Positions 1 to 64,000 of a stretch of DNA of 64,000 nt are shown piece after piece. This DNA comes from Arenicola marina (taxonomy: Eukaryota; Annelida; Polychaeta; Arenicolidae): assembly GCA_964019135.1 (NCBI GenBank), contig OZ025257.1:27264352-27328351 (forward strand), written 5' to 3'. Position 1 is the stretch's first letter. Each line of letters starts with the position of its first letter. The notes beneath the pieces were generated by a model. That model searched no databases. It was given only the letters and a program-made list of their open reading frames with translations, and was not told where the DNA came from. A program made the translations under genes and the position numbers.

Positions 1-115
1 TCCCGGGGACAGTTGTCTTGGGGGGAGTTGTCCGGTGGGGGGGGCTGTCCGGGAGGAACTGACCGAGGGGGAATTGTCTGGGGGGGGGGGGGGGCTGTCC
101 TGCTCCCCTTTGATA
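1..115. repeat. G-rich low-complexity tract
   Basis: Imperfect repeats built on a gggg-aattgtctgggg theme with runs of 8 to 14 G. A similar tract in the opposite orientation lies at about 55255-55365. It probably sits in an intron of the transglutaminase gene. No coding potential is seen. Confidence 0.6.
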
Positions 116-320
116 CATGTTTGCAAGTTAAAGAACACGAGTGACACACGCATTGCGATACTAAAAATGAATTACGATGCCTGTTGAAGAACAATTGTGA
201 CACGTTGATACATTCGCGAAATCGGGACATGCCGATAGCATTTTGAGGAGTACACAATAGTTCAACAGGAAGACCAGCCACGTAGTACACGATAACGACA
301 ACAGGTCCGGGAACACCCAC

Positions 321-539
321 CCACGTCGAGGATGACACGAAGGTTATCGGTTTCCTTGCTGTAGCTCCTGTCGAGTTTGATGGCGACCTGGAACTCCTGT
401 CCTCTGCGCACCACCAGCTGTTGCTCGCCGTCGTTCCGGGCTTTCGTCATCTCGTAGATGTCGGTGTCATGGTCCAAGGTGTTGTCCTCTATCTTAAGGT
501 CCACGCCCTTCACCTTCAGCGGTTTTACTGTCACCTCTT
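321..539 (-). CDS. Transglutaminase, second coding exon (N-terminal domain)
   Basis: This exon encodes the start of the transglutaminase N-terminal beta-sandwich domain of a calcium-dependent protein cross-linking enzyme. Visible family signatures are KPLKVKGVDLKIEDN, then HDTDIYEM, then QQLVVRRGQEFQVAIKLDRS, matching the VDL..HHT..Y..LVVRRGQ.F pattern of animal transglutaminases. The acceptor AG is at 541-540 and the exon opens with two bases that complete the codon left by the upstream exon, so the frames agree. The exon probably ends at 321 before gtgggt; 325 is an alternative donor. The catalytic core (Cys-His-Asp) and calcium sites lie beyond the left edge, so activity cannot be judged. 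Confidence in the family is high; the exact paralogue cannot be told. Confidence 0.85.
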
Positions 540-729
540 CTGCTCAAAACGTATGGCGTAGAATATAGAACTTATTACAAACGAAAGACTTAAAATATAT
601 TATTATAGATGAAATACATCTGATCGCTTTAGTTTAAATAAGAGCATGTGGTTAAAAGGTAATTTCCGCGCAAGGATTAGACAATCACTGTACAAAGGAA
701 ATGTGGCAAGGACTTCGTGTTTTGTTTAC

Positions 730-907
730 CTCTCGGCGTTTCCTCGGCCACGGGTTGTTCGGGTTCCGAGCCTGTCGGGGCTACGTCATACAGGTTGTAG
801 AACCACCCGCGGGGCAGCAGTTCCCTGCGCCACCAGGCATCAGTGCCCTCGAATGTCGAGTAGTAGCTGCGCCCAGGAGTTCGACGGTACCGGCCGTACA
901 TAGGCAT
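730..907 (-). CDS. Transglutaminase, first coding exon
   Basis: An ATG at 907 opens a 59-codon exon plus one base that ends at a gag|gtaaac donor (730/729). The protein starts MPMYGRYRRTPGRSYYSTFE and continues to the motif WWRRELLPRGWF. A short basic, tyrosine-rich leader with a conserved W.RELLP stretch is typical of invertebrate transglutaminases just before the N-terminal domain. Phase 1 at the donor matches the two-base start of the next exon at 539, across a 190-base intron. The join reads ...EETPR-EEVTVKPLKV. No signal peptide is seen, as expected for a cytosolic or unconventionally released enzyme. A further untranslated exon to the right cannot be excluded. Confidence 0.75.
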
Positions 908-2396
908 CGTGAGCTACGCTAAAAAGTACAGGACAAGATACTTTAGCAAGTCAGCCGGAGGTGAATATGGCGTGTCAAAGCCAGCATCGCGGCAGCGTTG
1001 CGCTGTTCGCGGGTAGAAATTGCTCCTACGTAGAGGTCTAAACCATAGCTTTTTTCTGCGCTTTTAGGATGATGATGCCGGACGGATGCGATGTTATGTC
1101 TGAGAATGCGTTTGTTGCAGCGAAAATAACTAATAAAAAAAGAACTAATACATGTTTTATGGTTGCCATGGGTTCTCTTTGTTATACGATTGTGACGTCA
1201 CAGAGACGATCGCGCAACAACGGCTATCGTAAAAAAACTTGAATGGTGACAGATCCGGTACGCATTCTAGCTATATATTGATTGGCGGGTAAGTGGGGGA
1301 GATGGTTGAGGGGGGTGGGGGGGGGGGGTACTTGTTTAATGCGTTTAAGGTAACACGGCAACATTAATCATTCTGGCAATCATTACCATAGGTATAACCA
1401 AAGGTTCGAGTTTGTCTTCATCTACACTACAGCACATATGACACACCCGTTAGCGCAAGCAGTCGTAAAAAGGAAACCGAGCGAATCAGCATGTGACGCA
1501 ATCGACCCCATTACACATTCTGGCATATACTTTGTGTCTAAATACATGACTAAATGACCAAATAGTGAAACAAACAATATATACAACGAAATAAAAATAA
1601 ATAGTACGCCTTATTGTATAACTCCTCATGTGGCATAAACATAAACTTACCCGTGTTTGAGACAATTTTCTTCTCTTTATTCTAAAAGTAATACACTCCC
1701 AAGTGGGGTGGAGGGGGAGGGGGTGGAGGGGGGAGGGGTCCAAAGAAATACAATCGTTGTCATTTCTATCGTCGATAGTATCGACCCATAGGTCTGAAAC
1801 GGATTGTAAGCCAGCCCATGGTAGATCTGGAAGACATTTTCAAACACCGACCATAAAAAACGAATTAACTCCAATGGCAAACCCAGCTATGTCGAGACCT
1901 GCCACGGACAAACCTATTTTTGTTATTAGGCAAACAAATAAACCAGTGCTTAGCCAATACTGTCAATACTAGTTCGAGTGTAGGTTGTCTGTGATCTTGG
2001 CAGCACGCGTATAATGTTTGTGGAAGTGTGATTAAGTTTATGCAAACTGTTACGATTAGGTTGACATTCTCCGTCCACTTGGATGATGTATTGACAAAAC
2101 TGCACCATTTGCACTGCGGAATCACTAAGCAACGTACACTTGTCACCTAGCAACGAACATTGCTGATACATCAAAATGTTAGTCACGTCCGACTGGCTAG
2201 AGGTCTCTGGCACTAGTTCCAGTATCTATAGACTGTAGCTTGTTCAATGGCCCATTGCTTTTTAAAGTACATGTGGTCGAACATGTTGAGGTTTGGTGCG
2301 CACAGTAGTGGAACGCGGATCACAGTAAGCGGGTCGGTGTTACCCCATGGAGAACAAAATGATATGGTTGACCGGCGCTACACTATCGTCATACGA
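908..2396. other. Intergenic, upstream of transglutaminase
   Basis: About 1.5 kb with no supported gene. It includes a poly-G tract near 1308-1330, a G-rich tract near 1697-1740 and a tgtgacgtcaca palindrome near 1192-1203. The promoter of the leftward transglutaminase gene should lie in the first few hundred bases, but no clear TATA box or other core element is recognised. Confidence 0.5.
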
Positions 2397-2470
2397 GTCG
2401 CCGTAGCTTAGTAGGTTAGAGCTGCCAGCGTACGGAGCCGGCGGTCCTGGGTTCGATTCCCGGTGGCGAC
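2397..2470 (+). tRNA. tRNA-Arg(ACG)-like sequence, probably a SINE head
   Basis: These 74 bases fold as a cloverleaf. The acceptor strands GTCGCCG and TGGCGAC pair. The D arm is GCTT/GAGC. An anticodon arm CCAGC/GCCGG with one A-C mismatch closes a 7-base loop GTACGGA (U33, anticodon ACG). The variable loop has five bases, and the T arm CTGGG/CCCGG closes the loop TTCGATT. A-box (TAGCTTAGTAGG) and B-box (GGTTCGATTCC) promoter elements are present, and TTTT follows about 8 bases downstream. The mismatch and an extra base before the anticodon stem suggest a tRNA-derived SINE head rather than a working tRNA; a SINE body may extend to about 2590. Confidence 0.5.
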
Positions 2471-3514
2471 ATCACGATTTTCACACCTTCTCTCATCTAA
2501 ATTAACGTCAAATTTCACTATTCCAAAGCCCATTTGGCTTAGTCTCAGGTGCCAGAGCGTTTCTCGATGATCTATATAAATATATAACATGTATTATATA
2601 CGACTTTTCTCAGCTGCGATGCACGATTTGCATATATATATGGCATTGGTTCGAGTGCGAGATGGGTTTATATCAGCACAAGCTAGTTCCCTGTCCGAAC
2701 CTTTGGGAGATTGACATCTGCATTTTCTCACATAAACCTTAGTCAAATTTCACCCTGGGAGGTGACAATCGAATTTTTGCGAACAAATGCCCAGTCGCAG
2801 AGTGCGAGATCGGTTAATTTATCTTGGACCTGGTGTCACAATAGACCGCAGCCAAGTGAGTGCGAGAAACAGGAATGATCCGAATGGGCCTCCTACAGTT
2901 GCAATATGCCCCGAGTACATATATTCCTCCAATGAGGTTGCTATTCCTCGCAAGGCGCGGTGTGTTAATCCTCCAAGGCAAGTATGGCAGGGGATTCCGT
3001 TTGCGTGACTGACACGAGGAAATGGGCCAAAGATTGTCTAGGGGGCTGGGGAACGGGGGGGGGGGGGTGCCTGCCGAGGTCCGCTGTCGTGACACTGCTG
3101 GGGAAGTGGGTATTTTGTGTGCCTTAGTGCCCCTGTTTGTCGCGGTCCCTGGTCTAGTGAATAGACAGACCTGGTAGCCTATGATTGTGATTAGTATACA
3201 TGTATGTATGACGTTCTTGGGCTATAGTGCAGAATGGCAGGAATAAAATATCAAATACCGGCATGAATTTTCCCCTGAGAATATGAATACGTTTTCCTTC
3301 ACCATTCACGACCTTATAACCCGGTGTAGGACGGATTGACGGAGATGCACTGTCATTGGATGGGGCCGAGGGGGGTCAGGGAACAGGAAAGGGTCCAATA
3401 TGGGTAAAGATTTGTTAGAACGGTACAAATAAATCTTTGCCCATACGCACCCCACCCCTCACCACGAAATAAAAAAGACTTCTTCCCAACTAACCCGGGT
3501 TCCTAAACGTAAAT
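2471..3514. other. Intergenic, no gene seen
   Basis: Probable SINE body to about 2590, then unique-looking sequence with a G-rich tract near 3050-3070. No open frame resembles a protein family. Confidence 0.4.
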
Positions 3515-3965
3515 CCGTCACAACACTTCAGATAGATGGAAACACATGTCACAATACTTCAGGTAGATGTATACACATGTCACAATACTTCAGGTAGATG
3601 TAAACACATCACCATACTTCAGGTAGATGTAAACACATGTCACAATACTTGAGATGGATTTAAACACATGTCACAATACTCCAGGTAGATGTAAACACAT
3701 CACCATACGTCAGATAGATGTAAACACATGCCACAATACTTCAGATAGATATAAACACATGTCACAATACTTCAGATATATATATAAACACATATCACAA
3801 TACTTGAGATAAATGTAAACACACGTCACAATACTTGAGATAGATATAAACACATGCCACAATACTTCAGATAGAAGTAAACAAGTCACAGGGGTATCAT
3901 ATCCGTGAGATGGATGTGAACGAATGTTGCACGGGTATAATGTACGTTAGCTGGATGTAAACACC
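3515..3965 (+). repeat. 31-bp minisatellite, about 14 diverged copies
   Basis: The tandem unit is close to atgtcacaatacttcaggta-gatgtaaacac (31 bases). Copies differ by a few bases, and short variants lack the gtcaca segment. Copies at the right end are the most diverged. No open frame runs through it. Confidence 0.85.
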
Positions 3966-4100
3966 TGTCACATTAAGAATGATGATTGGGATGGGTATCA
4001 AACCATGCATACAAACTATCTGGACACGCTGGATCCACCACTGCAGCTCCAGATGATAAACACTATATACTCACCTCATAGGACCAATCTATAACAGTCA

Positions 4101-4216
4101 TAGTCTTAGCCTGAACGTTCAGACGTTACAGTCTTGACACTTGTTCTTGTGACTGTTACAGTCAGCATCAGACTGTCAAACTGTAACGTCTGAACATTCA
4201 GGCTATCATAGTCTAT
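4101..4216. repeat. Hairpin repeat (about 40-bp arms)
   Basis: The arm 4101-4139 (…gcctgaacgttcagacgtta…) is the near-perfect reverse complement of 4173-4216, with a spacer of about 33 bases. It looks like a small foldback MITE or its terminal inverted repeats. No clear target duplication is seen. Confidence 0.7.
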
Positions 4217-5560
4217 GTACCTAGATGTCAGACATCTGTCAGGTAAAGTAAACCTGGTACCAACGTGCACTCTTTTAGATTATCCTCATGTATACCAGTC
4301 CTACTCAACGTGGTTTCAGATAGCACTTGTGTAATTACATTTGATCTTTCTTTTCGGGCAGCAGTATCCCAAGTCCAATCTGCAGCGTCGGTTGTGTTTC
4401 CGACTATAGCACTATAGCTATACCTGGGCCACTTTGCTATGGGCTACTGTCGCGCTGTGTACATGAGACAACACTCCCCACTCGCTCGCCGCAGTCACAA
4501 CACACAGGACGCGCGCGCTCGTGGCGCTTGGTTACCAGGTCACGTGACTCAACAGATCGATAACCAGGGATCCTGTCAGCCATGCCTGTGATATAACATC
4601 TCCGGTGGTAGAACCTGTGTCGTGTCAATGTCTCGAAGGCGTAGTGGTCACCGGGCGGCGCTTGGTGGGCCAGGAGGGGGCGGGAGGGGGTGGGGGAGGG
4701 GGGGGGGAGTGCACGGTTGCGCGATTCATGGTAGAATGGGCGCAGACAGATCGAGGGAGTTCGTTCCTCACATAGCGTAAGCGGAACGCCCTCTGGCGGG
4801 AGACCGTGGGCGTCTGTCTGAGGAAGGAGACCATGGAGAATGAAGTGTGGTGGGGGTGGGGGCAAGGGGTATTTGCGTTCCTCGGGATTGAGCTTTTCAT
4901 TTCACCGTGAACTGGGAATGAGGAAAATAATTCTTCGTGAACTGGGAATGGGGTATAAGCCGACCGCCGTGATTTGGGAAAATGTCAATTTAGTATCGTG
5001 TATCGGTCCTTCCATTGCATGCAGAGAGTTCTGCTTTTAATTCATCGTGACCTGGGAATAAAAATAATTATTCTTCGTGACCCCCCTCCCCCCCCCCCCC
5101 CCCCCCACCCCTCCTTTGAAGGCCGAAATGTGAAGGTGGGGCTCCTATCCTTGCATGCCACCTTTCTCGGCGTCTTTCAAAGATCCTCGCGCGGTAATAT
5201 CAAGGATATATATATCATCGTTAATATTCATACCCCTTGCCGTTAAACATATTGAATGCCTTACCCTGTACCTCGGTCTCAGTATCGCCTACAGGCCACC
5301 AGGTCATGGTCAGGCATGGTCTGTCCTTAGGACCACGCTGACCATCCTGGCACCCCAGATCGCCACTAATCTCTCTAATTCTCGGGTGACTTATACCAAG
5401 ACTTTTCTATCGGATTGGGTCGGGGTGGGGCTATTGAATATATATAGAGTATGTTGGCAGCCTATAGTTGTAGGTCTTATAGTCAATGCGAGACGCAACG
5501 CAACTAATGGGACATCGAGGTGCGGACTATTTGGTTGAAGGCCCGGGGGAGGGGGGGGGG
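4217..5560. other. Intergenic with homopolymer tracts
   Basis: G-rich tract at about 4670-4710 and a C run at about 5082-5108. The sequence gcggaacgccctctggcggg at about 4770 recurs near 31494, so part of this belongs to a dispersed repeat. A 127-codon open frame at 5155-5538 shows no domain and crosses repeat-like sequence. Confidence 0.45.
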
Positions 5561-5564
5561 GTAC

Positions 5565-5890
5565 TTAATACATTGCTGTAGGCGGGGGGGTTCCGCGGTA
5601 AAAAGTACCATTTTCACCGCCCAAATCCGCTTGGTAGAGGCGTTTTACGGCCAAAATCAGAAGTGATATTTGTTCTCTATAAACGCACATTTTTAGAGCC
5701 CCCCCCCCCCCTCCCCACGTGGAAAGTATTTGTTTCATTATAAATGTCCGCACTATAGGGGTATCTTTTTCATCACAAATGTCCGCTCCCTCAGGCATCA
5801 AGGGGCACCCGCGGAACCCCAGCACCAGATTCGTATAACAGTGCCCCTCCCCGATGTTTAAGGCATCTAGATCGCGTCCGTGTGACAAAA
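5565..5890 (-). repeat. Dispersed repeat, copy 1
   Basis: The reverse complement of about 5690-5850 aligns with about 59945-60090 on the plus strand. Both include a stretch reading tgcctgag-gag.g-acatttgtga. The two copies are clearly diverged. Neither has recognised termini, so the class is unknown. Confidence 0.6.
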
Positions 5891-6214
5891 CGAAATGTCC
5901 ATAGATATCGAGGCTCAGTGGGACAAATTTATTAAAGCAATATATTGTGTAATTTTTTGTATTACTAACCTCTTCCCCATGTCAAATAAGTATATTCTGT
6001 CTTGAATTTTAATCCTGAAAGCCTGTGGGCTATCCGGAGAAAAGCAATTTGGTCACAGGAGCACAAGTTGGTGGCCGGCTTTATATCCCTGCACCTGTTC
6101 GCTGTTTGGTATTTTGTGTGTGATCTCGACCGTGGCTCGCTATCACGTCCGCGCGCGATATAAATAAACCGCGCAGTTTTATGTTGAAATAGTTGTTATA
6201 CTGACTCTCAAAGA

Positions 6215-6291
6215 TATAAAACATCTATGCATCATAATTTTGAGATACTTTTAGTCTTGATTCTAAAATGTATAAATCTAAGATGGCGCAT
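6215..6291 (+). repeat. Dispersed 78-bp repeat, copy 1
   Basis: Nearly identical to 36408-36486 and 44963-45042 (tataaaacat.tatgcatcat ... aagatggcgcatg). The last two are copies by segmental duplication; this one is independent, about 30 kb away. Confidence 0.8.
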
Positions 6292-8962
6292 GAGAAAAGT
6301 GCGCACGATTATATAAGTGCCGTTGTTATGTCTAAGTGCTCGGTATCACGCACACGAGAGGATAATTTACTTATATCGATGTGCTGCGAAAGACGCAAGA
6401 GTACATAGAGAGGTGCTTAGCAAGAGCGTTTCCAGAAACTCACGGATGATTCTTGCTCCAGAAAATAACAAACGACGCGTGAAAGGGTCATAAAATATAT
6501 CAACACAGAAACAAAATTCGTCTAACACAATTTATTTATTTATTTATTTATGATATAAATACCGCACAAAGATTTAGAAATGTTCGCTAGATGCGGACTA
6601 TTTACACTTGTGTCCATAGGTTTAACGTACAAGTCGGTTCAGTCTCTATACCTCTACCGCACGTACAAGACCAGAAACACATGTCAGAACAGGACAACAA
6701 GGGACAAAACTGTAACACAAAGTTAAACTTGAAGTACATGGCGAAACTCCTTCCCAAACACTCCCGTCGTTAACCCGAGAAAGAGAATAAACTTTATCAT
6801 AAACCTTTTACTTTGCGACATAATATTTAACACCCATATAGCATACGGGTCTGTTTATGCTGCTTCTAATCCAATTAAATAATAAAACAATTCCGTCTGC
6901 AGGATAACACATTTCGGACTCCAAGCGTTGCATTATGTTTCATTTAATAAGGCAAAATACCCATTATGTCTCCCTGTTCATTAAAAAATATCCTCAGGGT
7001 ACATGCGACAAGCTACTGGTCGTCCCATTCAATTGGTTTGATTGAGCCTATTTGTGGCAATACACATAAAGACCTTCACCAGAGAACGGTAGAAAATAAG
7101 TTTACAATACCCTTTCGTTATTGGTGACAGATGACAAGCGGAACGTCCTGAATTCGGTATACACCGGACAGCATTACGGCCACTAACTGTTGATCTAACC
7201 GCGAACTTACGGTCAATGTTGAACATCATGTTAAGCTACCAACAGTAAGGATTCCACAGATACGGTTGTAAGCATAATATGTAACGCCAATGAAAATGTT
7301 TGACAATAATAAATAACCAACAACACATCTACGTGAAACGGTGAGAGAAAACCTCTTGCAACACGTACACAAATCGAACCAACGTTTTCTTTAAAGAAAT
7401 AAAAATGTAGTTGTCAATGTATATTATTTGGGTTTGTCCATTTCCACGGCATTTGCTACAATGTCCTCGTGTCATCCCAAATCGAGACCGATCTTCACGT
7501 GAACCACGTGACTGCCCAAGTCATGTGACCTTCTCGTACTGATCACGTGACGCCATCCCAATATGCCCCTAAATCTGCGATGAGGCTTCAATACACGTTG
7601 CAACGAGATATGCCTGAACCTATGCTTGCTATGTACCCTCTGGGATTGGCTGCCTCCTCAAAGGGCTAATATTGTGACCTCCCTTGCATGCAAAACGACT
7701 ACGAGTATGGCACCTAAACATCTATAAACACATCTACAAGTTCTAAACGAAAAGTAAACCTTGCATTTTGATTGCATAAAGTCTAAAATGCGGAACACCG
7801 TGAAATGAACAATAAAACAGTGTATTGACAGATCCCGCTGATGTTAAGTCCCGACGTGGTCCTCACAGTACCCATGATATGTCTTTAATGTCGGATGTGG
7901 CGAAGTAACTTTTAAGTCCCCCTCTGGGACGCACAAACAACCTTTAGAAAACATTACACCTAGGACGTAGTAACAGGAGAAGAGAGAGGGCAAAGGTTGG
8001 GGGGGGGGGTTAATGATGAACGGACTCTTCGCACAAAGAGCTCGGTGGATATTCTAACTTGTACACGACGCACTCTTTGCGAGAGCTGAACCACTGGCGG
8101 CAGGTAGTCTATAGTGTACCCTGAACCAAATAAGAATGAACTGTTACGCCGTACCGCTCGTATCATACAAGGCCTGTACCACATGCTTCTCGCAAGACAA
8201 CATGAACGAGGTAGCGCTGAGTAGTAGTGTCGCCCGCAGCGTGTACGTACCGCCATGTTCACAGGTGTCAGAACAGGTATTCATCCACGTGAAGGAAGAT
8301 TTTCGATAAAACGTATAAAATTTAAGATACACTTATTTACCGGTATATAAAAGTATATATAGTATCTCGACAAAATTGGAAGATATTCCCAAGACAAGAT
8401 GGCGGATATTTGCTAAGTCATCTCTTGTCGCAAGTTACATTCCAAGAGCCGACGACCATAGACCCGTCAGCGACTCTCTACATCTCAAAGTCTAGTGACA
8501 TTCTCAAAGGGACAAAACCCAGCGAATTATAGCAAAAGAATCAATTTAATATCTGTATTTCACACAGCGCTAGAAGTATTGGCCCCCTGCAACCTAAACG
8601 CTAAGACTCACGTCGATGATTTAATAGAGGTATATTGTCCAGTTCATTGTGCAATCAATGATAAACCAAGTCGCGTAGTCCAAAACGCTCTAACGTGCGT
8701 TTAACAGTTCAACATGCGAGCAAAAATATCAGATTTCAGTCACTTCGTTCGATGCCAGTGTGTAAGCATCCTGGAGTGGAGTGGTCGTTGGTGCCACAGC
8801 GTAAGCCTTGCAGGGTGCGTGGACCTGATTAAATGTCTCCATGTGAACAAGGGGTGCCTGAGCTGGGCCAAGTCACCATGGTTTGCAGTCACATATTGCA
8901 ATGAGTAAATCGACTACTGGTATGTAAGAGTGCGTGTCGGCGTGGTTCAGATGTAACCACGG
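6292..8962. other. Intergenic, 2.7 kb, no gene seen
   Basis: AT-rich sequence with a (ttta)n run near 6530-6552, the E-box cluster at 7496-7549 and a G run near 8000. Short open frames of 60-100 codons lack domains and conserved motifs. This is the region 3' of the zinc-finger gene. Confidence 0.5.
7496..7549. promoter_or_regulatory. E-box cluster (three CACGTG, one CATGTG)
   Basis: CACGTG occurs at 7496-7501, 7505-7510 and 7544-7549, with CATGTG at 7522-7527. Two sites read cacgtgac, resembling the gtcacgtgac core bound by MiT/TFE and USF factors in animals. No gene start is recognised next to it, so a regulatory role is only inferred. Confidence 0.35.
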
Positions 8963-11457
8963 TTACCGCGCGGAGGCGTTCGCTGGAAGCAAGGTCACCG
9001 GTGGTGGGGCGCCAGAGGGGAGCCCCGCGGGGTCCGAGTCAGCGGCCTGAGCCGTCGGAGGTTCGACCCCCTGGGTGGTGGACCCTTGGTTACCCTTGGT
9101 GATGACGATCGTGTAGGTGGCGCCGCTGGCGACTGCGGCGGCGGGGATGAGGTTAGGCGGCGCCATGCCGACCGCGGCCAGGCCGCCCGGTGACTGACCC
9201 GTCGCGCACGGGGGACTCGACCCCTTGTTGTTGTTACTGCTGCTGACGTAGCCGTCGTCGTCCAGCGCGGGCTGACCGACCAGGCGCAACATGCAGGAAT
9301 GGCACTCCTGGTCCACCGGAAGTGACGTCACGGCGGCCGGCCCCCAGGCGGCGCCCCGCTCGCCCCCCTCGCTGAGGAAGCGCTGGAGCATGGAGTGCGA
9401 GCAGGTCGGCGGCCGATGGCTGGCCTGCGTCAGAGCGTGGCTCACCCAGGAGGCGCTGCCGAAGCTGCGCGGGTCCGCTCCGCACAACATGGCGCCGTTC
9501 TCCGTGGACAGTGGCGCCACGCAGTGGACCTCGGCCAAGTGGCGCACGAGGTGAGCGGCGGCCAGTTCGGTGCCGCACAGCTGGCAGGCCACCTGGCTCG
9601 CGCCGGCCACCAGCCGCTTACCGCCCAGGCCGCACTCTCCGCCGCTAGAGGGCTCCACCAACAGCAGCGATCCTTCCGCGGGCGCCGCGGACTCGCCTTC
9701 CGCCTGGGCCTCCACCTCTTTCTCCGCCAGGGGAGACGCGGAGGACGTGGCCTCCGACCTCCAGGAGCAGACGGAATCCGGGGCCGCTCCCCCTCCGCCC
9801 CGTCCCTCGCCGGCGCTGCGGTCCTCCTCCTCCCCCCCGTCCTCCAGGCCCCCCATGCTGTCCCGCGTCGACTGCGACTCCTCGCCGGGGTCGAAGTTGA
9901 GGTCGTGTTCGCTGCCGCTGAGGGTAGAGGAGTCCGACTCGGTGAGGTTGCCGTCATCGAGCAGCATCTCCATCATCGACTCCCCCCGCATCAGGCTCTC
10001 CACGCAGTGCTCCTGCGCCAGGTGCTTCACCAGGATGTGGCGGCGCATGCGCAGCCCGCAGAACTGGCAGTTGGCCAAGTCCATTTCCAGCTGCTTCTTG
10101 CTCTTCTTGGTGTGGACGTTGCAGTGGAGGGAGTGGCGCTTGAAGCTCTTGCGGGGCACGGCGTGGCTGCAGCTGGGGCACGCCACCGTGTCCACCTTCT
10201 TCTCCTCGCAGATCACAGAGTCCGGGTGCATCCGCCGGAAGTGCTTGGTGAGGTAGCGCTTCTTCAGGAAGGTCCGGTGACAGCAGCTGCAGACGAAGCC
10301 GCCGCCGCCGACGGCGCCGCTGAAGCTGTCTGAGCTGCGCCGGACGCGGTCCCCGGGCAGGAAGCCCTGCTCGCCCTCGCTGCCGCCGGAGAGGTCCGCG
10401 CTGCCGGGCCCGCCGTCCGCGTGGTCCAGGAACAGACCCCGGCCGTCAGCGCCCGGGGGGCCGCGGCCAACCGAGCCGGCCTTACAGCCGTCCTCGCACG
10501 AGTCGTCCGTAGTCAGGCACTTCAGCAACAGGTTGAAGTTCTTGTACTTGGAGTCGTTGGGCTGGTAGAGCTCGGCGGCGTCCAGGTCGGGCGACTGCCT
10601 GCGCCCAAAGTTCTCCTTCTCCGTCTTCACCACAGGAGCATCGGAGCCGACGCTGGAGGGCGCCACCGGGCGCGTCCTGCCGCAGCCATCCGGGTCTTGA
10701 GGCTCCTGGGACGGACCACCCGCGAGCGGCAGCTTGCCGCTGGAGCCAGCGTGACGATCCTTGCCGTGGCTTGCTCGGCCGGGACTCCTCGCCCGCCCCT
10801 CCGGACTCGTGGACTTCTTGTGCGTCCGTCCGGAGTGGAAGGCTGCGTCCGGCCCGCCGCCGCCACCGCCACCATCTTTCTTCCCGGGACGGGTCGCTCC
10901 CACCTTGGCGGCCTCCGCGGGATGCAGCGACTTGACGTACTTGTTCCAGCTGAAGTCTCCGGAGCAGGGATAGTTGTGATCCAGACGGACCCTCTTGACC
11001 AGCTCCTGGCGCAGGTCCTCCTCAGAGCCCCACTCCAGCTTCACCGCGGTCTCCGGATAAACCACCGCCTTGACGCTTCTGGAGGTCTCCGGCATGGGAT
11101 CCAGCGCTTGCAGCTGCCTCTTCAGGATGCTTCCCCCGGCCCGCCCGGCCCCGCGGTCGCCATCGAGCGGGGAGGCGGGCGGACTCTCCCCGCAGACCTC
11201 CGCCGCCGGGTCGACCAGGCCAGTGCTCTGGTAGAGGGCCGAGCTGATGCTGAAGAGAGAGTTGGGGGAGAGGACGTCTCCCTTGGTGAAGGGCGCCGTT
11301 GGGAACGCGTCCCGCTCCGGGGACGTCGACTTGGCTAGATCCAGGAGCGCCTGGGCGCATTCGTTGTCGGCGAACACCGACATAGGGGGCAGGGTGGTGC
11401 TGGTGCTGGCGAAAGGCGTCGGGTGCGCTGCCATCAGGCGAACCACGGCTGTCCCGC
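8963..11457 (-). CDS. C2H2-type zinc-finger protein, main (last) exon
   Basis: Joined to the 13-base exon at 16707-16695, this gives an 835-residue protein, probably nuclear and DNA-binding. The acceptor ttgtcttacag|gcggg is at 11458; its frame agrees with the upstream exon (MADE-G|G-TAVVRLM). An internal ATG at 11434 is a possible alternative start. A conserved-looking N-terminal segment reads FADNECAQALLDLAKS. A long low-complexity middle follows. Then come four Cys2-His fingers: a classical CSCC..FRRMH finger (about residue 390), two atypical ones starting CPSCSHAVP (about 425) and CQFCGLRMRRH (about 468), and an isolated CQLCGTEL..HLAEVH near 625. Acidic and Ser/Gly-rich linkers fill the rest. 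The exon is extremely GC-rich compared with its intron. I do not recognise the family. Confidence 0.85.
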
Positions 11458-11519
11458 CTGTAAGACAAACAGCAATTATCAACATCCAACGTATTTTGGA
11501 AAGTCTTGCAGTGGCAGCG

Positions 11520-11850
11520 ACTCTGACAGGCACGCATCCTGCGTCATTTGTCGCACAAAAAATTTCAAATGACGCATTTCACTGAGCTGTGAGGGGACAT
11601 GGGGACGCATTGTATGCTGGATGTGAGAGGGGTTTCTCTGTCCAGAATCGGGCCTTACGCCATACAGGAACAGATTGGCCATGGTGACCCCGGGTCAGCT
11701 GCTGATAGTGCAATGCATGTTAGACATTGTATGTAACTAGTTTTTTTTTATTAAATTATTTCTGCGGATGTCCCATAATTTTAAGAAGCTCTGGGGCATT
11801 TGACACACCCACTGGCATACCTATCAGAATCACTGTAGTGGTACATCGAT
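11520..11850. repeat. Diverged repeat pair, member 1
   Basis: Aligns with 14870-15100 and 15722-15770. Shared stretches include cctgc.tcattt near the left end, tgtgagaggg in the middle, cccataattttaa, and agctctggg.catttg at the right. Identity is roughly 70%, so the copies are old. Confidence 0.6.
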
Positions 11851-13082
11851 CATGGCTAGAATCAGCGACAGAATAGCAAACAGGAACATGGCAATCTTCT
11901 ATTTTCATTTGAAATATCTCGCACCAACTACTTCCATGAGTAACATAACATGGCTATCTTGGCATCCTCAATATTAGGTCCAACTTTGATGATTCATCAC
12001 CAATTTAACATTAAATATTTTCCTGAAAGCACATAGGTAATACAACAACATGCTGAAAATAGTGTCTACCACTTTCATGCAACGTAATCAAATTTATTTG
12101 CCCGGTTCTCCTCCATACCTAAAGACTTCATATGTACCGGTACAAGTCTGTTATGTTCTTCAGATGAAGTTTAATGTCTTTCCTCACAAATTTTTTTGGA
12201 GTGCCAGTACATGAATTGTGCACCGGTATTATGAATTATTCAAGGTGTAAGCTGTGTATTACTTCCTGCAAGGATTTCCATTATTTCAATATATAACAAA
12301 TTGGGACCTCTTTTGTCATTCTTTTGGGAGGTAGATTGAATGAGAATGACTATCAAACACTTGCATCAAATACTGAGGACACAACTGTATCATGGTCAAT
12401 GCTTGCAGAGTGGATGTTTAGTCATTAAAGTGGAACCATAGTGAAATTAAATAGTAGCATCTCAGTAATCTGTAATTTTATCATTGGTGTGGGCTATTGT
12501 TTTGTCTTGTGTGATATTTTTTGGGCTATAGAAAAAATTTGTAAGAATGAAAAGAAATAGGAGAGTGCATCAAGGTATGTTTTTAAGGATTCTAGATCTG
12601 AATATGTTCTGGAAGTTCAGGTGCAGAACGCATATTAGGCCATGCTTTACAAGTTTACAGGAGTGTCAACAAGATTGCACCCAATTACCTTCATGACATG
12701 TATCACTTGTGCATAAGGTAAACAATTCCATGTTGATAAATGGGCCAACTATATGTATGCCACAAATTAAGATAACAGGTAATAGCCACACTTCAGCGAT
12801 GTATCAAGGCAACAAGCCAATTTATTTCACTAAACTCAAGCAACAAGCTATGTAATACATATACCTGGTACTACAAGTATGGTAGATTACAAAGTTTGTA
12901 ACTGTAGTGCAATTTGTAAGGTGTATATGATATTTTACCAATGAAAAAATGTAAAAAAAACTACACCTGCCACTGCCTACTAGCTCTGCCATATAGATCC
13001 TAGCCTCATTACTTGCTATCATTCAAAGGTAAAACAATTTTTAAAATTAATTTTATCATGTTCTGCAGTTCATATATTAATT

Positions 13083-13855
13083 CGTATTTCACGTATGTTT
13101 TCGGACACTTAAAAATAATTGTTTTTCTGGCTGTCCGAATATTTACAGTCAATAAAATGGACTCCCGCATCCACTGTCCGAAAACATACATACATAACAA
13201 AATATCGATTAAGAATTACTACATTGCGAGTCGACTGATGCCGATTATATCACAGTTACAAGAACAAAGGGGATTAATTCCCATCCGAGAGGTGCCATAT
13301 ATATAGCTGCGCATTCGATCCTGTGACAGTTGTTCGGAAAACGATATAGAGCATGGATCAATTCTTGAGAAACTTTGATTCTGCAGCCGACGCGCTGCAG
13401 TCTTCGGTGAAATAAATTAATCAAATACTTTCATGCATTCCGTGATTTAAGGGTTGTTTACTTTCGCGGTTTATAAACAACTCCTCCGCCGACTGACTCG
13501 CCCGCCGGGCAGCACAATGGAGACCAAAGCCCAGCTCATTACTTAGCAACCAAGGTGTTTCTCTTTTACACCTGATACACGGCACAAATAACCCCTAGAT
13601 AGGGACTTGCCCCACTCGCCGAAAGCCTGCAATCACAAGCAGTGAAGTGCAATTATGGGGGCCGGCACTACGCAATAACAAAGGAGCCTAGACGCATTGT
13701 TAATTTAGGTCCGATAGTGTCCGAAAATATACATACACTTGAAAAATGATCTGCGTTGGGTGTCCGAAAACTTACAGTACACTAAATTTATCCTATTTCT
13801 GCCTTTGAGGGGGTGTCCGAAAACATACAGTGTCCGAAAACATACGTGAAATACG
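13083..13855. mobile_element. MITE with 26-bp perfect TIRs and internal iterons
   Basis: The 26 bases at 13083-13108 (cgtatttcacgtatgttttc...) are the exact reverse complement of 13830-13855. The core gtccgaaaacatac and close variants recur inside both ends: about 13131 and 13177 on the left, and about 13712, 13757, 13813 and 13831 on the right. Such subterminal arrays are typical transposase-binding sites. There is no transposase frame, so it is non-autonomous. The superfamily is unassigned because the flanks give no clear target duplication. Confidence 0.8.
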
Positions 13856-14190
13856 GTACATGATAGACTTACAATACACTAACAGTAAATATAACTGAGG
13901 GTTATTTATTTGATGGCATCCTAAATAACTAAATACCCAAAATTTATATATCAGGGCTTGGCTGGTTGGCATCAAGGCTATATTGTATTATAAATTAAAT
14001 TTCTTTTGCACATTCCTTGCCCATTCACAAAGTTCATGGGGCACAAATCCAGGGGGGAGGTGGTGGGGTCTTCAGGCCTAGCCCTGTAACATGGCCCACC
14101 AGCCGCAGGGCAGACTGGAGGGCCATGGAAAGATATCCACAGAGATACAAACTTTCTGCCACTCACTGCCATTTAAAAATATTGTCAGTA

Positions 14191-14343
14191 CCAGGACTCC
14201 CCAAAAGCAAGGTTGGTTCTACCAAAAGGGAATACAGTACTCACTGCAGAAGACACTCATCTCATCTCACCTTAGCTATAGGACGAGCATTCTCTGCAGC
14301 AAGTTTTAATATTCTGTGGAACCAACCTTGTTTTTGTCCTGGA
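14191..14343. mobile_element. Small hairpin MITE, copy 1
   Basis: The left arm (ccaaaagcaaggttggttct around 14201-14220) is nearly inverted at 14318-14343 (gtggaaccaaccttgttttt). The same arms occur at 59207-59342, so this is a dispersed foldback family of about 140-150 bases. It lies in the zinc-finger gene's intron. Confidence 0.75.
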
Positions 14344-14849
14344 ACTAGTGATACTTTTGAATGGCGAATGGTGAATGTTACAGGACTATTTGGGGCCATG
14401 TAACAACCCTTGTCCCCATTAGCATATGATTTCATTTTATCTAGGGTTCTGTTTAGAGCAGTGATACTGTAGGAGCATGTGCTGAATATCAATATGTATA
14501 TCTAAGAAGAATTTTGTTCCAAGCATGGTTGATTTTACTGTGATAAAAGCTCTGTGAAGCTCTCACTTGGCAGTAGTGCATCAGCGACGCTCATATTTGC
14601 CATCAAGCTTTACCACCAGGTGACATGGCATGAATATCATTGGGCCAATATCAGTACTTAGTAGCAGTAAATATCAAAATAAGCTATGAATTACTATACT
14701 ACACTGTAAACTAGATGCAATATTAAATCGGTTACTACCTAATTTCTGATTTTTGAGACAGTCCCTGCATTATCAAAACAGGACGCTAGATGGCAATCAG
14801 CAACTGCCTAAAGTGACAGGTTGTTGCTGGAGTGGGCAAGTTTATTCCA

Positions 14850-15780
14850 CATGAAAAGACAGTCATTCTGATAGGTCACGTATCCTGCATCATTTATAGC
14901 TTAAGTTTCAAATGAGGCATATTATTGATATAAACAAATGGGTGTGAGAGGGATTTCAATCTAGAATCTGGGGCTTTACACAATACAGGAATTATTGTAT
15001 ATGTAATAATGTACTGGGTTTCTTTCAATTGAAATAGCATACAGACTATGCAATATCTTGGTGAATGATGTCCCATTTTTGGGGGGATATCCCATAATTT
15101 TAAAGGGAACCGCCAGCCCGGGCTCTAACGCTGCTTTACCATTTCATATAATACCCAATTGTCTATCCTGCAAATTATAGAATTTTTCGTTCTATCTGTA
15201 GCTCACAATAAAATTTAGAAGTGACCGCCACACACGATTTCACCGCCTACCCAGGCGGCAGCCCTTTTGGAGGCGTGTCTACAATTGACCAATCAAGAGG
15301 CGATACTCTAATTTATTCAAACCGGAAATTGCGCCTATTGTGTGAGCAAAACAAGAGCATGTGATAATCGCTAATATAAATAGCTGCGATTCTAACTCCA
15401 ATCATGGCATTGTTGCAGAGTCAATCGTCGCAAGACGTATATCAATTTGTTTGGACGGTACTTTTCAATGAAACACTAAGATCTTACGCTACTGCGAGGC
15501 TCGGAACTGCCACTATAAGGCGGCACTATATGAATAGTCACAATATGCGTCACTGCTCACGGCAAAATGGCGCTCTGCTGGATATTGCTGGAGGCAGGTT
15601 GCCTTAATTTTTTTCTCCTTACCAGTCAGCCGAAACGAAGCTTTGACACCGGGCAATTTAATTTTAAGATGTAAACTTTCGGAGCAGATGGCGATTAAAT
15701 TAGGTTGGACACCAGCTTTAGGGAGCTCTGGGACATTTGGACACATTCGTATACCTATCACAACCATAGATTTCTCAAAA
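14850..15780. repeat. Diverged repeat pair, member 2, with insert
   Basis: Related to 11520-11850 but interrupted at about 15100-15722 by about 620 bases absent from the other copy. The insert contains a CCAAT sequence (15288), a tataaatag sequence (about 15377) and a 67-codon frame from 15404 with no recognisable domain. Clear terminal inverted repeats are not seen. Confidence 0.5.
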
Positions 15781-16694
15781 AAAAATTAGTATAAGATGAT
15801 GCACCAGCCCCTTAAAAACTATTTTCAATCAAGCCTTAAACAAAAGTGATCTGCTACATTTATTATTTGAACTGAAAATGTGATTTTCGCCATAGTAAAT
15901 AACCATTTTTTAAAGAAAATTCCTAATGTAATTGGTATTTTAAATTTATTAAAATATATAATTTGCTTATTTGGTTGAAACAGTAATTTAACTTTAAATC
16001 TAAATCCTGAAAAATACTAAAGTTTAGGTAATATTTATATTATCATTATAAATGATGATTCACCTTCTGTCTCTGAGTAATAACTTAATAACTAGAACAC
16101 TAAACTCATGTGCTGCTGGTTATAAATATAGTTGTCAAAGTATTAGCAGATTAGGCTTCGTAGACATATATACCTTCTGTTACTTCAAATTACCTTCCAA
16201 ATGATACTTAACATATATGGCAATTGCCAATAATAAAATGAAACTTTGCAAGTGATGGTTGCAAGGCAATGGTGGCCTTGAGATGTGCTCTCTGAGTGTT
16301 GTGTGTTGGTTTTGTTTATGGTGTACAAATATCATTTCCAGAATAGTTAATGCAGGCCTGTCCATTACCACTGCATCATCATGTGCCTCAAATGTTACTG
16401 ACCAGAATATGATATTAAGACGATCCGTAACTATAAGCAGGTCTGAGCAAAGTGACGTTCAACGAGCGTGATATTTAAGAAAAGCGGCCATCTTTGAAAA
16501 TGGCGGGAGTCAAAATTCGGTTGCCGGGGACTTCAAAACAACAGTCAGTCGGCCTGTTAACCGATTTGTACAACATTTAAAATGTGAACACTTTAACCAC
16601 AAGACTAACGCGACAATATCCGTAAATTTTTATCGAAGTAATTCCTTCAATTCACGAGGTAATGATTGACAACCCCTTCTGTACACAAACTCAC

Positions 16695-16707
16695 CTTCGT
16701 CGGCCAT
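16695..16707 (-). CDS. Zinc-finger gene, first coding exon (MADE-G)
   Basis: The sequence caatATGGCCGACGAAG is followed by gtgagtttgt, a strong donor. It gives four codons plus one base (MADE + G). Its phase 1 fits the only good acceptor before the 2.5-kb exon at 11457, and the purine at -3 with G at +4 gives a favourable start context. Tiny first coding exons are common in animal zinc-finger genes. The assignment is inferred from phase, strand and position; a transcript would settle it. Confidence 0.55.
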
Positions 16708-16989
16708 ATTGCCTCTGTTGATGTTTGTCCGTTCGGTAGTTTCCGCCGAAGTTCGGGATTTAAGGGTTGCCTTTCGTTTCGTGCAGTGATTGGAGGAATA
16801 ATGATAACAAGTCGATCGTTCGATACTTTTCTATTCTACCCATTGCCTAAATTTAAAGCTTTATTATTGAAAATGTGTTTTTTGGCAATCGTAAAATAAT
16901 TTTTAATGAAAGCTTTCAAGCTTAAATTTTATCTCTTGCAAAGGTCATAACGTCCCCATTGTTGTGCTTTACCACACAAGCGCCTCACA

Positions 16990-17470
16990 ATAATATGGAG
17001 ACCGGCAATTATTATTATCTTTATTCGTATCGATCATTAAAGAAAACGATACACAGTCAAGAGCAGTTGACATAAAAAATCATTCAAGACGTACAAATAA
17101 AACGCAGGATGCCGACATAAAATTATCATAACGGCAGGCGTCTCTCTCTTTAAGAATAGTTTGTGCAAAAGCACCAAAAACGTTATCTTGATGGGTAAGC
17201 GATTCGTTAAGACGCTGAGAGCATAAACGTTTAAAAAATATACCCTTTGCACTATTACAAACGTCGTCTATCTGCATTTTATTCTTTGCTAAAATGTGTC
17301 TTAAGCTTGAAGATAGGGGAGTGCAAGTACCATTTGTAGCGATCTTGACTAGAAATTTGACTAATTGATTGTCACTACTAGTATATGCGACATTTACAAA
17401 TTTTAACATACGATATGAAATATGATATGACATTGCGCTATTAATGGGAGCAACCTGCCGTGCGTACATG
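16990..17470 (-). mobile_element. Probable LINE 3' fragment
   Basis: On the minus strand, a 129-codon frame (17469-17080) contains FVNVAYTSSDNQLVKFLVKI, which resembles the degenerate C-terminal part of CR1-like ORF2. The element ends in an AT-rich (aataat)-type tail near 17000. The start is missing (5' truncation). Weakly supported. Confidence 0.35.
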
Positions 17471-17610
17471 CTGGCAATTTTAAAACCTTTCTAATGCATA
17501 CTCTCTAGGAGGTAAAAAAGTTACGTACATCCTTGTGCTGCAGGCCCCACAGACAACGAAGTACAATATGAATTAAAAAGCGTATATAACGTCATATCCC
17601 AACGCTATAA

Positions 17611-17735
17611 CCATAGCCCGGCGCCCAGAGCTATAGCCCGGAGCCCGGAGCCCGGAGCCCGGAGCCATAGTCCGGAGCCCGGAGCCCGGAGCCATAGTCC
17701 TGAGCCCGGAGCCCGGAGCCATAGCCCGAATCTAT
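17611..17735. repeat. GC-rich tandem repeat (cccggag)
   Basis: A short array of agcccggagcccggagccat-type units of about 27 bases, each built from 7-base cccggag subunits. Confidence 0.8.
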
Positions 17736-17794
17736 AGTTAACGTCGGGAAGGGAGAACACGAGGGCAAGAACGCAAAGGCGAGAACTGGAGAAT

Positions 17795-18000
17795 GCGAGG
17801 GCGAGGTCAATCTCGCCTTCTCGCCCTCGCGATATCGCCTTCTCGATCTCGCCTTCGCGATCTCGCGATATCGCCTTCTCGATCTCGCCTTCGCGATCTC
17901 GCCTCCTCGATCTCGCGTTCTCTCGTTATCGCTCTCGCCCTCGCCCTCGCATTCTCTCGTTATCGCCCTCGCCCTCGCGTTCTTTTGTTTTCGCCCCCGT
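17795..18000. repeat. ctcgccttctcg-type simple repeat
   Basis: A degenerate run of tctcgcctt, tctcgatctcgcc and cgatatcg blocks. It gives arginine/serine-rich open frames on both strands that are compositional artefacts. Confidence 0.7.
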
Positions 18001-18498
18001 GTTTGTTCGTTTTGTGCCAGGCGAAAATGCAAGATAACGAGTGGCACAAACATGCCTCCTGGACATTTGCTGGGAATGAGGGGCGGAACCCAAATTTTAC
18101 CTGTCATTGAATAAGTTGTTACGACCGGAGGGTGGTTGTTGTGGTTACACAATCGCCGGATGAGGCAGAGTGGTCTGAATCAGCGAGACCGGCCGGCTGC
18201 TCCTTGGCATGTCCTTGCTCGTGGCGCCCCCCTACCGCAATCTCCACTCCGCCATTGCAGAAGACTATATGCAATAGACAGCAAATTTTATGTCACAGTT
18301 TTCCCTCCGCAACCCGGCATAAGCCATATGGGTGGACACATACAAAAAAAGAGACGGATTAACATTACCACTACTTAAAACGAGATTCACTTGCATGCCC
18401 TATGTGGCCTATCAGGTAGCGCACTCCGCCTTAAAAACAATTTGTTGAAGTGTCGGATACCTCGCCCCCCCCCCCCCCACCCTCTCCAGTATCCCTCC

Positions 18499-18565
18499 GC
18501 CAGATAACAACAACAGTCACTTCTCCGACTTTATTCCCAATACACGTAAACTAAACACTTTTCAT
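18499..18565 (-). repeat. 3' LTR, outer half
   Basis: Matches 25058-25124 of the other LTR except for a 6-base aacaac length difference. Its continuation is at 19526-19592, beyond the inserted DNA transposon. Together the two halves make a 134-base LTR. Confidence 0.85.
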
Positions 18566-19523
18566 AGGGCTATACAGTTCTCGCGATCGGGCTGCGAGAT
18601 TTCAATTTTGGGGACAAACAAACACACGTGCTCCATGTTGAACTATAGGCAGCTATAAGTCAATTTCTTTCCAGATTTATTCTAAAGACTATGAGTACCA
18701 TTTCACTAAACATGGCTATGGGAGATAGACGTTAAATTATTTGGCGGCGATGGAGCGCAGAACTTTCGGAATATACAAGGAAAAATCCGTCTTCACAACA
18801 CTCGAAAGCTAAAAATAGCGTTCTAAATTTAGCCCTGCACCCGGGCTTTCGCGAGTTCTCCAAAGTGCGAGTGACGTCTCAGAGTTTCACGTGCCTCCGC
18901 GGTAACAAAAATGGCGAGAGCAAGTGCAACTTAACCATTCCGCTGTCAAAATGTGCAGCGCATGGAGTAACAACACACGGACGCGTCATTAAACCACATG
19001 GTAAAGGTAAATTAAGACCAGTAGGATGTTTTCGTATCACTTTTGGATCACGAAAAGACAAAGTTCTTCATTCTTTGTAAGTTTTCTGTTTGAAGCGTGG
19101 CGCCAACGTTGTCACTCAGGGAGAATCCGTGTGACGTCATAATGTCTCGTTTTCGTAGGAAATGCAAAAAAACCTTAGTTTCTCAGCCGTGTTGTCCCGT
19201 CGTAACAGATATTAGTCATTGTGGTGGCGCAAATGAACGAAAAATATGTCGTCTATCCGTTTTGGGCAGCTATATTTCTTAAATATTCTTAATTATATCG
19301 CCAGGCCTTCCGCAATGGACCCACCCCTCAGCGCCTGGCTTTGGCGCAGGTAGTCTGGTTCCCAGTCTCTCTCTTTGCGTAACATACACGTCATGCCTAC
19401 GTCACAGATAGTCAGGATACCAGTGTGCGCAGAGATTCTAAACTCGTTCCGAACACGTGCTTCGTTTGTTTGTCCCCAAAATGAGTAAACCGGAAGTCTA
19501 GGCGAACGAGACTTTATAGCCCT
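18566..19523. mobile_element. 958-bp DNA transposon inserted in the LTR
   Basis: The termini are inverted: agggctatacagttctcgcg at the left, and at the right the reverse complement of a related sequence (agggctataaagtctcg...). Inner parts of both arms share ttttggggacaaacaaac, so the inverted repeats are about 90-100 bases and imperfect. The empty site is preserved in the other LTR, giving a 2-base AT target duplication (18564-18565, 19524-19525). A 2-base AT duplication would fit the ISL2EU superfamily, but this is inference. Short internal frames (18865-19080, 19097-19282) show no transposase, so it is probably non-autonomous. Confidence 0.8.
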
Positions 19524-19525
19524 AT

Positions 19526-19592
19526 TGTGTGACAACAAAGGCCTCGACGAGTGATAGAGCCACTCGCGAGATGGCGCTAATCACTCGTGGCG
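19526..19592 (-). repeat. 3' LTR, inner half
   Basis: Identical over its whole length to 25119-25185 of the 5' LTR. It is followed on the internal side by the polypurine tract. Confidence 0.85.
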
Positions 19593-19598
19593 TAACTG

Positions 19599-19620
19599 CC
19601 TCTTCTTCTTTCTCCCCCTT
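19599..19620 (-). other. Polypurine tract of the LTR element
   Basis: The minus strand is almost all purines here (aagggggagaaagaagaaga then ggc), directly upstream of the 3' LTR. This is the position where plus-strand DNA synthesis is primed in this family. Confidence 0.75.
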
Positions 19621-22600
19621 AATCAGGGCATAGACATAAATATCTATTAGATTTATTATATATTCGTAATATTGACTAATGGTCATTTTGAATCGTTATA
19701 AGTACTAATATGCCTCAAGTACTGTGTATATCGACACACTAATAACACAATCTGTGATACAATTCATACAGCTTCCAACTTATGGTCAGCTGTCAACCAA
19801 TGTCGGATGCCAACCAATAACACAATGAACTAGCATGCAGATTGTAGAACATCAAATTAAAATAGAAGATAATCAACAACTGAGAATAATAGGTCAATTT
19901 CACTATCTGGCATCGCTGAATCACTGAGCTGACGGTTTAAGTTTGTGTTAAATCATGAGTTATGTCATATCCCAGGAGTCCGTCGACATCCACTGGGGCT
20001 GTTTTCTTGTCCTGGTGGATCTGCGCGGAGAAGGTGATCGCTTGACGGGTACGATGTCATCACTGACGTCTGCAACCTCCGGTCTCGGCGCGATACTTTG
20101 GCTTTCCTCAGGTAGATCTGTATGTCCTGGTGACGAGTCACGCGAAACGAAATCGGAACTTATCTCACCAGGTAAATCGTCATGCTCAGGCGGTGAAGAT
20201 CTGAGCGGCGGATGATGCAAGCGTTGATGAGTCAACGGTGTATTGTATGGTGGGTTAATAATAGCACCCGGACAAGAAGGCAGGACATTCTGCGTAACAC
20301 GTGATTCATTGTCTTCATCAGTCTCATCTGCATTTTCTTCACGCTGGCAGCCTCTAATAGGTTCGAATGGGTAGATTTCGACATTTTGCTGAACCAGGTA
20401 GCAGTCGTTAATAGGTATGTCGTACGCCTTTGATCGGAATTGAGATTTGATGAATTTGCGGATTTTACATTGATCTCCTGATATTTCAACCACGATATAT
20501 CTATCTCGGGCTTTCGTCTTATCACGATCCACCTTTAGATCGACCAAATCACCCACTTGCACCTTGATCATCGTTGATTCACTGCGGCTTCCAGCTTTGG
20601 ACTTGCTGTGAAGATGGTTAGCAGTTCGTATATGCTGCTGTGTCCTGAGGAGCTGAAAATTATCTATGGGTAACTGTTGCCCAGTGACCTGGTCCCGTTG
20701 AGTCCATATTTCACGCGCAGACAGACCACCCTTACGAATCCGCGCGTTCAGGTTTGCAGTAGCAACCGCGAGCGTAGATTGCGTCAGAGTATCGCCTTCC
20801 GGGTTGAGACGCAAACATTTCATACCTAACTCTTGGATGGCGCGTTCTGCCACAGGATTTATATTTACGTTTTTTGCTGCGCCGATATTAAGAACGATAC
20901 CCAGAGCTTTAAGAGACTGGTCGTTCCGCAAGCTTACGAAGCCTGGGGCTGGGTCAACGCGAACGTGAACTTCGTGATCTCCGTATGAACGGACTTCAGC
21001 GGTAAGTGCGATTAAGGCATTTCTCAGCTCGTCTCGGGTTTCACCCCCGATCAGGGAGGTAAGGCTGTACGATGAAACAGTTTTTCGAAGAACAAATACA
21101 TATTGTCGATAACGGCGCATGACGTCAGCTGCGAAGTTCGATCCTATCAAAGCCGGAGGATCGCACGATGTCTGAGGTCGCAGATAATTAGGTAGGGTTT
21201 TAAGTGACGCACAGTGATGACAAGATTGTGTTACATCTACAAGAGCTTTATCCAGATCCAAGGCATAGAAATACCTGGTGAATAACGCCTTCATCTGGCG
21301 CTGTGATGGATGCTCGAACCGTATGTGTGTTGCCGTCAACAGACCGTTAATGACAGCGCGTGGTACGACGATCCTGTCTCTGGTAGGTAAGAAAGGTTTG
21401 TCTTCTCTCACCACTAACAACCCATCATTCGCAATGGTTACGTCGCGTATGTATCGTTTGACGTCCTGTATTGTAGTTTGCTTTTTGGAGGGTCGAGTTC
21501 CCTGTACGAGGTGTGCGTGTGTACGCCGAAGATTCGGACACTCGAGTTGAGTTACCTTCCAAGCTGCTCGGTTGGTGAATGGCATCTTTACTGAACCGTT
21601 TCTGACGTCACTGATTGATACACCGCGGACGACGGAATCTTCGGATTCCATGATAAATTTACGCAACTGACAACTTTGATCCGAACATTCAGCTGGGTGT
21701 CTGCTTGCATAATCTGACGGAAGATTGGCGGCTCCAGATATGTGTCGGATTTAGTTTTTCACAGGCTTGAACACACGGTCTACTGTCCGTTAATAGTTGT
21801 GTAGTGTGTTGTGATTGAATAATGAACGGAGCGAAGTGCTTGATCGCCGTGCCAATAGACAGCGCGTCGATTTCGCAAGGCATCCACGTAACTTGGTGCT
21901 TCCTGAGTTTAGCGTTGAAGAAGCCAGCTAGGATGAGAACGTCGTTGCGGCGAACGTATAATGTTGCGGCGATGCCTTGACTTCTGACTGATCCGTCTGT
22001 CACTATCCATAATTGGTCTCTGGGCTGTGGGATAGTAACTGTCTTAGTATTTTGTAACCAGTCCTGCGCTTCTTTGAACTGAGGTGGTGAGAAGCACTTC
22101 ATTCCAGATGATAACCTCACGGGACTCTTTGCCCGCTGTTGCGGCTTCGAGTGGACGTATTGAGCGTATCCGCGAAGAACACGACTGAGCACCTTATAGG
22201 CTCCAATAAACGATCTCAATCCTTGAACAGTTCTGGGTGGTTTAACTAGTGTAAGCGCGCTGATTCTGTGGTTGCTGGCTTTTAGTGTGCCGTCTGACCA
22301 AATCCATCCTAAAGTATTCGCTGATTTCGGGCATATGATCGTTTTAGAGGCAGAGAGACGAAGATTGTTTCGCTTCAGTGCTGATAACACCCGGGACCAG
22401 TTGGTCAAAGTTTCCTGTGGGCTGTCACCGCCTACGTACAAATCGTCAGCGATTTTTGCCACACAACCTTCTTGGATCAAGTCACCAAGAACTCTACACA
22501 TCAGTTATTCTAAGCATGTCTCGGATCCTGGCATCCCCATGGCTGAGCGGGTGTATACCCTGACGCCTTTGAAGGGTGTTGCAACTCCGCAGTATTTCAT

Positions 22601-24865
22601 TGACGTTTGGGCCAATGGTATCTGATAGAACGATTTGAGTAGATCGGATATTACGATGTATTTCCATTTCGCTATTTCACGAAGAACTCCGTCAACGTTC
22701 GGCATCAGTGAAGGTTGGGGTTTGCAGTAATAAGCCACTTCGCCAAATGAGGTGACCAAACGTTTACTGCCGTTGGGTTTGTTGACGAGAAAAGATAGAT
22801 TAAGATATTCCACGGTGGTGTTGACGTCTTCGGGCTTAGCGAATACCCCGGCGGCTTCGAGTTCGTCGAACTTTTGCTGTAATTCAGTCATATTTGACTT
22901 GTTATACAGTGGGAGACGTCCCTTTCTCTGGGGTGGAAGAGTAGGTCCTATGTTCACCACAGCCTTAATCTTCCCGCTTGCTCCATTATACTTCGACAGT
23001 TTAGGGTCAAAGACGGTGTCGTATTGTCGGTGAAGATCTTTGAATCCTTGTCGAATTTCTGTAGGTAAACGTTCGTCTGGGTCTACCGGTGCTTCTATCT
23101 TCACAGTCCGGGTTGTTGGTAACACTGGCTGTTGCTGAGGAATTGTCTCTGGTGGAGACCCGACTTCTCTGACTTGGCATAGTGTTCGTTGCCTTTGATC
23201 AGGATTGCTTCTGACATGGTATTGGCAACGCGAAGTGTGTGTCCGACAGCGACGATCTCTTGTGGGGTAGGCCAAGCTTTGCCGAGTTTCAGGTTTCTAT
23301 TAGATGGGCTGTCCCACCTGGGTTCCAAAGCCCACGTCGCGTCTTTGATGGTGTTCTGTGGAGTGGCGAGTTCTATGTAATCGCCTGGAAGCACGACGGT
23401 GATCTGCGGTGGACCCCGCAGTAAGTGGGCTTGTGTACGCCTGACGGATATCCCAGTGTCCACTGGGTTACCATAATATATTATACCAGATCCCTGTATA
23501 ACAATCTGGCGTTTAGCTGGTCGTGTTGCGATGTCATTAGTAACGAGGAAGGGATTGCCGGCTAAAACGTCTACATCGAGCTGTTTAACCACGAGAGCGT
23601 TCAGACTGAACGTGTGTCTGTCACGTGTTAGTTCACAATGAACCTCGCCGATGACGTCAAGTGGGGTTATGCCATCAGCTTGACGTGCTGACTGGGATGG
23701 GGTTTCGATTGGTAATCCAATTCTTTTAGCGAATGACGCTAGAATTATGTTAGTTGTAGCACCGGTGTCTAGTGTGACTTTAACACGGTGGTGCTGGAAG
23801 AATGTAGTCAGAAATGGAGATTGAATGACGTCAACGTTCCTCACAGTTGGTTCTGTATCCAGTCAAGCGTCTGGAACTGCTTCAGTGTCTCTGTCATATG
23901 AAAGTTCGTAAATATGTTCATCGTACTCATCATCTGCCACGCGACGTGATCGCCCTAAGGCATGTCTGTCAGCTTCTGGTAAATACTGACAATCGATGAG
24001 GTTGTGGGACGCATAATATGGTCTGCGTGCAGTTTTACACAATATACATGACTTAAACCCCTTTGGTCTTCGCTGTGGCTGGTTTTTCTGGTGGTACATG
24101 GGAGCTGATGACGTGCGTAGGGTTTTCGAATCATCGATGGTTCGTAACTCATCCAGAAGAGACGACAGAGCTTGGGATATTTCCGGTTTTAGAGATGCTA
24201 AGGATTGTTTTCGAAGTTCAGCGCCATATTTCTGTTTGACAAACTGAGGTAACGCAGGATTTATTAGATTGAGCCACATGAACACAACCGTGTTCTCCAA
24301 AGTAGGTGTTAGGTCTTCATCAACCATGACCGGTTCTCCGTGATGGAGAATGTCGCTATCCGGAGTGAGAAGATTATCCTCGAAAAAGGCTAACAAGCGC
24401 TGGTATAGATCCTCAGGTCGTTCATCAGGTAATAACTTGATATTAGATAGGTCTAAGAAATGAGCTCCGGAGGACTGGAAGCCATAATGCAGACGAATCT
24501 TCTGCCAAATATCTGGCAATGAGGTAGAACTTTTCACGATGGAAAATCTTGATATGACTGAGCAATAGTTCGCTATTTGGCCCAGTAATAGCTCAAGTCC
24601 AGCGTTCTTTTGTGTGGCAGTGAGTCTTTGTTCACTGGGTACGGATGCTACATCATCAGTTAGTCCTCTATTTGGGTTTGTAGCAGTTTTCTTCGGCAAC
24701 ACAACTCCTTCAATGAGAAAACTGTTGAAGCTATGGTCCAATGACAGTATATATATTAAGTTTTGCCTCCAGTTTTCAAATGAGTTTACTGTCTTATGCT
24801 TTGTCTTATAGACCATTGTTTTGGAGCTCTTGCCATGTTTGTCTGGCGAACAAAGCTGGTAGCTT

Positions 24866-24934
24866 ACTTGGCGCAAGTGCCCCCAGGCAAGCCCGCTTCC
24901 AAAGCGGGCTTGCCTGGGGGCACTTGCGCCAAGT
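24866..24934. repeat. Perfect 33-bp palindrome with 3-base loop
   Basis: The arm 24866-24898 (acttggcgcaagtgccccca...) is the exact reverse complement of 24902-24934, with cca between. It lies near the 5' end of the internal region of the LTR element. It may be a tiny foldback insertion or an RNA structure of the element. Confidence 0.85.
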
Positions 24935-25041
24935 AGCTTACGTGCGTGAGGGAACTTCAATTTTCCAAATCGAAGGTGAGTGAAGCTGTTTCAGTCTGTT
25001 CGTCTTGTTGATACACTATGTTACACCGAACGAGGGTTTGT

Positions 25042-25056
25042 AAACCGCTGCCACCA
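25042..25056 (-). other. Primer-binding site of the LTR element
   Basis: On the minus strand this reads tggtggcagcggttt, one base after the 5' LTR. It begins with TGG and would pair with a tRNA ending ccgctgccacca, most like tRNA-Leu. The tRNA identity is inferred. Confidence 0.7.
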
Positions 25057-25057
25057 C

Positions 25058-25185
25058 GCCAGATAACAGTCACTTCTCCGACTTTATTCCCAATACACGT
25101 AAACTAAACACTTTTCATTGTGTGACAACAAAGGCCTCGACGAGTGATAGAGCCACTCGCGAGATGGCGCTAATCACTCGTGGCG
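25058..25185 (-). repeat. 5' LTR (128 bp)
   Basis: A short LTR whose ends are gcc/ggcg-like rather than the usual TG...CA. It contains tttattcccaatacacg in plus-strand view. It matches the split left LTR with only a 6-base length change. Confidence 0.85.
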
Positions 25186-25514
25186 CTCCCCGTCGCAATC
25201 CCCCCCGAGGGGACGTTTTCAGTGAACCCCTCCCTTTTTAACTTCCTGGATCAACCCCTGGGGTGGTGAGCCGTTCCATCATCTGAAAAAAAAATGACGA
25301 AATGCTACTTTGAAAGTCAAATAAATGGCAAATAACGCAAATTTGGTTTTTAAGAGTTGTCGCAGGTCTTTATCAGAAGTGGAAAGACTTTCTTTGAAGA
25401 CGTTATGATGCAACGCTCATGCACCATGCACTGGGAACTACAGAGGGCGCTGACATCGATGGCTTCTTGAGAGTGCGTATCTGCTTATTCACTGCGCGCC
25501 TAATGTGTTTGAAA

Positions 25515-28500
25515 ATGGCGGTGTACGAAGTGTATTCCCACCCAGAACTGCGGCGATATCGAACTCACATATGTTCCAAAGCCTCCCTAGTTCTACTGTT
25601 TAGCTTAGCGCTGACATGGGTGCCTCCACTTCTTATCGGTTTGAGAAGCCAAGGTAATACACAAACGTAGGATGGTTGTAAACTCTCTTAAATGGTGTTG
25701 ACATTTTTCGCTATGTTCAGACTTGTTTCGTTTTCGCTTGTTGTCATCTTGACATTCTTGTATTTTTTACTTTAGTCTTTACTCAATGTCTCTGTGTCTT
25801 TTTAATTGAACTAAGACTTCATTTGATTGAGACAGTGAGTGTTAGCATTTCACAATGCCAGGCAAATAGCGAAGTCATTGGTAAAAAATTTGAAATATAC
25901 TGAAAAGACTGACAGCCAGACAGTCACAGAGTCAGTAGCCTGAAAACAAGACAGATTAACTTATAAGCTTATCTGTTGTAAGACAGTTAGGAAAGTTTCA
26001 CCAAATTTTTTTTTTTTAAGAAAATATCGTTCAGAGTGATAAAGTTATATTATTTTATTAAAGTTGCATATCGAGCTCTTTCCCGCTGAAAGAAAAAGAG
26101 GTCAAAATATAAATAAGAATAGTCCTTAACTGGGCTCGCGTTAGCATTCGCCAATAGCCATTTGGCGAGAAAATTCGGGATTTGGCGATAAGAACTTCCT
26201 GGACACTCGCCAAAATGGCGAATATAAAATTTCAACTACAAATACATTTTTATTCATGTTTTTTTCAACAAATGGAACTAGAAAATCCTCGAACAAATAT
26301 TGGCGGAAGTTTACACGATGTAAGTTCATTTATAACCAATATATTTGGCTAATTTTGGCTAATGTTTTTCTACGGAATTAGCCAAATTGGCTAATGCAAA
26401 AAATATCCTAGCGCGAGCCCAGCTTAAATCATTTAAGATTTCTTTTACCTATACTATACTCCATGCATGCCAGACTGCCAAATGGAGTCTCTTGACCTTG
26501 ACCATGATATCAATTTACCACAAGTTTTCATTTTAGTGGTAAATGTGGGTACATCGTTATACCGAAACAGACCAAAACTGACCGAAACCGGCCTGAATAT
26601 ACCAAAACCGAGTTGCGTGGAACAGTTTAACTTCACAGAAGATCGATTTTGGTTGGGATCTGGTCACACTTATACCTATATAGAAGACTGCTATAAGGTA
26701 GAAGCATAAAAGGGCAGAATAAACCATAACGGTCCAATACATGCGCCATCTTGTTTATCACGTTCGCTGTGTCATTCGCCGCGAGGCGGAGCCACTTGTA
26801 GAATACAGGTAAACACAGAAGGATGACCAGGTGTCTGAAGTCAGGCAGAATTTCTTGAACTGGTGGATCGCTTCGAACTCTCCCAAACCAGCAGATTTCG
26901 CCGCAGGTCCCGGTATTGACCCTGAAAAATGCTGTGCAGCTTCTCGACTAAATCTGGGAGCTTCTGTGTCTTCCAGTCCACAGCCTGTTTCAAGACTTTG
27001 TCCTCTAATTCTTTGGTGACTTGATAACACCAGGAGACAGCGCTACACTTTATGCAGTTGTGTATACATAACAGGTGCTGGCAGCTGGGGGCGCCTAGTG
27101 GCCATTTGTCAACAAACAAGATGGTGCATGCATTCGCAGTTTGAACCAATTCTGCAGACAGAAGACAGGCATATCTGCTATTACTGGCAATAAATACAAT
27201 TAATATTAGACATATTTCTATCTGTACTAATGCTACATCCAGACCATATGTGTCTTCAACATGCTAGCGGCTTGGTTTGGGTATAATTACGCCGGTTTTT
27301 GTCGGTTTCGGTGTAACAATGTACCGGTAAACGTCGTCAGTTTGTATGCTTTGTGATGCTTTAGTTATACATTTACTATATCACAGCCGATGAAGGTGTT
27401 GTTTATTAGGTTTCTGAATTTATAGAATCAAACAATAAAGTTTTTTGCAAATTGTGATATATATATGTCGCCATGCAGGGCTTAGATTTGATTTTAAAAG
27501 CTCGACAAGCAGCTTTAAATTTGTTGATAACACTTTCTTTTTTCAGGTTTCTGGCAGCGACTTGACACATTTCAAGAACAGCCTAATATTAATTTTAAAT
27601 ATGAAATTTTACTTATTATTGATACTTCTGCATCTGGAGATTATGTTACTTGGAGCACATATCAGAACTTTAACATGCTACAGATGGATAAACTTAGAGT
27701 GCCACTTGTAAAGGTATGTATATTGACAACAATAAAATATGAATAATATTGATATATGCTTGCCACTCAATTCCTTTTAGAATTCTTTCAGGCAGAATTT
27801 TACTTAAATATTTTACTTTAATAAAATTATATAATTTCATGTTAATATTTTTTACAAAGATAAATAATATAACACTTTATCTACTTTTTATTGGTATCAT
27901 TTTTGCTTAGGTGCTGGAGGAAGATACTAATTTGGATGGTTTGAATGACGTCATGAACATACAACTCAACATTCCACTGATGGATTCAGAACAGGTTTAT
28001 GGTGTCAAAACATTGCTCATCTATGACTACATTATTTCAGTAAGTGCAAGGTTTTGTTGTCAGTTTACAATAGAAGCCTGGTCCTATTATCCCATCATCT
28101 ATAACATACCATCATGCATGCATGATACAAAGTTACATAATTCTATGCGAAAAGAAATGTTAACTCCTGAAGTGGACAGTTTGGTGATATATCACGAGTG
28201 ATCTTGCTACACATGTGTACAGGCAATATATTTGGTTAAATTTTAAATAAACCTATACCTCTTTTTTTATATTTAGAAGATTTTTTTTAGAATTGCTTTA
28301 GCCTTTTTGACATCACTCATCGTTTTGCGTATATATATATGTGACACAGCATAATTTTTTTTTGTGTTGACGCATTCCTTCTAATATTGCAGAAGTTTGC
28401 CTACATGGAGATGGAGAGTGCTGCTTACCTACAGTACACATCTCCTGTGCCAGCTGCTTCTTTCCAAGTGTCAGGTGATCTCAGACTCCAACAAAAGCAA

Positions 28501-29832
28501 CCTGTGGGACACAAGGGAACAGATACAAGATACAATGTAAGCATTCAGGCCTAAGTTGGTTACCAATATCCTGTATCGAGAACTATAAAAATAAATGTTA
28601 TTTTATCCATTGAAAATGCTCTTTTGGTATTTGACGTCTTTGTTAATTCTGATCTGCTGTTGTATTAGTGAAAATGTTGACTGTAATAATGGTCACATAT
28701 GGCTGATACTGGATAGATTCATATGATACCATTTCTCAGGACATACTTTTTATTTACATAATAGGATTCAAACATTAATTAAATGGTAAACAGTTTAATA
28801 AATGTATCTGAAACGTTTCCTGTTGCTGTCTTTCAGACTTCCATCATTGATGGCACAAGTATCTATGCAGAAGACTTTGACTTAGCAAAGATTCTGAGCA
28901 ACTATGGCGCCAGAAACTGTAAGTAGCTTTGTTTTAACTATTCTACTCCTGGTTGCTGCAAGAAGCACAACACTTTTCTTTTGGCTTCTTTATCATGCCG
29001 TAGCTAACGATGCTGTTTTAATGCATTAACCCTAGTTGAGCTCCTTCTTGATGTGAATGTTGGATTGTTTCAGTGCTGTGATGACGGATGTGTTGTTTGT
29101 TGTTCGCTGCAGTGAGTACCATGCTGCAGAACGCCTACCCGGTGTGGGTGTCAGGGCGGGGGGCGGGCCAGCCCTTCATCATCAACGCCACCGTACGCTA
29201 CCCCGTGGAGTACCGCATCCTGTATCCTTTCCCCACAGTGACCGCTTATAGACCAGGCAAAATATATTGTCAGCCGCATATACACACATCTATAGTAATA
29301 TCTGGCGCAGTTAATTGTAGCAATAGCGGAAATATGTTGAGCAATAGTTCTATCAGAATTAATAAATTGGTATTTTAAATTATATTTGCGTTCACATGGC
29401 TAAACTGCGTGAGAAGATTATGATACGTGAAGCAACACTCTACCAATTGGTCTAACAGTAACGTATCGACACGATATATCGATTACATGCGGTGAATGAA
29501 ATAGTACGTTGTAATGGTAGCACGCATGATAGTTAGTAATGGTTGTAGTACGCTGCGTGTATACGGCAAGAAAGACACTCCTATCACGTATTATCGCCTG
29601 GAGATTCCCAGAGATGGTACGGTCAGTACCTTACATAAATCTCTGGTATTCCTTGACCACCTGACTCAGCTACACACCTGGCTTTTGGCAGATGATCAAG
29701 TTCGGCTGGGTGCAATATGTGGCGTTGTTGGTTGTCTTCTGGTTCATACTGCAGAGGATTAAGATCTTCATCTTCCAAAACCAATTGGTTAACACGATGG
29801 TGCAGAGGCCTATTAAGGACAAGACTGGTTAG
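25515..29832 (+). CDS. TMEM231: TMEM231, complete seven-exon gene
   Basis: A ciliary transition-zone membrane protein of the MKS/B9 complex that helps form the diffusion barrier at the cilium base. Exons: 25515-25653, 27547-27713, 27911-28039, 28393-28536, 28837-28918, 29113-29221, 29670-29832. All introns are GT..AG and all phases agree. Total 310 residues (human protein about 316). The protein starts [20 protein letters not shown], then the first membrane segment [19 protein letters not shown] (about 25-43). A lumenal domain follows with [17 protein letters not shown], and [13 protein letters not shown]. The last exon reads [16 protein letters not shown] and then the second membrane segment (about 270-290), ending [14 protein letters not shown]. 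The start ATG has gaaa before it and G after. The first intron contains two DNA transposons. Identification is by recalled similarity to vertebrate TMEM231 along the whole length. Confidence 0.95.
26130..26423. mobile_element. 294-bp MITE flanked by TTAA
   Basis: The ends ctgggctcgcgttagcattc (left) and the inverse ...gcgcgagcccagc (right) form terminal inverted repeats. TTAA flanks both sides (26126-26129, 26424-26427), as in piggyBac and Kolobok elements. Internal inverted motifs of the ttggcga and ttggcta types continue the symmetry. It lies in intron 1 of TMEM231. Confidence 0.75.
26548..27325. mobile_element. DNA transposon with about 60-bp imperfect TIRs
   Basis: The left end ggtacatcgttataccgaaa and the inverted right end (ggtacattgttacaccgaaa in reverse complement) pair over about 60 bases. 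The inside holds a minus-strand open frame (27149-26841, 102 codons, with [20 protein letters not shown]) that matches no family I recognise. The superfamily is not assigned. It is in intron 1 of TMEM231. Confidence 0.65.
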
Positions 29833-30573
29833 GCTGGGTCGTGTCGACTCATCTACGGGCCACTTGATATCAACAGGAGGCGGGGGTGGGGATGGATGCA
29901 AGCTGCTGGGGTTGGGGGTTGATACAAGCTGTTGGGGGGTGGGAGGGGGTTGCGTTCGGGGTGATGCAGTACAAGTTATTTGTTTGACTGGAGCAAGGAG
30001 TTCTTCTTTGGGGCTTCACTGGGTAAAAGAACGATTTTCCGTGGGATGGCAGATAGAATGTTACAATTTTCACAGCAGTGTAAGATTATTCTGCCACGGG
30101 TTTAACTAATCGGTCCGTGATAACATCATTCGTGCTCTAGGCGAATAATGTCCGGAGCAGGCATACTTCCACATGTGTAGACCACGTGTCCGCTCAGCGA
30201 TATCCGTCCTTTTTTCTTCACCTTCATCGTCGACAAGATAATGATACTGATCAATATCTTTGACACGTTACCATGACAACATGTAGGACGCGTCAGCTCA
30301 AATTTAAAATATGTAGTTACGTAAACGATAAATGTCTTTGTCCTTCTCCCTGCGTTTGAAGTTATTACTGTATTCCGTCCTCACGACCAAGGTAGTAATT
30401 TATTTATTTAATTTACTAATCGATGTCGTTATATTAGATTATCTTTTGTAGGTTATTGAATCCACTTGTCCAGGATCCGCTATGTATATAATATTGAATG
30501 ATGATCATTGTTTTTTTCTGTAAATCTTCTGGCTGTGACCTTTTTTAAACGCTTTTAATGTAAGCTTACTGGC

Positions 30574-30579
30574 AATAAA
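30574..30579 (+). terminator. Candidate polyadenylation signal of TMEM231
   Basis: AATAAA about 740 bases past the TMEM231 stop codon. It is the first clear plus-strand signal after the gene found by eye. The 3' untranslated region would include a G-rich tract near 29876-29950. Confidence 0.4.
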
Positions 30580-31533
30580 CTGTATTTTATAAACAAATTA
30601 AAGTTTGACTTTATGCTTTGCAAGAAAAGAAAAGATTAGTATCGTAGCCGTAGCTCCCCCCACCCCCCTCCAACCTCCGCTGAAAGTAGTTTATTAGTTT
30701 AAAGTTGCCGAAGACTTGCATAGTAGGCCTACACAAAAAAAGGTGCACCTGGAATTTAACGGAGAGATTTTTAACAATATGCCCGCTGATAGTCTATGTA
30801 TAATTCTCACGAACAAAAAGTTACGTAATAAATTTAACAGAATTGGTTGTAACAATTTGCCCATGATTTGTGTTGTACACACACAAAATTAGATGTTTTG
30901 GCGACTTCCGTTTCACTTGAGACGCTAGGTCTTCTCAGGAGACAACTTTTGCCGCGGTTCGTTTTTTTGCGCGGCTGTAGCGTCATAGTTAACGTGATCC
31001 GCGGAAATTTATTAATTGTTTTATTTCCTACCATCATCAGTGAATAGTTTAACGTAAAAACAATGAAAGAGCCATGTGGTTAATTTTTGCAGCCGTAACG
31101 CTTAGCTTCAACGTGCGTGTTTATTTTAGCTGTAATTTGTTATATGATTTTATAGGTTGTAATATGTATTTCGATGCACAATTTGAAAAATATAGACATT
31201 CCGTTGTCGTATGATCACAATGGACTAATCCAGCGAACAAATATTTCAAAATAACACGGGGTCAAAGTTCAACGCGCTTCACGCCTTTCACCTTGATCGA
31301 ACTCGAAAACAGTTTGTAAGTAGATTCTAACAGGCCTTCCCGGTATGAGTAGCACAGTCCACTTTAAGTGGTGGTGTATGCGATGCCAAATTACGAACAT
31401 ATCTTCCATTAATTTAGTCCTTTTGAGGTTTCGCGTGTGAAAGATAATTCTGATGGTTAAATTTGGCGCGGGCAGAGGGACTATAGAGCTTGAGCGGAAC
31501 GCCCTCTGGCGGGAGATCGCATCGGGACGTCCC
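30580..31533. other. Intergenic, no gene seen
   Basis: AT-rich unique-looking sequence between TMEM231 and the segmental duplication. The last 50 bases include gcggaacgccctctggcggg, shared with about 4770. Confidence 0.45.
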
Positions 31534-31956
31534 GCATCTGACACCCCTTTACTAAACAAACCAGCGAGATACAACCAAAGATTGTCTAGACGATCTTTGA
31601 TACAACAGGAAACAAAAAAGGCGCGAAACATGATTCAGCACTATAAATACCGGAAACAGATTTGTCGGTCGAACTGCGCGTTGCAAACCAGACACGGCGG
31701 CTGTGTGTGGCCTGCCTGGCCCAATGCCTCCAAACCTGTGACACCAGTAACGTACATGTTATTCAAGAACGCAAGTATGACATGAATATTAATTTCGGTT
31801 TTGCAGACTTCTTCAAGAAGTGTAATATGAGGCAGGGACATTTTGGGGATATCACCCCTCATTCCTCGCCCCGGCGTCTCCTCAGCTAACCTAAGTGGCA
31901 ATGAAACACTATAAGCCGTAGGGGGAGGGTACGTGTGGAGACAAAAGTACATAAAC

Positions 31957-32534
31957 CAGGGCCGGATTCAGACTTTAGAGGGTGGGGAGGCTTGAATTTC
32001 GCGACTACAAGGCATACTACAGGGGCGAATCCAGACTTTAGGGGGTGGGGGGGGGTGCAGGGGCGGATCTAGGAATTTGCCAAGGGGGCGGTTGCTCTCT
32101 GAACAAACTTGCGACCGGGGGGGGGGGAGGGGGGTGCTTGGACAAGCCGATTTTAACAGTGTATGTTCAGGTACCCAAGGGGTGGGTTGCAACCCCCCTA
32201 ACCGACCCCCCCCCCATAGACCCGCCCCTGGGTGGCTTGAATTTCGAGATTACAGTGCATAGGCGGCGGAGGTGGGTGGGGCACTGGTCCTTCTCCAGCA
32301 TTAGGTTGCTGCTCGTGGACAGCGATAGGCTGCTTTATTCTCGGGGGCTAAACCTGTCGGTGGGTGGGGGGGGGCTTCTGTGGCTTGACCAGGGGGTGGG
32401 GAGGGGGGCTGTAGCCGCAGTAGCCCCCCCCCGCTGGATCCGCCACTGTTAAACACATAGAATTAGAAAGAGGATATGCATAATTACGGCTAACATGTAC
32501 GTGCCCCTTAAACCGAAATCGTCTATCCGCCCCT
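31957..32534. mobile_element. Nested hAT-like MITEs (unit 1)
   Basis: Three left ends of the cagggg-cgg-at-cag type occur in succession: 31957 (cagggccggattcag), 32020 (caggggcgaatccag) and 32058 (caggggcggatctagg). Matching right ends are at 32230 (cccgcccctg), 32448 (ctggatccgccactg) and 32534 (atccgcccctg). This pattern indicates insertion of related elements into each other. The cagggg...cccctg termini are typical of hAT MITEs. Clean 8-base target duplications cannot be read because the flanks are G-rich. Confidence 0.65.
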
Positions 32535-32625
32535 GGAAATTGCGCCCTTAGATCTAACCAGAACCAAACCGCTCAAATCATAACGTACCAAAAGGACCCG
32601 TTGTTCCAATTAAAAATCTCCTGCG

Positions 32626-34605
32626 GACGACGGCGATGGTGGGGACAGTCTGGAAGGCGGGTATGGTGGGGACAGTCTGGAGGGCGGGGATGGTGGGGAC
32701 GGCGGAGATGGTGGGGACAGTCTGGAAGGCGTGGATGGTGGGGACAGTCTGGAGGGCGGGGATGGTGGGGACGGCGGAGATGGTGGGGACAGTCTGGAGG
32801 GCGAGGATGGTGGGAACGGCGGAGATGGTGGGGACAGTCTGGAGGGCGGGGATGGTGGGGACAGTCTGGAGGGCGAGGATGGTGGGAACGGCGGAGATGG
32901 TGGGGGCAGTCTGGAGGGCGGGGATGGTGGGGACAGTTTGGAGGGCGAGGATGGTGGGGACGACGGAGATGGTGGGGACAGTCTGGAAGGCGGGGATGGT
33001 GGGGACAGTCTGGAGGGCGGGGATGGTGGGGACGGCGGAGATGGTGGGGACAGTCTGGAGGGCGAGGATGGTTGGAACGGCGGAGATGGTGGGGGCAGTC
33101 TGGAGGGCGGGGATGGTGGGGACAGTCTGGAAGGCGGGGATGGTGGGGACAGTCTGGAGGGCGGGGATGGTGGGGACGGCGGAGATGGTGGGGACAGTCT
33201 GGAGGGCGAGGATGGTTGGAACGGCGGAGATGGTGGGGGCAGTCTGGAGGGCGGGGATGGTGGGGACAGTCTGGAGGGCGGGGATGGTGGGGACGACGGA
33301 GATGGTGGGGACAGTCTGGAAGGCGGGGATGGTGGGGACAGTCTGGAGGGCGGGGATGGTGGGGACGGCGGAGATGGTGGGGACAGTCTGGAGGGCGAGG
33401 ATGGTTGGAACGGCGGAGATGGTGGGGACAGTCTGGAGGGCGGGGATGGTGGGGACAGTCTGGAGGGCGAGGATGGTGGGAACGGCGGAGATGGTGGGGG
33501 CACTCTGGAGGGCGGGGATGGTGGGGACAGTCTGGAGGGCGAGGATGGTGGGAACGGCGGAGATGGTGGGGGCAGTCTGGAGGGCGGGGATGGTGGGGAC
33601 AGTCTGGAGGGCGGGGATGGTGGGGACGGCGGAGATGGTGGGGACACTCTGGAGGGCGAGGATGGTGGGAACGGCGGAGATGGTGGGGACAGTCTGGAGG
33701 GCGGGGATGGTGGGGACAGTCTGGAGGGCGAGGATGGTGGGAACGGCGGAGATGGTGGGGGCAGTCTGGAGGGCGGGGATGGTGGGGACAGTCTGGAGGG
33801 CGGGGATGGTGGGGACGGCGGAGATGGTGGGGACAGTCTGGAGGGCGAGGATGGTGGCGACGGCGGAGATGGTGGGGACAGTCTGGAGGGCGGGGATGGT
33901 GGGGACGGCGGAGATGGTGGGGACAGTCTGGAGGGCGGGGATGGTGGGGACGGCGGAGTTGGTGGGGACAGTCTGGAGGGTAGGAATGGTGGGGACGGCG
34001 GAGCTGGTGGGGACGGCGGAGCTGGTGGGGACAGTCTGGAGGGCGGGGATGGTGGGGACGGCGGAGATGGTGGGGGCAGTCTGGAGGGCGGGGATGGTGG
34101 GGACGGCGGAGATGGTGGGGACGGCGGAGATGGTGGAGACAGTCTGGAAGGCGGAGATGGTGGGGACGGCAGAGATGGTGGGGACAGTCTGGAGGGCGGG
34201 GATGGTGGGGACAGTCTGGAGGGCAGGGATGGTGGGGACGACGGAGATGGTGGGGACAGTCTGGAGGGCGGGGATGGTGGGGACGGCGGAGATGGTGAGG
34301 ACGGCGAAGATGGTGGGGAGAGCCTGGAGGGCGGGGATGGTGGGGACTTTCTGGAGGGCGTGGATGGTGTGGACCGCGGAGATGGTGGGGAGAGCCTCGA
34401 GGGCGGGGATGGTGGGGACAGTCTGGACGGCGGAGATGGTGGGGAGAGCCTGGAGGGCGGGGATGGTGGAGACTGTCTGGAGGGCGGGGATGGTGGGGAC
34501 GGCGGAGATGGTGGGGACTGGGAGGACGGTGGGTGGGGATGATGGGACGGTGCGGACGATGACGATGGTGTGGACGGCGGAGTTGGTGGGGTCGGTGGGG
34601 ACGGT
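32626..34605. repeat. G-rich minisatellite, unit 1 (about 1.9 kb)
   Basis: Built from 27-base units (gatggtggggacagtctgga-gggcggg) and 18-base units (gatggtggggacggcgga), often paired as 45-base composites. All lengths are multiples of 9 and the units contain no stop in several frames, so very long open frames run through it on both strands. These encode Gly-Asp, Val-Trp-Arg-Ala or Pro-Pro-Ser repeats and are artefacts. The plus strand has dense GGGG runs that could form G-quadruplexes. Confidence 0.95.
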
Positions 34606-35309
34606 GCCACCCCCACCACTCCCTCGCCTGTACCAGGGAGGACTGACGATGATACCCAGTTTAGTCGGCTACGGGGCAATGTCCCCTCAGTCCGCACCGT
34701 CCCTGCCGTCTACACCATCCACGCCGTCTCCGCCGACGGGAGGAAAAGTGAAAATGCGGCCAATCACACAGCTAGAAATTTTTGTGGCGCCATAATCTAT
34801 TTCTGATCAGTGGTAAAGAAACCACCAAATATCTTAAATATTGATCTCCGGTGAAGCACATAAGCGAGCCTTTCCTTTGATAGCGTGTCAGGTTATTTGG
34901 CCTCTCCTGTCTCATGTGCTGTTGGTCGCATGTTTCCATGTACTTGAATGACTTACGGCAGGCAATAGGTATCAACAAGAGCCGAACCCGGCACGCCGGG
35001 ACCGCTCTGGGACGTCATGTACCTTTGCGGTAGCTCCAAAAGTTAACGCTCGTATCCTGTCCCAAACTCCACCACGCTTTTCTCAAGGCAGCCCCCATCC
35101 CCTCCCCTGCTCGCCCAACTTCACGCCGTGGAGCGGCTCTACAGCCGGTCCCCGTATATGTGAAGCCCCCACCTCCCCGACCCTCCCATCCCCCAACCTC
35201 AGCCACCCCCTTACACCACAACCTTCAACCCATCCCCTCCCCCCCCCCTTTTCAAATTTTTTTTTCAAATTCATAGATCCGTCTCTGTATTTTTCGAGTT
35301 CGTTTATAT

Positions 35310-35530
35310 TATCTGCAGCGTCACCGCACCGTCACCTCCGTCAGCACCTTCACCTAGGTCAGCACCGTCACCTCCGTCAGCACCGTCCCCATCATCCCAC
35401 CGTCCCACTATCCCCACCGTCCCCTCTGTCCTCTCCGCCCCCATCGTCCCCATCGTCCCGACCACCCTCGCCAACCCCCCCGTCCACACCGTCCCCACCA
35501 TCCCTACCGTCCTCACCGTTACCACCGGGC
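35310..35530. repeat. C-rich cryptic repeat (accgtcacctccgtc type)
   Basis: Degenerate units such as caccgtccccatcatccc, roughly the reverse complement of the minisatellite theme, about 0.8 kb from it in opposite orientation. Its duplicate is at 43870-44080. Confidence 0.7.
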
Positions 35531-36407
35531 CACCTGAGAGCCTAACGGCACGTGGATCGATAATTCCAGCCCTGCTGTGGCCATGTCTGTGTGGTCGCAG
35601 GATAAAGATCCCATGTCTTTCTTCGTAAAGAGTAGGGGTTACCCCCCGGGGACATCGCTCCACTCTCCCTTCCTTATCCCATTGACGCGATATGACCAAA
35701 CGTGGTTAAAGCGTCCAGAGTAACCAACCCACCAACCAACCGTTCCCACCGTCCCCGCCGTCTCCGCCGACTGGAGGAAGCGCGAAAATGCGGCTAATCA
35801 CACAGCTAACACATTTCACGGCACCATAATATATAGCAGTGGTAAAGAAATCAGCCAACACCATGAATATTGGTCTCCGGCGCAGCTAATAAGCGGGCCT
35901 TTCCTCGGATAGCGTGTCCATTTATTTGGCTTCTCCTGTTTCATGTGATGTTGGCCTCTGTGCATGTTACCATGTACTTGAACCAGTCAGTGAAATCGGA
36001 AACAGTCAGATGCAGGTCGGGCCCCAGTCTGACTAGTAGAACACAGCCCGAGCGCCCTCTGCCGAGAGTGTGGCAAGGAATATTTAGCGCGGCCCGGATC
36101 GTTGAACTCATAAATCTATTGTAATTTAAAGCGTAATTGAAGTGTTAGCGTTTCAATAATTTATCAGTTACCTTTTTATGGTAGATAAATTAATTATTAA
36201 AGACATTTATTTAGAAATTAATAGAAATTAATTATTAAACACATTTCGACCAGTGTTTAGGGGATAATTTTGTGGTGCCGCGGGAATTTGCTCCTTACTC
36301 AGAAACGTCTCATGGGGGCTGTTAAGCGAAATGAAAGTCCTAAGCCTATGCTTGAAATGGACTTTGATTATGCATGCGTGTTACCTTAAGAGCTCGCTTG
36401 CGCTCGC

Positions 36408-36486
36408 TATAAAACATATATGCATCATAATTTTGAGATACTTTTAGTCTTGATTCTAAAATGTAAAAAATCTAAGATGGCGCATG
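36408..36486 (+). repeat. Dispersed 78-bp repeat, copy 2
   Basis: Nearly identical to 6215-6291. It is followed at 36521-36545 by a (taaga)n tract with aaaactttattaaagcg, which resembles an inverted LINE tail. Confidence 0.8.
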
Positions 36487-36604
36487 TAAGTTTATTGCTT
36501 TAAACACGGGTCCAACAGATAAGATAAGATAAGATAAAACTTTATTAAAGCGACACGAAAAAAACAAAAGTGTTGATCAAGTTCTGAATCAGTGCAACCA
36601 TCCG

Positions 36605-36776
36605 CAGAAGTGGATCTAGGAATTTGCAAAGAGAGGGGGGGGGGGCGGTGCTCTCGTGTGACCGGGGGGGCGGTGCTCGAAGAACCCGAATTTCACATTG
36701 TATGTTCAAATTCCCGAAGGGGAGGAGTTGAAACTAGCCTAACCCCCCTATCCCCCACCCCCCAGATCCGCCTCTG
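36605..36776. mobile_element. hAT-like MITE (unit 1, second)
   Basis: The left end cagaagtggatctaggaatt and right end agatccgcctctg mirror the caggggcggatctagg ends at 32058. It is about 172 bases. The gtgcaac.atcc on both sides may be a remnant of the target site. Confidence 0.6.
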
Positions 36777-37049
36777 TGTCATCCAGTGCAACAAGATGGC
36801 GCTTCTATGACGTCGTATCGTGGCATTCACAAGTCAAATGTTACTTTATGTGACGTACTTCCTTCGATATTCAATCAAACCACAACCACGCATATGAGAG
36901 GCATTATTCATGCATATCAAATAAAGCATTATCCTGTTATCTTGTCTGGGTACCCCCTGTAAAAGTCCTGCATCTGTACATGTTGTATATGCCTCAGCAT
37001 GCAAGTGTCAGACACGCAACCGCTTTAATTTCTTCTCCTTCGCGTCGCT

Positions 37050-37734
37050 TTACAAAGCCAATAACACGCCAACAATAAGGCACTGAAAAAAGACAGCCGC
37101 AGCCCGCGGTGAATACGATCCTTGCGCGCCATTGGTCGGCTCGTCATCCCACGTGACCAAAATGCGGACCGGGGCCCCGCTGCCGCCTTCTATATTCATG
37201 GGCATGACGTAGGCAGTGGCGCCACTGGGCGGCAGCGAGCAGGGATCCTTCACGTTCTCCAGGCCGTACACGTTACGCGAGGCGAGCTCCACGTGAGTTG
37301 GAAAGCGCGTGCTGGCGCCGTTGTCAGTGCTGGGGGTGTCGACAGCCACGCCCACCACCCCTCTCTCATCCGCTAGCCACGTGGCCGCCTCCACGCTGAA
37401 CCCCGGGAAGTGGAAGGCGGCCGTATCCTCGCGGTCGTTGCCGAAGTAACCGGCCTTGTCGACGCCGTACATTGCCGACCACCCGGAGCACTGGAAGACG
37501 ACCGCGCCGGTCGGGATACGGCCGTGGGCCGACTCCCAATCCGTGACGTCATCCACCGTCACGTTCGCATCCGGGTCCTGCGCCGCGCGTGCCCGGATGT
37601 CGACCATGATGACGGGTGCGATGAGTCTGTCGAGGGAGATGTCATCCACGGACCACGCGTCCTTGGCGAAGTGGCTCGGCGCGTCCAGGTGGGTTCCGCC
37701 ATGTTCCGGGGCGTGGAGTAGATTAGTCTCGAGC
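37050..37734 (-). CDS. Cyclase-family last exon, duplicated copy without its own first exon
   Basis: An intact 685-base exon, the same length as 46288-45604 and differing from it at only a few residues near the C-terminus (MNIEGG versus MKIEGG, VTWDDE versus VTWNDE). It keeps the PF04199 metal/catalytic motif HGGTHLDAPSH, the stop codon and a good acceptor (gtacacag|gctcgag). No first exon lies in this unit, because the duplication breakpoint falls about 180 bases inside the intron. It may be spliced from the distant exon at 47682-47489 as an alternative last exon, or be unexpressed. The absence of frame damage fits either recent origin or use. Confidence 0.65.
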
Positions 37735-38341
37735 CTGTGTACCACACCAATACAAACATTAAATAAGATCATTTCTCATTTTAATTCTCAGGTTTACGTC
37801 AGAATAAGTATTCTTGTAGGTAAAGTAATTCATAGCATTAATATAATTTACCTATAAAACATAGAGCTCAAAGTTTGAAATCTAATTTCTGAACAAACTC
37901 GGGCATCAACTGAATGAGCATCTGACACCCCTTTACTAAACAAGCCAGCGAGATACAACCAAAGATTGTCTAGACGATCTTTGATACAACAGGAAACAAA
38001 AAAGGCGCGAAACATGATTCAGCACTATAACTACCGGAAACAGATTTGTCGGTCGAACTGCTCGTTGCAAACCAGACACGGCGGCTGTGTGTGGCCTGCC
38101 TGGCCCAATGCCTCCAAACCTGTGACACCAGTAACGTACATGTTATTCAAGAACGCAAGTATGACATGAATATTAATTTCGGTTTTGCAGACTTCTTACA
38201 AGAAGTGTAATATGAGGCAGGGACATTTTGGGGATATCGGCCCTCATTCCTCGCCCCGGCGTCTCCTCAGCTAACCTAAGTGGCAATGAAACACTATAAG
38301 CCGTAGGGGGAGGGTACGTGTGGTGACAAAAGTACATAAAC

Positions 38342-38840
38342 CAGGGCCGGATTCAGACTTTAGAGGGTGGGGAGGCTTGAATTTCGCGACTACAAGGCAT
38401 ACTACAGGGGCGAATCCAGACTTTAGGGGGTGGGGGGGTGCAGGGGCGGATCTAGGAATTTGCCAAGGGGGCGGTTGCTCTCTGAACAAACTTGCGACCG
38501 GGGGGGGGGGGGGTGCTTGGACAAGCCGATTTTAACAGTGTATGTTCAGGTACCCAAGGGGTGGGTTGCAACCCCCCTAACCCCCCCCTTAGATCCGCCC
38601 CTGGGTGGCTTGAATTTCGAGATTACAGTGCATAGGCGGCGGAGGTGGGTGGGGCACTGGTCCTTCTCCAGCATTAGGTTGCTGCTCGTGGACAGCGGTA
38701 GGTTGCTTTATTCTCGGGGGCTAAACCTGTCGGTGGGTGGGGGGGGGGGCTTCTGTGGCTTGACCAGGGGGTGGGGAGGGGGGCTGTAGCCGCAGTAGCC
38801 CCCCCCCGCCCCCCCCCCCCTCCCGCTGGATCCGCCACTG
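38342..38840. mobile_element. Nested hAT-like MITEs (unit 2)
   Basis: Duplicate of the cluster at 31957: left ends at 38342, 38405 and 38441, right ends at 38603 (cttagatccgcccctg) and 38840 (ctggatccgccactg). The inner pair is better preserved here than in unit 1. Confidence 0.65.
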
Positions 38841-39015
38841 TTAAACACATAGAATTAGAAAGAGGATATGCATAATTACGGCTAACATGTACGTGCCCCT
38901 TAAACCGAAATCGTCTATCCGCCCCTGGAAATTGCGCCCTTAGATCTAACCAGAACCAAACCGCTCAAATCATAACGTACCAAAAGGACCCGTTGTTCCA
39001 ATTAAAAATCTCCTG

Positions 39016-42000
39016 CGGACGACGGCGATGGTGGGGACAGTCTGGAAGGCGGGGATCGTGGGGACAGTCTGGAGGGCGGGGATGGTGGGGACGGCGGCGA
39101 TGGTGGGGACAGTCTGGAAGGCGGGGATGGTGGGGACAGTCTGGAGGGCGGGGATGGTGGGGACAGTCTGGAGGGCGGGGATGGTGGGGACGGCGGCGAT
39201 GGTGGGGACAGTCTGGAAGGCGGGGATGGTGGGGACAGTCTGGAGGGCGGGGATGGTGCGGACGACGGCGATGGTGGGGACAGTCTGGAAGGCGGGGATG
39301 GTGGGGACAGTCTGGAGGGCGGGGATGGTGGGGACGGCGGAGATGGTGGGGACAGTCTGGAGGGCGAGGATGGTGGGGACGGCGGAGATGGTGGGGACAG
39401 TCTGGAGGGCGGGGATGGTGGGGACGGCGGGGATGGTGGGGACAGTCTGGAGGGTGGGGACGGCGGCGATGGTGGGGACAGTCTGGAAGGCGGGGATGGT
39501 GGGGACAGTCTGGAGGGCGGGGATGGTGGGGACGGCGGCGATGGTGGGGACAGTCTGGAAGGCGGGGATGGTGGGGACAGTCTGGAGGGCGGGGATGGTG
39601 GGGACAGTCTGGAGGGCGGGGATGGTGGGGACGGCGGCGATGGTGGGGACAGTCTGGAAGGCGGGGATGGTGGGGACAGTCTGGAGGGCGGGGATGGTGC
39701 GGACGACGGCGATGGTGGGGACAGTCTGGAAGGCGGGGATGGTGGGGACAGTCTGGAGGGCGGGGATGGTGGGGACGGCGGAGATGGTGGGGACAGTCTG
39801 GAGGGCGAGGATGGTGGGGACGGCGGAGATGGTGGGGACAGTCTGGAGGGCGGGGATGGTGGGGACGGCGGGGATGGTGGGGACAGTCTGGAGGGTGGGG
39901 ACGGCGGCGATGGTGGGGACAGTCTGGAAGGCGGGGATGGTGGGGACAGTCTGGAGGGCGGGGATGGTGGGGACGGCGGAGATGGTGGGGACAGTCTGGA
40001 AGGCGGGGATGGTGGGGACAGTCTGGAGGGCGGGGATGGTGGGGACAGTCTGGAAGGCGGGGATGGTGGGGACAGTCTGGAGGGCGGAGATGGTGGGGAC
40101 GGCGGGGATGGTGGGGACAGTCTGGAAGGCGGGGATGGTGGGGGCAGTCTGGAGGGCGGGGATGGTGGGGACGGCGGCGATGGTGGGGACTGTCTGGAAG
40201 GCGGGGATGGTGGGGACAGTCTGGAGGGCGGGGATGGTGGGGACAGTCTGGAGGGCGAGGATGGTGGGGACGGCGGAGATGGTGGGGACAGTCTGGAGGG
40301 CGGGGATGGTGGGGACGGCGGAGATGGTGGGGACAGTCTGGAGGGAGGGGATGGTGGGGACGGCGGAGTTGGCGGGGACAGTCTGGAGGGTAGGGATGGT
40401 GGGGACGCAGGGCTGGTGGGGACAGTCTGGAGGGCGGGGATGGTGGGGACGGCGGAGATGGTGGGGGCAGTCTGGAGGGCGGGGATGGTGGGGACGGCGG
40501 AGATGGTGGGGACAGTCTGGAGGGCGGGGATGGTGGGGACGGCGGAGATGGTGGGGACAGTCTGGAGGGCGGGGATGGTGGGGACAGTCTGGAGGGCGGG
40601 GATGGTGGGGACGACGGAGATGGTGGGGACAGTCTGGAGGGCGGGGATGGTGGGGACGGCGGAGATGGTGGGGACGGCGAAGATGGTGGGGAGAGCCTGG
40701 AGGGCGGGGATGGTGGGGACTTTCTGGAGGGCGTGGATGGTGGGGACCGCGGAGATGGTGGGGAGAGCCTGGAGGGCGGGGATGGTGGGGACAGTCTGGA
40801 CGGCGGAGATGGTGGGGAGAGCCTGGAGGGCGGGGATGGTGGGGACTGTCTGGAGGGCGGGGATGGTGGGGACGGCGGCGATGGTGGGGACAGTCTGGAA
40901 GGCGGGGATGGTGGGGACAGTCTGGAGGGCGGGGATGGTGGGGCAGTCTGGAGGGCGGGGATGGTGGGGACGGCGGCGATGGTGGGGACAGTCTGGAAGG
41001 CGGGGATGGTGGGGACAGTCTGGAGGGCGGGGATGGTGCGGACGACGGCGATGGTGGGGACAGTCTGGAAGGCGGGGATGGTGGGGACAGTCTGGAGGGC
41101 GGGGATGGTGGGGACGGCGGAGATGGTGGGGACGGCGGAGATGGTGGGGACAGTCTGGAGGGCGGGGATGGTGGGGACGGCGGGGATGGTGGGGACAGTC
41201 TGGAGGGTGGGGACGGCGGCGATGGTGGGGACAGTTTGGAAGGCGGGGATGGTGGGGACAGTCTGGAGGGCGGGGATGGTGGGGACGGCGGAGATGGTGG
41301 GGACAGTCTGGAAGGCGGGGATGGTGGGGACAGTCTGGAGGGCGGGGATGGTGGGGACAGTCTGGAAGGCGGGGATGGTGGGGACAGTCTGGAGGGCGGA
41401 GATGGTGGGGACGGCGGGGATGGTGGGGACAGTCTGGAAGGCGGGGATGGTAAGGGCAGTCTGGAGGGCGGGGATGGTGGGGACGGCGGCGATGGTGGGG
41501 ACTGTCTGGAAGGCGGGGATGGTGGGGACAGTCTGGAGGGCGGGGATGGTGGGGACAGTCTGGAGGGCGAGGATGGTGGGGACGGCGGAGATGGTGGGGA
41601 CAGTCTGGAGGGCGGGGATGGTGGGGACGGCGGAGATGGTGGGGACAGTCTGGAGGGAGGGGATGGTGGGGACGGCGGAGTTGGCGGGGACAGTCTGGAG
41701 GGTAGGGATGGTGGGGACGGCGGAGCTGGTGGGGACAGTCTGGAGGGCGGGGATGGTGGGGACGGTGGAGATGGTGGGGGCAGTCTGGAGGGCGGGGATG
41801 GTGGGGACGGCGGAGATGGTGGGGACAGTCTGGAGGGCGGGGATGGTGGGGACGGCGGAGATGGTGGGGACAGTCTGGAGGGCGGGGATGGTGGGGACAG
41901 TCTGGAGGGCGGGGATGGTGGGGACGACGGAGATGGTGGGGACAGTCTGGAGGGCGGGGATGGTGGGGACGGCGGAGATGGTGGGGACGGCGAAGATGGT

Positions 42001-43262
42001 GGGGAGAGCCTGGAGGGCGGGGATGGTGGGGACTTTCTGGAGGGCGTGGATGGTGGGGACCGCGGAGATGGTAGGGAGAGCCTGGAGGGCGGGGATGGTG
42101 GGGACAGTCTGGACGGCGGAGATGGTGGGGACGGCGGAGATGGTGGGCAGAGCCTGGAGGGCGGGGATGGTGGGGACTGTCTGGAGGGCGGAGATGGTGG
42201 GGACGGCGGAGATGGTGGGCAGAGCCTGGAGGGCGGGGATGGTGGGGACTCTCTGGAGGGCGGGGATGGTGGGGACGGCGGAGATGGTGGGGGCAGTCTG
42301 GAGGGCGGGGATGGTGGGGACGGCGGAGATGGTGGGGACAGTCTGGAGGGCGGGGATGGTGGGGACGGCGGAGATGGTGGGGACAGTCTGGAGGGCGGGG
42401 ATGGTGGGGACAGTCTGGAGGGCGGGGATGGTGGGGACGACGGAGATGGTGGGGACAGTCTGGAGGGCGGGGATGGTGGGGACGGCGGAGATGGTGGGGA
42501 CGGCGAAGATGGTGGGGAGAGCCTGGAGGGCGGGGATGGTGGGGACTTTCTGGAGGGCGTGGATGGTGGGGACCGCGGAGATGGTAGGGAGAGCCTGGAG
42601 GGCGGGGATGGTGGGGACAGTCTGGACGGCGGAGATGGTGGGGACGGCGGAGATGGTGGGCAGAGCCTGGAGGGCGGGGATGGTGGGGACTGTCTGGAGG
42701 GCGGAGATGGTGGGGACGGCGGAGATGGTGGGCAGAGCCTGGAGGGCGGGGATGGTGGGGACTGTCTGGAGGGCGGGGATGGTGGGGACGGCGGAGATGG
42801 TGGGGGCAGTCTGGAGGGCGGGGATGGTGGGGACGGCGGAGATGGTGGGGACAGTCTGGAGGGCGGGGATGGTGGGGACGGCGGAGATGGTGGGGACAGT
42901 CTGGAGGGCGGGGATGGTGGGGACAGTCTGGAGGGCGGGGATGGTGGGGACGACGGAGATGGTGGGGACAGTCTGGAGGGCGGGGATGGTGGGGACGGCG
43001 GAGATGGTGGGGACGGCGAAGATGGTGGGGAGAGCCTGGAGGGCGGGGATGGTGGGGACTTTCTGGAGGGCGTGGATGGTGGGGACCGCGGAGATGGTAG
43101 GGAGAGCCTGGAGGGCGGGGATGGTGGGGACAGTCTGGACGGCGGAGATGGTGGGGACGGCGGAGATGGTGGGCAGAGCCTGGAGGGCGGGGATGGTGGG
43201 GACTGTCTGGAGGGCGGGGATGGTGGGGACGGCGGAGATGGTGGGGACCGGGAGGACGGTGG
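39016..43262. repeat. G-rich minisatellite, unit 2 (about 4.2 kb) with higher-order repeats
   Basis: Same 27/18-base units as in unit 1, but expanded in blocks. A marker gatggtgcggacgacggcg recurs near 39251, 39691 and 41032 (first spacing about 440 bases). Toward the right end a block of about 504 bases, marked by gagatggtgggggcagtctg near 42280 and 42790, is present about three times. Open frames of up to 1446 codons through it are artefacts of the 9-base periodicity. Confidence 0.95.
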
Positions 43263-43869
43263 GTGGGCCGTCTACACCATCCACGCCGTCTCCGCCGACG
43301 GGAGGAACAGTAAAAATGCGGCCAATCAGACAGCTAGAAATTTTCGTGGCGCCATAATCTATTTCTGATCAGTGGTAAAGAAACCACCAAATATCTTAAA
43401 TATTGATCTCCGGTGAAGCACATAAGCGAGCCTTTCCTTTGATAGCGTGTCAGGTTATTTGGCCTCTCCTGTCTCATGTGCTGTTGGTCGCATGTTACCA
43501 TGTACTTGAATGACTTACGGCAGGCAATAGGTATCAACAAAAGCCGAACCCGGCTTGCCGGGACCGAACCCGGCACGCCGGGACCGCTCTGGGACGTCAT
43601 GTACCTTTGCGGTAGCTCCAAAAGTTAACGCTCGTATCCTGTCCCATACTCCACCTACTCTCAAGGCAGCCCCCATCCCCTCCCCTGCTCGCCCAACTTC
43701 ACGCCGTGGAGCGGCTTTACAGCCGATCCCCGTATATGTGAAACCCCCACCTCCCCGACCCTCCCAGCACCCCTCACCCCCTCACTCCCATCCCCCAACC
43801 TCAGCCACCCCCTTACACCACAACCTTCAACCCTTCAATTTTTCGAGTTTGTTTATATTATCTGCAGCG

Positions 43870-44080
43870 TCACCGCACCGTCACCTCCGTCAGCACCTTC
43901 ACCTAGGTCAGCACCGTCACCTCCGTCAGCACCGTCCCCATCATCCCACCGTCCCATTATCCCCACCGTCCCCTCTGTCCTCTCCGCCCCCATCGTCCCC
44001 ATCGTCCCGACCACCCTCGCCAACCCCCCCCCCCACCGTCCACACCGTCCCCACCATCCCTACCGTCCTCACCGTTACCA
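43870..44080. repeat. C-rich cryptic repeat (unit 2 copy)
   Basis: Duplicate of 35310-35530, with a longer C run near 44026-44036. Confidence 0.7.
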
Positions 44081-44962
44081 CCGGGCCACCTGAGAGCCTA
44101 ACGGCACGTGGATCGATAATTCCAGCCCTGCTGTGGCCATGTCTGTGTGGTCGCAGGATAAAGATCCCATGTCTTTCTTCGTAAAGAGTAGGAGTTACCC
44201 CCCGGGGACATCGCTCCACTCTCCCTTCCTTCTCCCATTGACGCGATATGACCAAACGTGGTTAAAGCGTCCAGAGTAACCAACCCACCAACCAACCGTT
44301 CCCACCGTCCCCGCCGTCTCCGCCGACTGGAGGAAGCGCGAGAATGCGGCTAATCACACAGCTAACACATTTCACGGCACCATGATATATAGCAGTGGTA
44401 AAGAAATCAGCCAACACCATGAATATTGGTCTCCGGCGCAGCTAATAAGCGGGCCTTTCCTCGGATAGCGTGTCCATTTATTTGGCTTCTCCTGTCTCAT
44501 GTGATGTTGGTCTCTGTGCATGTTACCATGTACTTGAACCAGTCAGTGAAATCGGAAACAGTCAGATGCAGGTCGGGCACCAGTCTGACTAGTAAAACAC
44601 AGCCCGAGCGCCCTCTGCCGAGAGTGTGGCAAGGAATATTTAGCGCGGCCCGGATCGTTGAACTCATAAATGTATTGTAATTTAAAGCGTAATTGAAGTG
44701 TTAGCGTTTCAATAATTTATCAGTTACCTTTTTATGGTAGATAAATTAATTATTAAAGACATTTATTTAGAAATTAATAAAAATTTATTATTAAACACAT
44801 TTCGACCAGTGTTTAGGGGATAATTTTGTGGTGCCGCGGGAATTTGCTCCTTACTCAGAAACGTCTCATGGGGGCTGTTAAGCGAAATCAAAGTCCTAAG
44901 CCTATGCTTGAGATGGACTTTGATTATGCATGCGTGTTATCTTAAGAGCTCGCTTGCGCTCG

Positions 44963-45042
44963 CTATAAAACATATATGCATCATAATTTTGAGATACTTT
45001 TAGTCTTGATTCTAAAATGTAAAAAATCTAAGATGGCGCATG
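44963..45042 (+). repeat. Dispersed 78-bp repeat, copy 3
   Basis: Segmental-duplication copy of 36408-36486. Confidence 0.8.
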
Positions 45043-45160
45043 TAAGTTTATTGCTTTAAACACGGGTCCAACAGATAAGATAAGATAAGATAAAACTTTA
45101 TTAAAGCGACACGAAAAAAACAAAAGTGTTGATCAAGTTCTGAATCAGTGCAACCATCCG

Positions 45161-45330
45161 CAGAAGTGGATCTAGGAATTTGCAAAGAGGGGGGGGGGGC
45201 GGTGCTCTCGTGTGACCGGGGGGGCGGTGCTCGAAGAACCCGAATTTCACATTGTATGTTCAAATTCCCGAAGGGGAGGAGTTGCAACTAGCCTAACCCC
45301 CCTATCCCCCACCCCCCAGATCCGCCTCTG
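45161..45330. mobile_element. hAT-like MITE (unit 2, second)
   Basis: Duplicate of 36605-36776, differing mainly in homopolymer length. Confidence 0.6.
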
Positions 45331-45603
45331 TGTCATCCAGTGCAACAAGATGGCGCTTCTATGACGTCGTATCGTGGCATTCACAAGTCAAATGTTACTT
45401 TATGTGACGTACTTCCTTCGATATTCAATCAAACCACAACCACGCATATGAGAGGCATTATTCAAGCATATCAAATAAAGCATTATCCTGTTATCTTGTC
45501 TGGGTACCCCCTGTAAAAGTCCTGCATCTGTACATGTTGTATATGCCTCAGCATGCAAGTGTCAGACACGCAACCGCTTTAATTTCTTCTCCTTCGCGTC
45601 GCT

Positions 45604-47682
45604 TTACAAAGCCAATAACACGCCAACAATAAGGCACTGAAAAAAGACAGCCGCAGCCCGCGGTGAATACGATCCTTGCGCGCCATTGGTCGGCTCGTCA
45701 TTCCACGTGACCACAATGCGGACCGGGGCCCCGCTGCCGCCTTCTATCTTCATGGGCATGACGTAGGCAGTGGCGCCACTGGGCGGCAGCGAGCAGGGAT
45801 CCTTCACGTTCTCCAGGCCGTACACGTTACGCGAGGCGAGCTCCACGTGAGTTGGAAAACGCGTGCTGGCGCCGTTGTCAGTGCTGGGGGTGTCGACAGC
45901 CACGCCCACCACCCCTCTCTCATCCGCCAGCCACGTGGCCGCCTCCACGCTGAACCCCGGGAAGTGGAAGGCGGCCGTATCCTCGCGGTCGTTGCCGAAG
46001 TAACCGGCCTTGTCGACGCCGTACATTGCCGACCACCCGGAGCACTGGAAGACGACCGCGCCAGTCGGGATGCGGCCGTGGGCCGACTCCCAATCCGTGA
46101 CGTCATCCACCGTCACGTTCGCGTCCGGATCCTGCGCCGCGCGTGCCCGGATGTCGACCATGATGACGGGTGCGATGAGTCTGTCGAGGGAGATGTCATC
46201 CACGGACCACGCGTCCTTAGCGAAGTGGCTCGGCGCGTCCAGGTGGGTTCCGCCATGTTCCGGGGCGTGGAGTAGATTAGTCTCGAGCCTGCGTACCACA
46301 CCAATACAAACATTAAATAAGATAATTTCTCATTTTAATTCTCAGGTTTACATCAGAATAAGGTTTCTTGTAGATAAAGTAATTCATAGCATTAATATAA
46401 TTTACCTATAAAAAATAGAGCTCAAAGTTTGAAATCTAATTTCTGAACAAACTCGGGCATCAACTGAATGATCAAAGCTGTAATTTTCGTTGAACTAAAT
46501 ATTCAGATGAATTGGTATTTGCGAGGAAGAAATAACAAATTTTAGTGTTCAATGTGCTGAATGCATAATATCTTGAACAGTTTTTACCATGCGAAGAAAT
46601 GTTATGACTGCCAGTCTCTTCAAACGGGAACCTAGAGACTCACGAAACGTCGAATGATCGCCTCTGACTATTTTCTGATATGTGATATATCTGATATGTG
46701 GATTTATTTCTAATATTTCTCCTGAATAATATTCACGGGTATTCTATTTTTACTTTAAACCTTCAACAACACGTTTATTTCTCAACCGAAACAAAGCTCA
46801 ACAAGTTTACTTTTAACATTTTCAAGTAGATGACGTCATTGCTATCGTTTCGGCGAACGCGATCGTGTATCAATCAAGTTGCACCAATGTTAACCAGAAA
46901 ACTCAACAAACTTGTAAACGTTTGTGTTATCCTCAACACGTTTACGTTTACAACAAACATAAACGCAAAATGGGTCAACTTCATTTACACAATTTCCAAG
47001 CGTGTACTAGTCCAAATAAACACGTGCTTGAACAACCCATAATAAGTACAATTTAAATATGTTCAGAACAGTTTTAGGACCCATGGTGCTAAGGTATAGA
47101 ATCTTTTAAGCAACAAGATAAAAGATGCTACATCTAAAGATGAGTTTAAATATTTTATTTCGCCATGAAAGGGCGATGATTTGAATGTTCGCAACGTGCA
47201 ATGTGTTCCTTAGAATATATTTAATATGAAATAATAGCTCTATATTGTCATGTGGTTTGTTCTTTTGACTTATTAACAATGCAATAAGTTCCTTAGCATG
47301 TAGGCGAAAAAATCAGTTTCATCAGGAGATCATTGTCAGTTAATAGTGCGCAAGTGCTAATGTTGCTTCCCTAATCATGTTACCCTGTCAATCCTTAATT
47401 TGGATAAAACGTTATCCTATCTTATCTTATCTTGGCTTTTTCTGCCCCCCCCCCCCCCCCGCCCCACTTCTGTCAATTATGTACTTACCAATTTCCGTTC
47501 TCGCTGAATCCCTTGGCAACCCGCTCCAGCATGAAGCCGTATTGGTACCCCGGCCAGGCCCACGTGTTATTGTTGTACGCATGCGTCAAGTCGAGAGTCC
47601 TACCCCGAACTCCAGGGCTAATGAACAGGAAGGTCAGGCTACAGGAAATAAGTAAAAAACAAAATGGCTTTCCCGATGCCAT
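45604..47682 (-). CDS. Secreted/GPI-like cyclase-family hydrolase (PF04199), two exons
   Basis: Exons 47682-47489 and 46288-45604 join in frame (…GFSENGN-W-LETNLLH…) to give 292 residues. The fold is that of kynurenine formamidase/isatin hydrolase, metal-dependent enzymes that hydrolyse amide or lactam bonds. Seen: a signal peptide (about 1-27, hydrophobic core FLLISCSLTFLFI), the LDLTHAYNNNTWAWPG segment, and HGGTHLDAPSH (about 76-86), which carries the family's metal-binding His and Asp. Further on are GVAVDTPSTDNG and a C-terminal hydrophobic tail AAAVFFQCLIVGVLLAL that resembles a GPI-anchor signal. The donor is attg|gtaagt and the acceptor gtacgcag|gctcgag. The substrate cannot be told. 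The last exon lies inside segmental-duplication unit 2, and a twin is at 37734-37050. Confidence 0.85.
46472..47488. other. Intron of the cyclase gene (unique part)
   Basis: AT-rich sequence between the duplication breakpoint and the first exon. It contains ttatcttatcttatctt near 47417 and a poly-C run at 47446-47460. No gene is seen. Confidence 0.5.
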
Positions 47683-47761
47683 GTTGAATCTTCCAAACTG
47701 TCACTCCAGACTGGTTTATCAAGATCCGCTGAAGTGTTTGTCCGCCTCTCCCTGTGTCCGC

Positions 47762-47822
47762 CTCTCTCTCTTTAGCTCTCTCTCTCTCTCTCTCTCTCAC
47801 ACTCTCTTTCTCTCGTTCTCTC
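47762..47822. repeat. (CT)n microsatellite
   Basis: A ct-dinucleotide run with short interruptions, in the presumed 5' untranslated region of the cyclase gene (GA-rich on the transcript). Confidence 0.9.
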
Positions 47823-47911
47823 GAACAACCTAACCGAGGATACTTCACTCTCCTCGACTCCTGGACGTCCACACACAACACGAGATACACGTCGCGACCT
47901 TTTTGCGTTGT

Positions 47912-47922
47912 CTATATATGAA
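47912..47922 (-). promoter_or_regulatory. Candidate TATA box of the cyclase gene
   Basis: On the minus strand the sequence catatataga lies about 230 bases upstream of the ATG at 47682. This would place the start of transcription near 47885 and leave a roughly 200-base leader containing the GA repeat. No transcript evidence is available. Confidence 0.45.
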
Positions 47923-48696
47923 GGCACCGGGAACCGTGGACGTGACTCGGGCCCCTCGCCGGATCAGTGGATGCCGAGTCACAGGACCTGACCCAACCAC
48001 TGGAGGCCTTGGTTTAGTGGCTATCCTATAAACACAGACGTAGGACAGCAGAAGTAGTGCCTAGCAGAGCGGCCGCGGCATATATGGCACACCAAACAAG
48101 ACTTCGCTGCTTGTCGCATCGGTTGAACGCATTTTTTAACCACTCTGCTCAATCTCAAACCCGCTACTGCCCTAAAGTCAACAGCTATCGTTCACCAATA
48201 TTTATGGAAATGTGGCTTGTCCGAGCCTCTACAATTTTCATGTTACGGACGTCTTAATGTCAAAGGTCAAGGCCGTCCGATTAAAGAAAAAACGTAAAAG
48301 TGAATTTACTCTCTGGCTATCAAAATAAAGAATACATTCACTATTTATTGTTGGCTTGCGTTTCTACGATGTATGCAAACAGTGTTTCTATAGCCTATAA
48401 ATCTTCTTGTGGCCTGCGTCTCTGGGGACTGTTTGGCGTGCTATACGGCACGAAGCTTTCCAAACAGCCAATGGGGGGGAGGGGGTGGGCAGTTGGTCGA
48501 GGGGGTGGGCGGGATCGTAGGAGAGGGGTGGGGGGAGGTGGTTTGGAGTAGCAGAGGCACACACAAATGCAATTTTTTTCGCGGTGCTAACTTTCGTGGG
48601 GTTCGGTGGCAGACAATGTGGATCTCGAAAGTGTCTGGCTGCTATGGCGGGTAATCGGGGCCACAATTCATTGTGCTATATTCAGCATGTCATTCG
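47923..48696. other. Intergenic, no gene seen
   Basis: Upstream flank of the cyclase gene. It has a G-rich tract at about 48470-48540 and no recognisable open frame. Confidence 0.45.
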
Positions 48697-48842
48697 TGTA
48701 CTTTGCACTCATGTACTTTGCATTCATGTACTTAGAATTCATGTACTTTGCATTCATGTACTTTACATTCATGTACTTTGCATTCATGTACTTTGCATTC
48801 ATGTACTTTGCATTCATGTACTTTGCATTCATGTACTTTCCA
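48697..48842 (+). repeat. 15-bp tandem repeat (atgtactttgcattc)
   Basis: About nine to ten copies, most of them identical, with single-base variants at the left edge and a catgtacatgtacatgg palindrome just after the right edge. Period 15 leaves frames open on both strands (KYMNA on the minus strand); this is not a gene. Confidence 0.95.
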
Positions 48843-49187
48843 GCCATGTACATGTACATGGCTGCCGGATTAGTGTGTGGGCCTTGTCGACTGACTCCAC
48901 CAGGACCCTACCATTGGAGCGATCGTTGATACTAGTAGTTGAACTAACATTTGTCATAGATGCTACCTAACCTGAGCGAGTGCGTTAAACTGATAAAAAA
49001 ATATATTATTGTCATATATTATCATATGGCATATCCCTGCAAAGGCCAGAGCAGCAAACGGTTTTTTGACAGCTATTATAGTTAATACCACAATATGGCA
49101 TTGGGTTGGCGATGGATCCTCCCCCTCTCAGAGGTATCCTGTATATGTAGGATAAATGGTGTACGTGCGCCGTAGGGGCCAATAGGG

Positions 49188-49420
49188 CTGTACAGTTCTC
49201 GCGGGTTCTATTTCCGGTTTAGGTCTTTTGGGGACCAACAAACACGTGCTCTTAGAACGAGTGCGCATCATGCTGGTGCCTTGCTGCAACTGCGTGACTC
49301 TCACTCATTGTAGTCAACGTTTTAGTGTTGGGAACCGGCTGGCAGCGCGGATTGTGCGTGAAGAATCGAGTGGGTGTGAAACTATTTTTTGTTTGCTTTG
49401 GTCCAGGCATGGCTGACTAT
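49188..49420. mobile_element. Single end of the agggct-type DNA transposon
   Basis: agggctgtacagttctcgcg followed by ttttggggaccaacaaacac matches the terminal inverted repeat of the element at 18566-19523. A matching right end was not found nearby, so this is a fragment or a diverged copy. The right boundary is approximate. A short frame (MLVPCCNCVTLTHCSQ) starts inside it. Confidence 0.55.
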
Positions 49421-50836
49421 AAAATCATAATATAATTAAAGAGAAGACATTTATCTCTCCATAATGCATGTGGTCCGTTCGATGAGACAGTTGGAAGCGT
49501 TGTATTTTGAGCCAAATCATCGATGTTTACAGTTCTACGACAAACGGAGCACCATTTGTCCTCACCTGGTCAGTCCAGTCCATTATAAGGAGCATTGTTA
49601 CGTAACCATAGATACCGCGTGCAGACCCGCGCGTCATGATGATTATTACGTCATACGACATGGAAAACCCCGCACAGCACGTTACATCGCCTGACACTGA
49701 CAGTGACTCATGAGACAACCGCATATTCTGGTTTATCAACTGCCTAACCACTCATACATTACATAAATCTACTCGGATGGTTATAATTCGGATATGCACA
49801 TAACTTTAGTGGTTATGGTCTAATAAATCAGTAGGTTCTCATGGGCTTGGGGCAGTGGTTAGCCTGAGTGTTCGAATTGGTGTCCTAAGAGGTTCGTCAA
49901 TTAATTTTGTATCAGTTCTGCGCAGTAAGCGTTTTTTTTCAGAAATGTTGTCTTTAGCTTATTTATAATTAATTCCCCCTGGCAAGAACACTATGCGGGG
50001 CACTATGATGCCTTACATGTGCATGTAAATACAGGCCAGCAGATAGGGAGAGGTTTCTACTTCTATGGTGAATGCACCTGTGGAACGCATGTGTGCATGG
50101 TGTCGACAATGAACTCCAGAAAAGAAAAGGGGAGGTCCCTGATCTAATAATGTATTTTGCTGCTGCGGAACTGTTTAATGCCTTCATCATTGACCACATT
50201 GGGTAACGAGTGTTGACTGACTAACCATCTAACCTTACTTTTGGAACATTAAACTAATGACTAATGGGTTGTGATAGTTGCCGACCTGGTCCTAATTGAA
50301 AACTAGTGACTGGCTTCAACAGCGAGCAGGCGAGGTGGGAAATATCAGACTAAGTTAATGTGACGTCATCATCAGCTGCAATGCAGCAGTCATCAGATGG
50401 ATAAAAATTATGTCCTTAAGGATGAACTCCTTTATTTTCATACTTTCGATAAAAAAACATTCATTGCTGGTCTTGGCTAGCCCTTTAACCATAAGTTTTT
50501 GTCACTAATTAAGGCATGTTTCAATGAAGGTTTTTAGACTGGTTTGAAAACAGGTTTATTCATTAATTTAGTATCAGTTCTGCGCACAAAACCTTCGTCT
50601 TCAGAATTATTATTTTAGCCTATACCTTACTATGAAGCCATAGGAGGCCCTGGTCTAGCCGATAATGGGTTTCGGGACATTTCGCCCTGGGCTTTTTCAC
50701 TTCCGCTAGAGCTGGCCGTGGTCTTTCGTACTATAGGTGGGGCAGCGGGATGGCCTATACTCAAATTCATTAATGCCGTTCACACTCCTTTTGGCCAATA
50801 TCTTCGTGAATATTGGAGTAATCACCGAGATATTTT
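49421..50836. other. Repeat-bearing intergenic sequence
   Basis: Two direct copies of ttaatttngtatcagttctgcgca-type sequence occur at about 49899-49930 and 50564-50590, suggesting pieces of one repeat family. No gene is seen. Confidence 0.4.
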
Positions 50837-51226
50837 CTGACTGGTAGTACTGAACTAAGACCCAACAGATTTAGACTTACTTTCCTCTCTTTGCGAATTA
50901 TTTCTTTCTGTGTTATCCAAAGAAATATTCCATATGATGAAGCTCCATTGACCACAAACGTCAGCCATTTAACAAACTAAAACAAGGAGCGTGCGCGAAG
51001 CGTTGCCTGGCAATGGTTGCCATTGGATACAATTGAGACAATGGATACAGTTCACGTCATAACAAGCACGTGCTCCTTCTTTTAGCTCATTAAGAGGCAG
51101 ACGTTTGTGGTCAATGGAGCTTCATCATATGGAATATTTCTTTGGATAACACAGAAAGAAACAATCAGCAAAGAGAGGAAAGTAAGTCTAAATCTGTTGG
51201 GTCTTAGTTCAGTGCAGCCAGTCAGG
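50837..51226. repeat. Long palindrome, about 160-bp arms
   Basis: The left arm 50837-50994 is a near-identical reverse complement of 51066-51226, with a spacer of about 71 bases. Both arms encode the same stretch (VNGASSYGIFLWITQKE on the minus strand at left, plus strand at right), followed by gaggaaagtaagtc, which looks like a splice donor. The origin is unknown; it could be a foldback transposon or an inverted duplication of an exon. Confidence 0.85.
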
Positions 51227-52560
51227 AATTATCGGCCCGAGGCCGCAAGGCCGAGGGCGGATAATGAAAATGAAGGGCTGCTACAGCTTGATGAAGGGCC
51301 AATAAAATGCCTAACGCCAAGCAAAACTCGCGCTATTACTATTATTACGAGTTGAATTTAAATTAAAGGCGTTGACTTGTCTCTGCTTCTTTGGTTTAAT
51401 TTCCGCATGCAACGACCAAAGTAAAGCATTTTGGGACTGACTGTCCGCAAATCGCAAGCCTTTCCACATATAGTTGGCCAGTCGCCTTTTTATACCATAT
51501 ATATGTTGCCAAGAAACATAGCATGTGCAACTAGGCAACTAGTCATGGAAGCGGGCTATTTAAAGCTATACCTACAATTCTTTTGTGCGTGACGTCATAT
51601 TTCATTGTTCTGTGCGTGACGTCATATTTCATTGTTCTATGCAGCGTCGCCATGGCAACGATTGTCGATTGCATGGGCAGCAGGGCGGTTTGGGTCAGAA
51701 TACGGCATTTTAGAGGCCTTCAGATGTAACGCTATTGTACTAGTTAACATGCCCACCAACTCGTAATAATGGTTGTTTCTAGAGGTGAGCGCGCGCTGTC
51801 TGTGACGTCATGTATAAAGCTTTTTGTAACGTAGGCAACAACATTAAGATTATGGCGTCACGATAGATTTTAGTCTCACTTTGCGAGACCCTGATCCATG
51901 AATTTCAGACATTGTTATGTCTAACCGAAGAATACTAGTTCTTTCTTTAGATCTAATTAAGTAATTTTCAAATAAAACACTTCATATGACAATTAAGAAC
52001 AAACTTTTTATCGAATTATGGCGTAAAAAACGGCCGTAGATGTCGCAAACTGGTGATGCGAAAAAGTGGCCAATGGTTGGGGACCGAAAGTCCACACTGA
52101 CAACAGAACTCGAGAGAGAACAGAGATATGGAAGTGATATGTCATATGGTGATGATTGAAATATACGTGTGTTAGTCTATAGAGCTCGTGCTAACGCACT
52201 CGCTATTACAAAAAGGAAGCTTGGGTCGCTTGGGGCAGATTGAGGAAAACAGTTTTTATTTAATTAACCTACTGTTATAATGGATTTTTTATTGCCAGCC
52301 ACCACAGGCCGGCCTCTATATAATCAGGCAACCACAGTACCAGTGGAGGTGCGAGTCCAAGGTCCCTTGGTAGATAGTTGACAGTCACTGAGTTCACAGT
52401 CTGTCGTTGCGTCCCTCCAATGGAATACTAGAATTTGTCAAGCATAGCTTGAGAGGGAAGACGAAAATCGGGGGATAGGTGCAACTGACCATGAGCCGAT
52501 AACTATGAAAGGTCACAGATAAAGGGACCGCATTCATAATCCCGCTTATAACATAGCTGG
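51227..52560. other. Intergenic with CRE-like sites
   Basis: No gene is seen. It contains the CRE cluster described separately and AT-rich unique-looking sequence. Confidence 0.4.
51590..51818. promoter_or_regulatory. Three consensus CREs, one next to a TATA-like sequence
   Basis: TGACGTCA at 51590-51597 and 51617-51624 (within a 27-base direct duplication) and at 51803-51810, followed by tgtataaagc at 51811-51820. These are perfect CREB/ATF sites. No downstream open gene is recognised, so a promoter is only inferred. Confidence 0.35.
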
Positions 52561-54300
52561 AAGATAGCGAGAATATATGAATCTCCAAAAAGTCTCTAAA
52601 GAATACTCTGAAACAAACCGCGGATATATACCCAATATTACCCAATGTGGACCTGTTTCGTTGTGGTGCGAGATATAAAGATCGAGACGGGCGGATGTTG
52701 TGCTTCGGTCGAGCCTATGGAAGACCGAGGGCAGGATTTCGTATGAAATATGACTGATCGAGCGGGTTTGGGGACTTCTGAAACAGTAGCATATACGTAC
52801 AACGCGGCACTTTGGCGTAGTGGATAAGGCTTTCGACAGTGGGCACCCAACTGGGTACCTATTATTAATATTTTTTCGTTTTTATGCTGGAAACACATTT
52901 CGGTTGATGAAACATTCGGCCTGCTGGCGTCCCTTTTTGACAATAAAATTGCAAAGGGCTAGCGACAACATTGGGGGATAGGCCGAAACGTCATTGCGTA
53001 CTCACGCGTCATATCTTTATAATGGGATTGGCCATGTTAATGTTTGATTATTTCTTTGCGTCCAAACTGCTGGTTCGATTTCGTTGGAATTTAGCATACA
53101 TGATATTAGTAATATTGGTACATATTGCACCACATATAGGTAATTTTTATTAGGTTACAATTTGATGATCCAATAATTCCAAAACTATAAATGTGAGGTG
53201 AAATCTGAAGGCACATTACTTTTGCGCCTGTCTCTGAAGAATATTCTGAAACAAACCGTGGATCTGTAGACCCAATATTAACGGAGTTACGCTCGAAAAC
53301 ATGTTTCGTGACCTTGAACTTGACCTTGCCGTGACCTTGACATTGCCGTGACCTTGACCTTGGAAGCGTAACCTTGATCAATATAGTACTTTCCGCCCAA
53401 ATACTACTGTCATGTTTCACGCAAGGTGTCGTTTGTCTGAGATGTCCCCTTCATGGAGAAATTGGGGAGGTCATTTTCCCGCCAAAATGCTCCCGTATGG
53501 TCCCATGTTAAACTTTGGGAATTTTTAGCGGGAAAACTATGCGTGATAGGCAAAATGTGAAGGCGGTTTCCATATCCAAGTCGACGTTTGCCCGTCGTTT
53601 GCAACTAATCCCGACTCTCTAGCGTCGCTATTAAGCGAACGGCGGCCATCGCAACCCCGAAAGAGTGCCGGTCCATATCGCCGTTGACTCATAATGGGAG
53701 CGTCGGCATGGAGGGGGGTGCACCTCTTGTGAGCGCTCTAGCGGCCAAACTAAGCGTCCTAGAGCATTTCTGAGGTGGTTTTTATAAGTCTAGCTCATTT
53801 CTCTCTCCATTCATGCCAAATCTGGGCTCCCTATCTCAAATATTAACCGAGTTATGGCCTTGCAAAGTTCAAAACGCCACTTGACACGTACGCTGAATAT
53901 AGATTGGCCGATTACTCGAAAATCGTTCAGTATCCAGAAACATTTGAGCCAGTCATGCGTGTCCGCCTCTCTCCGCAGAATACTCTCCAACAAACAACGA
54001 ATCTCTAGACGCGATATTAACGAAGTTACGCGGGAACACATGTTTCGTGTCCTTGACCTTGCTGCGACCTTGACCTTGGAAGCGTGACCTTGACCAATAT
54101 AGTTATTCGTGCCCAATTACTAATGTCATGTATCACGCCAGGTGACGTTTGTCTCACTTGTGCCCTTCACGGAGAAATTGAGACCACTTTCCCGCCAAAA
54201 TGCTGCCGTAGGATCCCATGTTAAACTTTGGGAATTTTTAGCGGGAAAACTATTCGGGCGATTTTTACAATTTTGATGCGATATATAACGTACCTATGGG
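52560..54300. repeat. Dispersed repeat copies with gtgaccttgacctt tracts
   Basis: Three related segments are present: a partial one at about 52560-52650, one at about 53215-53560 and one at about 53970-54260. They share gaatactctgaaacaaaccg-like, cgaaaacatgtttcgtgacc, ccgccaaaatgct.ccgta and gggaatttttagcgggaaaa. Identity is moderate. They resemble an interspersed family common in marine invertebrates. No coding capacity is seen. Confidence 0.7.
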
Positions 54301-54830
54301 CCCAATAACAGAAATAATGGTGAGCGTCATTAGATGAAAACTAAGACAGTAGTAGTGATTTTTCCGATTTTTGGTCCTATCTTTCAATGGTTAAGCGAAA
54401 TGTGAAAAATTCCTGTGACCTTGACCTTTGACCTAGATTGCCCATCTACAAACTTGGTCTGACGGTAGGCCGTGGCATTATCTATGCAGAAGGAGAAGTC
54501 GATATCTCAAACTTTGTAAAAAAAAAAAAAAAATCCAAAGTTGTCAATTTTCAAGAGCCCGTGGCGCGAAAACTTTTCATCCTACATCAAATCTGATGTC
54601 AGTAACGAGAAAGACTTTGAGGAGCTGAGTATTTTGACACTAATTGCGGCTCTCTAACTGCAATATTAAGAGAGCTAGAGCGGAAAATGTGTTTTGGACG
54701 TATGACGTCATCGTGACCTTGACCTTTGAGTTATATTGCCCATTCACGAACTTGACCTGTCGATTGGCTGTCGGAATGTTTTGGTAAAAGAAGAGAACGA
54801 TATCTTTAGGCATTCGACAGATAATGCTCC

Positions 54831-54831
<1 letters not shown>

Positions 54832-54872
<41 letters not shown>
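54832..54872. repeat. (GACA)n microsatellite
   Basis: About ten tandem gaca units within the same repeat-rich stretch. Confidence 0.95.
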
Positions 54873-54873
<1 letters not shown>

Positions 54874-55254
54874 CGAACACACCGACATAAGACGAAAATC
54901 GTAGATTTTCGTCTTAATGATAGCGCCAGTGCATGTTACTGCATGTCGCCAATATGTCGGTCGGCCTGTTTGTGAGTTTGTTCGTCGGCTAACGGCTTAA
55001 ATAAACGTTACCACCGTCCAAACTGTATCACCAGATGGGGAATGCAAATCGACAGGCTCATAGGTTCGTTTATGGGCGAAATCGGTCAATAATCCGGCTC
55101 GGTCAGTTCCCCCCTTCTTCGATATAATTTTAGCGCTTTCTTAATTCAGAAAATTCAATCTTGGGTGACTACTTATGTATTTTGAACCCGATAATCGCTC
55201 GACAGATCTTCCACTTAGCGCTAAGTCTAGTGGTGTAGCCTAAGTGGTGATTAT

Positions 55255-55372
55255 GAACCTGGACAATTTCCCCTGGTCAACTCTACCCCCAGGATACCCC
55301 CCCCCCCCCCCCACCCCCAACCAGACAATTCCACCCAGACCATGTTATACCCCCTGGACACACACACACACA
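55255..55372. repeat. C-rich low-complexity tract and (CA)n
   Basis: Runs of C with caattcc/ccagaccat-type units, similar in reverse complement to 1-115, followed by a short acacacac run. Confidence 0.6.
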
Positions 55373-55392
55373 CGCAAACTGAGAACCCTGGG

Positions 55393-55610
55393 ATGCTTAT
55401 GATAAGATAACCTTCCGAGTGATGGTCAATGATTATGATAAGATAACCCTCCGGGTGATGGCCAATGATTATGATACGATAACCCTCCGAGTGATGGTCA
55501 ATGATTATGATAAGATAACCTTCCGAGTGAAGGTCAGTGATTATGATAAGATAACCTTCGGAGTGATGGTCAATGATTATGATAAGATTATCTTCCGGGT
55601 GAAGGTGATG
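55393..55610 (+). repeat. 36-bp tandem repeat, about six copies
   Basis: The unit reads gtgatggtcaatgattatga then taagataaccttccga. Period 36 keeps frames open on both strands (VNDYDKITFRVM on plus, HHSEGYLIIIID on minus). Confidence 0.9.
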
Positions 55611-56119
55611 CCGTATGCTATATGTCAGCCAAGAACCATGATCATTTCTAACAATTGCGTGGAATTGGACAAGAAGAAAAAACGATCGATATTTGGCTCC
55701 CGGTTGACCTTCTTCAGTAAATCGCAAATAAGAATCAGAAGCTGAAACATGCACGGGCTTCGACTTCCTGTTCATGTAGATTAAAATGAATTATTGTTGA
55801 AGCAGCGTCAAAGGAGTTTAGGCTGAGCCGCATATGAAGTCCGGTATCTTGAACCATAGCTGCTAATCTATTAGCATAGATGTCAGTTAAACGCATTAAT
55901 AGTGAAGGCTTTGAAACCAAATACGCAGGGTGGTATTACCGTATTTCCCTATGACCTGTGGTGATTATTAACCCTCAAACAATTTGCGGTAATGTGATAT
56001 GCCTGTATCGTATCGCCATTTCGATTTAACGTGCGGAATGCGACAGGCAACAGGTGCGAATGACGCCGCCCGAAGTTTAATTACACCATGCGCCATGACA
56101 AGACAGATGCCCGCCAACC

Positions 56120-56702
56120 CGTAAAAGTGAGTAAACTCCAAAAAGACCTCGGAATACACGTCGACGACAACTTATTGTTTGAAACTAAAGAAAACATAAA
56201 GGGCTAGTGAGACCGACCGTAGAGTATGGAATGGTTGCGTGGACACCATACCTCCAGAAACAAATAGACGTCAGTAACTCCATCCAGAAGCCCCGAGCAC
56301 CTGGGCTAAAGGTTGCACACCAATTAAAAGCCCATTATAAGTAAAGGAAAAACCCAAATTTTCAACCCCATGCCAGAGATATTTGACTATGTGGGCCATA
56401 AGAAATTATAGAGCCACGGGTATGGCACCTAAGCTAAACTCGTACGCTATGAAGAGCGCCTACAGGAACTAAGACTGCCAAAATATTAGCCGCCAGAGCC
56501 GACCAATGACAACTTGGAACAGCCTCCCTGAAAACGTTGTGACTTCCCCAAGCCTGAACACACTAGAAAACCGGTTGGACAGACACTGGGCAAAACAGAC
56601 AATTCTATACCAGTATAAAGCAAAAATAAAAGGCTGTTCACGCATGCGCACAAAAAAAACACGAACACCAAAGCCACCACCTAATCTACAGGGTGTGTGT
56701 TT
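56120..56702 (+). mobile_element. CR1-like LINE, C-terminal remnant of ORF2
   Basis: A broken reading of the reverse-transcriptase 3' region: LQKDLGIHVDDNLLFE, then LVRPTVEYGMVAWTPYLQKQ, then YEERLQELRLP, then TTWNSLPENVVTSPSLN. These match, in order, the conserved tail of CR1-group ORF2 (KDLGV..D, LVRP.LEY...WSPYL, YEERL..L.LP, WN.LP..VV..PS). The frame shifts between blocks and the 5' end is missing, so it is a dead, 5'-truncated copy. Confidence 0.75.
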
Positions 56703-56704
56703 TA

Positions 56705-57306
56705 AGTAGCTTAATTGTCGTATTGCAGTGAAACGTGGACTACATATTGTGGCCAAGAAGGTAAATTGAATAACTTCCATTTTCGTTACCTGCGAAACAT
56801 TTGAGGCATATCTTGGTAAGACAAGGTAACGAATGCTGAAGTGTTAGACAGGGCCAACCTATCAAGCATTCTTGCTCTTGTGAAGCAAAGACGTCTTCGT
56901 TGGCCTGGAAACGTTCATCGTATGCAAGATGAACGCATTCCCAAGGATATGCTCTACGGTACGTGAACTCGCCGACGGCGAAAGGCCAACTGTACGGCCA
57001 AAGCTTAGGTCTAAGGATGTTTGTAAGCGGGACATGAGGGCTTTCGGCATTGATCCAGATTCTTGGGAGAATCTAGCATCCCAAAAGAGGGGGATGGGTA
57101 TATGTCGTGCGTAAGGGAATGGCCCACCACGACGGGCTCTGGTTTGAGAAACTGGACTTGAAAAGCCAAGCTAGGCGCCCACCAGCAAGCACAAACCAAA
57201 ACCTATCGACAGGTCACCGATGCGACGACTGCGGTAAGCTCTGTCGGTCACAGATAAGCTTATTCAGTCATAAGCGTAAACGCCACGTTAGAAATCGTAT
57301 AACTTA
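56705..57306 (+). mobile_element. Second LINE remnant, ORF2 C-terminus with zinc finger
   Basis: It contains RLRWPGNVHRMQDERIPKDM, then SKDVCKRDMRAFGIDPDSWE, then a terminal CDDCGKLCRSQISLFSHKRK finger. This is the typical end of endonuclease-reverse-transcriptase LINEs (RLRW.GHV.RM...R.PK; KDVCKRDLK; C..C.R.CRSRIGL.SH). The blocks are in different frames, so it is degenerate. It directly follows the CR1-like remnant in the same orientation and is a different family. Confidence 0.7.
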
Positions 57307-57309
57307 AAA

Positions 57310-58374
57310 CCAGTACCAGAACGACTGAAGAGAATGTAAGTATGGGACAGTGGCAGGCGGGGGGAGGCATTTGGATTCTCCAGTCTGCACACCGAACCGA
57401 GCGTGATGCCGCTGCATGCAAGAGCGCATTGGCAACAGCAGCCGCCTTGAACCTATATTCAACCGAACCACTGCAAACGTGTCAACGCTATCGCATGTGT
57501 CAACACTACCGCTTATCACCTTATCCCGCGCATAATATCGCTTTCGGGTGCTTATCCAGCATGGTGACCATGTCTGCCGCGGGCGACCTAACTTGGTGCC
57601 AACAGTAATAATTATTTCTCCCAACGCATTATCGCCCGAACCGTCATCAAAACAAACAAATCCCGTACTGTCTCGCGTCCACAACTTCCCATCAGTATCA
57701 AATTTTTTCCATTGAAGGTACGTTAAATGACGAACAACGGGCGGGAAACAGCCCCTTTTTGTACTCAATCAACCCATTTTTTTTACTCAATCAATTTATG
57801 AGCTTGGGCCTTAGTTTTACTGGACTGATGTTCGTTTATTAGCGTGCTTTAGCCGCAATTTGAGTATTCTGTACAAACGAAATACTGTCATACTGTCATT
57901 TCTTTCACTTAGTATTAGTACGAACGCTAGACGTCCGCGAGCGGGGCGGCTAGTGGAGTTAAATGGGCGCGCGTAGGCCGTTTCCCGGAGCCGGGAGTAT
58001 GCCTGCCGTTGGTCAGCATGAAGCCGTGCCACACTGACGCTTGCCCCATATGACAGTCCCTACGTGGCTTCTAAATATAACGTACCGCAGTTTCGCGATC
58101 TACTGGAGCGATAATACACAAGAATTTAAAGTTTTGTTTTCATCTACCTCATCGCTGTACTGATGCGTCGCTTTCATTCCGCGGCTGAGAACATGTCATT
58201 CGTTGCAATTACTCCGTGAAACGGTAAACAAACTGAAGATGTGAGTAGTGAGTTTAATCTTAGATGTTTTAGCAAAATTACGCACTTACCCGATAACACC
58301 TGGATGAAGTTGAACCCAGGCTGTGTCGTTTGTGTGACTGTGAGCTGAGATTCTTCAACCATAGCCATGGCAAG
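57310..58374. other. Intergenic, no gene seen
   Basis: No supported gene. Open frames of 70-150 codons on the minus strand lack domains. Confidence 0.4.
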
Positions 58375-59020
58375 GCCTAGCCCTGGTACATGCCTCTCTT
58401 ACCACGCCCGTAAACGGAGCTAGGGTGAGAGCCATGCCGCTGACACGGCCGAAAACAAGAAATCGGTAGAAATCGCGGACCGGTGGCTCAAGTTGAAGTT
58501 CATAACAGAATAAATATACAGTGCCTACCCGACAATGTGCGCCACGACGTTCCTAAAGCTTTTTGGACTTTCGTCGCACTTTCATTTCTTTGCTTGGTAA
58601 TGTATTTTCTTGTAATCCAGACAATTTATTTCACCTCTCGCTTCGTTTTGAATGCTTCGCCGCTCGCCAGAAGTAAACAATCTTAGCGTGAGCACTCGCT
58701 GCCAGGCGGCATTTGTTTACTTCCGGCGAGTGGCGGAGCATTCAAAACGGAGCGAGAGGTGAAATAAATTGTCTGGATTACAAGAAAATACATTACCAAG
58801 CACTGAAAATGAAAGTGCGACGAAAGTCCAAAAAGGTTTAGGAACGTTGTGGCGCATATTGTCGGGTAGGCACTGTTTATTTATTCTGTTATGAACTTCA
58901 ACTTGAGCCACCGGTCCGCGATTTCTGCCAATTTCTTGTTTTCGGCCGTGTCAGCGGCATGGCTCTCACCCTAGCTCCGTTTACGGGCGTGGTAAGAGAG
59001 GCATGTACCAGGGCTAGGCA
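58375..59020. mobile_element. Foldback element, about 307-bp arms
   Basis: The arm 58375-58680 (gcctagccctggtacatgcc...) is about 95% the reverse complement of 58713-59020, with a 32-base spacer. The termini are gcctagccctgg at both ends. The arms carry the same 60-70-codon frame (MAQVEVHNRINIQCLPDN) on opposite strands. No target duplication or transposase is evident. It looks like a foldback transposon or a recent inverted duplication. Confidence 0.8.
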
Positions 59021-59032
59021 AGGCCAAGGTGT

Positions 59033-59140
59033 CAGGGGCTGATCCAGAAATTTGAAAAGGGAGGGGTCCATTTGAAGCTTGCGACCTCGGGGTGGGCTCC
59101 ACAAAATTGATGACCAGGGGAGGGGGGCTGCAAGGTCACA
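59033..59140. mobile_element. hAT-like MITE left end
   Basis: caggggctgatccagaaatt followed by a G-rich stretch matches the left ends at 32058 and 38441. The right end was not located; the end coordinate is approximate. Confidence 0.45.
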
Positions 59141-59206
59141 GGTTGTCTAACAGCAGACATGATGCTTAGAGGCAGGCCTGGTAATGCTTCAGAAAAATAT
59201 AGCTTG

Positions 59207-59342
59207 TTCCAGGACTCCACAAAAACAAGGCTGGTTCCACTCTCATACAGCATTCGGCAGCTTGTATGGCTATAGTGACGCAATCTGAGCGTTATCTGGC
59301 ATGAGAGTTACCCTTCAGTGGAACTAGCCTTGCTTTTGGAAT
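59207..59342. mobile_element. Small hairpin MITE, copy 2
   Basis: The arms aaaaacaaggctggttccac and gtggaactagccttgctttt mirror those at 14191-14343. The internal sequence differs, as expected for an old foldback family. Confidence 0.75.
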
Positions 59343-59944
59343 AAGCGATTTTTCAAATAGTGAGTGGCTGAAGGTTTCTTTTGGTATATATGTTGTGGGC
59401 TGATGAATTCATGAGTAGCATGTGGAACCTTTAATGTCTTTACCTAACTGTTCATTAATGTATTCTGGATATGAATATATGACATATGTGTGGCGCCTTC
59501 ATCACATTTTTGTGGAATCCAGAAATGGTTGTCACCACCCCCTACTATTCAGATTGTGGTATTTCTGGTCCTAGGCCAGAATGGACACTGAAAGTTCAAT
59601 ACCGACCAGGTGGTTTTTCGAACCGGAAACCCTATTGCATCCAGCAACAGTGACAGTGTATAGTCACTCATAAAACATCAGCATTTAGCTAATTTTTTGT
59701 CTGAAGTGAGTAAAGCCAAACAACTAGCGGAAGGTATGCAGTGCAGATTATTCATGTAGCATCATGTAGCAATTGACATAGAGCATTAATTATCCCTATC
59801 TTTTAGGGTCTCGAACATATCCTTCAGTTACTGTGCAGCCTTAGTAGTTGTATTACATTCTGGGCACGATCAACTTGGTAGTGGGATTAACAGGATGGAA
59901 TCAAAAAGCTAATTGTGTAGTTACTGGCTGCAGGTTGGGATGGC
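59343..59944. other. Intergenic, no gene seen
   Basis: Unique-looking AT-rich sequence without a supported feature. Confidence 0.4.
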
Positions 59945-60090
59945 AGCCCCACTGGGGGCCCTATTATGCAAACCTGATGGGGGGTTTCCTAGGTGCCCTG
60001 TAATGCCTGAGAGAGCTGACATTTGTGACAAAGAAAAATATCCCTATATAGCAAACATTTTTGATGAAAAAGAAACAACTGATTTTATAA
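59945..60090 (+). repeat. Dispersed repeat, copy 2
   Basis: Related to the reverse complement of 5690-5850. Both copies can be read as ...CP.MPE.ADICD..., but as diverged DNA copies this alone does not show coding. Confidence 0.6.
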
Positions 60091-60129
60091 ACTTGCGATT
60101 TGGGTGGAGGGTTGTTGTCTTTAGGTCTA

Positions 60130-60714
60130 CAGTGGTCGCTGCATTATACAGTCTCTCCATTATAGACTCCCTCCGTTATGCAATCTTCCACTGTGCACTG
60201 AATACTTTTCCATGTGAAAGCCCCTTTATTATAGGCTTTAAACAAACAACATATTGCGATTATCTGACTGGTTGTTAAGACAACTGCGCATAACTAATTG
60301 TTATTCACACTTTCTGTATACATTTGATATAAGTAGGGTCATCTAAGTACTGTCTAAGTACTTGAGTCAATACAGTACTGTCTAAGTACTTCAGTCAATA
60401 CAGTACTGTCTAAGTACTTGAGTCAATACATGTACATGTCGATGCTATTTTTTCAATGGCGCAGAGCTGGAGAAACCCTAGCAAGCAGGTCAGCTTTGTG
60501 TGACTGAATGCTGATGCTATTATGGATAAGTGGGGAAAAGGAGCCTGAGCTGCATCAAAGACTGAAGCTGTATTATAGTGCCATTTCACTGTACAATGAT
60601 TCTTGAATGAAAACTGCCCATCTCAGGGCATCCCTCTATTATACAACTCCCTCCATTATACATTATAGTATATCGGGCGGGCAGAACAGAAGTCATATAA
60701 TGCAAGGACCACTG
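60130..60714. mobile_element. 585-bp TA-flanked MITE (pogo/Tc1-mariner type)
   Basis: The left terminus cagtggtcgctgcattatac and the inverted right terminus (cagtggtccttgcattatat in reverse complement) are flanked by TA on both sides (60128-60129, 60715-60716). Subterminal attatagactccctcc-type motifs recur inside. Cagt ends with TA duplication fit pogo-like elements. No transposase is present. A three-copy run of acagtactgtctaagtact sits at about 60345-60425. Confidence 0.75.
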
Positions 60715-60962
60715 TATGTCAAATTTGCCACATGCGTTTAGTAACAGATCGCCTCGACTTTTAAGCTGCTTTATGTGACTCTGCATCGGCCGGCCACTTT
60801 ATCCACCTTATCCTAATCCCTTTTCAAATATTTATGTAAATTAGACAGCTCTGCATCATAACTTTTAAAGGTGAATATTCACAAGTCATGGTAACTTATA
60901 AATGTCTGCATTCAAATATTTATCAATTTTATCAGTCTTTTTACATGATGCGATAAGTATAC

Positions 60963-61047
60963 CGTGGCCCCTGCACTATACAACTCCTTTTCTGCCAGCC
61001 TGAAAAGATCTATAATGGAGGGAGTCATATAATAAAGGGATGCCCCC
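60963..61047. mobile_element. Fragment related to the TA-flanked MITE
   Basis: gtggcccctgcactatacaa and, inverted, tataatggagggagtcatat repeat the terminal and subterminal motifs of 60130-60714 at short spacing. It is probably an internally deleted relative. Confidence 0.5.
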
Positions 61048-61470
61048 AGATAAGCCGTCTAACAGTTCAAGCATCAGAACATGCAAAAATCGAATCATAT
61101 TAAACATGCTTACACTGGTTCCCTGGCAGGGAAAGTTTCGGTAGTATCAAACTTTGGACATCGCTGCTGTTTAGTGCCTTTTAACATATGATTACACATC
61201 TTACGTGTAGTTTGCTAACTCTCAGGATATCTGTGCCAGCAATTACAGTCTGGTTTACAGTCGTGATTGGCAGCACAAGGGAAAGTTAATGAACCAGGCA
61301 ACTAGGCTAGAAGCCATGATGATGGTTTAGAAGACCTCTTCTTGATCACTGAAAGTGCTTAATGCACTGAGACTAATTTACCAATGACTTATTTTCCTTC
61401 AGACTCGGCGCGAACGTTTATTATAGCCATTAGGCGATGTTAACCTGAAGTGACGCCGCGAGGGATTCAC

Positions 61471-63270
61471 ATGGTCAGAACCACCCACGCGTTAACCATG
61501 GCGACGTCGTCTGCGGCTCACCCGACGACCGTGTCGCCAAGGAAACGTCTCCTCTTCACGCGGCCCACCGTCACCACCTCGATGTCCCTGAACGCGCCAA
61601 ACTTCAGCAAGAAGATCCTGCACGGCCTGAACTCGCTGCGCAAGGAAGACACGCTCTGCGACTACGTACTGATTGCGTGCGAGGAGCGAGTGCGCGTGCA
61701 CCGAGCGGTCATGGCGGCCTGTAGCGACTACTTCCACGTGATGTTCACGGGAGAGATGCGCGAGAGCAAGCAGGACGAGGTGACGCTGCAGGGCGTCAGC
61801 GGCGTCGGCCTCAAGGTCATCGTCGATTTCGCCTACACGGGTTGCCTCGACCTGGACCTGGATAACCTGGAGGACGTGTTGGCGGCGGCCTCGCACCTGC
61901 AGGTGTCCGAGGCGCTGGTCCTGTGCGTGGACTTCATGGAGAAGGCGATCACCATCGAGAACTGCGTGGATATCCTCAACATGTCCGACCTGTATTCGCT
62001 GGCCGAGTGCAGGCGCATCACCGAGGCGTTCATCCTGGAGCATTTCGAGGCCCTGGCGGACACCGAGCAGTTCGGCAAGTTGACGGCCGCCCAGCTGGGG
62101 TCGCTGATGGCGCAGAACGAGCTGCGTGTCGTGTCGGAGTTCAAGCTCTTCGAGTTGGTGCTGCGCTGGATCGAGAAGGACCGCGCGGCACGCGAGGGAC
62201 ACGTGCGCGAGCTCATGCAATGCGTGCGCCTGCCGCTGCTGTCGGGCGAAGAGCTGGTGGACCAGGTGAGCCTGGTGGGCCTGATGCAGGAGAACAGGGC
62301 CTGCCGCGAGCTGCTGACGGCCGCCAAGGACTACCACATCGTGGTGAGCAAGCAGCCGCTGCTGCAGTCGAGTCGTACCCAGGTGCGGTCGAACAAGGCG
62401 AGTATCGTGCTGTGCCACGCCGAGAACATTGAGGCCTACGACCTGGCGTCCGGCAAGCACTCGTTCCTGAAGGACGCGCCCGTGCCGCTGTACACCCCCT
62501 GCGTCTGCGTCATCGACAACTTCATGTACGCCTGCGGCGGCAAGTACGACAGCCATGACAACAACGAGATAGCCACGGCGCGCTGCTTCCGGTATGACCC
62601 GCGCTTCGACGTGTGGCACGAGCTGGCCTCCATGAACGAGGCGCGCAAGGACTTCTCGCTGGTCGTCGTCGGCAAGTGTCTGTACGCCATCGCCGGCCAG
62701 GACGAGAACATGGTCGTCTGCACGGTCGAGTGCTTCTCCATCGCCAAAAACGACTGGGAGGGGAGGCGTTCCCTGAGCCAAGCGGCGTACGGCCACGCCG
62801 GGGCCGCCCTCCACGACCGCATCTTCATCTCGGGGGGCCAGAAGTTCGACGGCCAGTGCACGACGGTGATGTCGTACAGCGCATCGCGCGACACCTGGCA
62901 GGAGGAGACGCCGCTGCTGCACGCGCGCGTCAACCACAACATGGCCGAGTTCGGCGGCGCCCTCTACGTCATCGGCGGCAACGTCGAGGACACGTACGGC
63001 TTTCCGGTGCCCGTCGTCAGCGTGGAGATGTACTGCCCAGACACCAAGGCCTGGACCATCCTCGAGTCGAACATCAAGATCCGCGAGGCCGGCTCGTGCA
63101 CGAGCAAGGACAAGGTGTTCATCGTGGGCGGCATCAACGGCCAGCACTACTACTCGGACCTCATCCACGTCTTCGACCCGAAGAAGGACAAGCTCGACGT
63201 GTACGACCGCTTCCCGTCGCGCATCTTCGGTCGCTCCTGCTGCGTCCTCACGCTACCTCAATACATGTGA
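61471..63270 (+). CDS. BTB-BACK-kelch protein (KLHL family)
   Basis: A single 599-codon exon. KLHL proteins are substrate adaptors of Cullin-3 ubiquitin ligases. From the first ATG: a 45-residue leader; a BTB domain (about 45-155, LRKEDTLCDYVLIA...VHRAVMAACSDYFHVMFTGE); a BACK domain (about 160-262); then about six kelch blades (about 320-590) with typical GG turns (FMYACGGK, LYAIAGQD, IFISGGQK, LYVIGGN, VFIVGGINGQ). It ends FGRSCCVLTLPQYM. The ATG at 61498 (accATGG) has a better start context than 61471 and may be the true start. A tttccttcag acceptor-like site at 61400 suggests an untranslated exon upstream. Closest in feel to KLHL26/KLHL9/13, but the paralogue is not certain. Very GC-rich third positions. 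Confidence 0.92.
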   Translation: MVRTTHALTMATSSAAHPTTVSPRKRLLFTRPTVTTSMSLNAPNFSKKILHGLNSLRKEDTLCDYVLIACEERVRVHRAVMAACSDYFHVMFTGEMRESKQDEVTLQGVSGVGLKVIVDFAYTGCLDLDLDNLEDVLAAASHLQVSEALVLCVDFMEKAITIENCVDILNMSDLYSLAECRRITEAFILEHFEALADTEQFGKLTAAQLGSLMAQNELRVVSEFKLFELVLRWIEKDRAAREGHVRELMQCVRLPLLSGEELVDQVSLVGLMQENRACRELLTAAKDYHIVVSKQPLLQSSRTQVRSNKASIVLCHAENIEAYDLASGKHSFLKDAPVPLYTPCVCVIDNFMYACGGKYDSHDNNEIATARCFRYDPRFDVWHELASMNEARKDFSLVVVGKCLYAIAGQDENMVVCTVECFSIAKNDWEGRRSLSQAAYGHAGAALHDRIFISGGQKFDGQCTTVMSYSASRDTWQEETPLLHARVNHNMAEFGGALYVIGGNVEDTYGFPVPVVSVEMYCPDTKAWTILESNIKIREAGSCTSKDKVFIVGGINGQHYYSDLIHVFDPKKDKLDVYDRFPSRIFGRSCCVLTLPQYM

Positions 63271-63815
63271 CCGAGACTATAGCCGAGACCACGTCATTAT
63301 GCCACTTTGTCGATGCCGATTGTATCGAACACGAGGATTTTTAGTTCGATTTTGTTTGCAGATTCAAGGGTTATATATCTTCTTAGCTTTTTGCGAATTC
63401 CTATATATGTATAGAGATATACTGTACATGTAGTGGTAAATTATTGATGTGTATAAAGCAGAATCTGCTGAAGCTTGGATAGTTTGTCCCGAAAAGTAGG
63501 GGATCAAGCCTGTCGTTGAATAACCATTGATCGGTTGTTGTCGCTGTTATTTCGTTTTGGGAACTTTGGGGTATTTTTTGTTGTCGTTAGCTTAGCTCTG
63601 ACTTGAGTGTTTGGATAACTCCTGGCTTATGTCCCCTTTAGCCTTTTTTGGGGGGGGGGGTTATCTCCCGCCTGGTTTACCCCCCTCCCCGCCCGCTACC
63701 CAGTCTCCCAGCTTTCCGTGCTGAGGGTCCTTAGGCATCCCCCTGTCCTGTCTGCTGTCGGGGCCTCCCTAACTCAGGTGGTAAGCAGGCTGAGTCGCAC
63801 AAAACAGGCCATGGC
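63271..63815. other. 3' flank of the kelch gene
   Basis: AT-rich sequence with tatatatgtatagagatata near 63403 and a G run at 63650-63660. No consensus AATAAA was found by eye, so the 3' end is undefined. Confidence 0.4.
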
Positions 63816-64000
63816 ACATCATTCATGTCCCGGGAGGTTTCACATCATTCATGTCCCGGGAGGTGTAACATCATTCATGTCCCGGGAGGTGTAACATCAT
63901 TCATGTCCCGGGAGGTGTAACATCATTCATGTCCCGGGAGGTTTCACATCATTCATGTCCCGGCGAGGTTTGACATCATTCATGTCCCGGGAGGTTTGAC
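63816..64000 (+). repeat. 26-bp tandem repeat running off the window
   Basis: The unit reads acatcattcatgtcccggga then ggtgta, about seven copies, with variation mainly in the last four bases. It continues past the right edge. Confidence 0.9.

Follow-up and report, generated by a model that had tools for sequence, protein, structure and literature searches.

A recent partial tandem duplication in Arenicola marina has probably supplied a two-exon gene of the cyclase family with a spare last exon (2B) that is young, promoterless, and little used. The window, i.e., the whole stretch of DNA analyzed, comprises 64,000 nucleotides of chromosome C10 (C10:27264352-27328351), and positions given without the chromosome refer to this stretch. 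In the genome assembly searched, the mitochondrial COI (contig C762) is open under translation tables 4, 5, 9, and 13 but not under table 2, which fits a probable invertebrate; table 5 was selected by eye. Exon 1 (47489-47682, minus strand, 194 nt) encodes a start that is signal-peptide-like as judged by eye, together with roughly 38 N-terminal residues of the mature cyclase, and is directly followed by a GTAAGT donor. The catalytic terminal exon with its stop codon (685 nt) lies on the same strand and is present as copy A (45604-46288) and copy B (37050-37734), which have the AG acceptors GTACGCAG and GTACACAG, respectively. In silico joining of exon 1 to each copy yields an open frame of 292 residues that ends with TAA. 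Identity between the two catalytic exons is 98.5%; they have 10 nucleotide differences and three residue differences (K245N, V257L, and N261D, from A to B), and copy B has no frameshift or premature stop across the 685 nt up to its stop codon. These findings agree with the earlier note, which had claimed that the 685-nt exon occurs twice with frame, stop, and acceptor intact, and that the two isoforms would differ at a few C-terminal residues. A first exon belonging to copy B was not found: no exon-1-like sequence was detected beside it, and the sole exon 1 in the window is that of copy A, located 9.75 kb upstream of B.

The product of this gene is predicted to be a secreted enzyme of the cyclase family. 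The protein encoded by exons 1 and 2A matches Pfam PF04199 with an E-value of 7.2e-40 (136.9 bits, compared with a curated cut-off of 23.1), and copy B alone also matches above the curated cut-off. The best solved relatives of the exon 1+2A protein are 8f9x (E-value 9.8e-47) and the isatin hydrolase 5nmp (E-value 4.8e-38). As in this family, which includes isatin hydrolase and bacterial kynurenine formamidase, the A. marina protein keeps an HGGTHLDAPSH stretch, which aligns with the solved relatives. It differs in its start, which resembles a signal peptide, and in its hydrophobic tail at the C-terminus, both recognized by eye. The hydrophobic C-terminus may perhaps be read by eye as a GPI signal. 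The two derived residues of copy B occur at the aligned places in relatives (N245 in 8f9x and L257 in 5nmp), so either protein form, if produced, would be expected to function as an enzyme. Among the papers listed by our literature searches on this enzyme in animals, none looked useful.

The origin of the two copies by tandem duplication, also proposed in the earlier note, was confirmed by self-BLAST. Positions 35289-37917 match 43838-46471 with 98.3% identity over 2636 columns in direct orientation, and positions 31534-34518 match 37918-40891 with 91.4% identity over a stretch that includes the minisatellite array. Based on these two match blocks, the units abut at 37917/37918. The unit with copy A (37918-46471, 8554 bp) was delimited by self-BLAST and edges, and that with copy B (31534-37917, 6384 bp) by self-BLAST, edges, and arrays; the smaller length of the latter is mainly due to its shorter minisatellite. 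Such kilobase-scale identity is far beyond chance, and exon 1 lies outside the duplicated block. The junction is blunt, with the left edge ending in ...CAGATGC and the right edge beginning with TCATTCAG, which have zero bases in common. No microhomology was found at the junction between the outer edges 31534 and 46471, and repeat-mediated exchange was rejected as the origin for this reason. Substitutions between the units amount to 0.93% (10/1076 aligned bases) left of the array, 2.66% (14/527) beside the array, 1.02% (18/1759) beside exon 2, 1.46% (10/685) in exon 2, and 3.83% (7/183) in the intron part.

These levels of divergence also bear on an improbable alternative, namely that the assembly placed two haplotypes next to each other, or that the tandem duplication is segregating in the population. 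Divergence of 0.9 to 3.8% is within the heterozygosity range of marine invertebrates. Outside the arrays, the bulk of the unit falls between 0.9 and 1.5%, two short parts reach 2.7 and 3.8%, and the presence of one short and one long array resembles the situation that alleles often have. Moreover, heterotype false duplications are common in older assemblies, but the lack of a gap speaks against such artifacts (PMC9516828), and no N is present anywhere in the 64,000-base window and hence none between the units. The junction is also located outside both arrays, and searches located the exon 2 region at four sites of C10, while none of the other contigs searched carried a single-copy version. The case has the look of a partial gene duplication of an ordinary, recent kind.

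The spare last exon is probably explained by a recent, blunt-ended tandem duplication of the 3' half of a two-exon gene. The copied segment comprises 183 bp of the intron, the whole catalytic terminal exon with its putative poly(A) signal, and the minisatellite-bearing 3' flank; the promoter and the signal-peptide exon were left uncopied. The main product most likely consists of exon 1 and exon 2A, which offers the first acceptor and the first poly(A) site met by the polymerase. To reach exon 2B, transcription would have to continue past the poly(A) signal of copy A and across the array, and exon 2A would have to be skipped, given that exon 2A, with its own putative poly(A) signal, precedes B. 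If used, 2B would yield an almost identical enzyme. Little or no use of B is most likely on these grounds.

The 3' ends of the two copies are similar. A putative ATTAAA poly(A) signal starts 21 nt after the stop in both copies (45578-45583 for A and 37024-37029 for B, both on the minus strand), and the post-stop sequences have two differences (at +139 and +319) within the first 320 nt, of which one is within the first 318 nt. The earlier note had expected the isoforms to differ in their 3' untranslated regions, and this expectation was not supported. An untranslated region of up to 318 nt would differ at a maximum of one base. AATAAA motifs are also present past +500 in both copies, so the transcripts may have longer 3' ends, in which A and B would differ at a few additional sites.

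The distance from the stop of A to the acceptor of B is 7.9 kb and includes the 4.2-kb array of unit A (39017-43248), which has periods of 27, 45, and 72 bp; the array of unit B (32625-34533) is shorter. The earlier description of the intervening array as G-rich is correct for the plus strand, with a GC skew of 0.64 to 0.68 across 39001-43000, but not for the transcript, as the plus strand is the template for the cyclase gene and the array would be C-rich in the cyclase transcript. The repeat unit of the unit A array has 133 matches in the genome, and all 100 matches listed fall within the 64-kb window. The minisatellite is open in several frames and its periods are multiples of nine; however, the repeat motif changes frame within single open stretches, and the array was rejected as a coding exon. 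One frame reads as a GGDGGDSLE repeat, which we take to resemble the RTX nonapeptide. Given the frame switches within open stretches, this resemblance was dismissed as coincidence.

Alternative terminal exons that originated through tandem duplication are already known. One example is Drosophila pip, for which tandem duplicated, mutually exclusive terminal exons are given among the examples of untranslated regions (PMC9013439). This precedent speaks for the possibility that splicing joins exon 1 to either 2A or 2B by setting as a regulated choice, with both isoforms made, a reading that we consider unlikely. The feature in common with pip is one upstream part that faces homologous, tandem-duplicated last exons. 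In A. marina, tandem homologous terminal exons were found under a common 5' exon, and the sequence of each copy includes its own acceptor, in-frame coding region, stop, and putative ATTAAA signal. Compared with pip, copy B is a candidate alternative exon, and the A. marina exons are 98.5% identical, have nearly equal 3' sequences, and are separated by the 7.9 kb between stop and acceptor with its 4.2-kb array. Several points weigh against regulation. The isoforms would be only three residues apart, with two of these residues known in relatives, and the 3' sequences are nearly equal, such that there would be little to regulate. The acceptor and poly(A) signal of A come first, and selection on B was not detectable from its three to five changes. 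Furthermore, substitutions of tandem duplicated exons form a known general class, and most of those in humans are ancient (PMC9741552), whereas the A/B duplication is young.

The outgroup copies Q and R (see below) polarize eight of the ten exon differences, and two synonymous sites are ambiguous. Copy A has four synonymous and one replacement derived changes, and copy B has one synonymous and two replacement derived changes. If mutations were random, replacements or stops would account for 71 to 76% of changes (transition weights 4 to 1). Without selection, one replacement among the five changes of A has a probability of 0.014 to 0.026 under four transition weights, and with both ambiguous sites given to A (1/7) this probability is 0.0012 to 0.0030. 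For B, the corresponding probabilities are 0.57 to 0.64 for two of three, and 0.10 to 0.15 for two of five when the ambiguous sites are included. These patterns suggest that copy A may be under purifying selection. However, the replacement share of A and B did not differ significantly (Fisher P = 0.46). The number of synonymous differences per site (7 on ~157 sites, the site number being approximate) is higher than that of flank changes (28/2835; Fisher P = 0.002), and replacement differences (3 on ~525 sites, also approximate) are not significantly rarer than flank changes (28/2835; P = 0.46). Because of this combination, the evidence for selection on A depends in part on a synonymous excess that has no explanation so far. 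With Q as the sole outgroup over ~1.1 kb (36799-37917 and 45353-46471), 13 of the 18 polarized changes are derived in A and five in B. The synonymous excess and the larger share of derived changes in A could be explained by copies that began as different alleles, or by gene conversion.

With three to five changes only, copy B appears indistinguishable from a neutral passenger, and equally it cannot be called decayed. Three to five random changes would leave B free of stops with a probability of 0.87 to 0.93, and its open frame therefore says little. Nevertheless, the open frame, the AG acceptor, the occurrence of its two derived residues in solved relatives, and the five derived changes in B compared with 13 in A (with Q as the outgroup) stand against simple decay. 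Pseudogenic or decaying duplicated exons are defined by frameshifts or stops (PMC2718932). The likeness of copy B to the exons in that description is its position as a duplicated exon adjoining the parent gene without evidence of use, and the difference is that copy B has neither a frameshift nor a stop. Should B be unused, its intact frame and splice sites would be what chance predicts at 1 to 2% divergence; should it be used, the birth of an alternative terminal exon would have been caught. The locus is a clear case of a young partial duplication through which a gene receives an alternative last exon in finished form, at a stage when selection on that exon is not yet visible.

It is very unlikely that copy B represents an independent gene with its own promoter or 5' exon. 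An in-frame ATG is present just 5' of the acceptor in B only (EMILFNVC in B and EIILFNVC in A), and the open frame continues through the acceptor. However, an unspliced product starting there would lack the signal peptide and the N-terminal part that exon 1 encodes. In addition to the lack of exon-1-like sequence found beside B, the one candidate with an ATG and a donor that was inspected by eye is in the wrong phase.

For exon 1, a search of the 867-Mb genome with E-values of up to 10, in which all nine candidates were scored (9/9), found six matches. Four of these are strong, namely A in the window, P (C10:27679592, plus strand), Q (C10:27782658, plus strand), and R (C10:14709450, plus strand). 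The two weak matches are on other contigs (E-values of 0.25 and 1.4) and were left out of the copy count. The claim in the earlier note of a single signal-peptide exon outside the duplication thus applies to the window and not to the genome, which has four strong copies. Copies of exon 2 were sought with exon 2 or PF04199; all four candidates were scored (4/4), and these correspond to A and B in the window, Q (C10:27787124, plus strand), and R (C10:14712216, plus strand). The four first exons and four second exons are all located on one chromosome and do not pair one-to-one. Q and R resemble normal genes with two exons.

The remaining first exon, P (C10:27679592-27679785), is an orphan located ~0.37 Mb away that has a promoter, an intact frame, and a donor. 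The promoter and exon 1 of P are 94.3% identical to those of A over 644 columns, and within exon 1 the two differ at 10 of the 194 nt. P retains most of the intron, which matches that of Q in blocks, to ~450 bp before exon 2 of Q, and the genome searches with exon 2 or PF04199 found no exon 2 past the intron of P. Unpaired parts have thus arisen in both directions in this family, B being a second exon and P a first exon for which no partner of its own was found. Because P is the reverse type of broken copy, unpaired exons in this family need not imply regulated splicing. We also considered whether B is the lost exon 2 of P that was moved by inversion. This origin was rejected, as exon 2 has 98.5% identity between A and B compared with the 10/194 differences between A and P in exon 1, and the edges of homology differ (Q 8173 for P and Q 8438 for B).

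A broader alternative is that this is a mix-and-match cluster in which exon 1 and exon 2 modules were duplicated and lost separately on one chromosome. Exon 1 of A might then serve two catalytic exons, and exon 1 of P might be a distant alternative promoter driving exon 2 of Q, which lies on the same strand ~107 kb further downstream. We regard such a cluster as very unlikely and prefer a young and little-used spare exon.

Other features were observed around these loci. The sequence after the intron matches of P contains frames that we take to be reverse-transcriptase-like. A satellite with ~185 bp spacing is present 5' of Q (L011 1-2615) and, in inverted orientation, downstream of P (L028 2882-5330). 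Within the window, frames named by eye include several long LTR retroelement-like frames (19963-24990, minus strand), a long GC-rich frame that is zinc-finger protein-like (8966-11578, minus strand), and a long GC-rich frame that is BTB-Kelch protein-like (61444-63267, plus strand).
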